In this document: positions 1-64,000 of the stretch, in pieces
Layout of the letters: every line of letters begins with the position of its first letter
Numbering within the stretch: position 1 is the first letter of the stretch
Source: Zygnema cylindricum
Lineage: Eukaryota; Streptophyta; Zygnematophyceae; Zygnematales; Zygnemataceae
Reading direction: 5' to 3'
NCBI GenBank assembly: GCA_037447655.1
Contig: JBBHKE010003463.1
Span: 33,263-97,262, forward strand
DNA: 64,000 bases
Notes under the pieces: model-generated
What the model was told of the DNA's origin: nothing
What the model saw: only the letters and a program-made list of their open reading frames with translations
The model's database searches: none
Program-made: the position numbers and the translations under genes

Positions 1-1744
1 AAATCATTGTCTTTGGGACTGAAATGAGGGCCTCTCTCAAATTTACCCTATCCGACCAATGGAAGGTTTAGTTACTTATAATATTGCTGTATTTTAACAT
101 GACTCCATACTGTAAGCGTATTAAAAGCGTTTAATATAATAGTAGACGATTTTTTTTGATACTATACTGAAAACCGCACTTTATTTCTATTTTATAATGC
201 ATAAAAACTATTTCCTCCTTTTCCGGAAGGCTTCAATATGTACCCACCTCCTATCGCTAACGACAACCAGTTGTACGTCTAGGGGAGCTACACTATAAGA
301 GCATTTATGTCAAGTTTCCAAAGAAGTCAGAAAATGACAGGTAAGTACAATTTCGTCAGATGTCTGACTTGAGTGATGATTCCTCAAGTGGTCAGACATT
401 TGTAGCAAAGTACAAATAGAAGAATTCGAAAGTACAATTTCGTCAGCTGTCTGACGTATGCGATGATTCCACAAGTAACCAATCTGCGCGGCAAAACTAA
501 CGGCTCAAAAAATAAAAAGAGTGAAAAAAAACCGCTTATTCCTTAAACCCTTGATAGTAATTCAAAGCGGAAAATTCCTCCTAAAATTCCAGGACCGTCA
601 AAATAAGGTACAAGGTGATTGTTTTTTTTCTGGTTTTCAGCTGCGAGTACGGAAATTTCACGCAGATCGGACAACAGGATACGTACTTTTTTTATTACTT
701 CAATAATTTATTATGAATGTTTTTGTCTCTTGCGGATCTGGTTCCGAGACAGTTGTGTGTGGATATGGAAACGCACCTTTTGTTTGCTATTTTTGCCTCG
801 TTTTACTCTAAAACCCTTAAAAACCCCTGGAAACCCCTAATACAAAGCTCTTCTGCGCTATGTATGAGAAAGTACAAAGATGTTAATTTTAAAACCGTAA
901 CAAAAATTGTCGGTGGAGTACCCAGCTTTATGGTACGTGGCGTAAAAAGACAAAATGTCAAGATTCAATGAACTTTCTGACGATGAAGGCGGTAATTATC
1001 AATCTAGCCGTTACATTTAATTATTTTTGTACGCATGACAGCCTTCTGGAGCATGCCACGTGTTATTTTATGAAAGCACAGCCCGCAAGATCATGCCACG
1101 CTTAGGCATGAAAGTGTCCACACTGAAAAAAAAAATCATTGATTCTTGACCGTCCGTTTTTTTCGCCCCGTACCTTAAATATGCTACGAACGCAATCATT
1201 GTTTGGTTTTCAAATTTACGCCTTTTGTGAAATTTCGTACTTTACATACAGGAAACATGTAATATTACTAATACAGGGTACAAAGAGACATAAATAGCAA
1301 ATAAAATAGGGTGAAAATAGCTCTAACCTAAGAAATTGGCAGTTAATGCGTCATCATATCGTACGAGAATCGCAGTACAGTACAGTATTGTACTGCACTG
1401 AATCTTACTGTACTGTACCCTTTCGCATATGAAAACGAGCAGCTACCATCAATTTTGTGACAGCGCAGCTTTAAATCTTCAAATGGACAAATGAAGCGTC
1501 AAAGGTACATACCTACGGATCTCCGTACACTCCTAGGTAGGCTTCACTGCTTACAAGGCATCACGTATGTCACACCAAACCGCCCACCCTACAAATAAAA
1601 CCTTCGTCAACTGACAAAATCCGACGCTGAAATATTTTAGCTTTCAATTTATTACACCTCCCCGCGCGACCAGGATCTGTACGGTCCTAGATTCGGTCAG
1701 CGCATCAAAACGTTTTGCCAGCCTGCCCCTGCAGACCAAAAAAG
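1..1744. other. Upstream intergenic region, no gene recognised
   Basis: AT-rich sequence without a recognisable coding region. Two things stand out. A diverged direct repeat starts at 343 and again at 430, each copy beginning with the same stretch (AAGTACAATTTCGTCAG) and continuing into a TGTCTGAC..GATGATTCC block. There is also a 13-bp perfect inverted repeat rich in GTAC at 1375-1387 and 1406-1418. The short open frames here show no protein-family signal. Confidence 0.5.
1375..1418. repeat. GTAC-rich inverted repeat upstream of the subtilase gene
   Basis: The arm at 1375-1387 (GTACAGTACAGTA) is exactly complementary to the arm at 1406-1418, separated by an 18-base spacer that itself contains TGTAC. 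It could form a stem-loop or be a remnant of a MITE terminus. The same GTACAGTAC string recurs in intron 10 and around 53.0 kb at MITE ends. Confidence 0.6.
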
Positions 1745-1750
1745 TATAAA
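1745..1750 (+). promoter_or_regulatory. Putative TATA box of the subtilase gene
   Basis: TATAAA in the context AAAGTATAAAGAGAC lies about 81 bases upstream of the chosen ATG at 1831. That spacing allows transcription to start about 30 bases downstream with a roughly 50-base 5' leader. The pyrimidine-rich CTTCTCCATTTCACTCC stretch before the ATG fits such a leader. The assignment rests on position and motif only. Confidence 0.5.
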
Positions 1751-1830
1751 GAGACGATCCCACTGCGTCTAAGGTTTCAAATTTTCACCTCTGCCGCCTT
1801 CTCCATTTCACTCCGAGTTTCGTAAACACC

Positions 1831-2130
1831 ATGACAAGGTGCCACGTGGCACTATCCTTCATCCTCACTGTTTTTTCCGTGAGCCACTGCGCAGCCGCCA
1901 CTGTGGACGTCACAAAGCAAGTTTTTATTGTCCACGTGGAAGGTCCGGCATGGCCGCTTGCCGGCCGGTTGAATTTGACACTCCGGCAATCAGCAGCTGC
2001 TAAGAAGGCTTTCCTGGCTGCGAGAATCGCGAGTCACGACAAATTCCTGGAAGGTGTGGATGCCAGGTAATTATTACGAGTTTTGGAGCTGAAATTATAT
2101 TTTTTATGCACGGAATTTCGTGTTATACAG

Positions 2131-2211
<81 letters not shown>

Positions 2212-2378
2212 TATGGTTGCCTCGTATTATACAAGCATATTAAGAGATAATTACAAATAATTTTTCCGTACATTCAAGCACTTAAAAATCACATTATTCA
2301 TATGGCTACTGTGCTGACGTCGTTTATTTTATTTTTTTATTCTGTAAGATCAGTAAATCAACGTATTTCGAACAGGGT

Positions 2379-2413
<35 letters not shown>

Positions 2414-5400
2414 GTCGGCATGTGTAGTTTGTTTCAGCAATAGGGATAGACATTCTGCCAATATGTACGGATTCTACCGTACGGCGATTTTTTGCTGTCG
2501 GATAGTTGCAAGCTGGCACTTCTGACACTTCCCCGCATTTTTGTCGTTTTCACACTGTCTTTTCCGGTCCTCCCAACGGAAACAAACAAACAAAAAAAAG
2601 AAAGAGGGCTAATCAACGAACATTACGACCGTGTAAAGTATATTGCATTCTGACATTTTTACATTCCTTTGTTTTACTTTTTTTTTTTTTAACATTCTTT
2701 TTTTGACATTTTTTTTTTGACATTTTCTTTTTTTGACATTTTTTTTTTGAAATTTGTTTTTTGACATTTTGTTTTTGACATTTTTTTTTTTTTTTTTTTT
2801 TTTTGACTTTTTTTTTTTGTTTTTTTTTTTTTTATTTTTTTTTTTTTTTTCTTTTTTTTTTTTATATTTTTTTTTTTATTTTTTTTTTTTTATATTTTTT
2901 TTTTTCATTTTTTTTTGACATTTTTTTTTTTGTCATTTTTTTTTTAATTTTTTTTTTTTACATTTTTTTTTTATTTTCGGCAGGCCCTCTTTCAAGCAGT
3001 ATAGCTACACTCACTCCATGAACGGTTTTGCGGCGCTTCTTTCCGACCAGCAGGCTTCTTCTCTCCGAGGTAACATCCGCACCTGAATTAGAGTGGATCA
3101 CTTCTAGTCTGGCAATAAAGCTTATGAGCACTATGGTGAAATTTTAGGGAGGCTGACCGAGGTTTTGTACCTTTTTCAGCATAGTACATTTAACACAAAA
3201 AAATTTTGTGAACCGCACTATTGGTGGTCCGATGTAAGACCATGGGGCCTCAACAGGAGAGAATGTGGAAAGAGGGGAAAGGGGGGAGGGGGGGAGAGGG
3301 GAAGGGGAGAGTTGGAAGTTCATTTTTGTAAGAGATAGAGTGAATAATAAAATAGGAATAGTGGAATCCGCATTAGAATTGAAATGTATTTTCTGTGAAG
3401 TCTTAAAACCAATGCTTGTCGTTTTGCAGGTTTGGTGGGTATTGTGTCCGTACAACCCGACCAAAAGAGATCCATCCGTACAACCTACAGTTCCACCTTT
3501 CTGGGGCTCAATAATGTACCTGAGAGTAAACCGCCAGGAATTTACACAAAACGGAACGGAACGGGAATGATTATTGGAATGATAGATACTGGTATGAGAA
3601 CTTACGACCTGATAAAATATATTTTATTTTATTTATTTATTTAGTGTGGATTGGAGCATGAGATAATTTCTGGTGAAACTAAGGAAAAAATAACGTGATA
3701 GAAGGTCAGTTCTAGAAGGCAGCCAAAACATCTCATTTTTTTTTGTGTTAAACATTCATATAAAAGGAAAAGAGTATGTTGTGATTGTGATTTTTTTGGT
3801 TCTGTTTTTTTTTTTTTTTTTGTCGTATCAGGAGTATGGCCTGAGCATCCCAGTTTCAGTGATGCTGGATACCCCAATCCTCCTCAAAGGTTTAAAGGAA
3901 TTTGTGAGAAAGGACAAAACTGGACCGAAAAAACTTGCAACAGGTCAGCACAAATGACACCCATGATGTTTTGAATCTAGAGCTGATTTCTATAGGAGGT
4001 TGAATTGCGGTAAAATCCACACAAATATATATATTATTTTTTTCTCATTTTCGAAGCTTGAGACCTACTGATGTGAGAGAGTATATCTTGCTGTTTTAAC
4101 AGAGATATGGCAAAAACTGGGTTTCCGATTTTTACTATTTTCGAGGGAAAATCAGTTAATGTAGTTCAGTATATCCATTATTGAGACATTGAGTAGACAT
4201 TTCAATTTAAACCAGTTTGGGCTATTAGTGTGGATTTCTTTGGCAAGTCTCAAACGATACTACCATGGGAAATATGCACTCATAATTGTATAATTGTACT
4301 AAATTAGTTACGTGTCTCACAAAATCATGTGCTGTCGTAAACAAATGTTGGGTTACTCAAAATAGAAATAAATAAACAGGTTAAAATTTTATCGATTGAG
4401 TCCACGGTTTGTAAAATTTGAACGAGGGTTGACTCCTGTTGACATTTGATTTGTCGTACCTTTACGAAATCTTCACAATCTGACACAAAGTGACAAATGG
4501 CGTACTTTTGGCAGAGTAGATTTACATTTTGGTGTGTATTTGTCATTCCTGATAGTAGAAGTTGAGAGACTACAACTGTGACCAACTCTCAGACTGGACT
4601 ATTGTATTGTATCTATTGTATTGCTTTAACAGATATGCACTTAATTGAGGTTTACGCTTCCTTGCTTTTCCACACCTTACTAACGTCTTCCCTCCTTCGA
4701 AAACACCTCGGCTCGCAGAAAAATTATCGGCGCGAGATATTTTTCTTCAGGTTTCGAGAGAATGTTTAAGAAATTGGGCTCGTGGGAGTTCCGTTCCCCC
4801 CGGGATTCTATCGGCCATGGATCCCATACTTCTTCTACTGCGGCCGGGTCAAAAGTTTTCAACGCAGGTATTGGAAGTGTGGATATGGGAACAGCACAAG
4901 GCGTGGCATACGGAGCACATATATCCGTTTACAAGGTCAGACTCTTAGAATCTTCAAATTTTGAGGCTAAAAAGAGTTACCAATGGCCTAAGTTTCTGAC
5001 TTTCCCTTACAGTATCTCCTAGTCTTAGTAGAACTATTTTTGAAAAAAATGGTACGATAGCCTCTAATCCTCTTTTTTTTTTGCTGCAGGTTTGCTTTGG
5101 GCTAAAAGAAGGAGGCAATGCTTGCCTGGATTCAGATATCCTAAAGGCAATTGATCAAGCAATTCAGGACAACGTTGATGTACTTTCCATTTCTATTAGT
5201 GGAGGAGTCCCAAGCGATCCTCTATCTTCCAGTATAGACTACGGAACACTTATGGCTTCTATTGCAGGAATTCCGAGTGCGGTTGCCGCAGGAAATAGGG
5301 GTCCTAATTTGAATTCAGTTGAAAATATCGCTCCGTGGTATCTAACGGTTGCTTCAAATTCCCTTCCACGGAGCACGATACTAATCGATTACTCCTACCC

Positions 5401-8400
5401 CACTTGCAATGGTCAGGCCACAAAGTTTGTTTATTTAGGAAATTCTATTGCGCTAAATCCTACTACGTTCGATGTGAGTTTTAATTTTCCATCCTTTGGT
5501 CCTTCCTTTGCACTTAGTTCTTATTGATTAAATTATCCTTGAAATCAAGAATAGTAGACTTTTTATTTTTTGTTTAACGACAACGTGTCCTTTGAAATCC
5601 ACGTATTCAGCACATATCTGATTTCCTACACAGCGTCGGGAATTTAAAAACAATATCGCAAATTAGATTGCATCGAGGTTTAAACGTTTAACGTTTGCAT
5701 ATGGACAGGGCTTTGGAGCAACCAATGGGACAGTGCGACAGGGCACTACCTCCCCAAAGCTCCCCCTCATATATGCCAAAGATGCAGCGATCCGGGGAGT
5801 TAGCCTTGACCTAGCTCGGTAAGACAGCTAACTTTCAAGTCTGTTTATTTTCGAGTTTGCTATTTATGATGGCATGCAAGATTAGAACATCATAAAAAAG
5901 CATCCAGCAGTTTATATTTCAACAGGCCATGACAGATGTCTTAAGTCAACGTGTAATGCTTAGTATCCTGTCTCATGGAGGACATTAAATGTCTAATGCC
6001 CAACATCTGATGGCCAATGTCCGATATTCTATGGCCTATGTTCAATGTCCAATTTTTGATGTAAGATGTTCAATGTCCAATGTCTATTGCCGAACTACTT
6101 TGGGATGCAACATCCACCTTCCAATGTCTGATTGCTCAGTGTTCAATATCTACTGCCATTTGACCCATGGCTATGTATCCTAAGTCTTATATCCTACGAC
6201 CATTGCAATAATTTCTATCACCCAACATATGATCTCCAATAATATTCAGCATCAAACCCAAAACCTCCAATTTTCGAAATCCAATGTACAATGTCCATGT
6301 TGATGTGTGGGTCATTTAATGTTTAATGCTTGTTGTCCAATGTTTAGTGTCAACCGTCAAATGTCTGATGTCATAATGTCTAATTTCTACTTTCCAAGTC
6401 TGATTTCCAATTTCAGATGCTAAATGTTCAATATCTAGTATTCAACTTTCCGATGTTCAATGTCCAATGTCTAATGTCTAATGTCCAATGTCCAATGTCC
6501 AATATCCAATCCTCCAATGTCCAATGTCCAATATTCAATCCTCCAATGTCCAATGTCCAATGTCCAATATCTAATTATCCAATGTCCATTGTCCAATATC
6601 CAATATCCTCCAATGTCCAATGTCCAATATCCAATATCCAATCCTCCAATGTCCGATGCCCAATGTCCAATGTCCAATATCCAATCCTCCAATGTCCAAT
6701 ATCCAATCCTCCAATGTCCAATGTCCAATGTCCAATGTCCAATGTCTAATACCTGATGCTTAATGTTCAACAACCAACGTGTACAATATCCAATATCCAA
6801 TGTCAAATATTCAATATTTGATTTGAATGCTGATAATCAAATGGGATGGAGGATTGTGCAGAAAGTGCCAAGCAGGCACATTGAATAAAACCGTTGTTTC
6901 CGGAAAAATCATTGTTTGTGACGACGGGCCCTGTAACCCTATAGAACAAGGCTACAATGCTCGCATGGCGGGAGCAAGTGGAATGATTTTGCTGAGTACC
7001 AGAATTGGGGTGATGTTAGAGCACAAGTTCCATGTTCTTCCAGCCATTCATGTTAGTTATGATCGAGCGTTGAATATACTCAAGTATTTAGCCAAAGAGA
7101 AGTAAGTTCAACAGTTCTCGAAAGATTTTGCATTACTAATGTTGGAACGTCAAAATAATCTTACTACAGTTATTGTTCAGTTTTTTTCCACATTTGTTTG
7201 TATTCTAGAAAATGTTGAGTGTTAAGACGATGAACCTCTTGTTGTGGATATTTCTATTGTGTTTTTATACCCGATCTCGACGCATTCATTAAACCATAAT
7301 AACTTTGGCATTGTAGACTGAATACCCAACTCAGAGATAAAAATGAAAAAATATCCTAACCATCCCATATTCGAGAAATATCCTTTAAATGCACAAAATC
7401 TCAAAGGATGTAATTCAAATTTTAATTAGTTCATGAGAACTAATCATGTTTAGTGTTCTCAATTTCTTTTCCAGTATATGGGGAAACAAATCTTTCATTT
7501 TTGATTTTATGAAGTAGTTGAGCCCCATTTGTTCCTATCTATGTCTTTTGTTTTTAGGAAACCAGTCGCGGCAATTTCCAGCTTGATGTTGAGACCTGGA
7601 GCAGGAACAAGCGAAGTATCATATTTTTCCTCAAGAGGCCCCAATCCAAAAAGGAGTATAATGAAGGTAAAAACTAAAAAGGCTGTTTTATGACCGATTA
7701 GGCTTCCATTTTTCACACAGCTTTTTTAAAATACCATTCTAAACTATGGGTATTCGCTAACACATTTAACACTACATTCTTCAATTCCACATCTAGAGGG
7801 TTACGAAACCCTAAAAGGGAATGTTCCTTCTTTCCAACCACTTATCCTTTTCTCTTTCTTGCCTTTTTGTCTTTTTGCCTCTTTGTCCTCTGGCTTTTTT
7901 TGTCATTTTACAGCCCGATATTGTCGCACCCGGTGAAGATATATTTGCTGCTTCAAAACCCTATTCCCTTGAGGATGATTCATATGAAACTCTGTTAAAC
8001 CGAAAACCTAATTTCAAATTTCTCAGTGGCACCTCTATGGCCACTCCCCACGTGGCAGGAGCTTTACTGTTACTGAAATCTCTAAAACCCAAATGGAGTC
8101 CCGGCGCGCTCCAATCAGCTCTAAGCACCACAGGTATGTTATTTGACTATTTTTTTCCGCGTCTCTCTCGTTGTCGTATCCTCACTGTCTGTTTATAAAT
8201 TTATATACGATGAAATAAAGAACACGTACTGTACAGTACAGCTCTGAAGTCTGTACCTTTTCACTTGTACGGATTTCCTGTCACTTGTCAGGCTACAGTA
8301 CAGTATTCCGCGATTGTCGCGTGACTAGGAGTGTTCACTGTTCACACTGGCGGCTGGTTGGGCATTGTATATGTAACCTTTTATATAATGTTGATATAAT

Positions 8401-11320
8401 TTTTGCGTAAATTTGATCCGATATTTTATAAGAATCGGGCTAAAAATCGGGGAACAAAACACAAACATTATGCAAATTACAGTACAGTATTCCAAACTTC
8501 ACGCGAGTACACCGTGTATCGCTATTAGTCCTGATCATAGTTCAAAAGTAGGCGTTTTTATGGTAGGTCTTTGGTAGGCGCACAAAACTTGGCACTAAAC
8601 TCGCGTAGAGTAGGCATACTGTATGGGTGTGTGCTGTGGACACTTGTACGGACGTACGAATCTGACGTATGATCATAGTTTAGCGCACGCCGACGGACGA
8701 AATTTTTTAGCGAACTAAAACACGCGGACGTTCAAATTTGCAGACGCTAATATGACAGATAGTCCTTTCGTAAGTTGTGTTATGGGCTTTTCATGTGATC
8801 TTCTTAGATCGCTACTTTGATAAGTGACCGTCCGATCGTCTGAATCTGACGGTTTAAAAAAGTTTTACCTCAAAACTCACAGAAATTATTTTTTTTGTCC
8901 GATTTTTTTTCAAAATTTAGACATGACGTTTGATTCTCTATCGATCGATGTGCAACTCAACCCTGTAACTATTTTTTTTCATTTTTCGACCAATACAATA
9001 TGGGTCTTAAGGGCATATTGTATGTTTTGCATACAATAGGCATATTGTATGGGCCTACTTTCACCTACTTTTGAACTATGGTCCCGATAATTTTTTCGCC
9101 ACTTAAAACATTTTTTTCCCCGTACACACTTGTCCGATTTTCAAATGGAGACCGCCAATCGGAAGGCGTAAATCTTGGATTTCAATCGCAACCGTTAGAT
9201 CCATAATCGGAAAAACGTGTACGGAGAAAAGATGTTTTAAGGGTGGACTTCCATTTATCTAAAAAGTGGGGTTTTTAACTGACGGTCGTACCGTTTCGTA
9301 CAAGAACGTACAGATTTTTTTTTTTCGACGAAGACAACATTACAGAAATTGTCCAAGGTTGTGGGCGTAAATTAGGACCGTCGGATTCAATTATATTTTT
9401 TATCCGTGACGCCACGTCACCAACCTACAGTTTGTTAAGACCGTGCACAGGGAGGACAGTTCTCGAATACAGAAAGTGTAAAAATATGCCGCGTGGAAAA
9501 GGAAAAAAAAATCCACGAGGAGCGCGCGCATTTTTGCGTACACGTCGCAAGGGCCATGTGCCTTCCGCCAGGGTGGCTGCGAATCCGCCGAAATTATCCC
9601 GTCATGCTCCCACCATCAAAGTTTGCCGCCGCCTTTTTGTCGTTGCGTTTTGAAATTTTGGATAATACATTTAATGCCCTCTGTACGAGTCATTAATTAC
9701 CTCATAATACAGATATTATATTAATTACCTCATAATACAGATACCTCATTGTACAGATATTTCCTCCGTGGGTACAGATATTACCTCCGCTCTTACAGAT
9801 ATTGCGTTCAGACTTCGCATTCTAAGATTCTTTCAAGATTTTAAACATCTAATATTAACCTACGTGTTACCAACCAGAATGAGCCACGCAAATAAAAAGT
9901 GGTTTGCTGTCGCGACCTGATGGAAGGCACGCCCTTCAGTAGAATTTTCCGTACAATTACTGAGACGTCTAATGGAAGTTCACCCTAAGTGGCAAAACAA
10001 CATTAACCCTAATAGTGATACACGTATAATATAGTCTTGTTCTCACACGTGCTCCTGTCGGTCATTTTTGATCGTCCGAGCTCACCAAAGATGATTCTAA
10101 AATCCAAAATTGCCGTACAGATGCTGTACGAAGACAGTCCGTCAACTGGAAACGTCGTCGCGAAAATTGCTAATGTCGGTTTACATCATAGTTCAAAAGT
10201 AGGTGAAAGTAGGCCCATAACAATATGCCTATTGTATGCAAAACGTTCAATATGACCTTAAGACCCATATTGTATTCGGACCTATTCGGACCAATTAAAA
10301 CATTCAGACCATAAATTGGACCAATTAAAACATTCGGACCAAAGTTTTTTATTTACACCGTCAGATTTGGACGATCGGACGGTCGCTGATCAAAGAAGCG
10401 ATCTAAGAAGATCACATGAAAAGCCCATAACACAACTTGCGATAAAGTTGCCGACCAAAGGCCTACCATAAAAACGCCTACTTTTGAACTATGGTTTACA
10501 TTTAGGATAGTCAATCACGAATTTGATTGGCGGAAAGGACGCTGACCAGCCGAAAAACCATTTGCGCTTTCCTTAGTTTAGATGTTGGGCAGATGTTTTT
10601 TTTGTGAAATTACGAAACTTGGGTTCTTAACTTTTGAAGTGACTGTAATTGAATCTTTGATGTGTCCGTACCATCTGTCTTTAGTATTTGTACTTTTACT
10701 TGCCGCTACGAATCCTGCACGGATTTTGTCTTCGTACATTCACGAATTTTTAGCTAGATTGACCGAACTTTCACCGAAGATTGACCGTACGATGCCAACA
10801 GCCGCAGGTGAGAATATGCGAAAGGCTTCGCGCCCTGTACAATCTTTGACTAGAGCATACCGTCTACCGCTATTAGTGTTTAAAAAATTCGCCATTTAAA
10901 ACACCTTTACTCCGTGCACACATCCTATTTTCGATTGGAGACTGCCAATCGGAAGGTGAGAATCTTCCCTTTCAATCTTAACCGTCGGATCGACAATCCG
11001 ATCCAAAGAGTGTGCACGGGAAATTCTTTAAGTGGCGAAAAAACTAACACTGGTGGCGATACACGGTGTACCGTGTCGTAGAATAGTCACCGACCAGTCC
11101 GTACTGTACGATCCGCTGTCTTTTTCATTACGCACGCAGTGAAGGGTTCTGCAGTCGGCTGTCGGCACCTGTCACGAGGATTTGAGTCAGAGGTAGGGTT
11201 AGGTTTAGGGTTAAGGTTAGGTTTAGGTTTAGGGTTAGGGTTAGGTTTAGGGTTAGGGTTGTGGTTTGAGTTAGGGATATATGGTTGAAGTCGAATTAGA
11301 ATCCGTAGTAATTTAAGTCT

Positions 11321-11353
<33 letters not shown>

Positions 11354-13032
11354 GTAAACATACTTTTGGGATTCACATGCACATTTTGCAGGACCAAACT
11401 AGTCAGTTTCCGACGCTTTTTTCCGGTTTTCTATTTTAGGTTTTCTGGAATATTTATCAAGGATTTTTTGAGGTAGTTTTATAAATTTTCTGGTTTCTTA
11501 TCTGAATTTTGAGGACTTTTGGTAATATTTTGAGGTTTTTGACTTTTTGTAAGGTGTATCGATATTAATATCGACTTACAAAGGAAATTTCAGTTTGTTG
11601 TTTTTTTTTTTTTGCTTTTGGATGCTTAATTAAGAAATATTTTTGACATCTAAATCGACAACTTTCAACCAGTTTACCATTTATGCCCTTGTTGACAATT
11701 TTACTTTGATATTTTGTTTTATCGTTTTTTTTGTCTACATTTCTTTCTGCATTTTCATGTAAACCAAGTTCTTTTGATCTTTTGGAATCGAATGATTGGG
11801 ATCAGATTTTCACCAAAGTAGTAAAAATATGAATAACTTTTCAGTGGACGATTTGTAATCGTACTTTTCCATCTAAAAAAAAGAAATTTCCTTTGGAACT
11901 TCATATTAAAGTCACCAAACCTTACAGAAAGTCAAAAACCTCAAAAAACTACTAAAAATGCTGAAAATTCCAATTGTTCAAATTCAAATCAATTTTTTTA
12001 TCCGACTCTTTTGCTATTTTTGCAGCGAAACCTTTGTCATCGGGAAATTCTCTCGATTTTGGAAGCGGAATGATGAGACCCAATTTTGCCGTTAATCCCG
12101 GACTCGTTTACGACTCCGGAGTCGAGGATTACTCTCTTCACCTTTGTTCTTATTTTCAATCTTTAAAAGTGAGAAGATTATTAGGAGAAGATTGTCCGGG
12201 GAATTTCAATGACTTCGACTATAATTCGCCCTCTCTTGTGATGAGAAATGTGAGAGGGCAAGGGTTTAACACCACTCGTCACGTCACAAATGTGGGTCCA
12301 AGTGTTATAACTTATCAAGTTTCCATTAACCAACCAAAAGGAGCTTTAGTGAAAATTTCCCCAACAATGTTGAAATTTACTGCAGGAAATAAAATACTCA
12401 AATTCACAATTTCGGTCGTCGGCAAGACCATCACAAATAATGATGATACCGGTGAGTTTTTTTCCCTTACATTGTGGTTCTTTAAACCATTTTTTGTTTA
12501 CATGGTATTGTATGGTTTCTCTTGATATTTACACATCATCTGTAAGATTATGTCCACTGTTAGTATTGTTGTTTCAAGCTTTTTTGCAATGTGGGATATT
12601 TTTTAGTTTAATGGTCCCAACATTTTGTCCAATTTTTTAGCCATTTTTCGTGTGATTTTTTGTGGGACTGTTATCTTGGTTATTTACTAGTGTTTTTTAA
12701 AGTACCAGTGATGTTTAACTTCAAAATAATCTGGTTGTTTTCTCACAGTTTGGGCTACACTAGTCTTTGGTTTATTTAATTTCTTAATGGCAGCTTAGGG
12801 CAATGGACGTATAATTACTGTTATAAAATGGGAAAAATGTTGATTTCATCACGCGTATGAAATAGTGTGGATTATGTGGTTTTTTACCAAATTTATGATG
12901 CCAATTGACGATGTCATCAATTTGCGATATCTCACAGGTGATTTCGCTTTAGGACGTTGGAGTTGGATTTCTACGGATGGGAAATATAGAGTGGAGAGCC
13001 CCATTCTGGTTCAAATTAAAGGCCTTCCGTAA
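1831..13032 (+). CDS. Subtilisin-like serine protease (plant subtilase, S8A), 12 exons
   Basis: A secreted serine endopeptidase. Exons I infer: 1831-2066, 2984-3069, 3430-3591, 3832-3943, 4719-4935, 5090-5473, 5709-5818, 6862-7101, 7558-7666, 7914-8133, 12026-12451, 12938-13032. All introns are GT..AG and phases match, giving 2397 nt (798 aa), normal for the family. The start has a purine at -3 and opens a signal peptide (about residues 1-23). An I9 propeptide follows (YSYTHSMNGFAAL), then the S8 domain: Asp160 in MIDTG, His232 in GHGSHTSSTAAG (usually GHGTHTASTAAG), oxyanion Asn340 in AAGNRGP and Ser593 in GTSMATPHVAG. The PA insert lies in exons 7-8, and exons 11-12 encode the fibronectin-III-like tail ending before TAA. 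No frame break is seen, so this is probably a functional gene, despite a 3.9-kb intron full of transposon debris. Substrate unknown. Confidence 0.93.
2133..2211. repeat. (TC)n/(TG)n microsatellite in intron 1
   Basis: An uninterrupted TC dinucleotide run of about 68 bases passes into a short TG run. It lies in intron 1 of the subtilase gene and is likely length-polymorphic. Confidence 0.9.
2380..2980. repeat. Long T tracts and (T)nGACA repeats in intron 1
   Basis: A pure run of about 32 T at 2380-2411 is followed, from about 2670 to 2970, by strongly T-rich DNA in which T runs are separated by GACA, GAAA or single A/C bases. The tract ends directly at the CAG acceptor of exon 2 (2981-2983), so it forms an extreme polypyrimidine tract. 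Open frames here (Phe-rich) are artefacts of composition. Confidence 0.85.
5985..6830. repeat. Degenerate TCCAATGT minisatellite in intron 7
   Basis: Many copies of a 7-8 base motif (TCCAATG, TCCAATAT, CTCCAATGTC) fill the intron. They are loose from about 5985 and dense from about 6465 to 6760, where a higher-order unit of roughly 25-35 bases (CCAATGTCCAATATCCAATCCT) can be seen. The reverse-strand reading is ATTGGACATTGG. Open frames on both strands here encode only this repeat (for example MSNVQCP) and are not genes. Confidence 0.85.
8536..9080. mobile_element. hAT-like MITE, copy 1
   Basis: The terminal inverted repeats are CATAGTTCAAAAGTAGG and its complement. Flanking 8-bp target duplications are GTCCTGAT (8528-8535) and GTCCCGAT (9081-9088), matching at 7 of 8 bases. 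An 8-bp duplication and a CA-type terminus fit the hAT superfamily. It is 545 bp, non-coding, and inserted into another MITE. The interior matches copy 2 in inverse orientation, with extra internal sequence. Confidence 0.75.
9241..9985. mobile_element. Non-coding DNA transposon with 3-bp TAA duplication (PIF/Harbinger-like)
   Basis: The inverted termini are GGGTGGACTTCCATT (9241-9255) and the complement of GGGTGAACTTCCATT (9971-9985). TAA flanks both sides (9238-9240 and 9986-9988). G-rich termini with a 3-bp TWA duplication resemble PIF/Harbinger elements. It is 745 bp, has no transposase frame, and interrupts the copy-4 MITE. Confidence 0.55.
10187..10493. mobile_element. hAT-like MITE, copy 2
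   Basis: A 307-bp element with termini CATAGTTCAAAAGTAGG..CCTACTTTTGAACTATG, flanked by a perfect 8-bp duplication GTTTACAT (10179-10186 and 10494-10501). It is non-coding, lies in subtilase intron 10, and is inverted relative to copy 1. The shared interior includes the GATCAAAG..AGCGATCTAAGAAGATCACATG block. Confidence 0.85.
10855..11080. mobile_element. MITE of the TACACCGTG family (copy 3)
   Basis: The left end TACCGTCTACCGCTATTAGTG and right end CTAACACTGGTGGCGATACACGGTGTA form diverged inverted termini. The interior has the family's CATTTAAAACACC, CCAATCGGAAGGTGAGAATC and TTTAAGTGGCGAAAAAACTAACAC blocks. About 226 bp, non-coding, in subtilase intron 10. Confidence 0.65.
11193..11262 (+). 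repeat. Interstitial telomere-like repeats in intron 10
   Basis: About ten consecutive units alternate between TTAGGG and TTTAGGG types (GGTTAGGTTTAGGGTTAAGG and similar), G-rich on the + strand. Arabidopsis-type plant telomeres use TTTAGGG. The mixture suggests a decayed insertion, either from double-strand-break repair or an ancestral telomere segment. Confidence 0.8.
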
Positions 13033-14730
13033 GAGTTCTTCGAAAGGAGAAACAACATATGTACACATACATGGGCGCTACTTTATCCTCCTAAAACATA
13101 AGAATATCTCCTCCAAGATGCCTTTCTTTTTAGATCAAAATGTCGATTGGAAAAGGATGAGTTTTTCGAGTTTTGCTGACGTGGTGGATATTAACCTCAC
13201 AACCTGATTTGGAGAACTACAAATCATCGCCATTCAACATCGGCCACTTTTTGCTTTTAGCGTTTTATATATTTATGTTTTCATTCGTCCCAATTTGGAG
13301 TAAAACCCCTTGAAACTGGTCGAAATAGACCACATTTTTAGCTCTCTGTAGTTGAAGTTCTATAACTTGGTTGATTTGTGTAAATTACTTCTATATTGAT
13401 ACTAGTTCAAAGGGGTGTACTTTTACGCCGAAGAAAAGTATGTACCAATTCGAGTTTTGTGAAGATTTTCGACAAAGCGGAAGAAAATGATGAAGATTAA
13501 ATGGAGAGGGAGTGTTTTGGTCGAAGGGATTTGTTGCGACACAAGTCAAAAGTTTGTCTATTGGTTCTTCGGCCTCTGCTATCATTTTTTTTAGGTTTAA
13601 GATTCTCTCCTTTCAACAACTCCACTACTAATATGGAGAGGTTCTTTTCATTGTACCACTGGTTAATAGCCTATATGCCTAAGGCCTAGCAATGTATATT
13701 AATATAGAAATATTTTTCAAGATAGAAATATAGAACAGAGAACAAAAAGGGTAAAGACTGAACGTTTTTGCCATATTAACAATTTTGAATGCTGGGCTAA
13801 AAATAGCCAAAAAGTGTTATATCATGTCGGAAAAGGTGCAGAAAAGTTAAGCTTCATATCTCTTAGTTGCTTCTTTTTATCTTTTAGAAAATTAATTGTA
13901 GTCAAGTTATTTATCCAATGTACGAAACGCAACTGTTTGTGACATCTGTCACCAAGTTTATCATTCATCAATGTGTGTCCCAGTTTCCTCATGTTCTTGA
14001 ATTTTATGATTTTACGGTCATTTCCCTTTGGTAAATTGGTTTTGCCTTGATAACCCTCTTTTCTTGGAAGGGGAGAAACTTAACCGGTAGTTTTATTTCG
14101 TATGCGTCACATAACTATGCTCAAATTTTTCGTTTTAAACTCCCCAATTGGTTCTTTTTACGATGCCTTTCGGCTTTGGGCTGGAATGGGATTCAGGGAT
14201 GAGGAATTGACATGAAATTTTATATTTAGGGTTTTTTTGGGTTTTTTAGCACATGGAGAATCTTATTAACTTTTTGAGGATGCTGAGAAGTTAAAAAAGG
14301 GGATTTGTCACAATTAAGGGCAAATGTCCATTGAAACAGAGAGCCGTTCATTTAAGCAAAAAAGTTAACGGACCTGGGAGCACTTTTACTCCAATACTTA
14401 AAATTTGACCATTAGAATTTTGTTTATTGTTGCCATTATTGTGTACTGTATGATGGCGAAACGAGGGGCTCTCCGTTGCAACCGACATTTGCCCCAAGTT
14501 AAAAAGTAGGTTAGGATTAGAACTTGCCAGCCTGTTTAAATTTGGAATATACAAAGAAGACAAAGAAGATTCTGTTTAAAAATTACAATTGTTGAGCCAT
14601 GTAGGTACAACGCTTGATTGAAATGAAAAGACTTTGACGACCGGTAACTGTTTAGAGATCACTATTTGTACGTGCCAAAAATGGAAAGAAAATGATGACA
14701 TATTAATAGTACTCGTATAAAAGTATAAAA
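13033..14730. other. Gene-free AT-rich stretch downstream of the subtilase gene
   Basis: No exon, RNA gene or transposon domain is recognised. It should contain the 3' UTR of the subtilase gene, but no canonical AATAAA close to the stop is evident. The short open frames show no family similarity. Confidence 0.4.
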
Positions 14731-15141
14731 TGTACACTGCGAATCGTTATTAGTGTCAAAGATTAATTAGTGTTGAGAAAAAAATATCGTTATTAATGCT
14801 AATTAGGAAATTTAAATATCTGTACATGTCAGACTAATTTACGGCAATTATGCGACCAAATATAATCCAATTTTTTGAGCGCACATTCTTATGCGTGCGC
14901 GTCTGATTTAATTTATTTTTTGTAAATTTTTACTTGAAAAGGTAAACTTATGTACGGTCTGACATCGACCGTACACCACACTATTTAGATCTTATAGTAC
15001 TTTCATTCTTTACGCTATTTTGTAATGTACCTTAATTAACGTAAAAGAAAAAATAAAATCATGTATACTATTTAAAAAAAAAACCAAAATTTTAGGAACC
15101 CAAATTAGAGTTATATACTCCAATAACGATTCACGGTGTAG
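14731..15141. mobile_element. MITE of the TACACCGCC/CGTTATTAG family (copy N2)
   Basis: The left end TGTACACTGCGAATCGTTATTAGTGT and right end CCAATAACGATTCACGGTGTA are inverted complements. It shares with the element at 53256-53803 the segment GCGCACATTCTTATGCGTGCG and the block TTATGTACGGTCTGACATCGACCGTACACC. About 411 bp, non-coding. Confidence 0.6.
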
Positions 15142-15699
15142 TTCCCCTATTAAAACGGAAAATGGACGTCTGAATGGCATATGACATTCGTGACACTTTG
15201 TCACATAATAATTGCATTTGAAGAAATTTGTCCTATTGTTGAGGATAGTAATACTGCAATTTTAGCGTGAAACAAACATAAAATTCCTCGAAAACTTTTT
15301 GAATTGTACGAAAAACTTTTATACAAAACAGTCCGAATCGCACGTTAACCCTTAAAAAATAGAACAAGGGAAAAATCGACAGTGTAGTTACGTTTTTAGT
15401 GTAGCTAATCTTGATCATTCTTGCTACAATAATGAAGAGATACGATCTACTTAGTTTTCAAAGCACTATATACCCAAAAAGAAACGTACAATGAAGTTGG
15501 CAATTAATGAAGGTTTCCAAATATCAATTTAACAATGCTTGTGAATTTCATTTTAACTATTTCAAGGAAAATCGTTTTATCCATAGGTCAGAAATAAAAC
15601 ATTTTTTCTCATGTATATTTAAAAATGAGTAAAATAGGTCCCCTAAAAGTAGAGTTGGGTATCAAAGATCATTTGCCAATATTTGATATGTATCGAATC

Positions 15700-15802
15700 T
15701 CAAGAACCTGATAATCGATATATCGCTTCGATATATCAAGAAGCAAAATATCGCGATGCATTGCCAATATATCGCCAATGTATCGTATCGCCGATATATC
15801 GA
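15700..15802. repeat. Cluster of ATATATCG / TATCG motifs
   Basis: Within about 100 bases the string ATATATCG or close variants (ATCGATATATCG, GATATATC, AATATCGCG, GTATCGTATCG) occurs seven or more times on a background that is not a simple tandem repeat. It could be a decayed satellite or a binding-site cluster. Confidence 0.5.
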
Positions 15803-16059
15803 GGTTTTTTTTTCAATTTTATAACTATTCTTGCTACTGCTACCAGTACTACACTACAATCCCTATTAGCGTTAATGACGCTAATTCAGCGCCCCTAAAT
15901 TTTTACCCAAATTCTCAAATGGAGTGATTAAAAAAACCCTAAAAACCAAATTAGAGTGATTGATTTCCTTGAAAATCCCCAAATTCCCAATTAGCGTTAA
16001 TCACATTGATGGTTTTTTAACACTAAATAATTGTTAACTCTAATAGCGATTCGAAGTTT

Positions 16060-16672
16060 AGTGCTACTGCAGCTGGTAGTTCTAGATGCTGCTGCTGCCA
16101 ATCCTAGAACTACTGCTGCTGCCAATACTAGAACTAATACAAGTGGTAGTACTAGCTAGTGCTCCTGCCAGTACTAGAACTACTACAACTAGTAGTATTA
16201 GTTGCTGCTGCTTCCATTACTAGAACTACTACAGCTGGTAGTACAAGCTACTGATGCTCCCATTACTACAACTACTAGAGCTGGTAGTACAAGCCGCTGC
16301 TGGTAGTACTAGCTGCTGCTGCTGGTAGTACTAGCTGCTGTTGCCAATACTAGACCTAATGCAGCTTATCGTACTAGCTACTGATGCTGCTAGTACTAGA
16401 ACTACTACAGGTGGTAGAACTAGCAGCTGGTGAAAGTACTTGTTGCTGCAAATACTAGAACAACTGCAGGTGGTAGTACTAGCTACTGCTGCTGCCAGTA
16501 CTAGAACTACTGCAGCTAGTAGTACTAGCTGCAGCTGTATTAGCTAGTAGTACTAGCTGCAGCAGCTAGTAGTATTAGCTGCTGCTGCTTGTTGTAGTAG
16601 CTGCTGAGCTAGTAGTACTAGCCGCTCCTCTTGCTTCCACTAAAAGAACTACTGTAGCTGGTAATACTAGCT
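16060..16672. repeat. CTG / AGTACTAG degenerate tandem array (array 1)
   Basis: About 600 bases built from irregular units of roughly 45-65 bases: GCTGCTGCTGCCAGTACTAG, then AACTACTGCAGCTGGTAGTACTAG. Units are partly palindromic because AGTACT and CAGCTG are self-complementary. The array runs to within a few bases of the start of the copia A 5' LTR. A related array occurs at 31915-32185, also beside an LTR-like start. Confidence 0.8.
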
Positions 16673-16678
16673 ATTGAT

Positions 16679-17676
16679 TGTTGAAATCAATAGATTTAGA
16701 GGGTATTTTATAGGTCTGAATAGGTTAAGGTAAAAGCACTGGCACTCTGCCTCCACCTTCTCTCTCTAGCCCCCATACTTGTTCTCGTCACAGAAGGTGA
16801 GAGAGAGTGGTGGAGCCATGGTTGCCTTAGCTACAAAGGCAGGACTATAGAGTGACATAAGTCACTCTTAACAAAAAGGTTGAGGCCGGCATGACTCGAA
16901 CCTTGAACCGGCATAGCTAAGCGTAGTCGTCAACTCTAACCGGTCTGTTATAAAAGTTCGTTGGAATATATGGGGTTTGATTGTTATTTAAACATTGCTA
17001 TGGAACCTTAATCCGATTAACAGAATTAGAGATAACAAACATAGAAACTCATTGTAATACAGTGGGAACAAAGACCCGCACGAAACAAATGTAACGGACA
17101 TTTTTTTTAACGGCTAATATTAAAAGCCAGTTTAGATCCCGACTAGACGCATCATCGCCAAGACACCGGAATGGCCGCTTTGGCGGTTTTCGGACGTGAC
17201 ATGATTTGGCGCCACGTGGCACGATAGAATTGGAAAGCTGGAATCGCGGGAAGCATGAGAACAAGTTTGGAGGAGACAAAGGTCTACTTTATGGCATTGT
17301 CGTACACAGACTGTACAAAAAGGACATCGACCACAGTACCTTTCTGTGCTATACAGCTCTTTGATTGGTTCGTACATCAGTTGATAGGGGCTGTGAGAAG
17401 GGTTTAGGACTTAGAGAATTGAGGAGGTAGCAACCTCTCTCCCAATGAGCTTGTATAAATATTGGCATCTTTGCCACTTGATAATTAATCGTCTAGATTG
17501 GCGTTTTCAGTGATTCTTGTAGTTGCGGACTCAAGGGAGTCTAGAATGCACAGGGGTGGAGTCCTCTTGTCTATTTGCGTACTTGGGTAGCAACGGTCCT
17601 AGTTGAAGAAAGGTTAGTCAAAAACTATCGAGAGGATTCCTGAATTCTGTAGTCCAATGGGGGACACATAATTGCA
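16679..17676 (+). repeat. 5' LTR of copia A
   Basis: Starts TGTTGAAATCAATAG and ends ATTGCA just before the primer site, about 998 bp with TG..CA ends. The first 270 bases recur at 22000-22271 as the truncated 3' LTR. A tRNA-like B-box reads on the minus strand at 16892-16902 (GGTTCGAGTCA). Confidence 0.85.
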
Positions 17677-17691
17677 GGTTATGGGCCCACC
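17677..17691 (+). other. Primer-binding site of copia A, initiator tRNA-Met anticodon-arm type
   Basis: GGTTATGGGCCCACC follows the LTR directly. From memory of plant initiator tRNA-Met, this complements its anticodon stem-loop (GGTGGGCCCATAACC) over 15 bases rather than its 3' end. Drosophila copia uses the same internal priming with a tRNA half (the Hemivirus group). Confidence 0.75.
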
Positions 17692-17793
17692 CTCTAGGGT
17701 GCCCGTCTTAAATGAATCTGGGTTCATTATTGGGAAGCCATGATGATAAGGTCTTTGTGTGACAAACGATACTGGGGTATTATCAGTGGATAA

Positions 17794-18605
17794 GTGAAAC
17801 ATCCATATCAAGGAATCCCACCAAGGTTTAGTGGAGAGAGGTTTTCTGCAGCAACATTTGCCCCAACAGAGGAGGAAGACGACGGGGACAGCAATGTGTC
17901 CCAAAAGGGGAAAGGGAAGGAGACATCCCTCACTCTTATCACCACGGCATCCAAAGCGGTGGCAGTGAAGACCAAAAAAACTGATATTCAAACGTGGGAA
18001 TACACATACATGGCTGCCAGGCATTTCATTTTGAGGCACCTCACTCAAGCTTTGGGAACCTCTCATCTTCATATTTTCAAGGCGGAGGAGTTGTGGGGGA
18101 CTTTAGTGGGGATCTATAGAGCAAGTACCATTTAGGAGCTCTAGTTGGGCGAGCAAAGGTTAGGGGTTTATACTTACAAAATGGAAAAAATGTTAGACAA
18201 GTGTAATGATCTCTTTTTTTTTATATGGAGATGGAAAGTGCCGAGTGGACAAGTACAATGAAGATGACAGTCAACACCCTCATCATGAAGTTGCCTGATG
18301 AGTATGAGAACATAGTGTACCGAGTGTAGGAAATTGATGACATTTCTGTGAAGTGGAATACCGTTGTCCGGATGATACTTGTGCGGGAAAACACCATTGA
18401 GATTCCAAGGGGAGGAAAGAGCATCCAAGCTCTAGCTGCCGGAAGGGACTTGTGGGGGAAGGATTCGAGGAAGCTGTACAACAACTTCAAAAGAGAAAGA
18501 GATCCGCCTGGAGGACCGAGGCCCCTCAAGGGTCTTTGTCATTTCTGCAAAAAGCTAGGACACTTCATGGTGGAGTGTACCAAGCTGTCGGAGATGAGGC
18601 ACTAA
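17794..18605 (+). pseudogene. gag of copia A (degenerate)
   Basis: The UBN2-like Gag core (MAARHFILRHLTQALG..) is readable at 17794-18135 and continues in shifted frames. An intact zinc knuckle (C-X2-C-X4-H-X4-C, CHFCKKLGHFMVEC) lies at 18537-18578. Frameshifts and an internal TAG at about 18133 break the frame. Compared with copia E, the knuckle here keeps its last cysteine. Confidence 0.75.
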
Positions 18606-18794
18606 TAGAACCGTGGAGGGGGTTCTTCCGAATGGAAGTAAAATGCACTTATAGTCACACAATTGAAAGGGGAGACCAAGGAGGACGAGTCCTAGGAGGA
18701 GGAGGACGAGGAGCTCCTTCTTGACAAGAATCTAGAGGAGAACGAGATCCTTCGTAAACAGAAGTGTGCTCTTCGAGCCATTCAGGAAGATCAA

Positions 18795-20340
18795 CAGGGA
18801 GGATGGATCATCGATTGAGGTGCATCTATGTATATGTGTCGTGATAGGCACCTCTTTACCAAACTAAGAATGATCCCTACTGTAAAGAAAGAGTATGGGG
18901 ATGGGAGAGTAGTTAGTACAGATCTAGTGGGTTTCGTAGATCTAAAAGTTCTAGTGAAGGGTAAGACTTCTACACTCACTTTCTCAGATGTACTCTACAT
19001 TCCTTAGCTGAGTAAAAATCTTGTCTCTACCTCTGTGTTAGATGATAAGGAGTTTGATACCTTCACTAGAAAAGGAGTCTTCATAGCTAAGACAGCAGAT
19101 AAGGGTAGCCAAGGAATGTTTAGGCTTAGCCTAAGAAATGAAAAGAAGAATGCTTATTATGTTGGTGTCCCAAACTTGATGATGTGGCATAAGAGGTTGG
19201 GGCATGTGCATTTTGATAGGTTGAGGGAAATGAAGAAACTTGGTGTAGTAGACGACATTCAGTTTGAGGATAATGAAATGATGGATTATTGTAGTGGACG
19301 TGCTCAAGGTAAGGCTCACACACTACCTTTCCCCAAAAGTGCCACATATAGAGGTGAGAAAGTACTAGATGTGACCCACACAGATATCTAAGGAACAACA
19401 AAAGTACGTTTGATTGGAGGGAAGAGGTTTATGTTGAAAATTACTGATGACTGGTCCAGATACTTTAGAGTCTACTTTTTAAAAACAAAGTCTGAAACAC
19501 CAACTTACTTCAAAGAATATAAAGCATGGAGTGAGAAATTGCATGGAACCCCCATTAAGAGAATAAGAAGTGATAATGGAGGAGAATATACCTCTAACCA
19601 ATTTGAGGAATACTTGAGGGATGAGGGAGTTCAACATCAGAAAACCGTACCATATAACCCGGAACAAAATGGGGTAGCTGAGAGGTTGAACCGGACTCTA
19701 TGAGATAGTGTACAAAGTATGTTAGCCGACAAGAAGATAGGAAAAAGGTTTTGGGCAGAAGCCATGAACTGTGTTAACTACATTAGAATTGAGTCCTAAC
19801 TACGACTGTAAAAGGAATAACACCTTATGAGAGATGGGTTGGAAGGAAACTAAATATTTCTCACCTTAAAGTATTTGGCAGTGAAGTTTACAACCTTGAC
19901 ACAGATAAGAAAAACTGGAAACTAGATGCTAAAGGGAAAGCGGGGTATTTTGTGGGATATGATGAAAATATTAAGGGAAATAAAGTCTATGACTTAGCTA
20001 AACAAGATATCATTCTGGTAAAGCACCTAGTTTTCATGGATGAAAGGAAGTCATTTGATCCCTTCAAATATACCATGAAATTAAGAATCAGTTTTGAGTC
20101 CGAGAGTGAGAAGGTCTTCGATCTTCCCGGAGGGGACACAAGGGAAAACGTGATTGCAAATTCAAGGGAGATCAAAGATAGGAGAGATAAATCGGAATCT
20201 CCTCATATTCCAATACATTCCGAGGAGTCAGTGGAGGAGGAGCTTGAACCGGCTTCCATAGATAGGGGAGCCGATGAGACAATGAGGAGTAACCCGAGAC
20301 TTCACTCCATTCCAACTTCACACTTTGAGGGAGGATAAGA
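18795..20340 (+). pseudogene. Protease-integrase region of copia A (degenerate)
   Basis: The protease active site is broken: the frame reads IID-stop-GASM near 18810 where the relatives have DSGA. The integrase zinc-binding segment (MMWHKRLGHVHFDRLREM) follows near 19180. The core keeps DDWSRY, SDNGGEY and AERLNRT (19450-19700), so the D, D and E positions are visible. A TAA interrupts before the core (about 19390) and a TGA follows AERLNRTL. Confidence 0.8.
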
Positions 20341-20459
20341 AGCAGCAAAACACTACACGAAAAGCAGGTTGCTCACAAGGTAACTAAGTTGTCTCATCCT
20401 GATGAGCCTCAGTCAGACTCGGAGGCAATGAGCAGTCCAAAGAAAGATTGATGAGTTAG

Positions 20460-21960
20460 AGCCATAAATGATGAGATGGCCTCCATCATGGAAACAAACA
20501 CTTGGGAGCTGGTGGACTGTCCTCTGGACAAAAAACCGATTGGGTGCAAATGGGTGTTTGAACTAAAACTGAACCCAAATAATACCATTAAGAGATATAA
20601 GGCTCGGTTGGTAGCAAAGGGGTTCACCCAAAAGAGGGGATACATTATAAGGAGACTTTTGCTCCAGTGGTTCAGTTCCCATGAGTAAGATTTTTCCTCA
20701 GTCTAACGGCAGCGGAAAGAAATACATCAGATGGATATTAACACCGCCTTCCTCAATGGTGAGTTAGAGGAAGAAATCTTCATAGGGCAACCAGTGGGTT
20801 TTGTAGAGGAGGGAGAGGAGAGCAAAATTTGCAGACTCAAAAAGTCTTTATATGGACTAAAGCAGGCTCCCAGACAATAGAATAAGAAACTAATTGAGTG
20901 TCTCACCGGTCAGGGATATATCCGGGTCAAGTCTGACCATTCTATTTATGTGTTAGAAGATGAGAATGGTGTTATTTTCATTGCAATTTATGTGGATGAT
21001 TTGCTGATGTTAAGTAAGTCTATGGAAAAGATCAATAAGTTAAAGAAAAATCTTAGAAGTTGATTTTACATGAAGGATTTAGGGGAAGCAAAATATATTA
21101 TAGGAATCTAAATGGAAAGAGATAGAGGGAAAATGATTATCATACTTACTCAGAAAGAGGCTTACGGAATATGCTTCAGAAATTCCAAATGGAAAAGACA
21201 AACAATTGTACCACTCCCATGGACTTGAAGAAAGTAAGTGATGGGAGTGTAGAAGGAGTGATAATCTTAGATGATCAGATGAGTTTAGAAGAGAGACAGT
21301 TTATGAAGTCTATTCTTTACATGTAGGTAGTCGGAAGCTTAATCTATTTTATGAATTGTACTAGGCTGGACATAGCGGCAGCAATTGGAGTCCTCAGTAG
21401 GAGTCTTAATGATCATAGGAAAAGAGATTAGGAGACAACCAAGAGAGTCATGAGATATTTGGTGGGAACAAGGGATTTATGGTTGCATTTGGGAGGGGAG
21501 CATACTGAGATCACTACTTGGAGTGAAGCCTGTTATGGAGATGCACCTATCAGAAGATGCACTTCTGGGTATGTGTTGTATGTGGGAGAACGTGCTTGCT
21601 GTTGGAGTAGGAAACATTAAAAGGTGGTTGCTCAGTCTAATATGGAGGCTAAGCATATGGCCTATTATTCTGTTGTGAAAGAATCAATGTGGGTCAAATC
21701 TTTGTTACAAGAACTGGTGTATATGAAGGAGGGAGTGCATGAAATGTTTTGTGATAATCAGGCTACCATTACAATTGCAGCCAATTGAAAACATCACTTT
21801 AAGGCTAAACATATAGATATAAGATTGAGTATTGTGAAGGAAAAATTTGAAAACAAAATTGTGATTATTGTGTATAGAGCTGATAGAGATATGGTGGCTG
21901 ATATAATGATAAAACTTGTGCTATCTCCCAAGTTAAAATATTGTAGAGAAAAATGTGGAC
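20460..21960 (+). pseudogene. Reverse transcriptase and RNase H of copia A (degenerate)
   Basis: The RT start is recognisable (TWELVDCPLDKKPIGCKWVF, 20500-20560), as are YGLKQAPRQ and YVDDLL near 20990. RNase H follows with the TSGYVLYVGE and FCDNQA segments (21560-21760). Several in-frame stops (for example after APRQ) and frameshifts mean no product is expected. Confidence 0.8.
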
Positions 21961-21999
21961 TAAAAGAGAAACTAAAATTAGACTAGAAAAAAATGAGAT

Positions 22000-22271
22000 T
22001 GTTGAAATTAATAGATTTAAAGGGTATTTTCTATGTCTGAATATGTTAAGTAAAAGCACAAGCAGTCTGCCCCCACTATCTCTCTCTTGCCCCCATACTT
22101 GTTGTCGTCACTGAAGGTGATGGAGACTGGTGGATCCTTGGCTGCCTTAACTACACAGGCAAGACTATAGAGGGACATAAGTCACACTTAACAAAAAGGT
22201 TAAGTCCGGCTGGACTCGAACCTTCAACCGGCACAGGTAGGCGTAGCTGTCAGCTCTAACCGGTCTGTTAG
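22000..22271 (+). repeat. Truncated 3' LTR of copia A
   Basis: Starts TGTTGAAATTAATAGATTTAAAGGG after a purine-rich tract and matches the first part of the 5' LTR until CCGGTCTGTTA, where sequence switches abruptly to minus-strand copia B. It carries a perfect tRNA-like B-box on the minus strand (GGTTCGAGTCC, 22212-22222). Confidence 0.8.
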
Positions 22272-23735
22272 GTCTCCTCATAGTCAATTCCCTCTTTCTA
22301 CGTAAATCCCTTCGCCACTTAGCGAGCCTTGTAGCGCTCCATGGTGTTATTCTGGTTGAGTTTCAGATTAAATACCCACTAACACTTAATTGGTTTCTTG
22401 TTAGATGGACAATCCATCAATTCCTAAGTATCACTAGCCATAATTGAGGCCATCTCCTCATAAATGGTTGTCTTCCACTGGTTTCTCTTAGAACAAGTCA
22501 TTGCCTCATTATAAGTTTGAGGTTTATCGCGGTGAGACAGTTTGGTTACCTTATTGTTAACTTGCCTCTCTTGTAGTCTTTTGCTGCTTCTTCTTCCTCC
22601 CTCAAACTCGGTTGCCGAAATAAATGGTTCTCTTGGATTCTATCGAACAGTTTCTCCTTCTCCCCTATCCATTGATTCCGGGTCGATTTCCACCACGTCT
22701 TCCGCTTTGGTTGGAGTTAATACTAGGGGTGTCACATATGGGTCTTTCTTGATCTGATCTGTACCTACAAGATCGTCATCTTATTGAAATCGTGGATAGT
22801 TAGGAAGCTGAAAGTCATCAGAAATTTTTGACTCAAATTTCATTCTGACTATCTTTGTAGGCTTAAAGGGATCTTTAGATTTTCCTTCATCCATAACCAC
22901 TAAATGCTTTACTAGGATAATATCCTCTTTTTTGAGATCATAGACTCTATATCCTTTACATCTTCCTCATATCCTAGTAGGTATTATGGTTTTCCTTTTG
23001 GGTCTAACTTCCAGTTTGACCAATCTGTGTCTAAACTGAACACTTGACTACCAAAAACCTTTAAGTGTGAATTATCTGGTTTTTAGCCTGTCCATTAGGG
23101 TGTTTCGCCTTTTATTGCTGAAGTAATAACTATATTTTGGAGATAATTTGCACAGTTCATTGCTTCGGCCAAAAAATTCTTTCCTATTTTCTTATCTGAC
23201 AGCATACTCTTAGCACTATCACTCAATGTTCTATTTAATCTTTGAGCTACACCATTCTGCTCAGATTTTTCAGGAACTGTCTGTTGGTGTTGCACTCAAT
23301 CTTCCCTCAGAAAATCCTCAAACTGGTTAGAGGTATACTCTCCACCATTATCACTCCTTACTCTCTTGAAAGAGGTTTCATGGAGTTTTTCACTCTATGC
23401 TTTATATTGTTTAAAACATTCCTGAGCCTCTGACTTATTTTTCAAAAAATACAACGTGGAATACCGAAACCAATCATCAATGATAGTCATCATAAATCTC
23501 TTCCCCCCCGGTTATGGCACTCTGGCTGGCCCCCAAATATTTGTGTGTACTAAATCTAGAATCTTTTCTCCCTTATAGGTGGCTGTTTTTGGGAAGGGTA
23601 ACCTGTGTGCTTTACCTTGAGCACATCCACTACAATCTCATAGATTCTCACTCTCACCAAACTGAATCTTTTCCACTACCCTTATCTTTTTCATCTCTCT
23701 CAATTTATCTAGATTATCTTAATCAAGGGCTTGTA
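22272..23735 (-). pseudogene. Integrase (second copy) to RT amino end of copia B
   Basis: Minus-strand frames show integrase core pieces (QHQQTVPEKSEQNGVAQRLNRT at 23230-23295, SDNGGEYTSNQF near 23330), the post-integrase linker and the start of RT near 22272-22530. Stops and frameshifts are frequent. The catalytic glutamate segment reads AQRLNRT instead of AERLNRT. Confidence 0.7.
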
Positions 23736-24072
23736 TCTCCTCATTTGCAAGTAGAGAGGGCATTCGATCTTTGAGTGGCTCTTCTAGAAATGTACCAAAG
23801 TGGTACGATTCAGCAACAGCAATTGGCTGATCAGAAAATGAACGCATATGTATACAAGAAGATGTTGGATTTTTGTAATGAGCTCGCAACACTTTTCAGG
23901 AAGCTAGAGAGTGCTCGATAGGTTTAAACTGAAAAGATGAAAGTTAATTGCTTGCTCCTGAAGTAACTAGATGAGTTCGAGAACATAGTCAACTGTGCGT
24001 AGGACTTCCCAGTCTCAAGGTGGATTTAGAATTCAGTGGTAGGGATGATTCTCGTTCGGGAGAATACGATTG
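23736..24072 (+). pseudogene. Inverted gag fragment inside copia B
   Basis: Plus-strand sequence encodes the Gag segment PHLQVER..., then EMYQSGTIQQQQLADQKM and MLDFCNELAT, oriented opposite to the surrounding minus-strand integrase. It is flanked on both sides by copies of the same integrase stretch (about 23440-23720 and 24072-24300). Confidence 0.7.
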
Positions 24073-25000
24073 ACAAAAAATACACCTTGGAATATAGAGA
24101 CCAATCATTAGTGATAGTCATCATAAATCTCTTCCCCCCTTGTGAGGGCACTTAAGCCGGTCCCCAAATATCTGTATGTACAAAATCTAGAATTTTTTCT
24201 CCCTTATAGGTGGCTGTTTTGGGAAAGAAAAACCATTTTGCTTTACCTTGAGCACATCCACTACAATCACTTATATTATCACTCTCACTGAACTAAATCC
24301 CTTCCACCACTCCCATCTTTTTCATCTCTCTTAACTTATCTAGATTCACATGCCCAAGCCTCTTATGCCACATCATAATATCATGAACACCAGTATAATA
24401 AAGTTTCTTTGTTTCATTACTTAAAATCAGCCTAAACATCCCTTGGCTACCTTTCTCAGCAATGAAATAGACATCCTCCTCAAAACTAACAGTAAAGACT
24501 CCTTTCCTAGTGCTAGTAAAAAAACTCTTATCATCTAATACAGATGTATAGATGAGGTTTTTGTTCAGCTCCGGAATAAACAATACATTGGAGAATGCTA
24601 CTATGGTTCTCTTTATTTCTACTAACTTTTTCAAATCTACCGATCCTACAAGAGTAGTAGTGACTATCCTCCCATCCTCGTACTCTATCTCTACGGTGGG
24701 AATCTTTCTTATCTTAGTGAATAGGTGCTTATCTTTACACTTGTGCATGCAGGCACTTGAATCTATAATCCAGCCTGCTTCACCTTTCAATCCACCGTAA
24801 GCACATTTATGCCTTCGTGGAATTTTGACCTCGTTTTTCGCCTCCAACTCCTCATCCAATAGAAGCTCACCGTCCTCGTCTTCAGATTCCGCCTCATGTA
24901 CCTGTGTCACAAGTGCCTTTTTCTTTCCTCTCGGGGTTCCACCGTCCTGCCCCTTCTTTAATTGAAGCTCGGTTAGCTAAGTGCACTCTGCCATATAGTG
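24072..25000 (-). pseudogene. Protease and pre-integrase region of copia B
   Basis: A good minus-strand frame at 24293-24910 carries the protease site as WIIDSSACMHKC (DSGA changed to DSSA) and then VLFIPELNKNLIYTSVLDD and the integrase zinc-binding start MMWHKRLGHVNLDKLREM. The glycine change alone should disable the protease. The frame ends near 24290, shortly before the duplicated segment. Confidence 0.75.
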
Positions 25001-25960
25001 CCTCGATTTCTTACAAAAATGACATAAACCTTTGGGAGTCCTTGGTCCAAACTCGTTGGTCTGATTTTTCTGCTCCCTCCCTCCATAGTTTTTGACTGGT
25101 TTCCGGGACTCCTTGTTCCTTCAATCGGTCGCAGTTGCTAGGGCTTGCCCACTCTTTCCTCCCCTTCGGATCTTAATTGTATTCTTTGGAAAAAGAGTCA
25201 TCCCTACCATTGAGTTCCATATCCACCTTGAGTCCGGCAAGTCCTGCACACGGTTGACTATGTTCTCGAACTCATCGGGTAACTTCATTGATAAACAATT
25301 AACCTTTTAATTTTCACTAAATTCTTTTCCCGCACTCTCTAGCTCCATAAAGAGTTTAGTAAGCTCATTGCAAAAATCCAACATCTTCCCCCCTTTGTAT
25401 ACATACTTCTTAACTTTTTGATCAGCCAACTGTTGCTGTTGAATCGTTCCATTTCGGTACATCTCTATGAGAGCCATCCAAAGATTGGATGCCCTTTCTA
25501 TCTGCAAATGAGGGCATGCAAGCCCTTGAGTAAGATGGCGGAGGATGAAGTGCTTTGCTGCCATATTGTTGAAGGCCAGGTATGAGTATCATTCTCCTCG
25601 TTCCTTGGAATAGGTGACCTGAATGCTGAACTAGTTGCTATTGGTGAGGTTGTCTCCTTCTCCGTTGCTTTGTCCACCACCTCTCCTTCCTTTGTCTCCT
25701 CCTTTGAAGATGGATCTGCTTTTCCTTTTGAATCTACTTCCTCCAAACCCTAGAGGGACTCCAAGACTTGATGGACGCCTCACTCGTCCACTCACTATCC
25801 CCCAAAACCTTTTCTCGCATAGAGCTCCTATCATAATACTTTCCCAATAGATGAAGCCAGTTCCATTAAAGATGGGTACCCTAGAGGGTGGGCCCATAAC
25901 TTGAAACTTTGAGACCCCCATAAGTCCACAGAGTGGTTAGCTTCCAAGAAGCCTCTAAGA
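25000..25960 (-). pseudogene. gag of copia B
   Basis: Minus-strand frames at 25631-25921, 25498-25746 and 25307-25564 together give the Gag core: MGVSKFQVMGP start, FIYWESIMIGALCEKRFWG, HFILRHLTQGLACPHLQIER, then EMYRNGTIQQQQLADQKVKK. A zinc-knuckle region follows near 25020. As in copia E the ATG lies inside the LTR and the frame reads through the primer site. Confidence 0.75.
25888..25901 (-). other. Primer-binding site of copia B
   Basis: On the minus strand GTTATGGGCCCACC follows the LTR end, one base diverged from the GGTTATGGGCCCACC seen in copia A. Same initiator-tRNA anticodon-arm type. Confidence 0.65.
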
Positions 25961-26706
25961 TAACCCTGACCCCTTTGTATTTCAGTAAGAATAACTGCCA
26001 CCCTGGAAAACAAAAACACTGACCACCTTCACCCCTATGAAGGGAAGACTCCCATGAGTTGATAGTAAAAAGAATCTCTGAATTTGCTCCCTTGAGCAGT
26101 AAGTTATGGAGGCTCAAAGTTGACCTTTCGTACAAAAGCTCTTTGGGAGAGATTATCCTATCTACCAATTTTTTCGAAGTCCTATCTCTCTCACACACTC
26201 TATTTACAGACGTACGGATCTAATTATATTACACTTCCGTACACAAAAGTACATATGCCGTTGTACTTTTTGTACGGATATTGTACGATATGGCCTAAAA
26301 GTCGACAAATGTCATATCCGGATTCGGTCTCGTAATTCCCGATGATGTCGCGATCCAACGCAATTTTGACTTCTGTCATTCGATGTGGCGATGACCACAA
26401 ACTGCCGAGATTCTCTTCCACAATCTCGGCTTTCATCTCGGCCGTCCGATTGAATGCAGATTTCAATTAGAGACGTCATAAATACTGTCGCGGTATTTGT
26501 TTTGTTTAAATAAATAAATGCGCGGTACTTGTTTCTTATCCGTACCGTAACTCGTACTTCTACATAACTGACTCTATGTATACCGTAAGCAGTTCTGTTA
26601 AATGAAATATCATACGTGGCAATGTTTAGATAAGTATCAAACCCTACAGCATGTATCATTAGTAGTAGACGTAACGCATAAGGTTACCACCTACCGGCTG
26701 CGTGAC

Positions 26707-28071
26707 TGTAAAAGAAGTGTAAAAGAGGCCACAATACACCACAACACGTCAAAGTGCACAGCGGAAGACACCAAGGATCTCCCCGTAGCAACAACAAGAG
26801 TACACAGAACTCACAAACAAAGTTGGGCTTTATTACTTGAAAGAGAGTACAAGGTGTGCTAGCTGTATAGGTCTACTTGAGGTCTCAATCACTAGGTCTT
26901 ACTCGATTATTTAAACTAACTAACTGCTAGTCAACTTAGTACTGTACAACTGTACACGTGGACCTTCACGGTCAACCGAGATCTATCCAAAACTTCATTC
27001 TAGAACTATACAGCTCAATCTACATTCTGCAGCGTTGCTATGCTGTGTCGCTACGCTGGTGCGCTACTAAGTTGCTACGCCGCTAAGTTGCTATGCTGCT
27101 ATGCTGCGCTGGTCTGGAATCGCAGCTGCGCTGCTCTGAAATCGCAACTATAGCAGCCTAGCCCTAGCCACTAAGTACCCAATTCTGTAACCCTGTTACA
27201 GTGCCTCCCACTAAGGATTCAGCGTCCCGCTGAACTTGATTGAGTCAGGGAAACTGCAATTGCCGGAGTATGTCATATGTTTCCTCGCGATACTCTTCGA
27301 ACTCCTGGCGAAGGACGTCGAGTTGATTTTGGAGTTGTTCACATCGGGTCTCCAGTAACGCGATGTGACGATCTGCAGCTGCCAACCGCCGCCGAGTAAT
27401 CCGTTCCCAAACCAGATCTTCCCCTTCCTCAACCTCGGGTACTTCGGGTCGCGGCGGAATGACCGCCGGTGCAGGCTCCTCAGCTGCCGGAATCCAGGGT
27501 TCCTCGGGTTCAGCCACTGGGGGAACTTCCTCTGGTTCCTCGTCCGCCGGTTCCCACCGAGGTACCTTTCGTAATTTGAAGGACACATGTTTCCTTGCAG
27601 CTCGGGCCCGCTGCAGAGCATTCTTTCGAGCCAGCTTGAGTACTCGCACCTCAGGGGTGACCTCCGCTCGAGAGATGATGTCGTGGAGGCGGACATCCCA
27701 CGGGTGATAATGGCGGAGTAACCCGGGAACATCAATCCTGTACCTGTAGTTGTCCTCTACCACTTCCACGAACGGTAAAGTGTGAGGATTCAGCTGCACA
27801 TAGCCTTTATGATTATTCCCCAGGTCCTTGGTCCGCATGAAATTCCACGCTGGGTGTGACGGAACGTCGGCAGGGATACGGATAGGATCTCCAAGCTTCC
27901 CTATACGCCATTCTTCGGGCCACTCCGAGGGGTTCCAATAAAACCTTTTGGCGAAGCTGAAGGCGAGGTCCTGCTTCTTCCATTCTTCCGGGATCTCCTC
28001 CTTCGCCTCCTATCGCAACTATAGCAGCCTAGCCCTAGCCACTAAGTACCCAATTCTGTAACCCCGTTACA
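26707..28071 (-). mobile_element. Small nested LTR element with an open reading frame
   Basis: Ends TGTAAAAG..GTTACA. The left LTR (26707-27200, 494 bp, TG..CA) shares its last 60 bases with 28012-28071, the remnant of the other LTR. Flanks are GTGAC (26702-26706) and ATGAC (28072-28076), a probable 5-bp target duplication with one mismatch. In minus orientation the order is truncated 5' LTR, open frame, purine-rich AGTGGGAGGCAC, 3' LTR. No RT or integrase is present, so it is non-autonomous or internally deleted. Confidence 0.65.
27245..28009 (-). CDS. Unrecognised protein of the nested LTR element (5'-truncated)
   Basis: An open minus-strand frame of 254 codons runs from the truncated LTR junction to a stop at 27245; the first ATG is at 27838 (197 aa). 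The upstream part is rich in W/P (RFYWNPSEWPEEW), the middle is a Pro/Glu-rich linker (EEPEEVPPVAEPEEP), and the carboxy end is a predicted coiled coil (LETRCEQLQNQLDVLRQEFEEYREETYDI). This layout resembles a Gag-like or capsid-associated protein, but I recognise no family. GC content is higher than in the surroundings. It may be a captured or retrotransposon-specific frame. Confidence 0.5.
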   Translation of the reverse strand, partial: EAKEEIPEEWKKQDLAFSFAKRFYWNPSEWPEEWRIGKLGDPIRIPADVPSHPAWNFMRTKDLGNNHKGYVQLNPHTLPFVEVVEDNYRYRIDVPGLLRHYHPWDVRLHDIISRAEVTPEVRVLKLARKNALQRARAARKHVSFKLRKVPRWEPADEEPEEVPPVAEPEEPWIPAAEEPAPAVIPPRPEVPEVEEGEDLVWERITRRRLAAADRHIALLETRCEQLQNQLDVLRQEFEEYREETYDILRQLQFP

Positions 28072-28347
28072 ATGACGTTCGACAGGTTCCAGGATCAAAT
28101 CCTGGTGGCATCACTATTTCTTTGAGTAAATAAACTACCAAACTACCATTTAATAAATCAACTAATACGTTTCCCGTAAACCTCTGTATAGCCTAGGTAG
28201 CCATGGCTCTAGCTTCCTCTCCAACTTCGCAGTGAGTGTGACAAGTGTGGGAATTTGAGAGAGAAGTTAGAGATAGACTGCCTCAACTTTTTTCTGTATT
28301 TCTATTTAGACATAGTTAATTCTTAAAAAAGACCATCAATTTCTACA

Positions 28348-31110
28348 TTTGTCTCCTTTTACGCCTTCTGGAGGTCTATGATGGAGGAGTTCCTTCGCTG
28401 GAAGCAGGAGAACGTTGGTGAGGAGATGAGTAAGCAGGGACGTCGTATTTGTATGGTAAGACAGGTGGGCTCGGTGAACCACGGAACGCGGCAGCCAGAG
28501 AAACAAATGGCGAAAGAAAGGATCCTTGAGGTGGTAATGGTGGAGGAGTGGAAAGTCCGAGGGAAATGTGTTGTCTTCGGTCGGGTTGTAATAACACCAC
28601 GGCCTCAGCAGTTGAAGACCCAATCACTGAGACAAAAGAAGGACGCTCAGTGGTGGCGGCTGCAACGTTACCCGGTAGATCTGCACCCATCCCCTGTTTG
28701 TTAGGTCTTTTTGTCCCCCCCCCCTTCTCCCTCAAGGGGAGTCTCCGGTCTAAGTTCTGAGGAAGTCCTGGGAGCTGGCGCTTCGTAGGGGTTGTCTGTC
28801 CTGTATGTTGTCTCTCAGCGGAGGGACTTGTCACTCTAGAAGGAGCTACCTGTCCACTAAGGATCCCTCCTGATATTCGTCTAGCCTCTTTTATGAGGAA
28901 CAATTCTTGTTATAGGGCCCTCTTCGGTTCTTCTTCAAGGGCCTCCCAATCTATGGTGACGGGTCCAGCCCCCGCCGTAGCCTGACTCTATGATCGCAGG
29001 ATATCAACCAGTTTTTGTGTACTGCTCACCACCCCTAAGAGATCCGCAATCCCCAACCCCGATACCTTGGGATCAGTGGGTCTAAAACGCCACAACCCCT
29101 CAAATGGTCGAACCGCTGGTGAAGAGGGAGACCTTGAGCTCGGAGAGGCGGAGTCGGAAGGGAAGAACGGCTCCGCTTTAGGTAGGGGGGAGAACCTGCT
29201 CTTGCGGTCTCGATGGCCGAACCGGTACCCCTTCTTTGGCTCGAGTAACCCTCGCTTGCTGGTTCCTTCTGCGGCCCGTGTCCGAGGGATCGCCCCGCCG
29301 TGAGACAGCTTGCTGGTTGTGGTGTCCTGAGATTGGGTGGGATGATGGTAAGAAGTTGATGGCCCCTCAGTTGCTCCTGTACTGAGGTTGAGGAGCCGCT
29401 CTCGCACGAACTGCTAAGTATCTCCACTACACCTCCCACTAGGCGTACTACTTTTGCTCAGTTTGACGTGGCTACGTGTTGCACCAACTCCTTCTTAATC
29501 TTCAACTTATGGAGATTATAAGGGTTAAGATTACTTTGCGACCTGGATGGTTACGATCGGCCAAGATCTCTGGATCCATGTACATTTGAGCTATCGATGC
29601 CTTAGATCTGATATGGCCACCGATCTCGGGAAGGTGACCAGGGACCGCTTCCTTATGTGCCAACCACTTTCTACCAGAGCCACCGCTTCCTGCCTCTTCG
29701 CTCCTCCAATCTAACACCCGAAATATCCTTATCCTGAACTTCTCCTCCCACCATAGGGGACGGGAGAAGAAGATCTAAATCCCTTTATAAAAGTACTCCG
29801 CCCTGAGCACCTATCCTCTTTAACCTAAAGAGACAAGTTGCTGTTTCAGTATTGTGATGATCTGTTGAAAGTCTAACAAAAATCCTCTCAAAATCCACTA
29901 TTCTGGTACAAAAGATTCTGGTAATCGACCCCAGAAAAAACCCAACCGAAGTCCTAAAAAGGACTACCAAAGAGAGAACCAAGATACTTCCACTCAGAAA
30001 AATGAAAGGATAGAAATATAAAAATGCTATCTCAGATTTAACAATATCACCTTGCCCTTAGAAAAATAGAGAATAAAGTTAGAATGTGGAATAATAGCAA
30101 GCGAGCTCAACCTACCCCCAAAACGTAACGCGAACAACAAAAGGAGACGAAATCTCCCCCGGAAAACCTTGGAATAGGTAAGGCCTCCTTAACTCCTCGG
30201 TTTTTGCGACTCGGAACCGACAAGACCCTTCTTGGTTTCCAACAAACACCAGTCCCCAAATCGCCCAAAGCAAGAAAGACAGTGCCAACCACCCAACCGG
30301 ACTAAAATTTCCACAAAGAACGCATGAAACCCAATATGGCAATAAGGTCACAATCACATACAAACAAAAGTTCTCCACAAGAAAGTTTGCTGGAATTTCT
30401 AGGGTTTTTCTCAAGAGACAGTACTGAAACAACAATCTGTCTCTTTCGGCCCCAAGTGCCTTATACAAGCAAAGTTTCTCCTACAGACAAAGCCCAAGTC
30501 AAGCAATACCAGGAGCGAATCACCAGCCAGGAATTGTTATCGTACGGACATAAGACAAAACAGGTTGTACTACACTCAGGGAAAATAGTTAGGCGATTAT
30601 CTCCGGCTAGATTAGAAGCCACGTGTTTTTCAATGACACAATCCTAAGCAACAAAGTTCTAAATTGACGTGAAATGCCTAACTTTGACTTACATTAATAA
30701 ATGCTCTACACGGCTGGTGGACCTGAAATAACGTCCTACTGATAGTCAACAGCAAAATCTACGAGAATATTCCAAAATTTACGTGGCTTTCCACAATGTA
30801 GCCCCCAAAATGACAGGTGGCAAATGGTCGCAGGTAACAGGATAATAATCTTTGGAACTGAATAACTCCGTTGTTTGGCCTCCGTTAGGCCCGAAGTAAA
30901 GTGCGTTCCGCTCAGTTAAGAAAATAGAAGAATCTGGTCTGGCTGAGTGCCCTCCTTTCTCCGTACTTTAAAGACCGTATGGAGGGAAAAGGTCGGGATA
31001 TCTTTGGTAAGATAAAGAGGTGCCTGTGAATCACACGAGCTTGACTGAATCTGTACCGTGTAAAATATGTTTTGATTAGACAACCATCATTCTAACCGCC
31101 ACCCAAAGTG
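28348..31110 (-). mobile_element. Ty3/gypsy fragment (LTR/leader and gag amino part) on the minus strand
   Basis: From right to left it matches the LTR-like DNA of gypsy D (for example the ACTGAGCGGA..CGCACTTTA block, plus 50033-50055) and then the gag amino region of gypsy D (GGVVEILSSS, 29400-29430). The gag part ends at 28348, where copia B inserted or recombined. No RT is present. Together with gypsy D it forms a head-to-head pair. Confidence 0.7.
28380..29720 (-). pseudogene. gypsy gag amino-terminal part (minus strand)
   Basis: Frames at 29035-29439 (MGGVVEILSSSCESGSS) and 28376-28903 (KRPNKQGMGADLPGNVAAA..FVSVIGSSTAEAVVLLQP) align with plus-strand gag of element D at 33630-34700 (GGVVEILSSSSES; GLGADLLSGNASV..FVSVEVSTTVEALVEL). 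The region is Pro/Ser/Arg-rich and low in complexity. Frames shift several times, so it is not translatable as one protein. Confidence 0.65.
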
Positions 31111-31119
31111 AGCTTTTGA

Positions 31120-31580
31120 CGGCATTTGGAGATTGCGTCACGTTGTGCCACGTGGCGCTGCATTGTTTGATACGGGAAAATATAGGAGGAGGAACCATGG
31201 CTTCGATTTGACAAGTGTCACCTTGTAACCATGTCGTACAATGGACGTACAATAAGTAAATCGCCCATTGTACCTTCTTGTACTATATAGTGTTCCTATT
31301 GGACTAGGGTTTAGTAGTAGGTAGTCGTGAGTAGGCAGACCAAGACTTAGTGATATTTAGGTACCTCTCTCTAAGAGAGCTTGTAACTATAAAGGTCATC
31401 TTTGACTAGACATAACTAACTGCTCAAAGGAGCAAATTCAACGATTCATTTTGCGTTTGACTCAAGGAAGTCTTGTCCTCACAAGGGTGATGGTTGTCAG
31501 AATATTTGTGTTCTTGGGCGGCACTTATTTAGTGAGAAAGTGGAAGGGGCAAATATTATCCTAGAGGCTTTACTTAGCCT
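31120..31580 (+). repeat. Copia LTR fragment, 3' portion
   Basis: It matches the downstream half of the copia E LTR: CCACGTGGC, ACCATGTCGTACA..GTACAATAAGTA, CTCTCTCTAAGAGAGCTTG, then ACTGCTCAAAGGAGCAAATTC and GACTCAAGGAAGTCTTG. It is diverged and not followed by copia coding sequence. It separates the minus-strand gypsy fragment from the second CTG array. Confidence 0.6.
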
Positions 31581-31914
31581 GCTCATTTTGTGGGTTAATG
31601 GAGACCACAAAATTTCATTGTTGAAATGTGTCGCCGCGTTACTTTATAAATATTTAAAAAATACAACATTGGTATCTATTCAACAAGACCTACGGATAAG
31701 GATGACGGCTATTCCATACGTTTGTCATCCAGAGGTCTTAAGATCAAATCGTGTTTTTGGCAGCCTAACTTTTGCAAAAGCTTTGTCTTCTGCCTCTCTT
31801 GTGAGGCAGCCATGGGTACGTTATTTGCTCTTAGTGACTACGACAAGTATGAGAACATTCTAAAATGCCCATAGACTAACTAAGAAGATAGATTATAAAA
31901 TACCTTTTTTCAAC

Positions 31915-32185
31915 ACTAGCTATTGTTGGTGGTAGTACTAGCTACTGCTGCAACTAGTACCAGAACTATAACAACTAGTAGTTCTAGTTACTGATGCTGC
32001 TAGTAGTAGAACTACTCTAGCTGGTAGTGTTAGCTACTAATGCTTCCAATACTAGGACTACTACAGCTTGTAGTAATAGCTGCTGCCATTGCCAGTACTA
32101 GAAATATTACAGGTGGTAGTACTAGCTACTGATGCTGCCAGCGCAAAAACCACAACATTTGATAGTACTTGTCGCTGCTGCTGCC
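31915..32185. repeat. CTG / AGTACTAG degenerate tandem array (array 2)
   Basis: Same units as array 1 (GGTGGTAGTACTAGCTACTG.., CCAGTACTAGAAATATTAC). On the minus strand it lies between the copia C stop and purine tract (around 32200) and a TGTTGAAAAAAGGTATTTTATA sequence (around 31911) that resembles the start of the copia A LTR. Confidence 0.7.
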
Positions 32186-32189
32186 CTTT

Positions 32190-33510
32190 TTTTCTAGTTT
32201 GTCTTTTCTTTCACTCCACACCTCTCCCTACAAAATATCAATTTTGGAGAGGGAACGGGCTTAGTCATCATATCTGCTACCATCTCTCCATCTGGTCTAT
32301 ATTCCAAACTAATTATTTTATTCTCAACTATCTCTCTAACAAAGATTAAACGAATATCGATATGTTTTACTTTAAAGTGATGCTTAAGGTTTGTTGCAAT
32401 TGCAATCGCAGCTTGATTGTCACAAAATATCTTTTGAACTCCATTATTCATATATCCTAGTTGTAGAAGCAAGATTTCACCCACATTAATTATTTCACAG
32501 CCGTACAAAGGGCCATATTCTCAGCCTCCATGGTAGAATGAGCAATAACCTTTTGCTACTTGCTGCTCCAACAGCAAGCCCCATTTCCAACATACAACAC
32601 ATACCCACAAGTACATCTCCTCATCGGAGCATCCCCATAGTTGGCATCACTCCAAGTGGTGATGTCAGTATTATCCCCTCCCAAATGCAACCACAAATCT
32701 CTTGTTCATATCATGTATCGCATGACCCTTTTGTCCGCTTCCTAATCTATCTTCCTAGGATCATTCATAATCCTACTTAGTACCCCCACAGCTGTTGCTA
32801 TATAAAGACGAGTACAATTTATAAAATAGATCAAACTATTGACAACTGTTTTGTACGGAATAGTTTGCATGAACTTGCTTTCTTCAGGTTCTAACTCATT
32901 ATCTAAGATCAAGACTCCCTCTTCTAAGCTCCCCTCATTTCCCTTCTTGAAGTCCATTGGAGTCGTAAAACTATTTGTTTTATCCATTTGAAATTTTTCA
33001 AGCATATTCGCTATTGCTTCCTTTTGAGTTAGTCTAAGTGTTTTCTTCTCTCTATCCCATTCCATTTGAATTCCCAAAATTAGCTTTGCCTCTCCGAAGT
33101 CCTTCATTTCAAATCTACTTTTTAGATTGTTTTACAACTTATTAATTTTCTCCATCAATTTACTCAAAACAAGCAAATCATCCACATAGATACCAATGAA
33201 AATTATTCCTTCCTCATCCTCAAGTAGATATATGGAATGTTCCGAACTGCTTTGGATATATTTGAAACTTTTTAAAAACTCGTGTAGCTTCTTGCTCCAT
33301 TGGCGTGGAGCTTGCTTTAGTTCGTAAAGGGATTTTATCAGTTTGCACACCTTACTTTCTTCTCATTTCTCCATAAATCCTTCTGGTTGCCGCATGAAGA
33401 TCTCTTCTTCTAATTCTCTGAATAAGAAAGTGGTTTTGATATCCATCTGGTGCACTTCTATGTCTTGGGCTGTCCCAAGACTTAGTAGAATCGGGACGCA
33501 AGAAAATCTT
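32190..33510 (-). mobile_element. Copia C fragment: RT carboxy part and RNase H
   Basis: The minus strand encodes RT from EVHQMDIKTTFL (near 33440), KSLYELKQAPRQW, the catalytic YVDDLLVL (33170-33200) and the RNase H segments FCDNQAAIAIATNLKHHF and MVADMMTKPVPSPKL (32230-32440). Frameshifts separate the pieces. The 5' half and a clear 3' LTR are missing. At about 33510 it abuts plus-strand gypsy gag. Confidence 0.8.
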
Positions 33511-36270
33511 TGACGGATCCACGTCAAAGATGGTCGTAAGGAACTCCTTGCCTTTCACGACCTCCATGAGCTCAAGGTGAAGAAGGAGTTGGTACAGAGA
33601 GTGGCTCAGACAGATCGAGTCAGATTGGTTAGACCCGTGGGAGGGGTGGTGGAGATTTTGAGCAGTTCTTCGGAGAGCAGCTCCTCACACTCGGTGCAGG
33701 ACTGGTCCCAGAGAGCCCCCTATTCTCGCCCTCCCCCATCTTCCTCTCAGGCCACCGCAGCAAGCACACCCACCCGAGAAGGTACCTCTTCTCGGCCTCG
33801 TAGAGTAGAAGGGGGTATCAAGAGGGAAACACGAGATCCATTGAGAGGGAAGAGGTTTGACCACCGTCAGAGCAAGGGGAGATTTGCACCGCTTCCCAAG
33901 GAGGAGACTTCCCCAACTCCTGTGTCCGCATCAACCGAGAAACCAACTCCTGCACCACCGCGTGACAGCCCTCCCGGAGGGCTCGGCGATCCGAACCAAT
34001 TGATCAAGAGGTTCCGGGTACGGGACTAGAAGATTTGTCCGAGGGGTGGTGGCGGACCAGACCCAATGATCCCAAAATTCCGGGAATCGAGATAGCGGAT
34101 CTTACCAAAGTAGTGGAAAAAGCCAAAGAACTAGTGGAGGATCAGAGATCGTAGGGACAGGCTACGGCGGGGGCCGAACCCGTCACGGTAGATTGGGAGG
34201 CCTTAGAGGAAGAGAGGCGAAAGGCATGGGAAACATGAATTGACGCTCATTAGCGAAGCTCCGCGTAGGACAAGTGTGATTCTTAGCGTGAAGATTCCTC
34301 CTACACTAAAGATAGGGCCGAATTCAGAATCTCCCGCAGCGGGGACTTCACCTCTCGCCAGTACCTAGCCTGAAATGCCTTATTCGAAGCAAAGCCAAAA
34401 TCCTCTCCTTCCGCGGAAAGGGGAGGAAATCACAAAACCTAATGTGGAGGGTTTAGGTGCAGATCTACTTTCGGGAAACGCTTCGGTTCTTCGGGGAGAG
34501 ACTACCTTTGTCTCGGTGGAGGTGTCTACTACTGTGGAGGCGTTAGTGGAGTTACGACCTAGCGAGAGGATTCACATTCCCTTGAGGGCTCCTGCACCAC
34601 CTCTCACTTCTCCCAGAGAATCCCCGGAGCCCCCATCTTTGGCTCCTCCACCTTATTCCTCTCACTCCTCGGAACACACCACAGGACCCCGAAGAGTCTA
34701 GATCCCTTTCATTCGCCATTCGTTTCTCCTGCTGCAGCTGTCCGTGGGTCGCCAGGTCCGCCTTTTTTGCCCTAGAAATACTACGTACCCGCCTATTCTC
34801 CTCCTCATCGACGCTCCTCTTCCTCTAGCTCCAGAACTTCACCTCCTAAGACCTCTAGAAGGCACAACAGGAGACAGACACCTTTCCCCGCAAGGGCTCG
34901 GCTGTCTTTGTCTCCATCTCCTTCGCCGTCTCCGCCACCAGCCATCCCCTAAAAGTCTGTGAACAAGCCACGTCTCCACCTCCCATCGGTGGCAACTGTT
35001 CTCCAGGATCCACAATATTCAGCTGGACATAGAGGAGTAGTGGGTGACATCCTACCTCCCACCATCTTTTCCTGCGCTGATACTTCCTCAGTGGGAGGGG
35101 GATCCACGCCACAGGGAGCCGCATTGTCTCGCAGAGAAGGACCCAGTTCCGATCCCAAGGAAGAGGATACTAGAGTCATCTCACCCAATCTATTTGTAAG
35201 CCCCACCGGGCCTTCCTCTTCCCATTTCACGAAATCTGCTGAGGAAGAAAAAGAGATGGGGTATATCTGGATCTTTACGGGAGACAGCTCGAGGATCGCT
35301 TTCTCGGATTTCGAGTTGTTGTGGAAATCGTTCACCCAATCTGAAATCAATAGATATAGCGGAGGAGCCATTCCGGATGACTTCGAAACCACCCTCTTCC
35401 CCATGATGGTCAACTACCTTTCTGGAGGGGTGTTGGCAGATTACAAGGAGCGTCAACCTCTTTTGATGGCTCTTAGCATTAAAATCTCGGATCCAGCCCT
35501 TGATGCCGATGTTTTGCAAGCAGAGGCTGACTTGGCCGCGGCTGCGGCGACCCTTGTGATTGCTACCTTTACACAGGGCATGAAACTACAGGCGCAAGGA
35601 AGTGCTTATGTTAACCAGCTGCAGGCGATCTAGGAAGCCGAGGGAGCAACTCGCATGGTGGCCAACCCAAACCCTTGTACCACCCTGCTAAATATCTAGA
35701 GACTCCTCTACACAGAGAGGAACGAGTTCGCAATCAAGGAATTGAGGGTATTCCAATGTTTGAAGAACGAGACTCCCCAGACTCTGTTTAACGGACTCTC
35801 AAGTCTCTTTCAAAAGACAAAGTTGTCCACGATTGATCTTCCGGTAATGGCCACAAAATATTTCATCCCTGTTTGTAATTCCTTTGGGACGACAAGGCAG
35901 ACTACACTGGATAATCAGATTGTAGGATAGGCAATTCGCGACATTAATCCCTCAGCCAAGGACATTTCAATGGTGTGTCCATAGTGAGGCAAGGGAGAAG
36001 GCCGTGACCAGCAAGGCCCGAGCAAATTTGGCAGGGTTCCTCAAGGAGACCTCTTTGAATGAGGAGGAAAAGGCTGAACTTCAAGCTTTCTGAAAGCTTA
36101 AAGGGAAGCAAGTGGCTCACAGCAAGTCAAAGCCAGCTATGGGAGCAGATGAGCGGGTATTTCTCTATGATTGCCTGAATTGTCAGCAACCGGGTCATGG
36201 GTGGTAGCATTGCACCAATAAACTTAAACCGAAGCTGGCTTTAAAACTTAAAGAATGGGAGAAAGAACGG
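33510..36270 (+). pseudogene. gag of gypsy D
   Basis: Open pieces at 33577-34029, 34375-34701, 34959-35633 and 35742-35930 cover a Pro/Ser/Arg-rich amino part and a helical middle (LADYKERQPLLMALSIKI). A nucleocapsid zinc knuckle follows at 36172-36213 (C-X2-C-X4-H-X4-C, CLNCQQPGHGW-stop-HC), with TAG inside the knuckle. Two frames are used, so at least one frameshift and several stops break it. The amino part has a second copy on the minus strand at 28380-29720. Gag would form the particle in the active ancestor. Confidence 0.7.
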
Positions 36271-36324
36271 GCAGAAAGAACTTTGAAACCAGATGTTTTC
36301 CAAACCAAGACTGGTAACGAGGAC

Positions 36325-37345
36325 TTCAATCTACAAGTGGTGTCATTGACAGTTCCCGACACCAGACTTCGTATTTTATCTTTATTTTTAGGAATTAGTT
36401 CCGACTTGGAAGCAGTTTTGAAATCAGGATATCGGGTGGAGTTATATACATTAGTCGAAATTTCACCGGCGGCCTAGGCAGTCAGCAAACACCGCCTCCA
36501 GCAATTGCACCGTTTAGTTCCTCAACAGCTTCCTATGTCTGCCATTTCCCAAGCTCACCGGAGTCTTCCCCAGATTCTGGATAACATAATGGCACCTGAT
36601 TTAGTTAGCTTGGGCAAAGTAGATACGGTGGTGGCGGGTTGGCCTTGTCCCTAGCAGGACAAGGAAAAGGGCATCAAGACTACAAGAGTGGCACATTCTA
36701 TCGGATGATTACATTAATATCTTGGATCCAGCAGATCCAGGACACACCAGTAGGGTACATCATGGAGAATGTCCACCTGGGAGATGATAGACGGGAAGAG
36801 GTTGCAGCGAGCTGGAAACATGTAACCCAAATTTTAGGAGCTCCCTTGGTTTATGACGCTGCTCACATGGGATCCGAGCACACAGACTCCGGGCATATTG
36901 GACCAATATTATCCCGCTTCCAATCCTTCGGCAATTGTTGGAAAAGTTGACCCCCGACCCTCAGATTTCAGTGCAAAAGATACTTGGGGAAGGTAGAATG
37001 GCAACACATGTAACGAAACCGGATCGTACTCCTTTCTTCCGATGCAATACACCCGGATATCCAAGCCGAGCCCTTCCTACGTTGGTCTCTTTTCCCCACA
37101 GTCACGCTTATCGGAAAGGAGCAAGTGGGATGATTTTTGACAGCAAAGCAAGAATTTGGACAGCACAACCATTTCGGACGGAGAACAAGCCATGGGATAC
37201 CATCCGAGAACCACAGCCGCACCAAGTATTTCAGACACACAAAGGTGCAGCTTAATAGGGCAGAGCATGGATTCGAATGCCATTACATGGGTTACAAAAC
37301 ACTCTCTTGCCTATTCCAATCTCCATTCTCCAGATTCACGCAGCA
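36325..37345 (+). pseudogene. C5 cytosine DNA methyltransferase domain, copy 1 (DNMT3/DRM-like) in gypsy D
   Basis: Motif I is LSLFLGISSDLEAVLKSGY (near 36375-36430). Motif IV reads GWPCP at 36640 because about 10 bases present in copy 2 are deleted after the catalytic Cys. Motif VI is MENVHL (36760). Motif VIII is frameshifted by one missing base near 36875. Motifs IX-X follow as KILGEGRMATHVTKP and a final QRCSLIGQSMDSN block (37240-37280). The family transfers methyl from S-adenosylmethionine to cytosine. This copy has motif I, unlike copy 2, but is inactive. The AHR-x-R-x-YW form of motif VIII in copy 2 suggests a DNMT3/DRM rather than DNMT1 type. Confidence 0.8.
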
Positions 37346-38400
37346 GCTACCTTCAAGCTCTTACATTGTTGTCCATGCAAGCAACTTTGCAGTTTGAGGG
37401 GGGGAGAGAGAGGAGAAAAATTCTACACCCTAGAGTTCCTTTGGTGGGGGGGAACGGTAGTTCAGAATGGGACAGCTTAGCGGAAGTTGTCAGTAGTAAA
37501 GTATTATCTGGAGGAGTAGAGGCGGATCCACACGAGGGGCTAGAATTCGACATCAACCTCTGGGGGAGACCATCGAAAGCTCGTGCCGCGATTGAGCCGA
37601 GAAAAATGGATTGGACTCTGGGGGAGTAGCTCAACCGTCAACAGAAAGAGCAGCTAACAGAACTCTTGGCCAGAAACAATCAGGTTTTCTCATGGTCAGA
37701 AACAGATGTCCGAATCTACAAAGGAACCCCCTTTAGGATTAATTTGATTGACGAAACCGCAACTGTCTGGAAGTAACAATATCCCATAATCTTCAAGGAA
37801 AAGGAGTTTATTAGCGCAAAAGTCCAAACTTTGGCGGACGCCGGGTAGGTTCAGGAAAACACCGGACTCCATGGGTTTACTTCCCCCACAGTTCTCCCTC
37901 CTAAGAAGGACTCGTCCGGGAAAACTGTGGATTTCCAAATGTGTGGGGATTACCACATGTTGAACACGACCACCATACCTGACCAGTATCCAATGCCAAC
38001 CCCGGAAGAGATATTCGACTCTCTTGCTGGAACCACTATCTTCTCCACCCTGGACATGAAGAATGGATTCCACCAGATTGCCATGGAACCGAAACACCGG
38101 GAGAGAACGGCATTATGGGCAAGATCCAGACTTTATGAGTGGATGTACATGCCCTTCGGACTGAAAAATGCACTAGCCAAGTTCTAACGGGCCATGGACG
38201 AAGCGCTCCGAGGAATCAATTGTGCCCGGTGCTACATCGACGATGTGATAATATTCTCCAAGACCTTTGAAGAACACCTAGAGCATATCCAGATCGTTCT
38301 CCGAGCTCTTCAAGCAGCGGGCTTGAAATGTCACCCGGGCAAGGGTATTTTTGGGGTGCAGAAAATTATTTACCTCGGACATGAGGTGACTCTTGGAACA
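37345..38400 (+). pseudogene. Linker and reverse transcriptase, copy 1, of gypsy D
   Basis: After a linker ending LEFDINLWGR comes the gypsy RT: LLARNNQVFSWSETDV, GFTSPTVLPPKKDS (about 37875), YPMPTPEEIFDSLAGTTIFS, TLDMKNGFHQIAMEPKHR, the catalytic CYIDDVIIFSK (38228-38260) and IIYLGHEVT (38370). TAG or TAA codons occur at 37627, 37774, 37845 and 38186. The sequence then switches within a few bases into DNMT copy 2 instead of continuing to the RT connection domain. Confidence 0.85.
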
Positions 38401-38404
38401 GTGG

Positions 38405-39345
38405 GTCTTGAAAACAAGATATCTGGTGGAGTCATACACAGCCGTGGAAGTATCTCTCGAGGCTAGGGATGTCAGCGAACATCGCCTCCACCAACTTTAT
38501 CACCAATATCCTCAACAACTTTCAGTATCCGCCTTCTCCAAAGCTCACCGTAGTCTTCCCCACAATGTAGAGAACATCATGGCGACCCACCTAGCCAGTT
38601 TGGAAAGAGTGGATTTGGTGTTGGCAGGCTGGCCTTGTCAAGGATACTCCTTAGCAGGACAAGGAAAAGGGCACCAAGACCGCAGAAGTGGAACCTTTTT
38701 TCGATTGATCGAGTTAATCTCAAGGCTTCAACAGCTCCAGGAAACGCCGGTGGGGTACGTTCTGGAAAATGTCCACCCACGAGATGATAAACGAAAACAG
38801 GTTGCGGACAGCTGGAATCATGTAACCCGGATCTTAGGGGCTCCCTTAGTTTTCGACGCCGCACAGCTGGGATCCCGGGCACACCGAGTCCGGGCATATT
38901 GGACCAACATGATCTCGATTCCAGTCCTCCTACAATTGTAGGAGAAAGAAATCCCCGACCCGAAAAATTGCGTTCAGCAAATACTTGGGGAAGGTAGAAT
39001 AGCCACACTTGTGACTCGACCCGATCGCCCACCTTTCTTCCAGTGCAACAGACCGGGATTCCCAAGGAAAGCCCTCCCAACATTGGTCTCTTACCCTCAC
39101 AATCACGCATATCGCAATGGAGCGGCAGGAATGATTTTTGACAACAAAGCACGACTCTGGACAACACGGACGATTGCCGAACAGGAAGAACCAATGGGAT
39201 TTCAGAAAGGAACAACAGCAGCACCAGGTATGTCAGACCTTCAGCGGTGCAGCCTTATGGGGCAAATTATGGATTTGAATTTGGTCACATGGGTACTCAA
39301 GCATGCACTCGCCTTTTCCAGTCTCACGTCCCTGGAATCACAGGC
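38405..39345 (+). pseudogene. C5 cytosine DNA methyltransferase domain, copy 2, in gypsy D
   Basis: A single frame from 38393 to 38941 carries motif IV AGWPCQGYSLAGQGKG (38628-38670) with the catalytic Cys, motif VI VLENVHP (about 38760) and motif VIII QLGSRAHRVRAYWTN (38865-38909). A TAG at 38939-38941 follows, where copy 1 has TTG (Leu). The same frame then continues through VQQILGEGRIATLVTRP and the motif IX-X region LQRCSLMGQIMDLNLVTW. Motif I is missing because the sequence is fused to RT copy 1 upstream. So the catalytic motifs are intact but the cofactor-binding start is lost and one nonsense codon is present. Confidence 0.87.
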
Positions 39346-40425
39346 TATTTACCTTCAAGCTCCTCATTTATTAGCGATGCAGGCAACTTTGCATCTTGAG
39401 GGGGGGAGAGCAAGGAGAAGAAAAACCAAACTTCACATTTTACCGCCGCAAGTTTTCCTAGCAGCGGGGGAGAGCGGCTCAGATGGCGACAGCCTACCGG
39501 AAGTTGTCAGCAGCACTGTGCTAGCCAGAGAGGTAGGGGCAGATCCACCGGTAGGGTTGGAATTCGACATTAACCTCTGGGTTAGATAGTCAGAAGCTTG
39601 GGCTGCCGTTGAGCCGGGGAAAATGGATTGGACCCTGGGGGAGCAGTTGAACACTCAGCAGAAGGCACGACTCTCGAAGCTGTTGGTCGAAAATAAACAT
39701 GTGTTCTCATGGTCAGAAACAGATGTCGATATCTACAAATGAACACCTTTCCGAATGGATTTGATTGACAAGTCGGCTACTTTTTGGCAAAGCAGTATCC
39801 TCTCAATTTGAGGGAAAAGGAATTCATCACGGCTAAAGTCCTGACATTGGTGGAAGCCGGATTGGTTCAGGAAAGTACCAGACTGCATGGGTTTGCTTCC
39901 CCGACAGTCCTCCCTCCTAAAAAGGACTCGTTCGGGAAAATTGTAGATTTTCGGTTGTGTGGAGACCATCGCATGCCGAACACGGCCACCATCTGTGACC
40001 GGTATCCGATGCCGACTCCGGAAGAGATATTCGACTCTCTTGCAGGTGCTACTATATATTCTACTCTGGACATGAAGAATGGTTTCCACCAGATTGCTAT
40101 GGAACCAAAGCACCGGAGAGAACTGCATTTTGGGCGGGTTCTAGACTTTATGAATGGATTTACATGCCTTTCCGGCTTAAGAATGCTCCGGCAAAATTCC
40201 AACGGGCAATGGACGAAGCGCTCCGAGAAAACGATTGTGCTGGTGCTATATTGATGATGTTATTATATTCTCAAAGACTTTTGATGAACACCTGGAGCAT
40301 ATCCAGATCGTTCTCCGCGCACTTCAAGCAGGGGGTTGAAATTGTCACCCGGGCAAAGGCATTTTTGGGGTGCAGAAAATCATTTACCTCGGACATGAGG
40401 TGACTCCCAGGACTGTGGGTCCCCA
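39345..40425 (+). pseudogene. Linker and reverse transcriptase, copy 2, of gypsy D
   Basis: The linker (LEGGRARRRKTKL.. to GLEFDINLW, 39570) is followed by RT: LLVENKHVFSWSETDV, GFASPTVLPPKKDS, YPMPTPEEIFDSLAGATIYS, TLDMKNGFHQIAMEPKHR. A one-base deletion near 40240 shifts the frame immediately before the YIDD motif. KIIYLGHEVTPRTVG closes the segment. Stops at 39588 and 39741. It is diverged from copy 1 throughout, so the two copies were separate for some time or came from different elements. Confidence 0.85.
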
Positions 40426-41007
40426 CATGGTCAAGGTGGCAGTCCTTAACGCTCTCCACCCACCAAAGGACATCTCGGCCTTTCGCACTTTTCTGGGTCT
40501 GGCCAATTACTATCGGCGGTTTATCCCAGAGTTAGTTGTCACGGCCAGCCCCTTAACCAGCTACTGCGGAAGGACCAAGAATGGCAGTGGGCCGAAGAAC
40601 AACAGATGTCCTTCCAGTTCTTGAAGGATGCTCTAAAGCAGCACACTGTGCTCCAGATGCCTGATCAACATAGACCTTTCCTCCTTTATACTGATTGGAG
40701 CAGGTTTAGATTGGGAGCGGTTCTGGCTCAAGTCGATGATGCTGGAGCTGAATATGTGGTGGCCTACGTCAGTAGGAGCAACAACATGGCAGAGGGGAAT
40801 TATAGCAGTTACCACAAAGAGTTACTCGCAGCGTTTTGGGCCATCCAACATTTCCGGCCTTATTTGTACATAATCCATTTCACACTGATTACGGATCTGA
40901 AACCCTTGAAATGGATCATGGAAAATAGTAAGTTAAGCGGCAAAGTCGCCAGATGGGTTCTTATCATGCAGGAATATAATTTCGACATTGTTCATAGGGC
41001 AGGGGAG
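40425..41007 (+). pseudogene. RT connection and RNase H of gypsy D, cut by copia E
   Basis: PPKDISAFRTFLGLANYYRRFIPEL (connection domain) leads to RNase H: LYTDWSRFRLGAVLAQVDD (usually TDAS..GIGAVLSQ), VAYVSRSNNMAEGNYSSYHK and FDIVHRAGE. The frame ends at the copia E insertion (TSD 41003-41007) and resumes at 47911 with the expected DGLS segment. Confidence 0.85.
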
Positions 41008-42067
41008 TGTAGAAATTAATGATCCGTTTAAAGTATTTTCTAGGTCTAAATATAAATATATAAAGAAGCCGAGGCAGTCTACCTCTAACTTCTCTCTCCA
41101 ACTCTCAAACTTGTCGCAGTCACTGAGAAATTGGAGAGGAAGCTAGAGCCATGGCTACCTAGGCTATCCAGAGGTTTACGGGAAATATATATTAGTTTAT
41201 TTACAATTAGGGGTTTATTTACTAAAAAGATATGTGCCGGCCATAGGATTTGATCTTGGTACCTGCCGGCCGGCAAGTAGCCGGTAGCCTTAGCCGTTAA
41301 GTCTTCAACTAGTGTTACGTACGATATGGTTTAATATTTACTTAAACATTACCAAGTAGGATAATTCATTTAACTGTAATTGTTTACGGGATACATAGAT
41401 CCAGTAATGTAAAAGTACGGATTACGGTACGGATAAGAAACCAATTCCGCGCATTTATTTCTTTAGGGAAACGAATACCGCGCATGAATTTATTACGGCT
41501 ACGATTAAATGTGAATTTAATCGGACGGCCGGAATTAACTCCGAGATCGCCGAAGAGGATTTCGGCGGTTTTTGGTCATCGCCACATCGGATGACACGTG
41601 GAGGAATGACATTGGATCGCAGCATCTCTGAGGATTAAGGGAGCGAATCCGGATATACCACGTGTCGACATTTAGGCCATGTCGTACAGTGTCCGTACAG
41701 AAAGTACATCGGCAGCTGTATTTTTGTGTACGCAGGTGTAATCTGATTGGCTCCGTACATCAAAAACTAGAGTCTATGAGAGAGATAGGACTTAGAAAAA
41801 TTAGGAGATAGGATCCTCTCTCCTAGAGAGCTTCTATACAAAAGGTCAACTTTGACCCTCCATAACTTACTGCCCAGGGGAGAAAATTCAGAGATTCTTT
41901 TTGCTATTGACTCAGGGGAGTCTTGCCTTTACATGGGTGAAGGTGGTCAGAGTTATTGTCTACCAGGGCGGCGGTTGTTTTTGATCAAACACAAAGGTGA
42001 CAAAGTTATCCTAGATGCTTCTTGGAAGCTGTCCACTCTGAGGACTTATGGAGGTCTCAAAGTTGCA
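41008..42067 (+). repeat. 5' LTR of copia E
   Basis: TGTAGAAATTAATG..AAGTTGCA, 1060 bp. Contains a minus-strand tRNA-like segment (B-box at 41246-41256) and, at its 3' end, the ATG (42048) of Gag. Matches 46845-47905 with scattered substitutions. Confidence 0.93.
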
Positions 42068-43000
42068 GGTTATGGGCCCATCCTATAGGGTACCAATGTT
42101 TAATGGACCTGGCTTCATATACTGGGAAAGTATGATGATAGTAGCTCTATGCGAAAAAAGGTTTTGGGGGATAGTGAGTGGACGATTGGGGCGTCCATCA
42201 AGTCTTGGAATCCCTTCAGGGTTTGGAGGAAGCAGATTCACCAGGAAAGAGGATCCACCTTCAACGGAGGAAACAAAGGAAGGAGAGGTGGTGGACAAAG
42301 GAAAGGAGAAGGAGACGACCACACCAATAGCAACTGGTTCGGCATTCATGTCACCTATTCCGAGGAACGAGGAGAATGATACTGAAACCTGGGACTTCAA
42401 CAATATGGCGGCAAAGCACATCATCCTACGCCATCTCACTCAAGGACTTCAATGTCCTCATTTGCAGGTAGAAAGGACATCCGATCTTTGGATGGCTCTC
42501 ATAGAGATGTACCGAAGTGGTACGATTCAGAAACAACAGTTGGCTGTTCACAAAGTTAAGGAGTATGTATACAAAGGGGGAAAGATGTTGGATTTTTGCA
42601 ATGAGCTTGCTACACTCTTCATGGAGCTAGAGAGTGCGGGAAAAGATTTTAGTGAAAAAGAAAAGGTTAACTGTTTATTGATGAAGTTACTCGATGAGTT
42701 CGAGAACATAGTCAACCGTGTGCAGGACTTGCCGGACTGAAGGTGAATATGGAACTCAGTGGTAGGGATGATTCTCGTTCGGGAGAATACGATTGAGATT
42801 CGAAGGGGAGGAAAGAGTGGCCAAGCCTTGGCAACTGCGACCGATTGGACGAACAAGGATTCCGGGAAACCGGTCGGAAACTATGGGGGGAGGGAGCAGA
42901 AAAATCAGACCGACGAGTTCGGACCAAGGGCTCCCAAAGGTTTATGTCATTTATGTAAGAAACCTGGGCACTTTATGGCAGAGTCACTAAGCTAACCGAG
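42048..43000 (+). pseudogene. gag of copia E
   Basis: The frame opens at the ATG at 42048 inside the LTR and runs 230 codons to a TGA at 42738, with UBN2-type Gag features (FIYWESMMIVALCEKRFWG; HIILRHLTQGLQCPHLQVER; MLDFCNELATLFMELE). The rest is in another frame, with a zinc knuckle at 42945-42986 (CHLCKKPGHFMAE). Its last Cys is lost through a one-base deletion compared with the GAGTGT of copia A. An LTR-internal start fits a transcript beginning upstream in the LTR. Confidence 0.8.
42068..42080 (+). other. Primer-binding site of copia E
   Basis: GGTTATGGGCCCA directly after the LTR, complementary over 13 bases to the anticodon arm of initiator tRNA-Met as remembered. The same bases encode Val-Met-Gly-Pro within the Gag reading frame. 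Confidence 0.75.
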
Positions 43001-43194
43001 CTTCGGTTAAAGGAGGGGCAGACCGGTGGTACCCCGAGAGGAAAGAAAAAGGCCCTTGTGACAGAAGTACAAGAGGCGAATCTGAGGACGAGGACGATGA
43101 ACTCCTTTTAGATGAGGAGTTGGAGGCGAAAAACGAGGTCGAAATTCCACGAAGGCAGAAATGTGCTTACGGTGGATTGAAAGGTGAAGCAGGC

Positions 43195-44484
43195 TAGATT
43201 ATAGATTCAGGTGCCTCTATGCACATGTGTAAGGATAGGCACCTGTTCACTAAGATAAGAAAGATTCCCACCGTAGAGATAGAGTACGGGGGTGGGAGGA
43301 TAGTCACCACTACTCTTGTAGGATCGGTAGATTTGAAAGTGTTAGTAGAAGGAAAGACATCCATAGTAACATTCTCTGATGTATTGTTTATTCCGGAGCT
43401 GAAGAAAAACCTCATCTCTGCATCAGTATTAGATGATAAGGGTTTTTTTACTAGCACTAGGGAAGGAGTCTTTACTGCTAGTTTTAAGGAGGATGTCTAT
43501 GTCATTGTTGAGAAAGGTAGCCATGGGATGTTTAGGTTGGTTTTAAGTAATGAAACGAAGAAACTTTATTATGTTGGTGTTCATGATATTATGATGTGGC
43601 ATAAGAGGCTTGGGCATGTGAATCTAGATAAGTTAAGAGAGATGAAAAAGATGGGAGTGGTGGAAGGGATTAAGTTCAGTGAGAGTGATAATATAAGTGA
43701 TTGTAGTGGATGTGCTCAAGGTAAAACACACAGATTACCCTTTCCTAAAACAACCACCTATAAGGGAGAAAAAATTCTAGATTTAATACACACACATATA
43801 TGGGGACCGGCTAAAACGCCCTCACCGGGGGGGAAGAGATTTATGATGACTATCACTGATGATTGGTCTCGGTATTCTCGGGTGTGTTTTTTGAAAAACA
43901 AGTCAGAAGCTCAGGATTGTTTTAGACAATATAAAGCATGGAGTGAAAAACTCCATGAAACTCCAATCAAGAGAGTAAGGAGTGACAATGGTGGGGAGTA
44001 TACTTCTAACCAGTTTGAGGATTTTCTGAGGGAAGATGGAGTCCAACACCAAAAGACAGTTCCAGAAAACCCGCAACAGAATGGGGTAGCTGAAAGGTTA
44101 AATAGAACACTAAGTGATAGTGCTAGAAGTATGTTGATAGATAAAAAGATAGGAAAAAGGTTTTGGGCAAAAGCAATGAACTGTGCTAATTACCTCAAAA
44201 ATAGAGTTCTTACTTCAGCTATAAAAGATCAAACACCATATGAGAGATGGACAAGCCGGAAACCAGACATATCTCACTTAAAGGTTTTCGGCAGTCAAGT
44301 ATCCAGTCTAGATACAGATCGGTCCAATTGGAAGCTAGATCGTAAAGGAAAACCGGGATACTTATTAGGATATGATGAGGATGTTAAAGGATATAGAGTT
44401 TACGATCTAAAAAGGGAAGATATAATCTTAGTAAAGCATCTAGTAGTTATGGATGAAGGAAAGTCTACGGATCCCTTCAAGTAA
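43195..44484 (+). pseudogene. Protease-integrase of copia E
   Basis: The aspartic protease site IIDSGASMHMC lies at 43198-43230 (DSGA 43204-43215) and is preceded in frame by TAG at 43195, where relatives have Trp. From there the frame is open for more than 420 codons: integrase zinc binding MWHKRLGHVNLDKL..CSGCAQGK, then the DDE core DDWSRYSRVCFL, SDNGGEYTSNQF and AERLNRT, and the copia-typical GAEVFGSQ-like tail (LKVFGSQVSSLD). It ends at 44482-44484. This is the best preserved coding block of the element. Confidence 0.88.
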
Positions 44485-45280
44485 ACACAGTCAGTAAAAA
44501 TCAGATTTGAGTCAGAAAATTTCAATGACTTTGAGCTTCCTAACTATCCAGGTTTTAGCAAAAATGACATTCTTGCAGGTACAAATCAGACCAAAAAGGA
44601 CTCGGCTGTGGAAACTCTAGTGACAACTTTACCCGAAGCGGAAGACGTAGTGGAAATTGATTCGGAATCAGGGGATAGGGGAGAAGCCGAGATTGTTAGA
44701 AAGAATCCACGAGAACCATCTATTCCGGCCTCAGATTTTGAGGGGGGGAAAGAGAAGTAGCAAAAGATTGCAAGAAAAATAAGTTAATAACAAGGTAACA
44801 AAACTATCTCATCAAGATGAACCTCAGACTTATGGAGAGGCGATGACTTGTCCTTAGTAAAGCATCTAGTAGTTATGGATGAAGGAAAGTCTACGGATCC
44901 CTTCAAGTAAACAAAGTCAGTAAAAATCAGATTTGAGTCAGAAAATTTCGATGACTTTGAGCTTCCTAACTATCCAGGTTTTAGCAAAAATGACATTCTT
45001 CCAGGTACAAATCAGACCAAAAAGGACTCGGCTGTGGAAACTCTAGTGACAACTTTACCCGAAGCGGAAGACGTAGTGGAAATTGATTCGGAATCAAGGG
45101 ATAGGGGAGAAGCCGAGATTTTTAGAAAGAATCCACGAGAACCATCTATTCCGGCCTCAGATTTTGAGGGGGGGAAGGAGAAGTAGCAAAAGATTGCAAG
45201 AAAAACAAGTTAATAACAAGGTAACAAAACTATCTCATCAAGATGAACCTCAGACTTATGGAGAGGCGATGACTTGTCCA
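44430..45280 (+). repeat. About 425-bp tandem duplication between integrase and RT in copia E
   Basis: The segment starting AGTAAAGCATCTAGTAGTTATGG at about 44432 is repeated from about 44857. Both copies run through TCAAGTAAACA, GACTCGGCTGTGG and GAGGCGATGACTTGTCC with few differences. The join is clean: CTTGTCC is followed by TTAGTAAAG in copy 1 but by AGAAAGAAACTGG in copy 2. It reads as a recent direct duplication. Confidence 0.85.
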
Positions 45281-45282
45281 GA

Positions 45283-46830
45283 AAGAAACTGGTGGAAGAC
45301 AGCCATCAATGAGGAGATGGCCTTAATTATGGCAGCCGATACTTGGGAGCTGGTGGATTGTCCACCTAACCGAAAAACCAATCGGTTGTAAGTGAGTTTT
45401 CAAATTAAAACTGAACCGAGATAACACAATCGAGCGCTACAAGGCCAGATTAGTGGCAAAGGGATTTACACAAAAGGAGGGAATTGACTACGGGGAAACC
45501 TTTGCCTCGGTCGTCATATTTCCCTCCGTCCGCATACTTCTCAGTCTCGCAGCAGCGGAAGACATGGAAGTGCACCAGATGGACATCAAGACAACCTTTT
45601 TGCATGGAGAATTGGACGAGGAGATCTTCATGCGATAACCCAAAGGGTTTGTGGAGGAAGGAGAGGAGAGTAAGGTATGCCAGCTGATTAAATCTCTTTA
45701 TGGTTTGAAAGAGGCGCCTCGACAATGGAATAAGAAGCTTGATGAGTTTCTTATCGGTCTGGGATATATCCGGATCAGCTCAGATCACTCAATCTATGTT
45801 TTCGAAGATGAGGAAGGTTATATATTTATTGCAATTTATGTTGATGATTTGCTTGTTTTAATTAAATCAATGGAAAAAATTAATAAACTGAAAACCGATC
45901 TTAAGGGGAGATTTGAAATAAAGGATATGGGGGAAGCAAAATATATTTTGGGAATTCAAGTAGAGAGAGACTGAAAAAGAAATATTATAAGATTGACTCA
46001 AAATGAAGCAATAGGGAACATGCTTGAAAAAATTCAGATGGATAAAGCTAATAGTTGTACAACTCCAATGGAGTTGAAGAAGGGAAGTGAGGGGAGTGAG
46101 GAAGAAGGAGTCATAGTCTTAGACGAGGAATTATCTCCTGATGAACAGAAGTTCATGCAGACTATTCCTTACAGGCAAGTAGTGGGAAGTCTAATCTATT
46201 TTATGAATTGTACCCGGCCGGATTTAGCTGCAGCTGTAGGAGTGCTGAGTAGAAGTCTAAATGCTCCCACTAAGAAGGATTGGGAGGCAGCTAAGAGAGT
46301 CCTTAGATATTTGGTAGGAACTAGGGATCTATGGTTGCATTTGGGTGGGGAGAATACTGACATCACTACTTGGAGTGATGCCAGTTATGGTGATGCTCCG
46401 ATGAGGAGATGCACTTCTGGATATGTATTATATGTGGGTGATGGGGCTTGCTGTTGGAGTAGCAAACAGCAAAAAGTTATTGCTCAGTCCACCATGGAGG
46501 CAGAGTATATGGCCTCTTACTCTGCTGTAAAAGAATTGATGTGGGTCAAGTCTTTGCTTGGTGAGCTTGGTCACCTTAAGAGTGGTGTGCAAATTTCTTT
46601 TTGTGATAATCAGGCAGCAATCGCTATTTCTGCCAATCCTAAACATCATTTTAAAGCCAAACGCATGGACATTAGACTCAGCTTTGTTAAAAGAAAGTAG
46701 AAAACAAAATAATGAGTATAGAGTACCGACCAGTTACTGAGATGGTAGCAGATATGATGACCAAACCTGTGCCTTCCTCTAAGCTAATTTTCTGCAAGGA
46801 GAAGTGTGGTCTGAAATTAAAGATTGACTA
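45283..46830 (+). pseudogene. Reverse transcriptase and RNase H of copia E
   Basis: RT: TWELVDCPPNRKTN (frameshift after it), VAKGFTQKEGIDYGETFA, MDIKTTFLHGELDEEIFM, stop at 45636, SLYGLKEAPRQWNKKLDE, catalytic YVDDLLVL (45840-45865), then a TGA at 45972. RNase H from 45993: DASYGDAPMRRCTSGY, EAEYMASYSAVKE, SFCDNQAAIAISANPKHHF. The tail DMMTKPVPSSKL is in a shifted frame. Four to five lesions in all. Confidence 0.88.
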
Positions 46831-46831
46831 G

Positions 46832-46844
46832 AAAATAAGGGGAG
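46832..46844 (+). other. Polypurine tract of copia E
   Basis: AAAATAAGGGGAG immediately upstream of the 3' LTR; the usual site of plus-strand DNA priming. Confidence 0.8.
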
Positions 46845-47905
46845 TGTAGAAATTAATGGTCCGTTTAAAGTATTTCCTAGGTCTAAATAGAAATATAGAA
46901 ATAAGCCGAGGCAGTCTACCTCTAACTTCTCTCCCCAACTCTCAAACTTGTCGCAGTCACTGAGAAATTGGAGAGGAAGCTAGAGCCATGGCTACCTAGG
47001 CTATCCAGAGGTTTACAGGAAATATATATTAGTTTATTTAGCGTTAGGGGTTTATTTACTAAAAAGATATGTGCCGGCCACAGGATTTGATCCTGGTACC
47101 TGCCGGCCGGTAACTAGCCGGTAGCCTTAGCCGTTAAGTCTTTAACTAGTGTTACGTACGATATGGTTTAATATTTACTTAAACATTACCAAGTAGGATA
47201 ATTCATTTAAGTGTAATTGTTTACGGGATACATAGATCAAGTAATGTAAAAGTACGGATTACGGTACGGATAAGAAACCAATACCGCGCATTTATTTCTT
47301 TAGCGAAACGAATACCGCGCATGTATTTATTACGGCTACGATTAAATGTGAATTTAATCGGACGGCCGAAATTAACGCCGAGATCGCGGAAGAGGATTTC
47401 GGCGGTTTTTGGTCATCGCCACATCGGATGACACGTGGCGGAATGACATTGGATCGCGGCATCTCCGAGGATTAAGGGAGCGAATCCGGATATACCACGT
47501 GTCGACATTTAGGCCGTGTCGTACAGTGTCCGTACAGAAAATTACCCAGAAAGCTGTACTTTTGTGTAGAGAGGTGTAATCTGTTTGGCTGCGTACATCA
47601 GTAGATAGAGTCTGTGAGAGAGATATGACTTAGAAAAATAAGGAGACAGGATCCTCTCTCCCAGAGAGCTTCTGTATAAAAGGTCAACTTTGACCCTCCA
47701 TAACTTACTGCTCAGGGGAGCAAATTCAGAGATTCTTTTTGCTATCGACTCACGGGAGTCTTGCCTTTACAGGGGTGAAGGTGGTCAGAGTTATTGTTTG
47801 CCAGGGTGGCAGTTGTTCTTGATCAAACACATATGTGACAAAGTTATCCTAGAGGCTTCTTGGAAGCTGTCCACTCTGAGGACTTATGGAGGTCTCAGTG
47901 TTGCA
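46845..47905 (+). repeat. 3' LTR of copia E
   Basis: TGTAGAAATTAATGG..GTGTTGCA, 1061 bp, followed by the GGGAG duplication. The B-box on the minus strand is at 47083-47093 (GGATCAAATCC). Confidence 0.93.
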
Positions 47906-47910
47906 GGGAG

Positions 47911-49437
47911 ATCCATGGGAATGTCGACGGACTTAGCTTGAATCTTGATCCCTCCACCATGGATTCTACCGGGGCTCGGCATGATGACGACCCAGAGATC
48001 ATCTTTGGAATCATTCGAGCCTCCTCCGTTTTAATCTGGCTTCCCCAATCTGGGGGGGAACCGTCAACTTTTTCTGCCGTTTTGGTGGGGCAGGTGCCCA
48101 TAGGGGTCGAACGGAAGGACATCTGGAACGACCCCGATGCTCTCCAATCTATCCAGTAGGGGTCACCCCTTCCCACTTCACTGGAGTTTCGTTATTCGGG
48201 TACAAACCCAGACGGCTGTGTATGATTAGGACAAAGGCGTTCTCTTTCGGAAATGGTCAGACGGTACGAGGAAAGTGGTTTCTCCCCCCTCTGACCGAGA
48301 AACTCTGATTTCTAATCTCTATTGGCAATGTGGACACTTCAGGCAAAAGCGGACCACTTCCCTTGTTATGGGCTCTTATTGGTGGCATGGGTTGCGGACC
48401 CAAGTCAAACGAATTGTTCAAACTTGCTCCTCATGCGATCGCGTAAAGGTAACTTTTGACAAGAACGGCGGGACTGAGCTTCATTCGCTGCCTATCCGAG
48501 GGATGTTTTATCTGTGGTCGTTGGATCTTTGGGACCCCTTCCGACCAGGAGGCGGGGGAACCGCTTTGTGCTGGTCATGATAGAAATTTTTTCTAAGTGG
48601 ATCGAGTTGGTGGTTTTGCCCAGGAAGGAGTCCAAGGCAATTGTAAATGCCTTTTTGCAAAGGGTGCTGGCCCAATTCGGAGCGCCTGCGGAAGTTCTGA
48701 CCGACCAAGGCTCCGAATTTGCCGGAGAATTTCCCAACCTCTTGGAAAAATGCTTTGTCGACCATCGGCTGACCAGCCGAGACCACCCTCAAGCGGACGG
48801 TTTAGCTGAAAGGTGCGTATAGACAGTGAAGCGGTCACCACGAAAATATGCCGTGGAGGAAGATTAGGGGGGGTGGGACAAAAAAGTGCCTTGGATTACT
48901 ATGGGTTACAAATTTAGCAGGTAGGCTTCTCTCCACTCCTATAGCTCTTATTTCATTCTATTTCGACGACATCCCATCTTGCCCAAAGCTGCATCCGCCT
49001 AAGCGGTGGTCCTACCGGAGATGGATGACAAGGGGATTGTCGAAAAACTGATCGCCGACAGGGCCAAGGTATTCCACCGAGAGATGCCTCTCGCCATGGG
49101 CAATTTGCAGGCAGCTCAACACCGAGATCAATTGTGGTATTCTCAGCGCCGTAGTGGGAATTATCTGCCCCGGCACCGACGATTTATGCCGGGAGACTTT
49201 GTATATCGAATGCAACAGAAGAAGGACACGCTGGATATTTTTGCCGGGAGAGTAATATTGAAAGTGGTCGAGGTGTCCAACAAAGGGGTTCTTACATTGG
49301 AGGGGAAAGATGGTCGACGAATTAAAGAGAATCAGATCAATGTGGCCCCCTGCCATCTTCGGGGATTGGAAGACGAACCAACTTTCCACTTAACTTACTG
49401 TGCCGATCCTCCCTCTTGTTCATCAGCTTGCAATTAG
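47911..49437 (+). pseudogene. Integrase of gypsy D (after the copia E insertion)
   Basis: The coding sequence resumes with GNVDGLS (end of RNase H linker). A zinc-binding region is seen as GHFRQKRTTSL, YWWHGLRTQVKRIVQ and CSSCDRVK. The catalytic core shows WSLDLWDPF, then after a frameshift near 48540 VLVMIEIFSKWIEL, LTDQGSEFAGEF and ADGLAERCV (D, D and E positions). A stop follows at 48820. The carboxy part KVVEVSNKGVLTLEGKDGRRIKE is at 49250-49330. No chromodomain is visible. Confidence 0.82.
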
Positions 49438-49613
49438 TCTTCCCAGCTACACCACCTATTGGTCTGCAATCAGTGTGGTCAGTGTTGGCATTCAGCCTGT
49501 CTCCCCTCCTCTTGGGAGCCACACCCTATACCCTCTAGCATCTGGTTTTGTGGGAACTGCGAATAGAGCGGGTAATTGTTTTCATATCTTAGTCAGGGTT
49601 GACTAAGAGGGGG

Positions 49614-51165
49614 TGAAATTGGGATAACAGCCCGATTACCGAGACCCTAATACCTTCCCTGCGCCAGGGGGGGGGAGGAAGGAGGAGGGGATAACTTTCG
49701 CCTTCCCCTTGCCCTCATCCTTATTCCCTGCGCATGCATCTCTCCTATTTTGCATACATATCTATGAGAGGGATGTGGGCAGTAGTGGGTATGATCATCA
49801 TTTTGGGAAGCATTCGCATTCGGAGTTTATTTGCAGGACTCCAATGTCGACGAATCTGTGCTTCGGGCCCTTCCCTCATGTTCATCATGCAGGCCCGACA
49901 GCTGTCAAGCTCAGGTGCTTTTCAGGCATACCTTTATATCACCAAGGATTTCCGGGCCCTTTTTACTCTGTACAGTGTTCAGAGTATGGAGGAGTGAGTG
50001 CACCAAGCCGTACGAGATCGTGGTATTTCCTAAACTGAGCGGATCGCACTTTATTTGGCACGAAACAGAGGCCGGACGACAAGGTTCTACCGTCTCTAAG
50101 ATTGCAATTCCGTTACAAAGAACCATTTGCCACCAGCCCCCGTGGGGGGTACATTGTGGATTGCCACGTAACTTTCCGGATTTGCATTTAGATTATGCTA
50201 GTAGGCGTCAGTAGGAATTTAGTTCAGCCTCAGCCGACTTTTTGTCCATTAATTACGTTAGGTCAAAGTCTGGCAAGTTAGTGTCATTTTCAGGATTTTG
50301 TCTTATAATTGTGGACCGAATAATTACTTCTGGCCGCGGATCTAGCTGCAGTCTGGAGCAGAACTTTTTGCCCTAAGTGTAGAACGGATTAATTTGTCTT
50401 GTGTCAGTTTAATTACACTTGCTTGCCGCTCATTGGTTAATAGCGTAGCTTTGACTTTCGGACTTGCAATTTGACAAACTTTGATGTATAAGGCACTTAG
50501 GGTCGAAGGAGACAGGTTGCTTTTTAGTACTGTCTCTTGTGAAAACCCTAAAAAATGCCAACAAACCTTCTTTTGGAGAATCTTTGTGTTGTTTCCGACT
50601 TTATTGCCATCTTGGTTTTGGATCTGTCTTGTGTGGGAATCACAGTCCGGGCGCGTAGTTGGCACTATCTTCCTTTTTGGGTGATTTTGGATTTTTTGCT
50701 GTTTGGAACCGAGAAGAGTCTTGTCGGTTCCGAGCTGCGAACACCGAAGGTTGCGGGAGTACCATACCTTTTGACGATACTCTCAGGAGAGGGTTCTCCT
50801 TTCTCTAATTGTCATCGTTGATTGCCGGGGTATGTTAAACTTGCTTCGCTACATTTCATATTTCATACCTTTTATTCTCTTTTCTGGGGCAAGGTGATAT
50901 TGTTAAATCTGGAAAGCCAATCCTATTTATTTATATATATCTACGTGATAGTGCATTTGTGTCTTCATCTGGAGTTCTCTTTGCTTTGGAGTTACTGTTC
51001 CGGAGTGAACTGAAACCCCCTTTGATCAGGACAGTGGGTTTTGAGGGAACAAGTGCATTCGGGGTTTATTTGCAGGACTCCAATGCCAACGAATCCGTGC
51101 TTCAGGCCCTTCCCTCACGTTCATCAGGCACGCTCAACAGCGAGTTTACGGGGAAAGTACAATAA
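49614..51165 (+). repeat. Probable 3' LTR / terminal region of gypsy D
   Basis: A purine tract AAGAGGGGG precedes TGAAATTGGGATAAC at 49614, as expected for an LTR start. Much of the following sequence matches the minus-strand gypsy fragment (30100-31080). A direct repeat of about 100 bases lies at 49806-49912 and 51050-51155 (GGACTCCAATG..AACGAATC). The right boundary and any target duplication could not be fixed. Open frames here have no recognised product. Confidence 0.5.
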
Positions 51166-52589
51166 TTTGTGTAAAATGTACGGTTTTTTTACGAAAATGT
51201 ACGGAATTCGAGGAAAAGATACGTCGTAGTTATTAATACTTTGTATTCAGTGAACTGAACAGAAATATCACGTAACTTGTACGTCTTTTCATTGAAAATG
51301 TACGGACATTTTCGAAAAGAGACGTTGAAACGTCATACTATTTTCGCGTGATAAGTTTAAAAATTGTACGGGCGTCTTCTTCAATTTTTTTGGAAAGAAG
51401 CCGCCATGAAATATTGAAAACGAAACCGCAAGGAAGCCACCTCCCCGTCAGAGAAAGCGGCCATGGCTGCCTATGAGATGGGCTCAAACTCACGGAATTT
51501 GATAAAAATGTGCCCTTGCGGACGTTTGCACCAGGGTGAGACAGAGTATTAGCGTAGCCTAATTAACACTTTCGCTACCAGTTGATGAAGGAATTCCGAT
51601 GCTCACATGGAGTGTCATTCTTATATAAACATTTATAATACTTTAGCGCTCATTAAACAGAAACCCCACAAACTGCGCTATATGTAAAAAAAAATTGTTT
51701 TAATTGTACGGAATTGTACGGATGAAAATTCATTAACGATTTTTTACGATTTGTTCAAAAGGTTCAATGCGTTCGTTACTTATAATTCGTCGCGATTGGT
51801 ACATTCGCACTAATCGTCGTGAACAACTATGGTTTTGTGCATAGTTGTTCAAATGGCGCGATTTTTTCTTTTTTCCCGAATAAAACGTATAATTCGTGAC
51901 TTTTGAATAAATCGGAAAAAAACGGGATGTACTTTCTGTCCGGTAAACTGAACGGAGAATTTACGGAAACTGTACGGTAAGTACAGTAACTGTATGGTTT
52001 TGTACCCAAAAAGTACAGAATTTGACAAAAAGATACGTTGCACTTCGTAGTACTTTTTGTCCGGTAAACTGAACAGAAATTTAACGGGAAACGTACGGAA
52101 TTGTACCAACATTGTACGGACTATGACGAAAAAAGATGGGAACTGTACGGAAAATGTACAAACTGCAGGATATGTAAAATTTATTTTTGTTTACATGTAC
52201 GGAATAGTACGGACGAAAATTCATTAACGGTTTTTAAGATTTTTTCAAAAGGTTCAATGCGTTTGTTACGTATAATTCGTTGCGATTAAATCGTTCGCAC
52301 TAAACGCCGTGAACAACTATGGTTTTGTGCCAAGTTTTGTGCGCCTACCAAAGGCCTACCATAAAAACGCCTACTTTTGAACTACGCTTCGAATCCTTCT
52401 GGGGCAGATTTGTACGGATTTCGTCGAAGCAACAAAGATATTTGATTCGAAATGTCGAAATGGCATGACAGAGTTGTCTTGTACCAGATATTTATGTTGT
52501 AGTCATTAGTCAAAGGTAGAATCTGTACGGACGAGTGCGTCTGAAATTGTTTTTGTCAGCTACATTGTACTGTAGCTGTCACCAGACAA
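51166..52589. repeat. GTAC-rich intergenic repeats, including a diverged direct duplication
   Basis: No gene seen. A segment of about 150 bases at 51690-51840 (AAATTCATTAACG, TTCAAAAGGTTCAATGCG, CGTGAACAACTATGGTTTTG) recurs at 52180-52330, about 485 bases later. A short segment with GTAAACTGAACxGAxATTTA occurs near 51945 and 52065. The first copy ends in a perfect hairpin-like sequence GAACAACTATGGTTTTGTGC..CATAGTTGTTC (51822-51851). A hAT-like MITE end lies at 52325-52385. Confidence 0.55.
52325..52385. mobile_element. Terminal fragment of the hAT-like MITE
   Basis: TTTTGTGCGCCTACCAAAGG followed by CCATAAAAACGCCTACTTTTGAACTA matches the complement of the left end of copy 1 (8536-8600). Only this end is present. 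Confidence 0.65.
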
Positions 52590-52664
52590 GTGCCTATCAG
52601 TGGAAAGATGAGGTTGTTCACAGGATAGTGCCTATCAGTGGAAAGATGAGGTTGTTCACAGGAT
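52590..52664 (+). repeat. Two perfect 38-bp tandem copies
   Basis: GTGCCTATCAGTGGAAAGAT.. followed by GAGGTTGTTCACAGGAT occurs at 52590 and again at 52628, identical apart from the last base. It makes a recent slippage duplication. Confidence 0.9.
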
Positions 52665-52811
52665 TTTGTACTTTCTGGTACCATGGGTTTTTTTTTTTTT
52701 TTTTTTTTTTTATAAGCATTCTAAAAGATCCGGTCAAGAGCATTGACCGTTGGATTATTATGTATGGGTCCCAATCCGCGACCATCCGGCTCCCCACTTC
52801 CGGGAGGTCGT

Positions 52812-53024
52812 TACACCGCGTACCGCTATGAGTGTTAGTACTTTTTCCGCCGCTTAAAACATCTTTACCCCGTACACCCTTGTCCGATTTTCAATTTGAG
52901 ACCGCCAATCGTAAGCTGTGAATTTTAACTTTCAACCGCAACTTTCGATCTACAATTCGACATGTGTGTACGGAGAAAAAACGGTTTAAACGACGAAAAA
53001 AACATTATCCCTATTAGCGATTCA
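52812..53024. mobile_element. MITE of the TACACCGTG family (copy 2)
   Basis: The left end TACACCGCGTACCGCTATGAGTGTTAG and right end CCCTATTAGCGATTCAC are diverged inverted termini. The interior CGTACACCCTTGTCCGATTTTCAA and GACCGCCAATCG matches copies 3 and 4. It lies next to copy 1 in opposite orientation. Confidence 0.55.
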
Positions 53025-53029
53025 CTTTT

Positions 53030-53260
53030 TACAGTACACCGTGAATCGCTATTAGTGTCAATGTTTTTTTCGTTTCCTAAACCAAATTTTCTCCTTACAC
53101 CCATGTCGGATTGTGGATCTAATGGTCGCGATTGAAAGGTAGAGTTCTCAGCTTCCGATTGGCGATCTCAAATTTGAAGCCGGACAAGTGTGTACGGAGA
53201 AAAGATGCTTTATGTGGCGAAAAAATTACTAACACTAATAGCGATACACGGTGTACTGTA
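53030..53260. mobile_element. MITE of the TACACCGTG family (copy 1, best preserved)
   Basis: Termini TACAGTACACCGTGAATCGC and the complement of TACAGTACACCGTGTATCGC are inverted over about 29 bases with one mismatch. About 231 bp, non-coding. It carries GGATTGTGGATCTAATGGTC and GTGTGTACGGAGAAAAGATG blocks. Its right end overlaps the left end of the next element. Confidence 0.75.
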
Positions 53261-53803
53261 CACCGCCAATCGTTATTAGCGTGTAAGTTTTTTTAGCGTA
53301 TAAAAATAATTACCGTGGTGTACGCAATTTAAGAATTTGAAAATTTTGGAAAAAATCATACATTCTAATTGTTTGGTTATGGTAATTTGGATCATTGAAT
53401 AAAAAAATGTCGGTCACAAACATGCTTACACTAATATAGGTCTTCGTACAAAATCAGACAAATCGTACGCAAATCGTACATTCACACGGTCGAAACGTGG
53501 CTGTCGGACGAATATGTGCGAGCGGGATTTTTTACGACCTGGTTTTTTTTCCTTTTTAGAACGCACATTCTCATGCGTCCGTGGTTACTAAAACTAATTT
53601 ATTGTACTTTTTAACTTAAAAAGGTACATTTATGTACGGTCTGACACTGTCCGTACACCACTCTATTTAAGAGACAACGTACTGAAAATAACCCTAAATA
53701 GAATAAAGAAAAAAATAGAATGAACTACACTAATGGAGAATAAAAAAAAAAGCGGGACGGAATTAGCGTACACAACGCTAATAACGATTGGCGGTGTACT
53801 GTA
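53256..53803. mobile_element. MITE of the TACACCGCC/CGTTATTAG family (copy N1)
   Basis: The left end TGTACACCGCCAATCGTTATTAGCGTGT and right end ACACAACGCTAATAACGATTGGCGGTGTA are inverted complements over more than 25 bases. About 548 bp. It contains the GAACGCACATTCTCATGCG and TTATGTACGGTCTGACACTG blocks of N2. The adjacent host-gene copy begins just after it. Confidence 0.75.
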
Positions 53804-53837
53804 GTTCATGTCATCATACGATACCACCAAAAATTTG

Positions 53838-55266
53838 AGCCGTCGCAAAAGCCACGTGCCTTCGAATAAAGTGGACTACGTGTTCTCCAATTATCCGAAA
53901 GCTCGAGGTTTTCTTCTCATAAACGACGACTTGCTTTTGAATTAGTGGAATTTTGTCGGCGCGGATAAGGTGAGTTTGAACTAATTTTGCAAGTTTTAAA
54001 CATCGGAGTTCGAGTTTTCAATCGTCAGTCTTCCTAAAGTCGGTTTTTGTCTGTTGTGGAACCCTTTTCATCCACCTGCAAATTTATACTATTGATATTT
54101 TTTGGAGAAATAGAGTTCTAGGAACAAAATATTGAAAAATTTCCCAAATTTCTCATGTTTTATCAGTTTCGGAAAGGTAATGCCTGGGTATACGAGTTCA
54201 TAAACTCATCATTTCCCCCGTTTCGTGAAATGGAATAAACGCAGGATAAGATCTGGTTCTCAAAGGACGTGACATTAGTCGATATGACTACCCTGTTACC
54301 ATTTGATAAAATAGACTGGTGCACCAAACCCAAGTTTTATCAACCATTGATGAAAGCCTTGGCAGATATTCCAAGTTCATATATCGACCGATTTAATGAG
54401 TATCTCGCAATAGCTCTACCGGGCCCTCCAGGAACTGAGCCGAAGGCGATAATCAAAACCTTGGCGAAAACTCCTCGTGTAAGAGGTTATGTGAAGTACG
54501 TTTATGACATTTTTTATATTCCTATGCGAATTGTTTCGTCTATTTCAGAGCTCGTGCCTTATTATATTCGTGCAAATGTTTTTAGCGAGGTGAGCTTCGT
54601 GGTCTCTTCGACTAATGTCTACGTGGCAAAGTTGTGGATATCATCCTTTTGCTTTTAAGGGCTTGGCTTGTGTCTGGGATGTGAAGAATTAAATTGAAAT
54701 TTTGCCTGGAGCATTTAGAAGAGGTTTATTTCCCCAATAATGATAAATTCTATGTGTTTGGTGGAAAATCTTTACTTGCAGTTATACTGGCGTTCCAACT
54801 TTTTTACCTGTAAGTTTGTTTGAAGGACTTTTTAAGGATAGGATTGTTTGTTTGTGGTAAATATTGTGTACTTTAAAGTATCATATCCATGGAATATCAA
54901 ATCATGGCCATGGTTTTCATGGAAAAATATGACACGTCGGTGGAACTCGGATTTTCACCTATTTTTCCAAAAAAAAAAAAACATGGACTGATTTTTCATG
55001 GTGTTTTTTTTGTTCAGGTGGCCATCCCAATGATGTTGTATTCCACAGAGCATCCAGAGCACTGGGACCCAAATGCTCTACAAAGGGTGTCATATCTTTG
55101 GGAGAGGAACCGCAGCAGGCCATGGACTACTTATGATACTCATCTTCATGCATATCATCCATGGAAAACATCTGACGGCGCACAATTTAACCGCATTTTG
55201 GGATCCATGTCCAAAGGAGATCCCACTTTAAAGGCTCTTAACTGTTCTCTCTGTTATTTTGGATGA
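53838..55266 (+). pseudogene. Broken multi-exon host gene copy, possibly STELLO/DUF288-like glycosyltransferase
   Basis: Four candidate exons: about 53838-53969, 54245-54589, 54782-54809 and 55018-55266, all with GT..AG borders. Exon 1 reads VFSNYPKARGFLLINDDLLLN then TAG (53943-53945), then WNFVGADK. Exon 2 gives DKIWFSKDVTLVD..YIRANVFSE. The 28-nt exon 3 (LYWRSNFF) leaves exon 4 (VAIPMMLYSTEHPEHWDPNA..LWERNRSRPW) one base out of frame. The ND-D and DKxKIW-type segments recall STELLO/DUF288 glycosyltransferase-like proteins, but only from memory. Nonsense codon plus frame conflict suggest a pseudogene. The alternatives are wrong exon borders or an unknown family. Confidence 0.4.
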
Positions 55267-57260
55267 AGTTACATAAAATTTTTGCTATATTAGTTACTTA
55301 CAGATGAAACTACAATTACAAATATACGAAAATGAATTACAAAAAAAATACTCATAGCCACAAGGATAATATGACACGCATTCTATTGCGTTTGGTTTGC
55401 AAACCTATCACTATACTGCAATAAGATAAGGTGTGTACTATAATAAGTTAATTAATAATCGAAACAGGGGGTATGGTGGAATTGGGAAACAAGAGAGACG
55501 CTGAATTATTATAATTGAAACCTACATGGAAATTTAGGAGGTGACAGTTAGAGATTTCTAAAAAATCCCAAAACATAAAAAAAAACTGAAAAGTCCAATT
55601 CATGGAGCCCAAGATGAACAATGGACAGGCAGTCTTGAACCAAATTCTGTGATATAACACTAATAGACTAGTTGGAGAGACGTAACAAAAGCTATTTTTT
55701 CAACACTGTTATTGGGTAGTACACAATTTTCATTGTAAATAAACATTTTGTATCTTATGTAAATTTTAGAAAGGTACAACAAATGCTTCCAAATCATAGT
55801 ATTATTATATTTTGTACATTATCCAAAATTGCTGAAATTCTATCGAAGAAATTAATCTATGATATATAGATAGTCTTATTAAGTGGTTGAAATTACACAA
55901 TTAGTAACGATCTATTCTTGTATTTGATAATTGCATGAAACATTGTTATTAATCACCTTGCTATTTGTGACGCGAGGATAAAATAAGTGTGTTTATCTTA
56001 CAAACTTATAGCTGTCACAATACAAGTTACCGCAAGACAAAAATCTGTTAGTATTAGGATTGTGAGGGTTCAACCTCCCTCTGCCCACGAGCGGTAGGAC
56101 CTCTCTGTCTCGATATGTATTTCTAGTAATCTGGAGTAATATGTTTTGTTGTATTTACACAGCTCTTTTTTTGTACATTAAATTTATTTCTATGGTGGTT
56201 TGAATAAATGTGCTCAATACCTGCCTCAAGCTGACCTCTTCCCTTGCGATTACTTGTTTGGTTTTTTTTCCTTTATTTTTCCTTTTTTTCGAAAATTAAA
56301 CTAGTTTGTGTTTTATTTTGTACTTTATCTAAGGCAAAATGTGTTAGGTAGAGTCTAAATTGGGCCAAGGGTGAGAATAGCTTGTTCTTAAATGTAGTTG
56401 TGTTTATAGATTTGGTAATTTACAAAGGATTCTATCATCAAGTGAGTGCAATATAGACTTGAACAAATATTTTTGTTGTATAGGAAGGCATAAAAGTGGA
56501 ATATTTCATTGTAGTTGTCTCATTTATGGTGGATTTATTTTCATATCAACATCTTGAGGTTCACTAACCAGGATGGAGCTCAGAAAAAAAGGAAAGTAAA
56601 AAAAAAAAAAAGGTAATCCGTTGAATTTTGTGTATTATAACAATGCTTTCTATTTTTGCTATCTATTACAATATCATTCCATTGCCACGAATCTGAGTGA
56701 CATTTAGCAAAATTTGTGATATAATTTAGGAAAATGAAGACATTTTCGTTCTCAATCATTTGTTTTTGACGACTTTGGAAACAAAGTTGGCACATTGGCT
56801 GGCTACCGGAGCAACACCATTTGTCATTGATACAATGTACAAACAACTTTGAAATATGAGGTTTTTGTCATTGTCCAGTCGCGGCCGATGCGGTTTAACG
56901 GACAGATATAGAAACTGATGAATTTTCAATCCCGGTGGTTGTTCCAGTTGGTACGTCAAAGACTCTATTATCTCAATTGTACGGACAGGCCTATCCAGCA
57001 ACTGAAGTAGCTTGGGGGGAGAGTGTTTGCTATTGTTGGAGAAGATTCTTAGATAGGAGAGAAAATTGACCAGGAACTAGCTATACATCTCGTCTGTAAG
57101 AATCAGCGTGACCCTTGTGGCGTTGTGTGGCTAGTTCCTTTGTTGTTGAGTTACCAACCAGCTTGACTGTAACTAGTGTTCCTTTTGAGGGAATAATACT
57201 ATAATAGGCTCTTTTGTACCCAAATTGTCACCTAGTGTGAGGGGTCTTGTACTTTGTACC
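55267..57260. other. AT-rich gene-free stretch, possible LTR remnant at its right end
   Basis: No coding signal recognised. At 57013-57029 a purine tract GGGGGGAGAG is followed by TGTTTGCTATTGTTGGAG. That is the usual look of a polypurine tract and LTR start. About 235 bases follow before copia F begins, so this may be an unrelated LTR remnant. Otherwise nothing notable. Confidence 0.35.
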
Positions 57261-57736
57261 TAATAGATTAGCGGCCATAACAAAGAAAATGGATTTAAGG
57301 CAAAGGAACAGGAAAGAGTACAACGTACATAAAGGGGACAAAAGGTAAAAGACAGTAAGAACAAATGTGACTGTCGTGAACTCAAGTTCAATAATAATTG
57401 ATCAAAAAAGACAATGAGATGTTTGAGTTTTATAGTTGAACTCAAACATGTAAGACGCACTACACAATAGTGGAGGTACGACTAATCTAAGTACATCCAA
57501 TAAGTGGAACTATTCTAGGTATATCTAGAAGTGGAGGTACAACTAGTTAAAAAGATTCCAAAAGTTAATAGGAATCTTTCTACGCTAAAACATCATTTAC
57601 AAGTAAGGTACAACAAGTACATGGACACTAATTAAAGTGGTACACTTAAGACTTAGTGTTCTAGGACTTTAATCATAATGAAAGAACTAACTAAAACATC
57701 GTGGTTTAATAGTAAGTGGGATATTGTATTCCAATA
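57261..57736 (-). repeat. 3' LTR of copia F
   Basis: Minus strand begins TATTGGAATACAATATCCC after a purine run GAGGGGGGG and ends CCGCTAATCTATTA. It matches 62369-62843 nearly base for base. Confidence 0.88.
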
Positions 57737-57762
57737 CCCCCCCTCGATTAAAGCATAAAGTT

Positions 57763-59886
57763 TTAGCCACGTAGGCCGGAAGAGAGAATATGTTTGTCGA
57801 AGGAAGGGCGAGGAAGAGGTTTGGTAAGAAAGTCGGCAAGTTGATTAAAGGTAGAGCAATGAGAAAAAGAGACCATACCGTCCACAATTTTTTCAAGCGT
57901 AAAATGATATTGTATATCGATATGCTTCGTTCGTGTATGGTGGATAGGATTTTTCATGTGGGCGAGAGCCCCTTGAGAATCACAAAAGATAGGAGTGGGA
58001 GTAGTTTGATGAAAGGAAAAGTCAGTGAGAAGGCGACGAAGCCAAATGGCAGTTTTAGTGGCAGAGGTACCAGCCATGTACTCGGCTTCGGTAGATGAGA
58101 GAGCAACGGTTTGTTATTTTCGAGACGACCATGAGACAAGACCACCACCAAGTGAGAAACAAACCCCAAAAATAGAGCGGCGTTCATCAGTTTGATTCCC
58201 CTAGTCCACATCACAAAATCCAACAAGAGAGGAATGAGGAAGAGAAAAAGAAGGAGAGGAAGAATAAGATGGGGAAGCGGAAGGAGGGGGAGAAAATGTG
58301 AGGCGAAGATGTTTGGTGCCTTTCAGGTATCTAAGAACTCGTTTTGCCGCATCGAGATGAGTGGGAGTCGCACAATGGGAAAATTGGGATAAGATGCACA
58401 CAGCAATGCAAATGTCCGGACGAGACCCCAACTTGGCATACATCAATTTTCCCACAATAGACCGGTAGAGGGACCCTACTTCTCCTTGGGCATTCCTATC
58501 GGAGACTTCTTTTCTAAGTGTGGTATTAGGATCAAGAGGTTTAGAGACAGGATTACAATCGGACATGCCAAAGGTATCTAAAAGATCGACAATATAATGT
58601 TCTTGACTCATCTCTAATAATTGTTTTGACCTATTCCTTGTAATGCTAATACCTAAACAATAATCAAGGTCACCTAAATCAATCATTGGCCAATGGGACG
58701 CTAGCATGACCTTGACTTTGTTAATTTCCGATTTACTGGGACCAGCAAGGATTAAATCATCAGCGTAAATAATAATGATTACTAAAATGTCAACTGTGCC
58801 TTTAATGTAAATACCAGGATCTGCGCTAATTTCTTTGAAACCATCTTTTAATAAAGCAGAGACAAGCGTTTTGTGGCAGAAACCATCTTTTAACAAAGCA
58901 GAGACAAGCGTTTTGTGCCACACACGTGGCGCCTTCTTAAAACCATAAATTGATATATTTAAGCAACAAACCAAAGATTCTTGTCCAACTAGAGAGTAAT
59001 CTGGAGCCTGATCCATATAAATATCTTCTTCTAGAGTCCTGTGCAAAAAGGCAGTTTTGACGTCGAGCTGTTGAAGTTCCCAAACGTGGATCGCCGCCAA
59101 CGACAAAATTGTACGAATAGATTCAAATTTTGCAATAGGCGCGAAATTTTCGTTGTAATCAATTCCCTCGGTCTGCAAATATCCTTTCGTTACAAGACCC
59201 ACCTTATAGCTTTCAACAGTTCCATTTGCAATTTTTTTTCCTTAAAAAACCCATTTTGTACTAATACCATGTGGATTAGGTGGCAGTGCACAAAGCGTCC
59301 AAGTTTGGTTAGTCATTAATGCTTGATATTCGTCATTAGCCGCCAAATGCCACTTGTCTGCATCTGGACGCTTGAGAGCAATTTTCAATGTAAGTGGTGG
59401 ATCTTTGACATTAGCAAGATTGGTGTGAGGAAGATTTTGAGTCACCTTCAAAGTGGGACATACAGAGCGAGTACTGCATCTTACAATTTCTTGAATTGGA
59501 GCCGCGATCAAAAGATTTGTCGTGGAAGTATGTACAAGTGGATTTCCCAAACTTGGGGCGAAAGGTCGCGCCAAAGAAGTCGTCGGATTTGTTTGAACAA
59601 AGTTTGATTCTAGCTGTACGCTGTCCGCCCGCATTAATGACGACAACTGTAAGTCGTTTGTCGCTAGTAAATGTTGGTCCTGAGGCGTAATTTCCGCGTG
59701 GTTGGTTGGCGCACGTGAAATTTGGTCCAGAGGCGTATTGTCATCATTTTTGGTCGGCGCGCCAACTGTGATTTGGTCATGATTTCTCGTTTGTAATATG
59801 GGCGCAGATTTCGCGCCAAGTTCAGCGGCCACAAGAGTTTCCAATCTGACAAAATTTATTAAAACCAAATTGATCGATTCTGTCAA
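57763..59886 (-). pseudogene. Reverse transcriptase and RNase H of copia F
   Basis: From 59886 the frame gives a variable linker, then RT: DADKWHLAANDEYQALMTNQTW, a break near 59240 (WVF-stop), VTKGYLQTEGIDYNENFAP, LQQLDVKTAFLHRTLEEDIYM, IYGFKKAPRVWHKTL and IIYADDLILAGPSKSE, with YADD in place of YVDD. A 42-bp tandem duplication (58848-58918) repeats KTLVSALLKDGF. RNase H follows (VGFCDVD near 58205, then CDSQGALAHMKNPIHH and LADFLTKPLPRP at 57763-57980) with a frame change. Confidence 0.85.
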
Positions 59887-60367
59887 AGTGGTCGTCGGAT
59901 TGTTAGGAGTAAAAAAATGAGGGATTAGAGGATCAGCGGATGATATTTCTATAGGTAAATTAAAGGTGAGAGGTGTGACAGGGAGATTTGGTACGAGGTG
60001 GCGAATAAGTGGGTCTTTATTAAAGATAACGACACGTGAAATAATGATACAATGCGTTTGAAGGCATTATATTCGATACACTTTGGAATGGGGGGCGTAA
60101 CCAACAAATATATCTTTGATGGCCTTTGCACCCCATTTTCCATCGTTGTTTGTAAGATTTTTGTAGTAGGCCTCACTTCCAAAAATGCGGAAGTGAGAAA
60201 CATTTGGTTTCTGTTTATGTCATGCCTCAAAGGGAGTTTTGTTTTTGACGGCCGATGTGGGTGACCTATTTCGGACATAACAAGTCGTTAGTAATGCTTC
60301 AGCCCAAAAAGATTGAAGTAAGGAAGCAAAATGCATCATTGACCGAGCCATATCGGCAAGAGTTCAG

Positions 60368-61290
60368 TTAAGTCTTTCGCCATCCCCATTTTGTTGAGGA
60401 GTATGTTGCAGATAATTTATGGATTATGCCACATAATGCTAAAAATTCCGAGAAGTCTTGCGACATATATTCCCCCCCATTATCACTTCTTAGCATTTTT
60501 ATCCGAGAGGAGAATTGATTTTCAACAAGGGACTTAAAGGTTTTGAAATGAGAAAAAGCTTCAGATTTGTTTTTCATGAGATATACGTGAGTGAATCGTG
60601 AATTATCATCAATAAACGTAATGAAATACACAAAGCCACTCAAACTTGGTACTCTCATAGGTCCACATACATCACTAGAAATTAAATCAAGAGGAAACTT
60701 TGATTCGGAAAAAAAAATTGGAAAAGGTAATCGAGGCATTTTGCCAATAATACAACCATGGCAAAAAATCAAGATGTTTTGCATCAAATGAATCTAAGCC
60801 TAAAACAAGGCCTTTACTAAGAGACGCTAAACTTTGCCTATTTAGATGGCCATATCGTAAATGCCATTTGTGAAAACAAGAGGAGGAAGGAGAAGAATTT
60901 GCAACATTTGCATGTGCTAAGTCTCTAAAGGATTTCAAAACGTAGAGATTACCACATTTAATCCCCTTTCCAAGGGAAATGTGGTTTGACGAAAAAAACT
61001 GGAAGTCGATTTCGGAAATGACTGTGAAACTACCATTTCTGAGTGCCGTACCCACAAAGAAAAGATTTTTCTTGAGTTGGGGAACGAAGTAAATGTTCTC
61101 CAAAATGAGTGGCTCAGAACTACTCGGGTTAATGACCACCTGTCCAACAAAATTTAACGTAAAGACAGCGTTATTTCGAAGTAATATCCGTACAAGAGCA
61201 GAAAGCATAACAAGATTTGTCATGATGGATTTGGAACATGACATGTGGTGCGAGGCACCAACATCTATTAGCCAATCATGATTGTTACCT
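60368..61290 (-). pseudogene. Protease-integrase of copia F
   Basis: Protease site WLIDVGASHHM at about 61255-61285, so DSGA has become DVGA. Integrase zinc binding HKWHLRYGHLNRQSLASL lies near 60850. The core SDVCGPMRVPSLSG, TFIDDNSRFTHVYL and LRSDNGGEYMSQDF (60470-60700) shows the D positions. The glutamate region is degenerate (KWGWRKT). The zinc-domain C residues are partly lost (FLPWLYYWQN). Confidence 0.8.
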
Positions 61291-61441
61291 GAAGGATGGA
61301 AAGCGTATCATAGTCCATTGGAGGGATGGGAGCAGGTACAGAATTGGTGTGGTTGAAAGGCAGTACGTCTGGAATCGCTGCGTCACATTGAAAGAGGGGC
61401 GGAGGTACAATTGGCACAAATTGAAAATGAGGCGACATATT

Positions 61442-62386
61442 TTACCAAAGGGGAGGAGGCCCATAACCACCGTATAAAAGAGTCATGAGTGCTGCAGTCG
61501 CGTGTCCAACCCGATTGTACGCGACAGGCGGATTGGGCGGCGCTCTTGGATTTGGAGCGTTGTTTTTGTTCTGACCGCCGCCGTCGGCGCTTGACGCACG
61601 TTCACGTTTGCAAGCGAGAATAGGACACGCGTCGATGCGATGATCTTTCTCTTTGCAGTATCTGCAAAAAGTAAAAGATCCTGCAGCACCTGTAAAAGAT
61701 TTGTTTAAAACAAAAGTAGTTAGCGCTGTGGAAACAAATGATGTCACATGTTTTTTTAATTTTTGTCTACTTTCTTCATAAACGAGCTGATTAGTTAAAT
61801 CACGTAAGGTGACATTCATAGGATTTTTGTCAATCGTACCAACAAGGGACTCAAAATTGGGCGGCAATCCTGCCAAAATTACGCTAATGAGATCTTTATG
61901 AGTCACAATATAATTAATGAATTTTTAATGACTAGCATATGATTGTACTTTTTGTATAAAAGAAAACATATCTTCGGACTTATCCTTTTCGAAGAGAATA
62001 AATTCTCGTCGAAGAGCCTAAGGATGCGGCCACGTGTCGGTTTCTTATGCAGCGCACAAAATTCGCCACGCTTCATTAGCGGTTGTGGCGCTTCGTACAA
62101 GATTTACGATTGTTCCATCCAATGAAAAAATAACGCGAGACAAGGCGACGGCGTCCTTTTCTCTCCACGCAATGATTGCAATCTGGGCGGCCGCAAAATC
62201 ATCGTCATCCTCATCTGGCAAAATTGGAATGATGACATCTCCTATGACGTGGCTCCATAGTTTTTCAAAACTGAATAAATGTTGGATTAGAAACTTCAAG
62301 TTGTAAAAATCGTGTCCTTTAAATTTATGTACTGAGTTTGACACGGCCGAAGCTGTGGGCCCATAACCTAATAGATTAGCGGCCAT
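61442..62386 (-). pseudogene. gag of copia F
   Basis: The frame starts MAANLLGYGPTASAVS at 62386, inside the LTR, and reads across the primer site. Gag features: KFKGHDFYNLKFLIQHLF, AIIAWREKDAVALSRVIFSLD, stop near 62045. A second frame gives LISVILAGLPPNFESLVGTID and the zinc knuckle CRYCKEKDHRIDAC (61625-61670, C-X2-C-X4-H-X4-C intact). Stops and frame changes make it non-functional. Confidence 0.8.
62355..62368 (-). other. Primer-binding site of copia F
   Basis: Minus strand GGTTATGGGCCCAC follows the LTR end, 14 bases of the same initiator-tRNA anticodon-arm complement, though this is a different copia lineage. Confidence 0.75.
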
Positions 62387-62843
62387 AACAAAGAAAATTA
62401 ATTTAAGGCAAAGGAATAGGAGAGAGTACAACGTACATAAAGAGGACAAAAGGTAAAAGACAAAAAGAACAAATGTGACTGTCGTGAACTCAAGTTCAAT
62501 AATAATTGATCAAAAAAGACAATGAGACGTTTGAGTTTTATAGTTGAACTCAAACGTGTAAGACGCACTACACAATAGGTGAGGTATGACTAATCTAGGT
62601 ACATCCAATAAGTGGAACTATTCTAGGTATATCTAGAAGTGGAGGTACAACTAGTTAAAAAGATTCAAAAGTTAGTGGGAATCTTTCTACGCTAAAACAT
62701 CATTTACAAATAAGGTAAAACAAGTACATGGACACTAATTAAAATGGTACAGTTAAGACTTAGTGTTCTAGGAATTTAATCATAATGAAAGAACTAACTA
62801 AAACATTGTGGTTTAATAGTAAGTGGAATATCGAATTCTAATA
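62369..62843 (-). repeat. 5' LTR of copia F
   Basis: 475 bp, nearly identical to the left copy. The Gag ATG lies 18 bases from its 3' end. Confidence 0.88.
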
Positions 62844-63477
62844 GTCTCGACTTGGAATGTCAAAATGCCAGTTTAGGCGGATTTGGATATATTTTAGCCA
62901 AAATCTGCTACATCCAAATGTCAATCTCGGTCCTTTTGGTCGTAAAACCCAAAAAGAACCCTAAAAAACCCTAAAAGAACCTTAGAAAACCGTAAAAAAC
63001 CCTAAAATTTTGTAGTGTTGCTTCCAAATCAGGTTTAGTTCATCCGTCCGTCTCAAGATGATGAGCCAAACTGAAACAAAGTCACATTATGTAAAAACAC
63101 GAAATATTGAGCAATTTGTTTGAGATTTGAAGAGATAGGAAGATTTTATAGTAATGAATAAGTGAGATTTCGGAGTGAGTGGATGAAAATTGTAAAATTT
63201 TAAATTTATTAGGTGAAATTTATTGTAAAAAATTTGAATGGCAAAGATTTATAAAATATTAGAAATAATGGCGACGTAGGAAAAAACTCGAGGAAGTTTG
63301 AAAGCATTGGTGTAAAATTGGAAAAAATGTGGTAAGAATTTGGAAAAATTGTCGAGGTATTTCTTGCAATTTCGACATAATCTTTTACAAATTTACGAAC
63401 ATTGAATGATGTTTGATTAAGATTCTCAACAAAGAAAGAGAGGTTTCGAGAAATAGTAAGGCATTGAAGGAATGTAC
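62844..63477. other. AT-rich stretch without recognised gene
   Basis: A few loosely repeated AACCCTAAAA units occur at 62943-63010, resembling but not matching plant telomere repeats. No coding signal is seen. Confidence 0.4.
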
Positions 63478-63719
63478 CATAGTTCAAAAGTAGGTGAAAG
63501 TAGGCCCATACAATATGCCTATTGTACGCAAAACATACAATATGACCTTAAGACCCATATTGTATTCGAACCTATTCGGACCAATTAAAACATTCAGACC
63601 AAAAAAATTTGTTTACACCGTCAAATTTGGATGATCGGATGGTCACAGATCAAAGTAGCGATATAAGAAGATCACATAAAAAGCCAATAACACAACTTAC
63701 GATAAAGGCGCCGACCAAA
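63478..63719. mobile_element. hAT-like MITE, copy 3 (truncated on the right)
   Basis: Starts CATAGTTCAAAAGTAGGTG and follows copy 2 (10187-10493) with few changes through GATCACATAAAAAGCC and CGATAAAGGCGCCGACCAAAG. It then stops, where copy 2 goes on for a further 38 bases to its end. The right terminal repeat is missing. Confidence 0.75.
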
Positions 63720-64000
63720 GTGTTGGGTTATTGTCGTTTTCGCGACATTTTGCGAAGCGTCATACCAACATTTGTTTGCTTGACGCGAAGTGTCGCGTCA
63801 TCATACAAAAAGTACTACGACGTTTCGCGGTAATATTTGAAGCGTCCGCGAACGAAACATACTATTTCGTTTTGCGTCACTTGTTTGTTTCGTGCGCAGG
63901 TGTTTCAATTTGCGTGCAGGTGTGTTCGTGAAGTGACACGTGTAAAGTCAATGTTTGGAGTTAGATGTTTCGAAGGAAGAAAGCCTGTGCTCCTTCCTTC
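63720..64000. other. Unannotated end segment with CGCGA-rich palindromes
   Basis: Contains several partly complementary strings (TTTTCGCGACATTTTGCGAAGCG, GACGCGAAGTGTCGCG). No gene is recognised; an open frame continues toward the edge without known motifs. Confidence 0.3.

What the first reader, a model, noticed from the sequence alone, without database searches (positions are those of the whole stretch)
36325..39345. Ty3/gypsy retrotransposon carrying a C5 cytosine DNA methyltransferase
Two diverged copies of a methyltransferase catalytic domain lie between gypsy gag/RT segments in the same orientation. Copy 2 has the motif IV catalytic loop GWPCQGYS, motif VI ENV and motif VIII SRAHRVRAYW. 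Copy 1 has a motif I-like LSLFLGISSD. The motif VIII form resembles DNMT3/DRM enzymes. A DNMT inside a retrotransposon could methylate the element's own DNA copies or affect host silencing. I recall a report of DNMT capture by retrotransposons in charophytes and dinoflagellates, so this may belong to that phenomenon or be a new lineage.
Basis: partly seen in the sequence, partly recalled or inferred. Interest (0 to 1): 0.92.

Follow-up and report, generated by a model that had tools for sequence, protein, structure and literature searches.

The report
Jumping gene carrying DNA methylation enzyme
This is the wreck of two fused copies of a plant or algal jumping gene that carries its own DNA-methylating enzyme; relatives in the same genome look recently active, and their end repeats suggest an unusual route of insertion through DNA circles.

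Summary
Window 36325-39345 carries two copies of a C5-methyltransferase domain, each followed by gypsy-type reverse transcriptase; integrase and a PHD-finger remnant lie beyond a nested copia insertion. The kind is known: KnitGypsy-Dnmt3 of Klebsormidium (PMC5890265). Both window copies are dead: copy 1 has stops and frameshifts, copy 2 lacks SAM-binding motif I and has one stop. The double arrangement was found only here (39 of 39 other scored host places break at the junction); the two copies diverged under selection before fusion.

The host genome (352.8 Mb) gives 123 scored DNA_methylase matches, many in long open frames. Ten of ten fetched copies carry DNMT-RT-RH-INT-PHD. The DNMT is under purifying selection (dN/dS 0.14-0.16 in the two unsaturated pairs). 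The best copies have split direct repeats, A-int-B-A-B, TGTC...GACA ends and 4-bp target duplications. The inner B-A junction reads GACA-NN-TGTC, and a purine tract precedes B. This fits integration from a permuted, probably circular, cDNA by a DDE integrase, normally a tyrosine-recombinase strategy; that step is inference. Relatives occur in Marchantia, Calypogeia, Closterium, Cymbomonas and metagenomes. New variant of a known kind; host not identified.

The parts
33532..36200 (+). broken gag/protease region of the upstream (5') element
   Evidence: 70-78% nucleotide identity in blocks to the matching region of host copies C544 (L016) and C1374 (L018); no Pfam hit
36292..37323 (+). DNMT copy 1: motif I present (LSLFLGISSD at about 36379), then stops and frameshifts
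   Evidence: tblastn of P0001 in three frames
37640..38404 (+). RT fragment of the upstream element, cut off at the junction
   Evidence: RVT_1 1.2e-8; 78-80% nucleotide identity to L016/L018
38404..38407 (.). fusion junction between two elements, up to 4 bp overlap
   Evidence: 39 of 39 other scored host places match only one side
38405..39320 (+). DNMT copy 2: motifs IV, VI, VIII, IX, X; motif I missing; one stop at 38939-38941
   Evidence: Pfam 1.6e-10
39637..40420 (+). RT of the downstream element, frameshifted
   Evidence: 70-83% identity to P0001 RT in three frames; 78% nucleotide identity to L016/L018 over 39601-41000
40450..41002 (+). gypsy-type RNase H
   Evidence: RT_RNaseH 2.5e-32
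41003..47910 (.). nested copia element with LTRs (93.8% identical) and 5-bp target duplication GGGAG (41003-41007, 47906-47910)
48134..49425 (+). integrase: H2C2 zinc finger, rve core, C-terminal part; frameshifted
   Evidence: Pfam 1.5e-12 and 1.3e-11; tblastn of P0027/P0034/P0051
49426..49560 (+). PHD-finger remnant behind the integrase (one stop read as X within it)
   Evidence: Pfam PHD E=8.2e-6, 26.2 bits against cut-off 24
49801..49900 (+). split repeat B1, ending in GACA; no purine run recognisable before it in this copy
49901..51039 (+). 2-bp spacer GC (49901-49902) and repeat A2 starting TGTC
   Evidence: junction GACA-GC-TGTC; A2 aligned end to end with 31054-29883(-)
51040..51139 (+). 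split repeat B2, ending in AACA
   Evidence: 83% to B1
29883..31054 (-). repeat A upstream of the gag-like region of a second, minus-strand relative (read as its A1)
   Evidence: 819 identities, 302 mismatches against A2; homology stops at the B1 and B2 borders

Best explanation
SHOWN: the locus is a dead fusion of two subfamilies of a Ty3/gypsy-type retrotransposon whose pol encodes PR-DNMT-RT-RH-INT-PHD. The family is present in many copies in this genome, some recently inserted; its DNMT is under purifying selection; and the best copies are bounded as A1-int-B1-NN-A2-B2 with TGTC...GACA ends and 4-bp target duplications. INFERRED (about 0.5): the purine tract before B1 starts the plus strand, giving cDNA with B-A terminal repeats; its ends are joined into a two-repeat circle; the DDE integrase cuts at a GACA-NN-TGTC site between B and A and inserts the permuted linear form. 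INFERRED (about 0.35): the DNMT, carried as part of pol, methylates this extrachromosomal DNA before integration and so protects it or marks it as self, while the PHD finger steers integration to particular chromatin.
For: 10 of 10 fetched copies have DNMT, RT, RH, INT in this order and a PHD match behind INT (E up to 0.002). One copy has a 2395-aa frame without a stop. A1/A2 identity 100, 99.6 and 99.5% in three copies. B1/B2 pair with GACA-NN-TGTC between B1 and A2 in 8 of 20 copies, ninth with one base changed. 4-bp duplications TTGG, AAGG, CCCT, ACGT in 4 of the 7 copies in which both ends could be placed. Purine run directly before B1 in both subfamilies. DNMT dN/dS 0.16 and 0.14. Catalytic Cys, motif VI Glu and two motif VIII Arg in 56 of 56 rows. 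Two window copies differ at 15.2/13.3/39.4% of codon positions 1/2/3. Junction unique among 40 scored places.
Against: 11 of 20 copies showed no B pair in the stretches fetched (some stretches may not reach it or are broken). Of the 7 copies with both ends placed, C449 has 3 of 4 bases and C1042 and C1374 no duplication. No tRNA-type primer site after A1, so the U5 border rests on repeat ends alone. No circle was observed. CpG depletion, expected from self-methylation, is seen in subfamily ii (0.66-0.67) but not in i (0.90-0.92). The Klebsormidium DNMT showed no activity in yeast, called inconclusive by its authors (PMC5890265).
Confidence: 0.8

Rival explanations
1. No circle: an unusual reverse-transcription scheme makes a linear cDNA that already has A-int-B-A-B ends, and the integrase uses it in the ordinary retroviral way.
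For: TG...CA ends and short target duplications are those of ordinary integrase elements; no primer site was found, so the scheme is unknown.
Against: The purine tract sits before B1, not before A2; the inner junction has the exact form of joined element ends with two bases between; A1/A2 and B1/B2 are both kept near-identical.
Confidence: 0.3
2. The double DNMT is a tandem duplication within one element, perhaps with a role.
For: The two copies are head to tail over 2.0 kb.
Against: Codon-position pattern shows divergence while coding; each side has its own 92-96% relatives and no other scored place spans the junction; copy 2 lacks motif I.
Confidence: 0.03
3. The fusion is an assembly error joining two separate elements.
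For: The junction is unique among the places scored, and repeats of this kind are prone to misassembly.
Against: No Ns in the window; an overlap of up to 4 bp is usual for a real illegitimate join (general knowledge). Not tested with reads.
Confidence: 0.12
4. The DNMT serves counter-silencing or benefits the host (slower transposition) rather than acting on the element's own cDNA.
For: Purifying selection fits any function; the host-benefit idea is raised by PMC5890265.
Against: Nothing here separates it from self-methylation.
Confidence: 0.3

Closest known systems
KnitGypsy-Dnmt3 of Klebsormidium nitens (de Mendoza et al. 2018, PMC5890265; text parts 1-4 of 7 and passages read)
   Same: Unrearranged Dnmt3-type DNMT inside the pol ORF of a gypsy element, DIRS-like order of repeats with gypsy domains (Fig. 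4 legend), purifying selection on the DNMT
   Different: Host differs; here a PHD finger behind the integrase (the word PHD is absent from that paper's main text), exact ends, target duplications and the GACA-NN-TGTC junction; its sequences were not obtained, so kinship was not measured
SymbioDIRS-Dnmt3 of Symbiodinium (same paper)
   Same: DNMT3-type domain in pol of an element with split repeats A-int-B-A-B
   Different: Tyrosine recombinase there; DDE integrase and target duplications here
Gypsy-type polyproteins of Marchantia, Calypogeia, Closterium (P0021, P0018, P0025, P0058)
   Same: DNMT of the same clade, behind the protease and, where the protein reaches that far, before RT
   Different: 38-46% identical in the DNMT to P0001; separate clades from the host's elements; their repeats were not examined
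IS3/IS30-type circle junctions of bacterial insertion sequences (recalled, no call)
   Same: DDE enzyme and abutted element ends with a few bases between
   Different: Unrelated elements; here the abutted ends are part of the resident element

Membership tests
KnitGypsy-Dnmt3-like elements | DNMT inside pol of a gypsy element (RT, gypsy RNase H, rve integrase) | tested here: met
KnitGypsy-Dnmt3-like elements | DIRS-like order of repeats A-int-B-A-B | tested here: met
   A1, B1, A2 and B2 all found in host copies C1344, C829, C1915, C449; B pair around A2 in 9 of 20; window keeps B1-A2-B2
KnitGypsy-Dnmt3-like elements | Purifying selection on the DNMT | tested here: met
   dN/dS 0.16 and 0.14 in two pairs; within subfamily i dN 0.11-0.17 with saturated dS
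KnitGypsy-Dnmt3-like elements | Common descent with the Klebsormidium elements | not tested
   no K. nitens element sequence was among the hits listed; length limits of the search may hide them
DNMT3 | Motif order I-IV-VI-VIII-IX-X without rearrangement | tested here: met
   order read in P0001 and host copies; residues tallied
DNMT3 | Closest structure DNMT3A/3B | tested here: met
DNMT3 | Groups with DNMT3 in a tree | tested here: inconclusive
   DNMT3A, the only DNMT3 used, had a long branch and fell with bacterial rows (91/87), not with the retro-DNMTs
DRM | Rearranged catalytic motifs | tested here: not met
   motif I precedes motif IV in copy 1, P0001 and host copies
DIRS | Tyrosine recombinase instead of a DDE integrase | tested here: not met
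   rve integrase in the window and INT in 10 of 10 host copies, 4-bp target duplications; a tyrosine recombinase was not searched for by name genome-wide
DIRS | Split direct repeats | tested here: met

The most novel reading that the evidence does not exclude
A retrotransposon lineage with a retroviral-type DDE integrase that integrates from a circular cDNA, cutting at abutted ends (GACA-NN-TGTC) inside its own terminal repeat. It has converged on the split-repeat, circle-based life cycle of DIRS elements, and it carries a DNA methyltransferase and a PHD chromatin reader. Methyltransferases, of cytosine or adenine type, may then be a general accessory of retroelements that pass through naked DNA circles.
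Probability: 0.45. Interest if true: 0.87.

Novelty: new variant of a known kind. Interest (0 to 1): 0.7.

Why it matters
Why a retroelement keeps a DNA methyltransferase, the mark that usually silences it, has been open since the 2018 report. This genome makes it testable: it holds recent copies, and two subfamilies whose DNMT is under selection. The permuted ends point to a circular intermediate for a DDE integrase, which would blur the split between integrase elements (linear DNA) and recombinase elements (circles) and would tie the methyltransferase to that circle. The family is also wider than the charophyte and dinoflagellate reports seen here: liverworts, Closterium, Cymbomonas and many metagenome proteins.

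Tried and rejected
Host-gene DNMT beside a retrotransposon: rejected, since 10 of 10 fetched copies carry the DNMT within an RT/INT unit; these ten were picked for long frames, so some of the 123 matches may still be host enzymes (L008, for one, shows only a weak match). Two-DNMT element design: rejected. Tandem duplication of a dead copy: rejected. DRM: rejected on motif order. Repeat A as an ordinary LTR with B2 as chance: rejected, since B flanks A2 in copies of both subfamilies; the copia element nested in the window has ordinary LTRs and a 5-bp duplication, and no long repeat flanking its LTRs was listed.

Led nowhere: copia ORF search to name the host (best 63% over 57% of the query, no near species). 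Viral contigs: one hit, an ordinary DNA_methylase (Pfam 2.3e-34). RT tree of 13 rows on whether the two DNMT positions are one acquisition: inconclusive. No TGG-type primer site directly after A1 in 5 copies looked at. CpG depletion as a sign of self-methylation: mixed.

Claims that something is not in print rest on searches of the held library only. Seen: PMC5890265 (parts 1-4 of 7 and passages) and passages of PMC12344493 (it speaks of DNMT3 in LTR 'Copia' and DIRS elements), PMC9998398, PMC9516144 and PMC8566409. All other papers were seen as listings.

Rows dropped: the first tree used 46 of P0001-P0062, eight further hits, three typed outgroups and the window copy 2 (58 rows); the rest were partial or cut. 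Row P0064, put in as outgroup, fell inside the retro group. The second tree left out six outgroup rows, host copy C783, the four minus-frame loci L002, L003, L006, L009, and the short L001 and L008 pieces (61 rows).

Full report
What was claimed and what is there. Both are real. Copy 2 passes Pfam DNA_methylase at 1.6e-10. Copy 1 passes no Pfam threshold in its pieces but aligns to the same homologue in three frames. The two lie in a direct duplication of 2.0 kb, about 75% identical, that also covers the first part of the reverse transcriptase. RNase H follows copy 2. A copia element with a 5-bp target duplication then interrupts pol. The integrase resumes behind it and ends in a PHD-finger remnant.

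Both window copies are dead. Copy 1 keeps motif I but has stops and frameshifts. Copy 2 keeps motifs IV to X but begins just behind motif I, because the sequence before it is the RT of the upstream element; it also has one stop. A search of the host genome with 421 bases across the junction gave 40 scored places of 766 candidates. The window alone spans the junction. Of the other 39, 31 match only the RT side (93-96%) and 8 only the DNMT side (92-96%), and all break at the same four bases. The two window copies differ at 78 of 514 first, 68 of 511 second and 201 of 510 third codon positions (p=1.6e-21), so they diverged while coding. The simplest reading is one illegitimate join of two neighbouring or co-packaged elements of different subfamilies. 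A misassembly cannot be excluded here.

The family. The window piece found 14 proteins; relative P0001 found 1550, of which 120 were listed. Named sources of the retrotransposon type are Marchantia polymorpha, Calypogeia fissa, Closterium NIES-53 and NIES-54, and Cymbomonas; most others are metagenomes or unnamed. Two pol layouts occur: DNMT between protease and RT (liverworts, Closterium, P0001, this host), and DNMT between RNase H and integrase (Cymbomonas, P0029 and others). In eight proteins a PHD finger follows DNMT and integrase. In the tree of 58 rows the retro-DNMTs form one group (100/99), which also takes in P0064, entered as an outgroup; DNMT3A falls with the bacterial rows, on a long branch. 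The second layout is one clade (97/91, 96/91, with some rows of unknown layout inside). The window copy sits with host subfamily ii (100/100) near P0001. Catalytic Cys, motif VI Glu and two motif VIII Arg are kept in 56 of 56 rows. A model of member P0016 (pLDDT 84) matches DNMT3A/3B best.

The host genome. It has 352.8 Mb in 2689 contigs. The DNA_methylase profile gives 123 scored matches of 782 candidates, a lower bound that may include host enzymes. Ten copies with long frames were fetched in two stretches each. All 10 show DNMT, RT, RH and INT in that order and a PHD match behind INT; gag/protease was recognised in 8 of 10, not in C544 and C1374. One copy has a 2395-aa frame without a stop, which by its coordinates runs from gag to PHD. 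There are two subfamilies: (i) with DNMT about 40%, and (ii) with DNMT 53% and RT 78-81% identical to P0001. The window belongs to (ii), at 67-80% nucleotide identity in DNMT, RT and INT. A third lineage is L004. DNMT dN/dS is 0.16 and 0.14 in the two pairs that are not saturated (RT: 0.02 and 0.12); the other pairs within subfamily i have dN 0.11-0.17 with saturated dS.

Ends and repeats. In the best copies the element runs A1-int-B1-NN-A2-B2. A1 and A2 are 100, 99.6 and 99.5% identical in three copies. The element starts TGTC and ends GACA. Of seven copies in which both ends could be placed, four have perfect 4-bp target duplications (TTGG, AAGG, CCCT, ACGT), C449 has 3 of 4 bases, C1042 and C1374 have none. 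B1 and A2 meet as GACA-NN-TGTC: the element's own 3' end, two bases, its own 5' end. This was seen in 8 of 20 copies, and in a ninth with one base changed; the other 11 showed no B pair in what was fetched. A purine run stands directly before B1 in both subfamilies. The window keeps B1-GC-A2-B2, without a recognisable purine run. A minus-strand relative in the window keeps an A repeat upstream of its gag-like region, and the A homology starts and stops at the B borders.

How it probably works. If the purine run primes the plus strand as usual, cDNA ends up with B-A repeats at both ends. The integrated form is not that molecule but a permuted one. Joining the cDNA ends and cutting at one GACA-NN-TGTC site gives A-int-B-A-B with the two spacer bases lost, and this is what is found. 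So the anatomy fits a circular intermediate opened by a DDE integrase (inference, about 0.5). The primer of the first strand is unknown: no TGG-type site follows A1. de Mendoza et al. noted in a legend that the Klebsormidium repeats are those of a DIRS element while the domains are gypsy; the parts of that paper read here draw no mechanism from it. The same paper recalls that DIRS elements elsewhere carry adenine methyltransferases, which suggests a link between such circles and DNA methylation (inference). For the DNMT the likeliest role is methylating the element's own DNA before integration, as that paper proposed. The CpG evidence here is mixed: observed/expected 0.66-0.67 in subfamily ii, 0.90-0.92 in i, 0.91-0.96 at the window ends outside the nested elements.

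Verdict. The kind is already known. What is new, as far as the nine library searches show, is the PHD reader next to the DNMT writer, the exact ends and the permuted junction, with genome-wide support.

Noticed in passing
window 44427-45279: Tandem duplication of 427 bp, 98% identical, inside the nested copia element.
   Followed up: no
window 5000-12525: Exons of a subtilase gene with fn3_6 domain (Pfam), probably the host's, spread over 7.5 kb.
   Followed up: partly
window 57763-62509 (-): Large remains of another copia element with long open pieces (ORFs of 346, 274 and 206 aa).
   Followed up: no
window 27245-31054 (-): Fragment of a second gypsy element in the opposite orientation (gag-like region and repeat A), without a DNMT match.
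   Followed up: partly
P0007 (476 aa, metagenome): Its N-terminus looks by eye like a DIRS-type RNase H, yet its DNMT falls within the RH-DNMT-INT clade of gypsy elements (weak support inside). If real, DNMTs moved between DIRS and gypsy elements. Pfam sees no RNase H there.
   Followed up: partly
retro-DNMT family, 56 rows: Catalytic loop reads W-E-C-Q instead of W-P-C-Q in 16 of 56 rows (P 40, E 16), for example in Closterium P0025 and P0058.
   Followed up: no
host subfamilies i and ii: CpG observed/expected differs between subfamilies of similar layout: 0.90-0.92 against 0.66-0.67.
   Followed up: no
host copy C1374 (L018/L019): Element followed by B and then other DNA without A2-B2, with a second B-A-B 3.7 kb on; perhaps an A-int-B insertion from a one-repeat circle, or a rearrangement. 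The tested target duplication did not match.
   Followed up: partly
window 52589-52664: Perfect tandem pair of a 38-bp unit.
   Followed up: no
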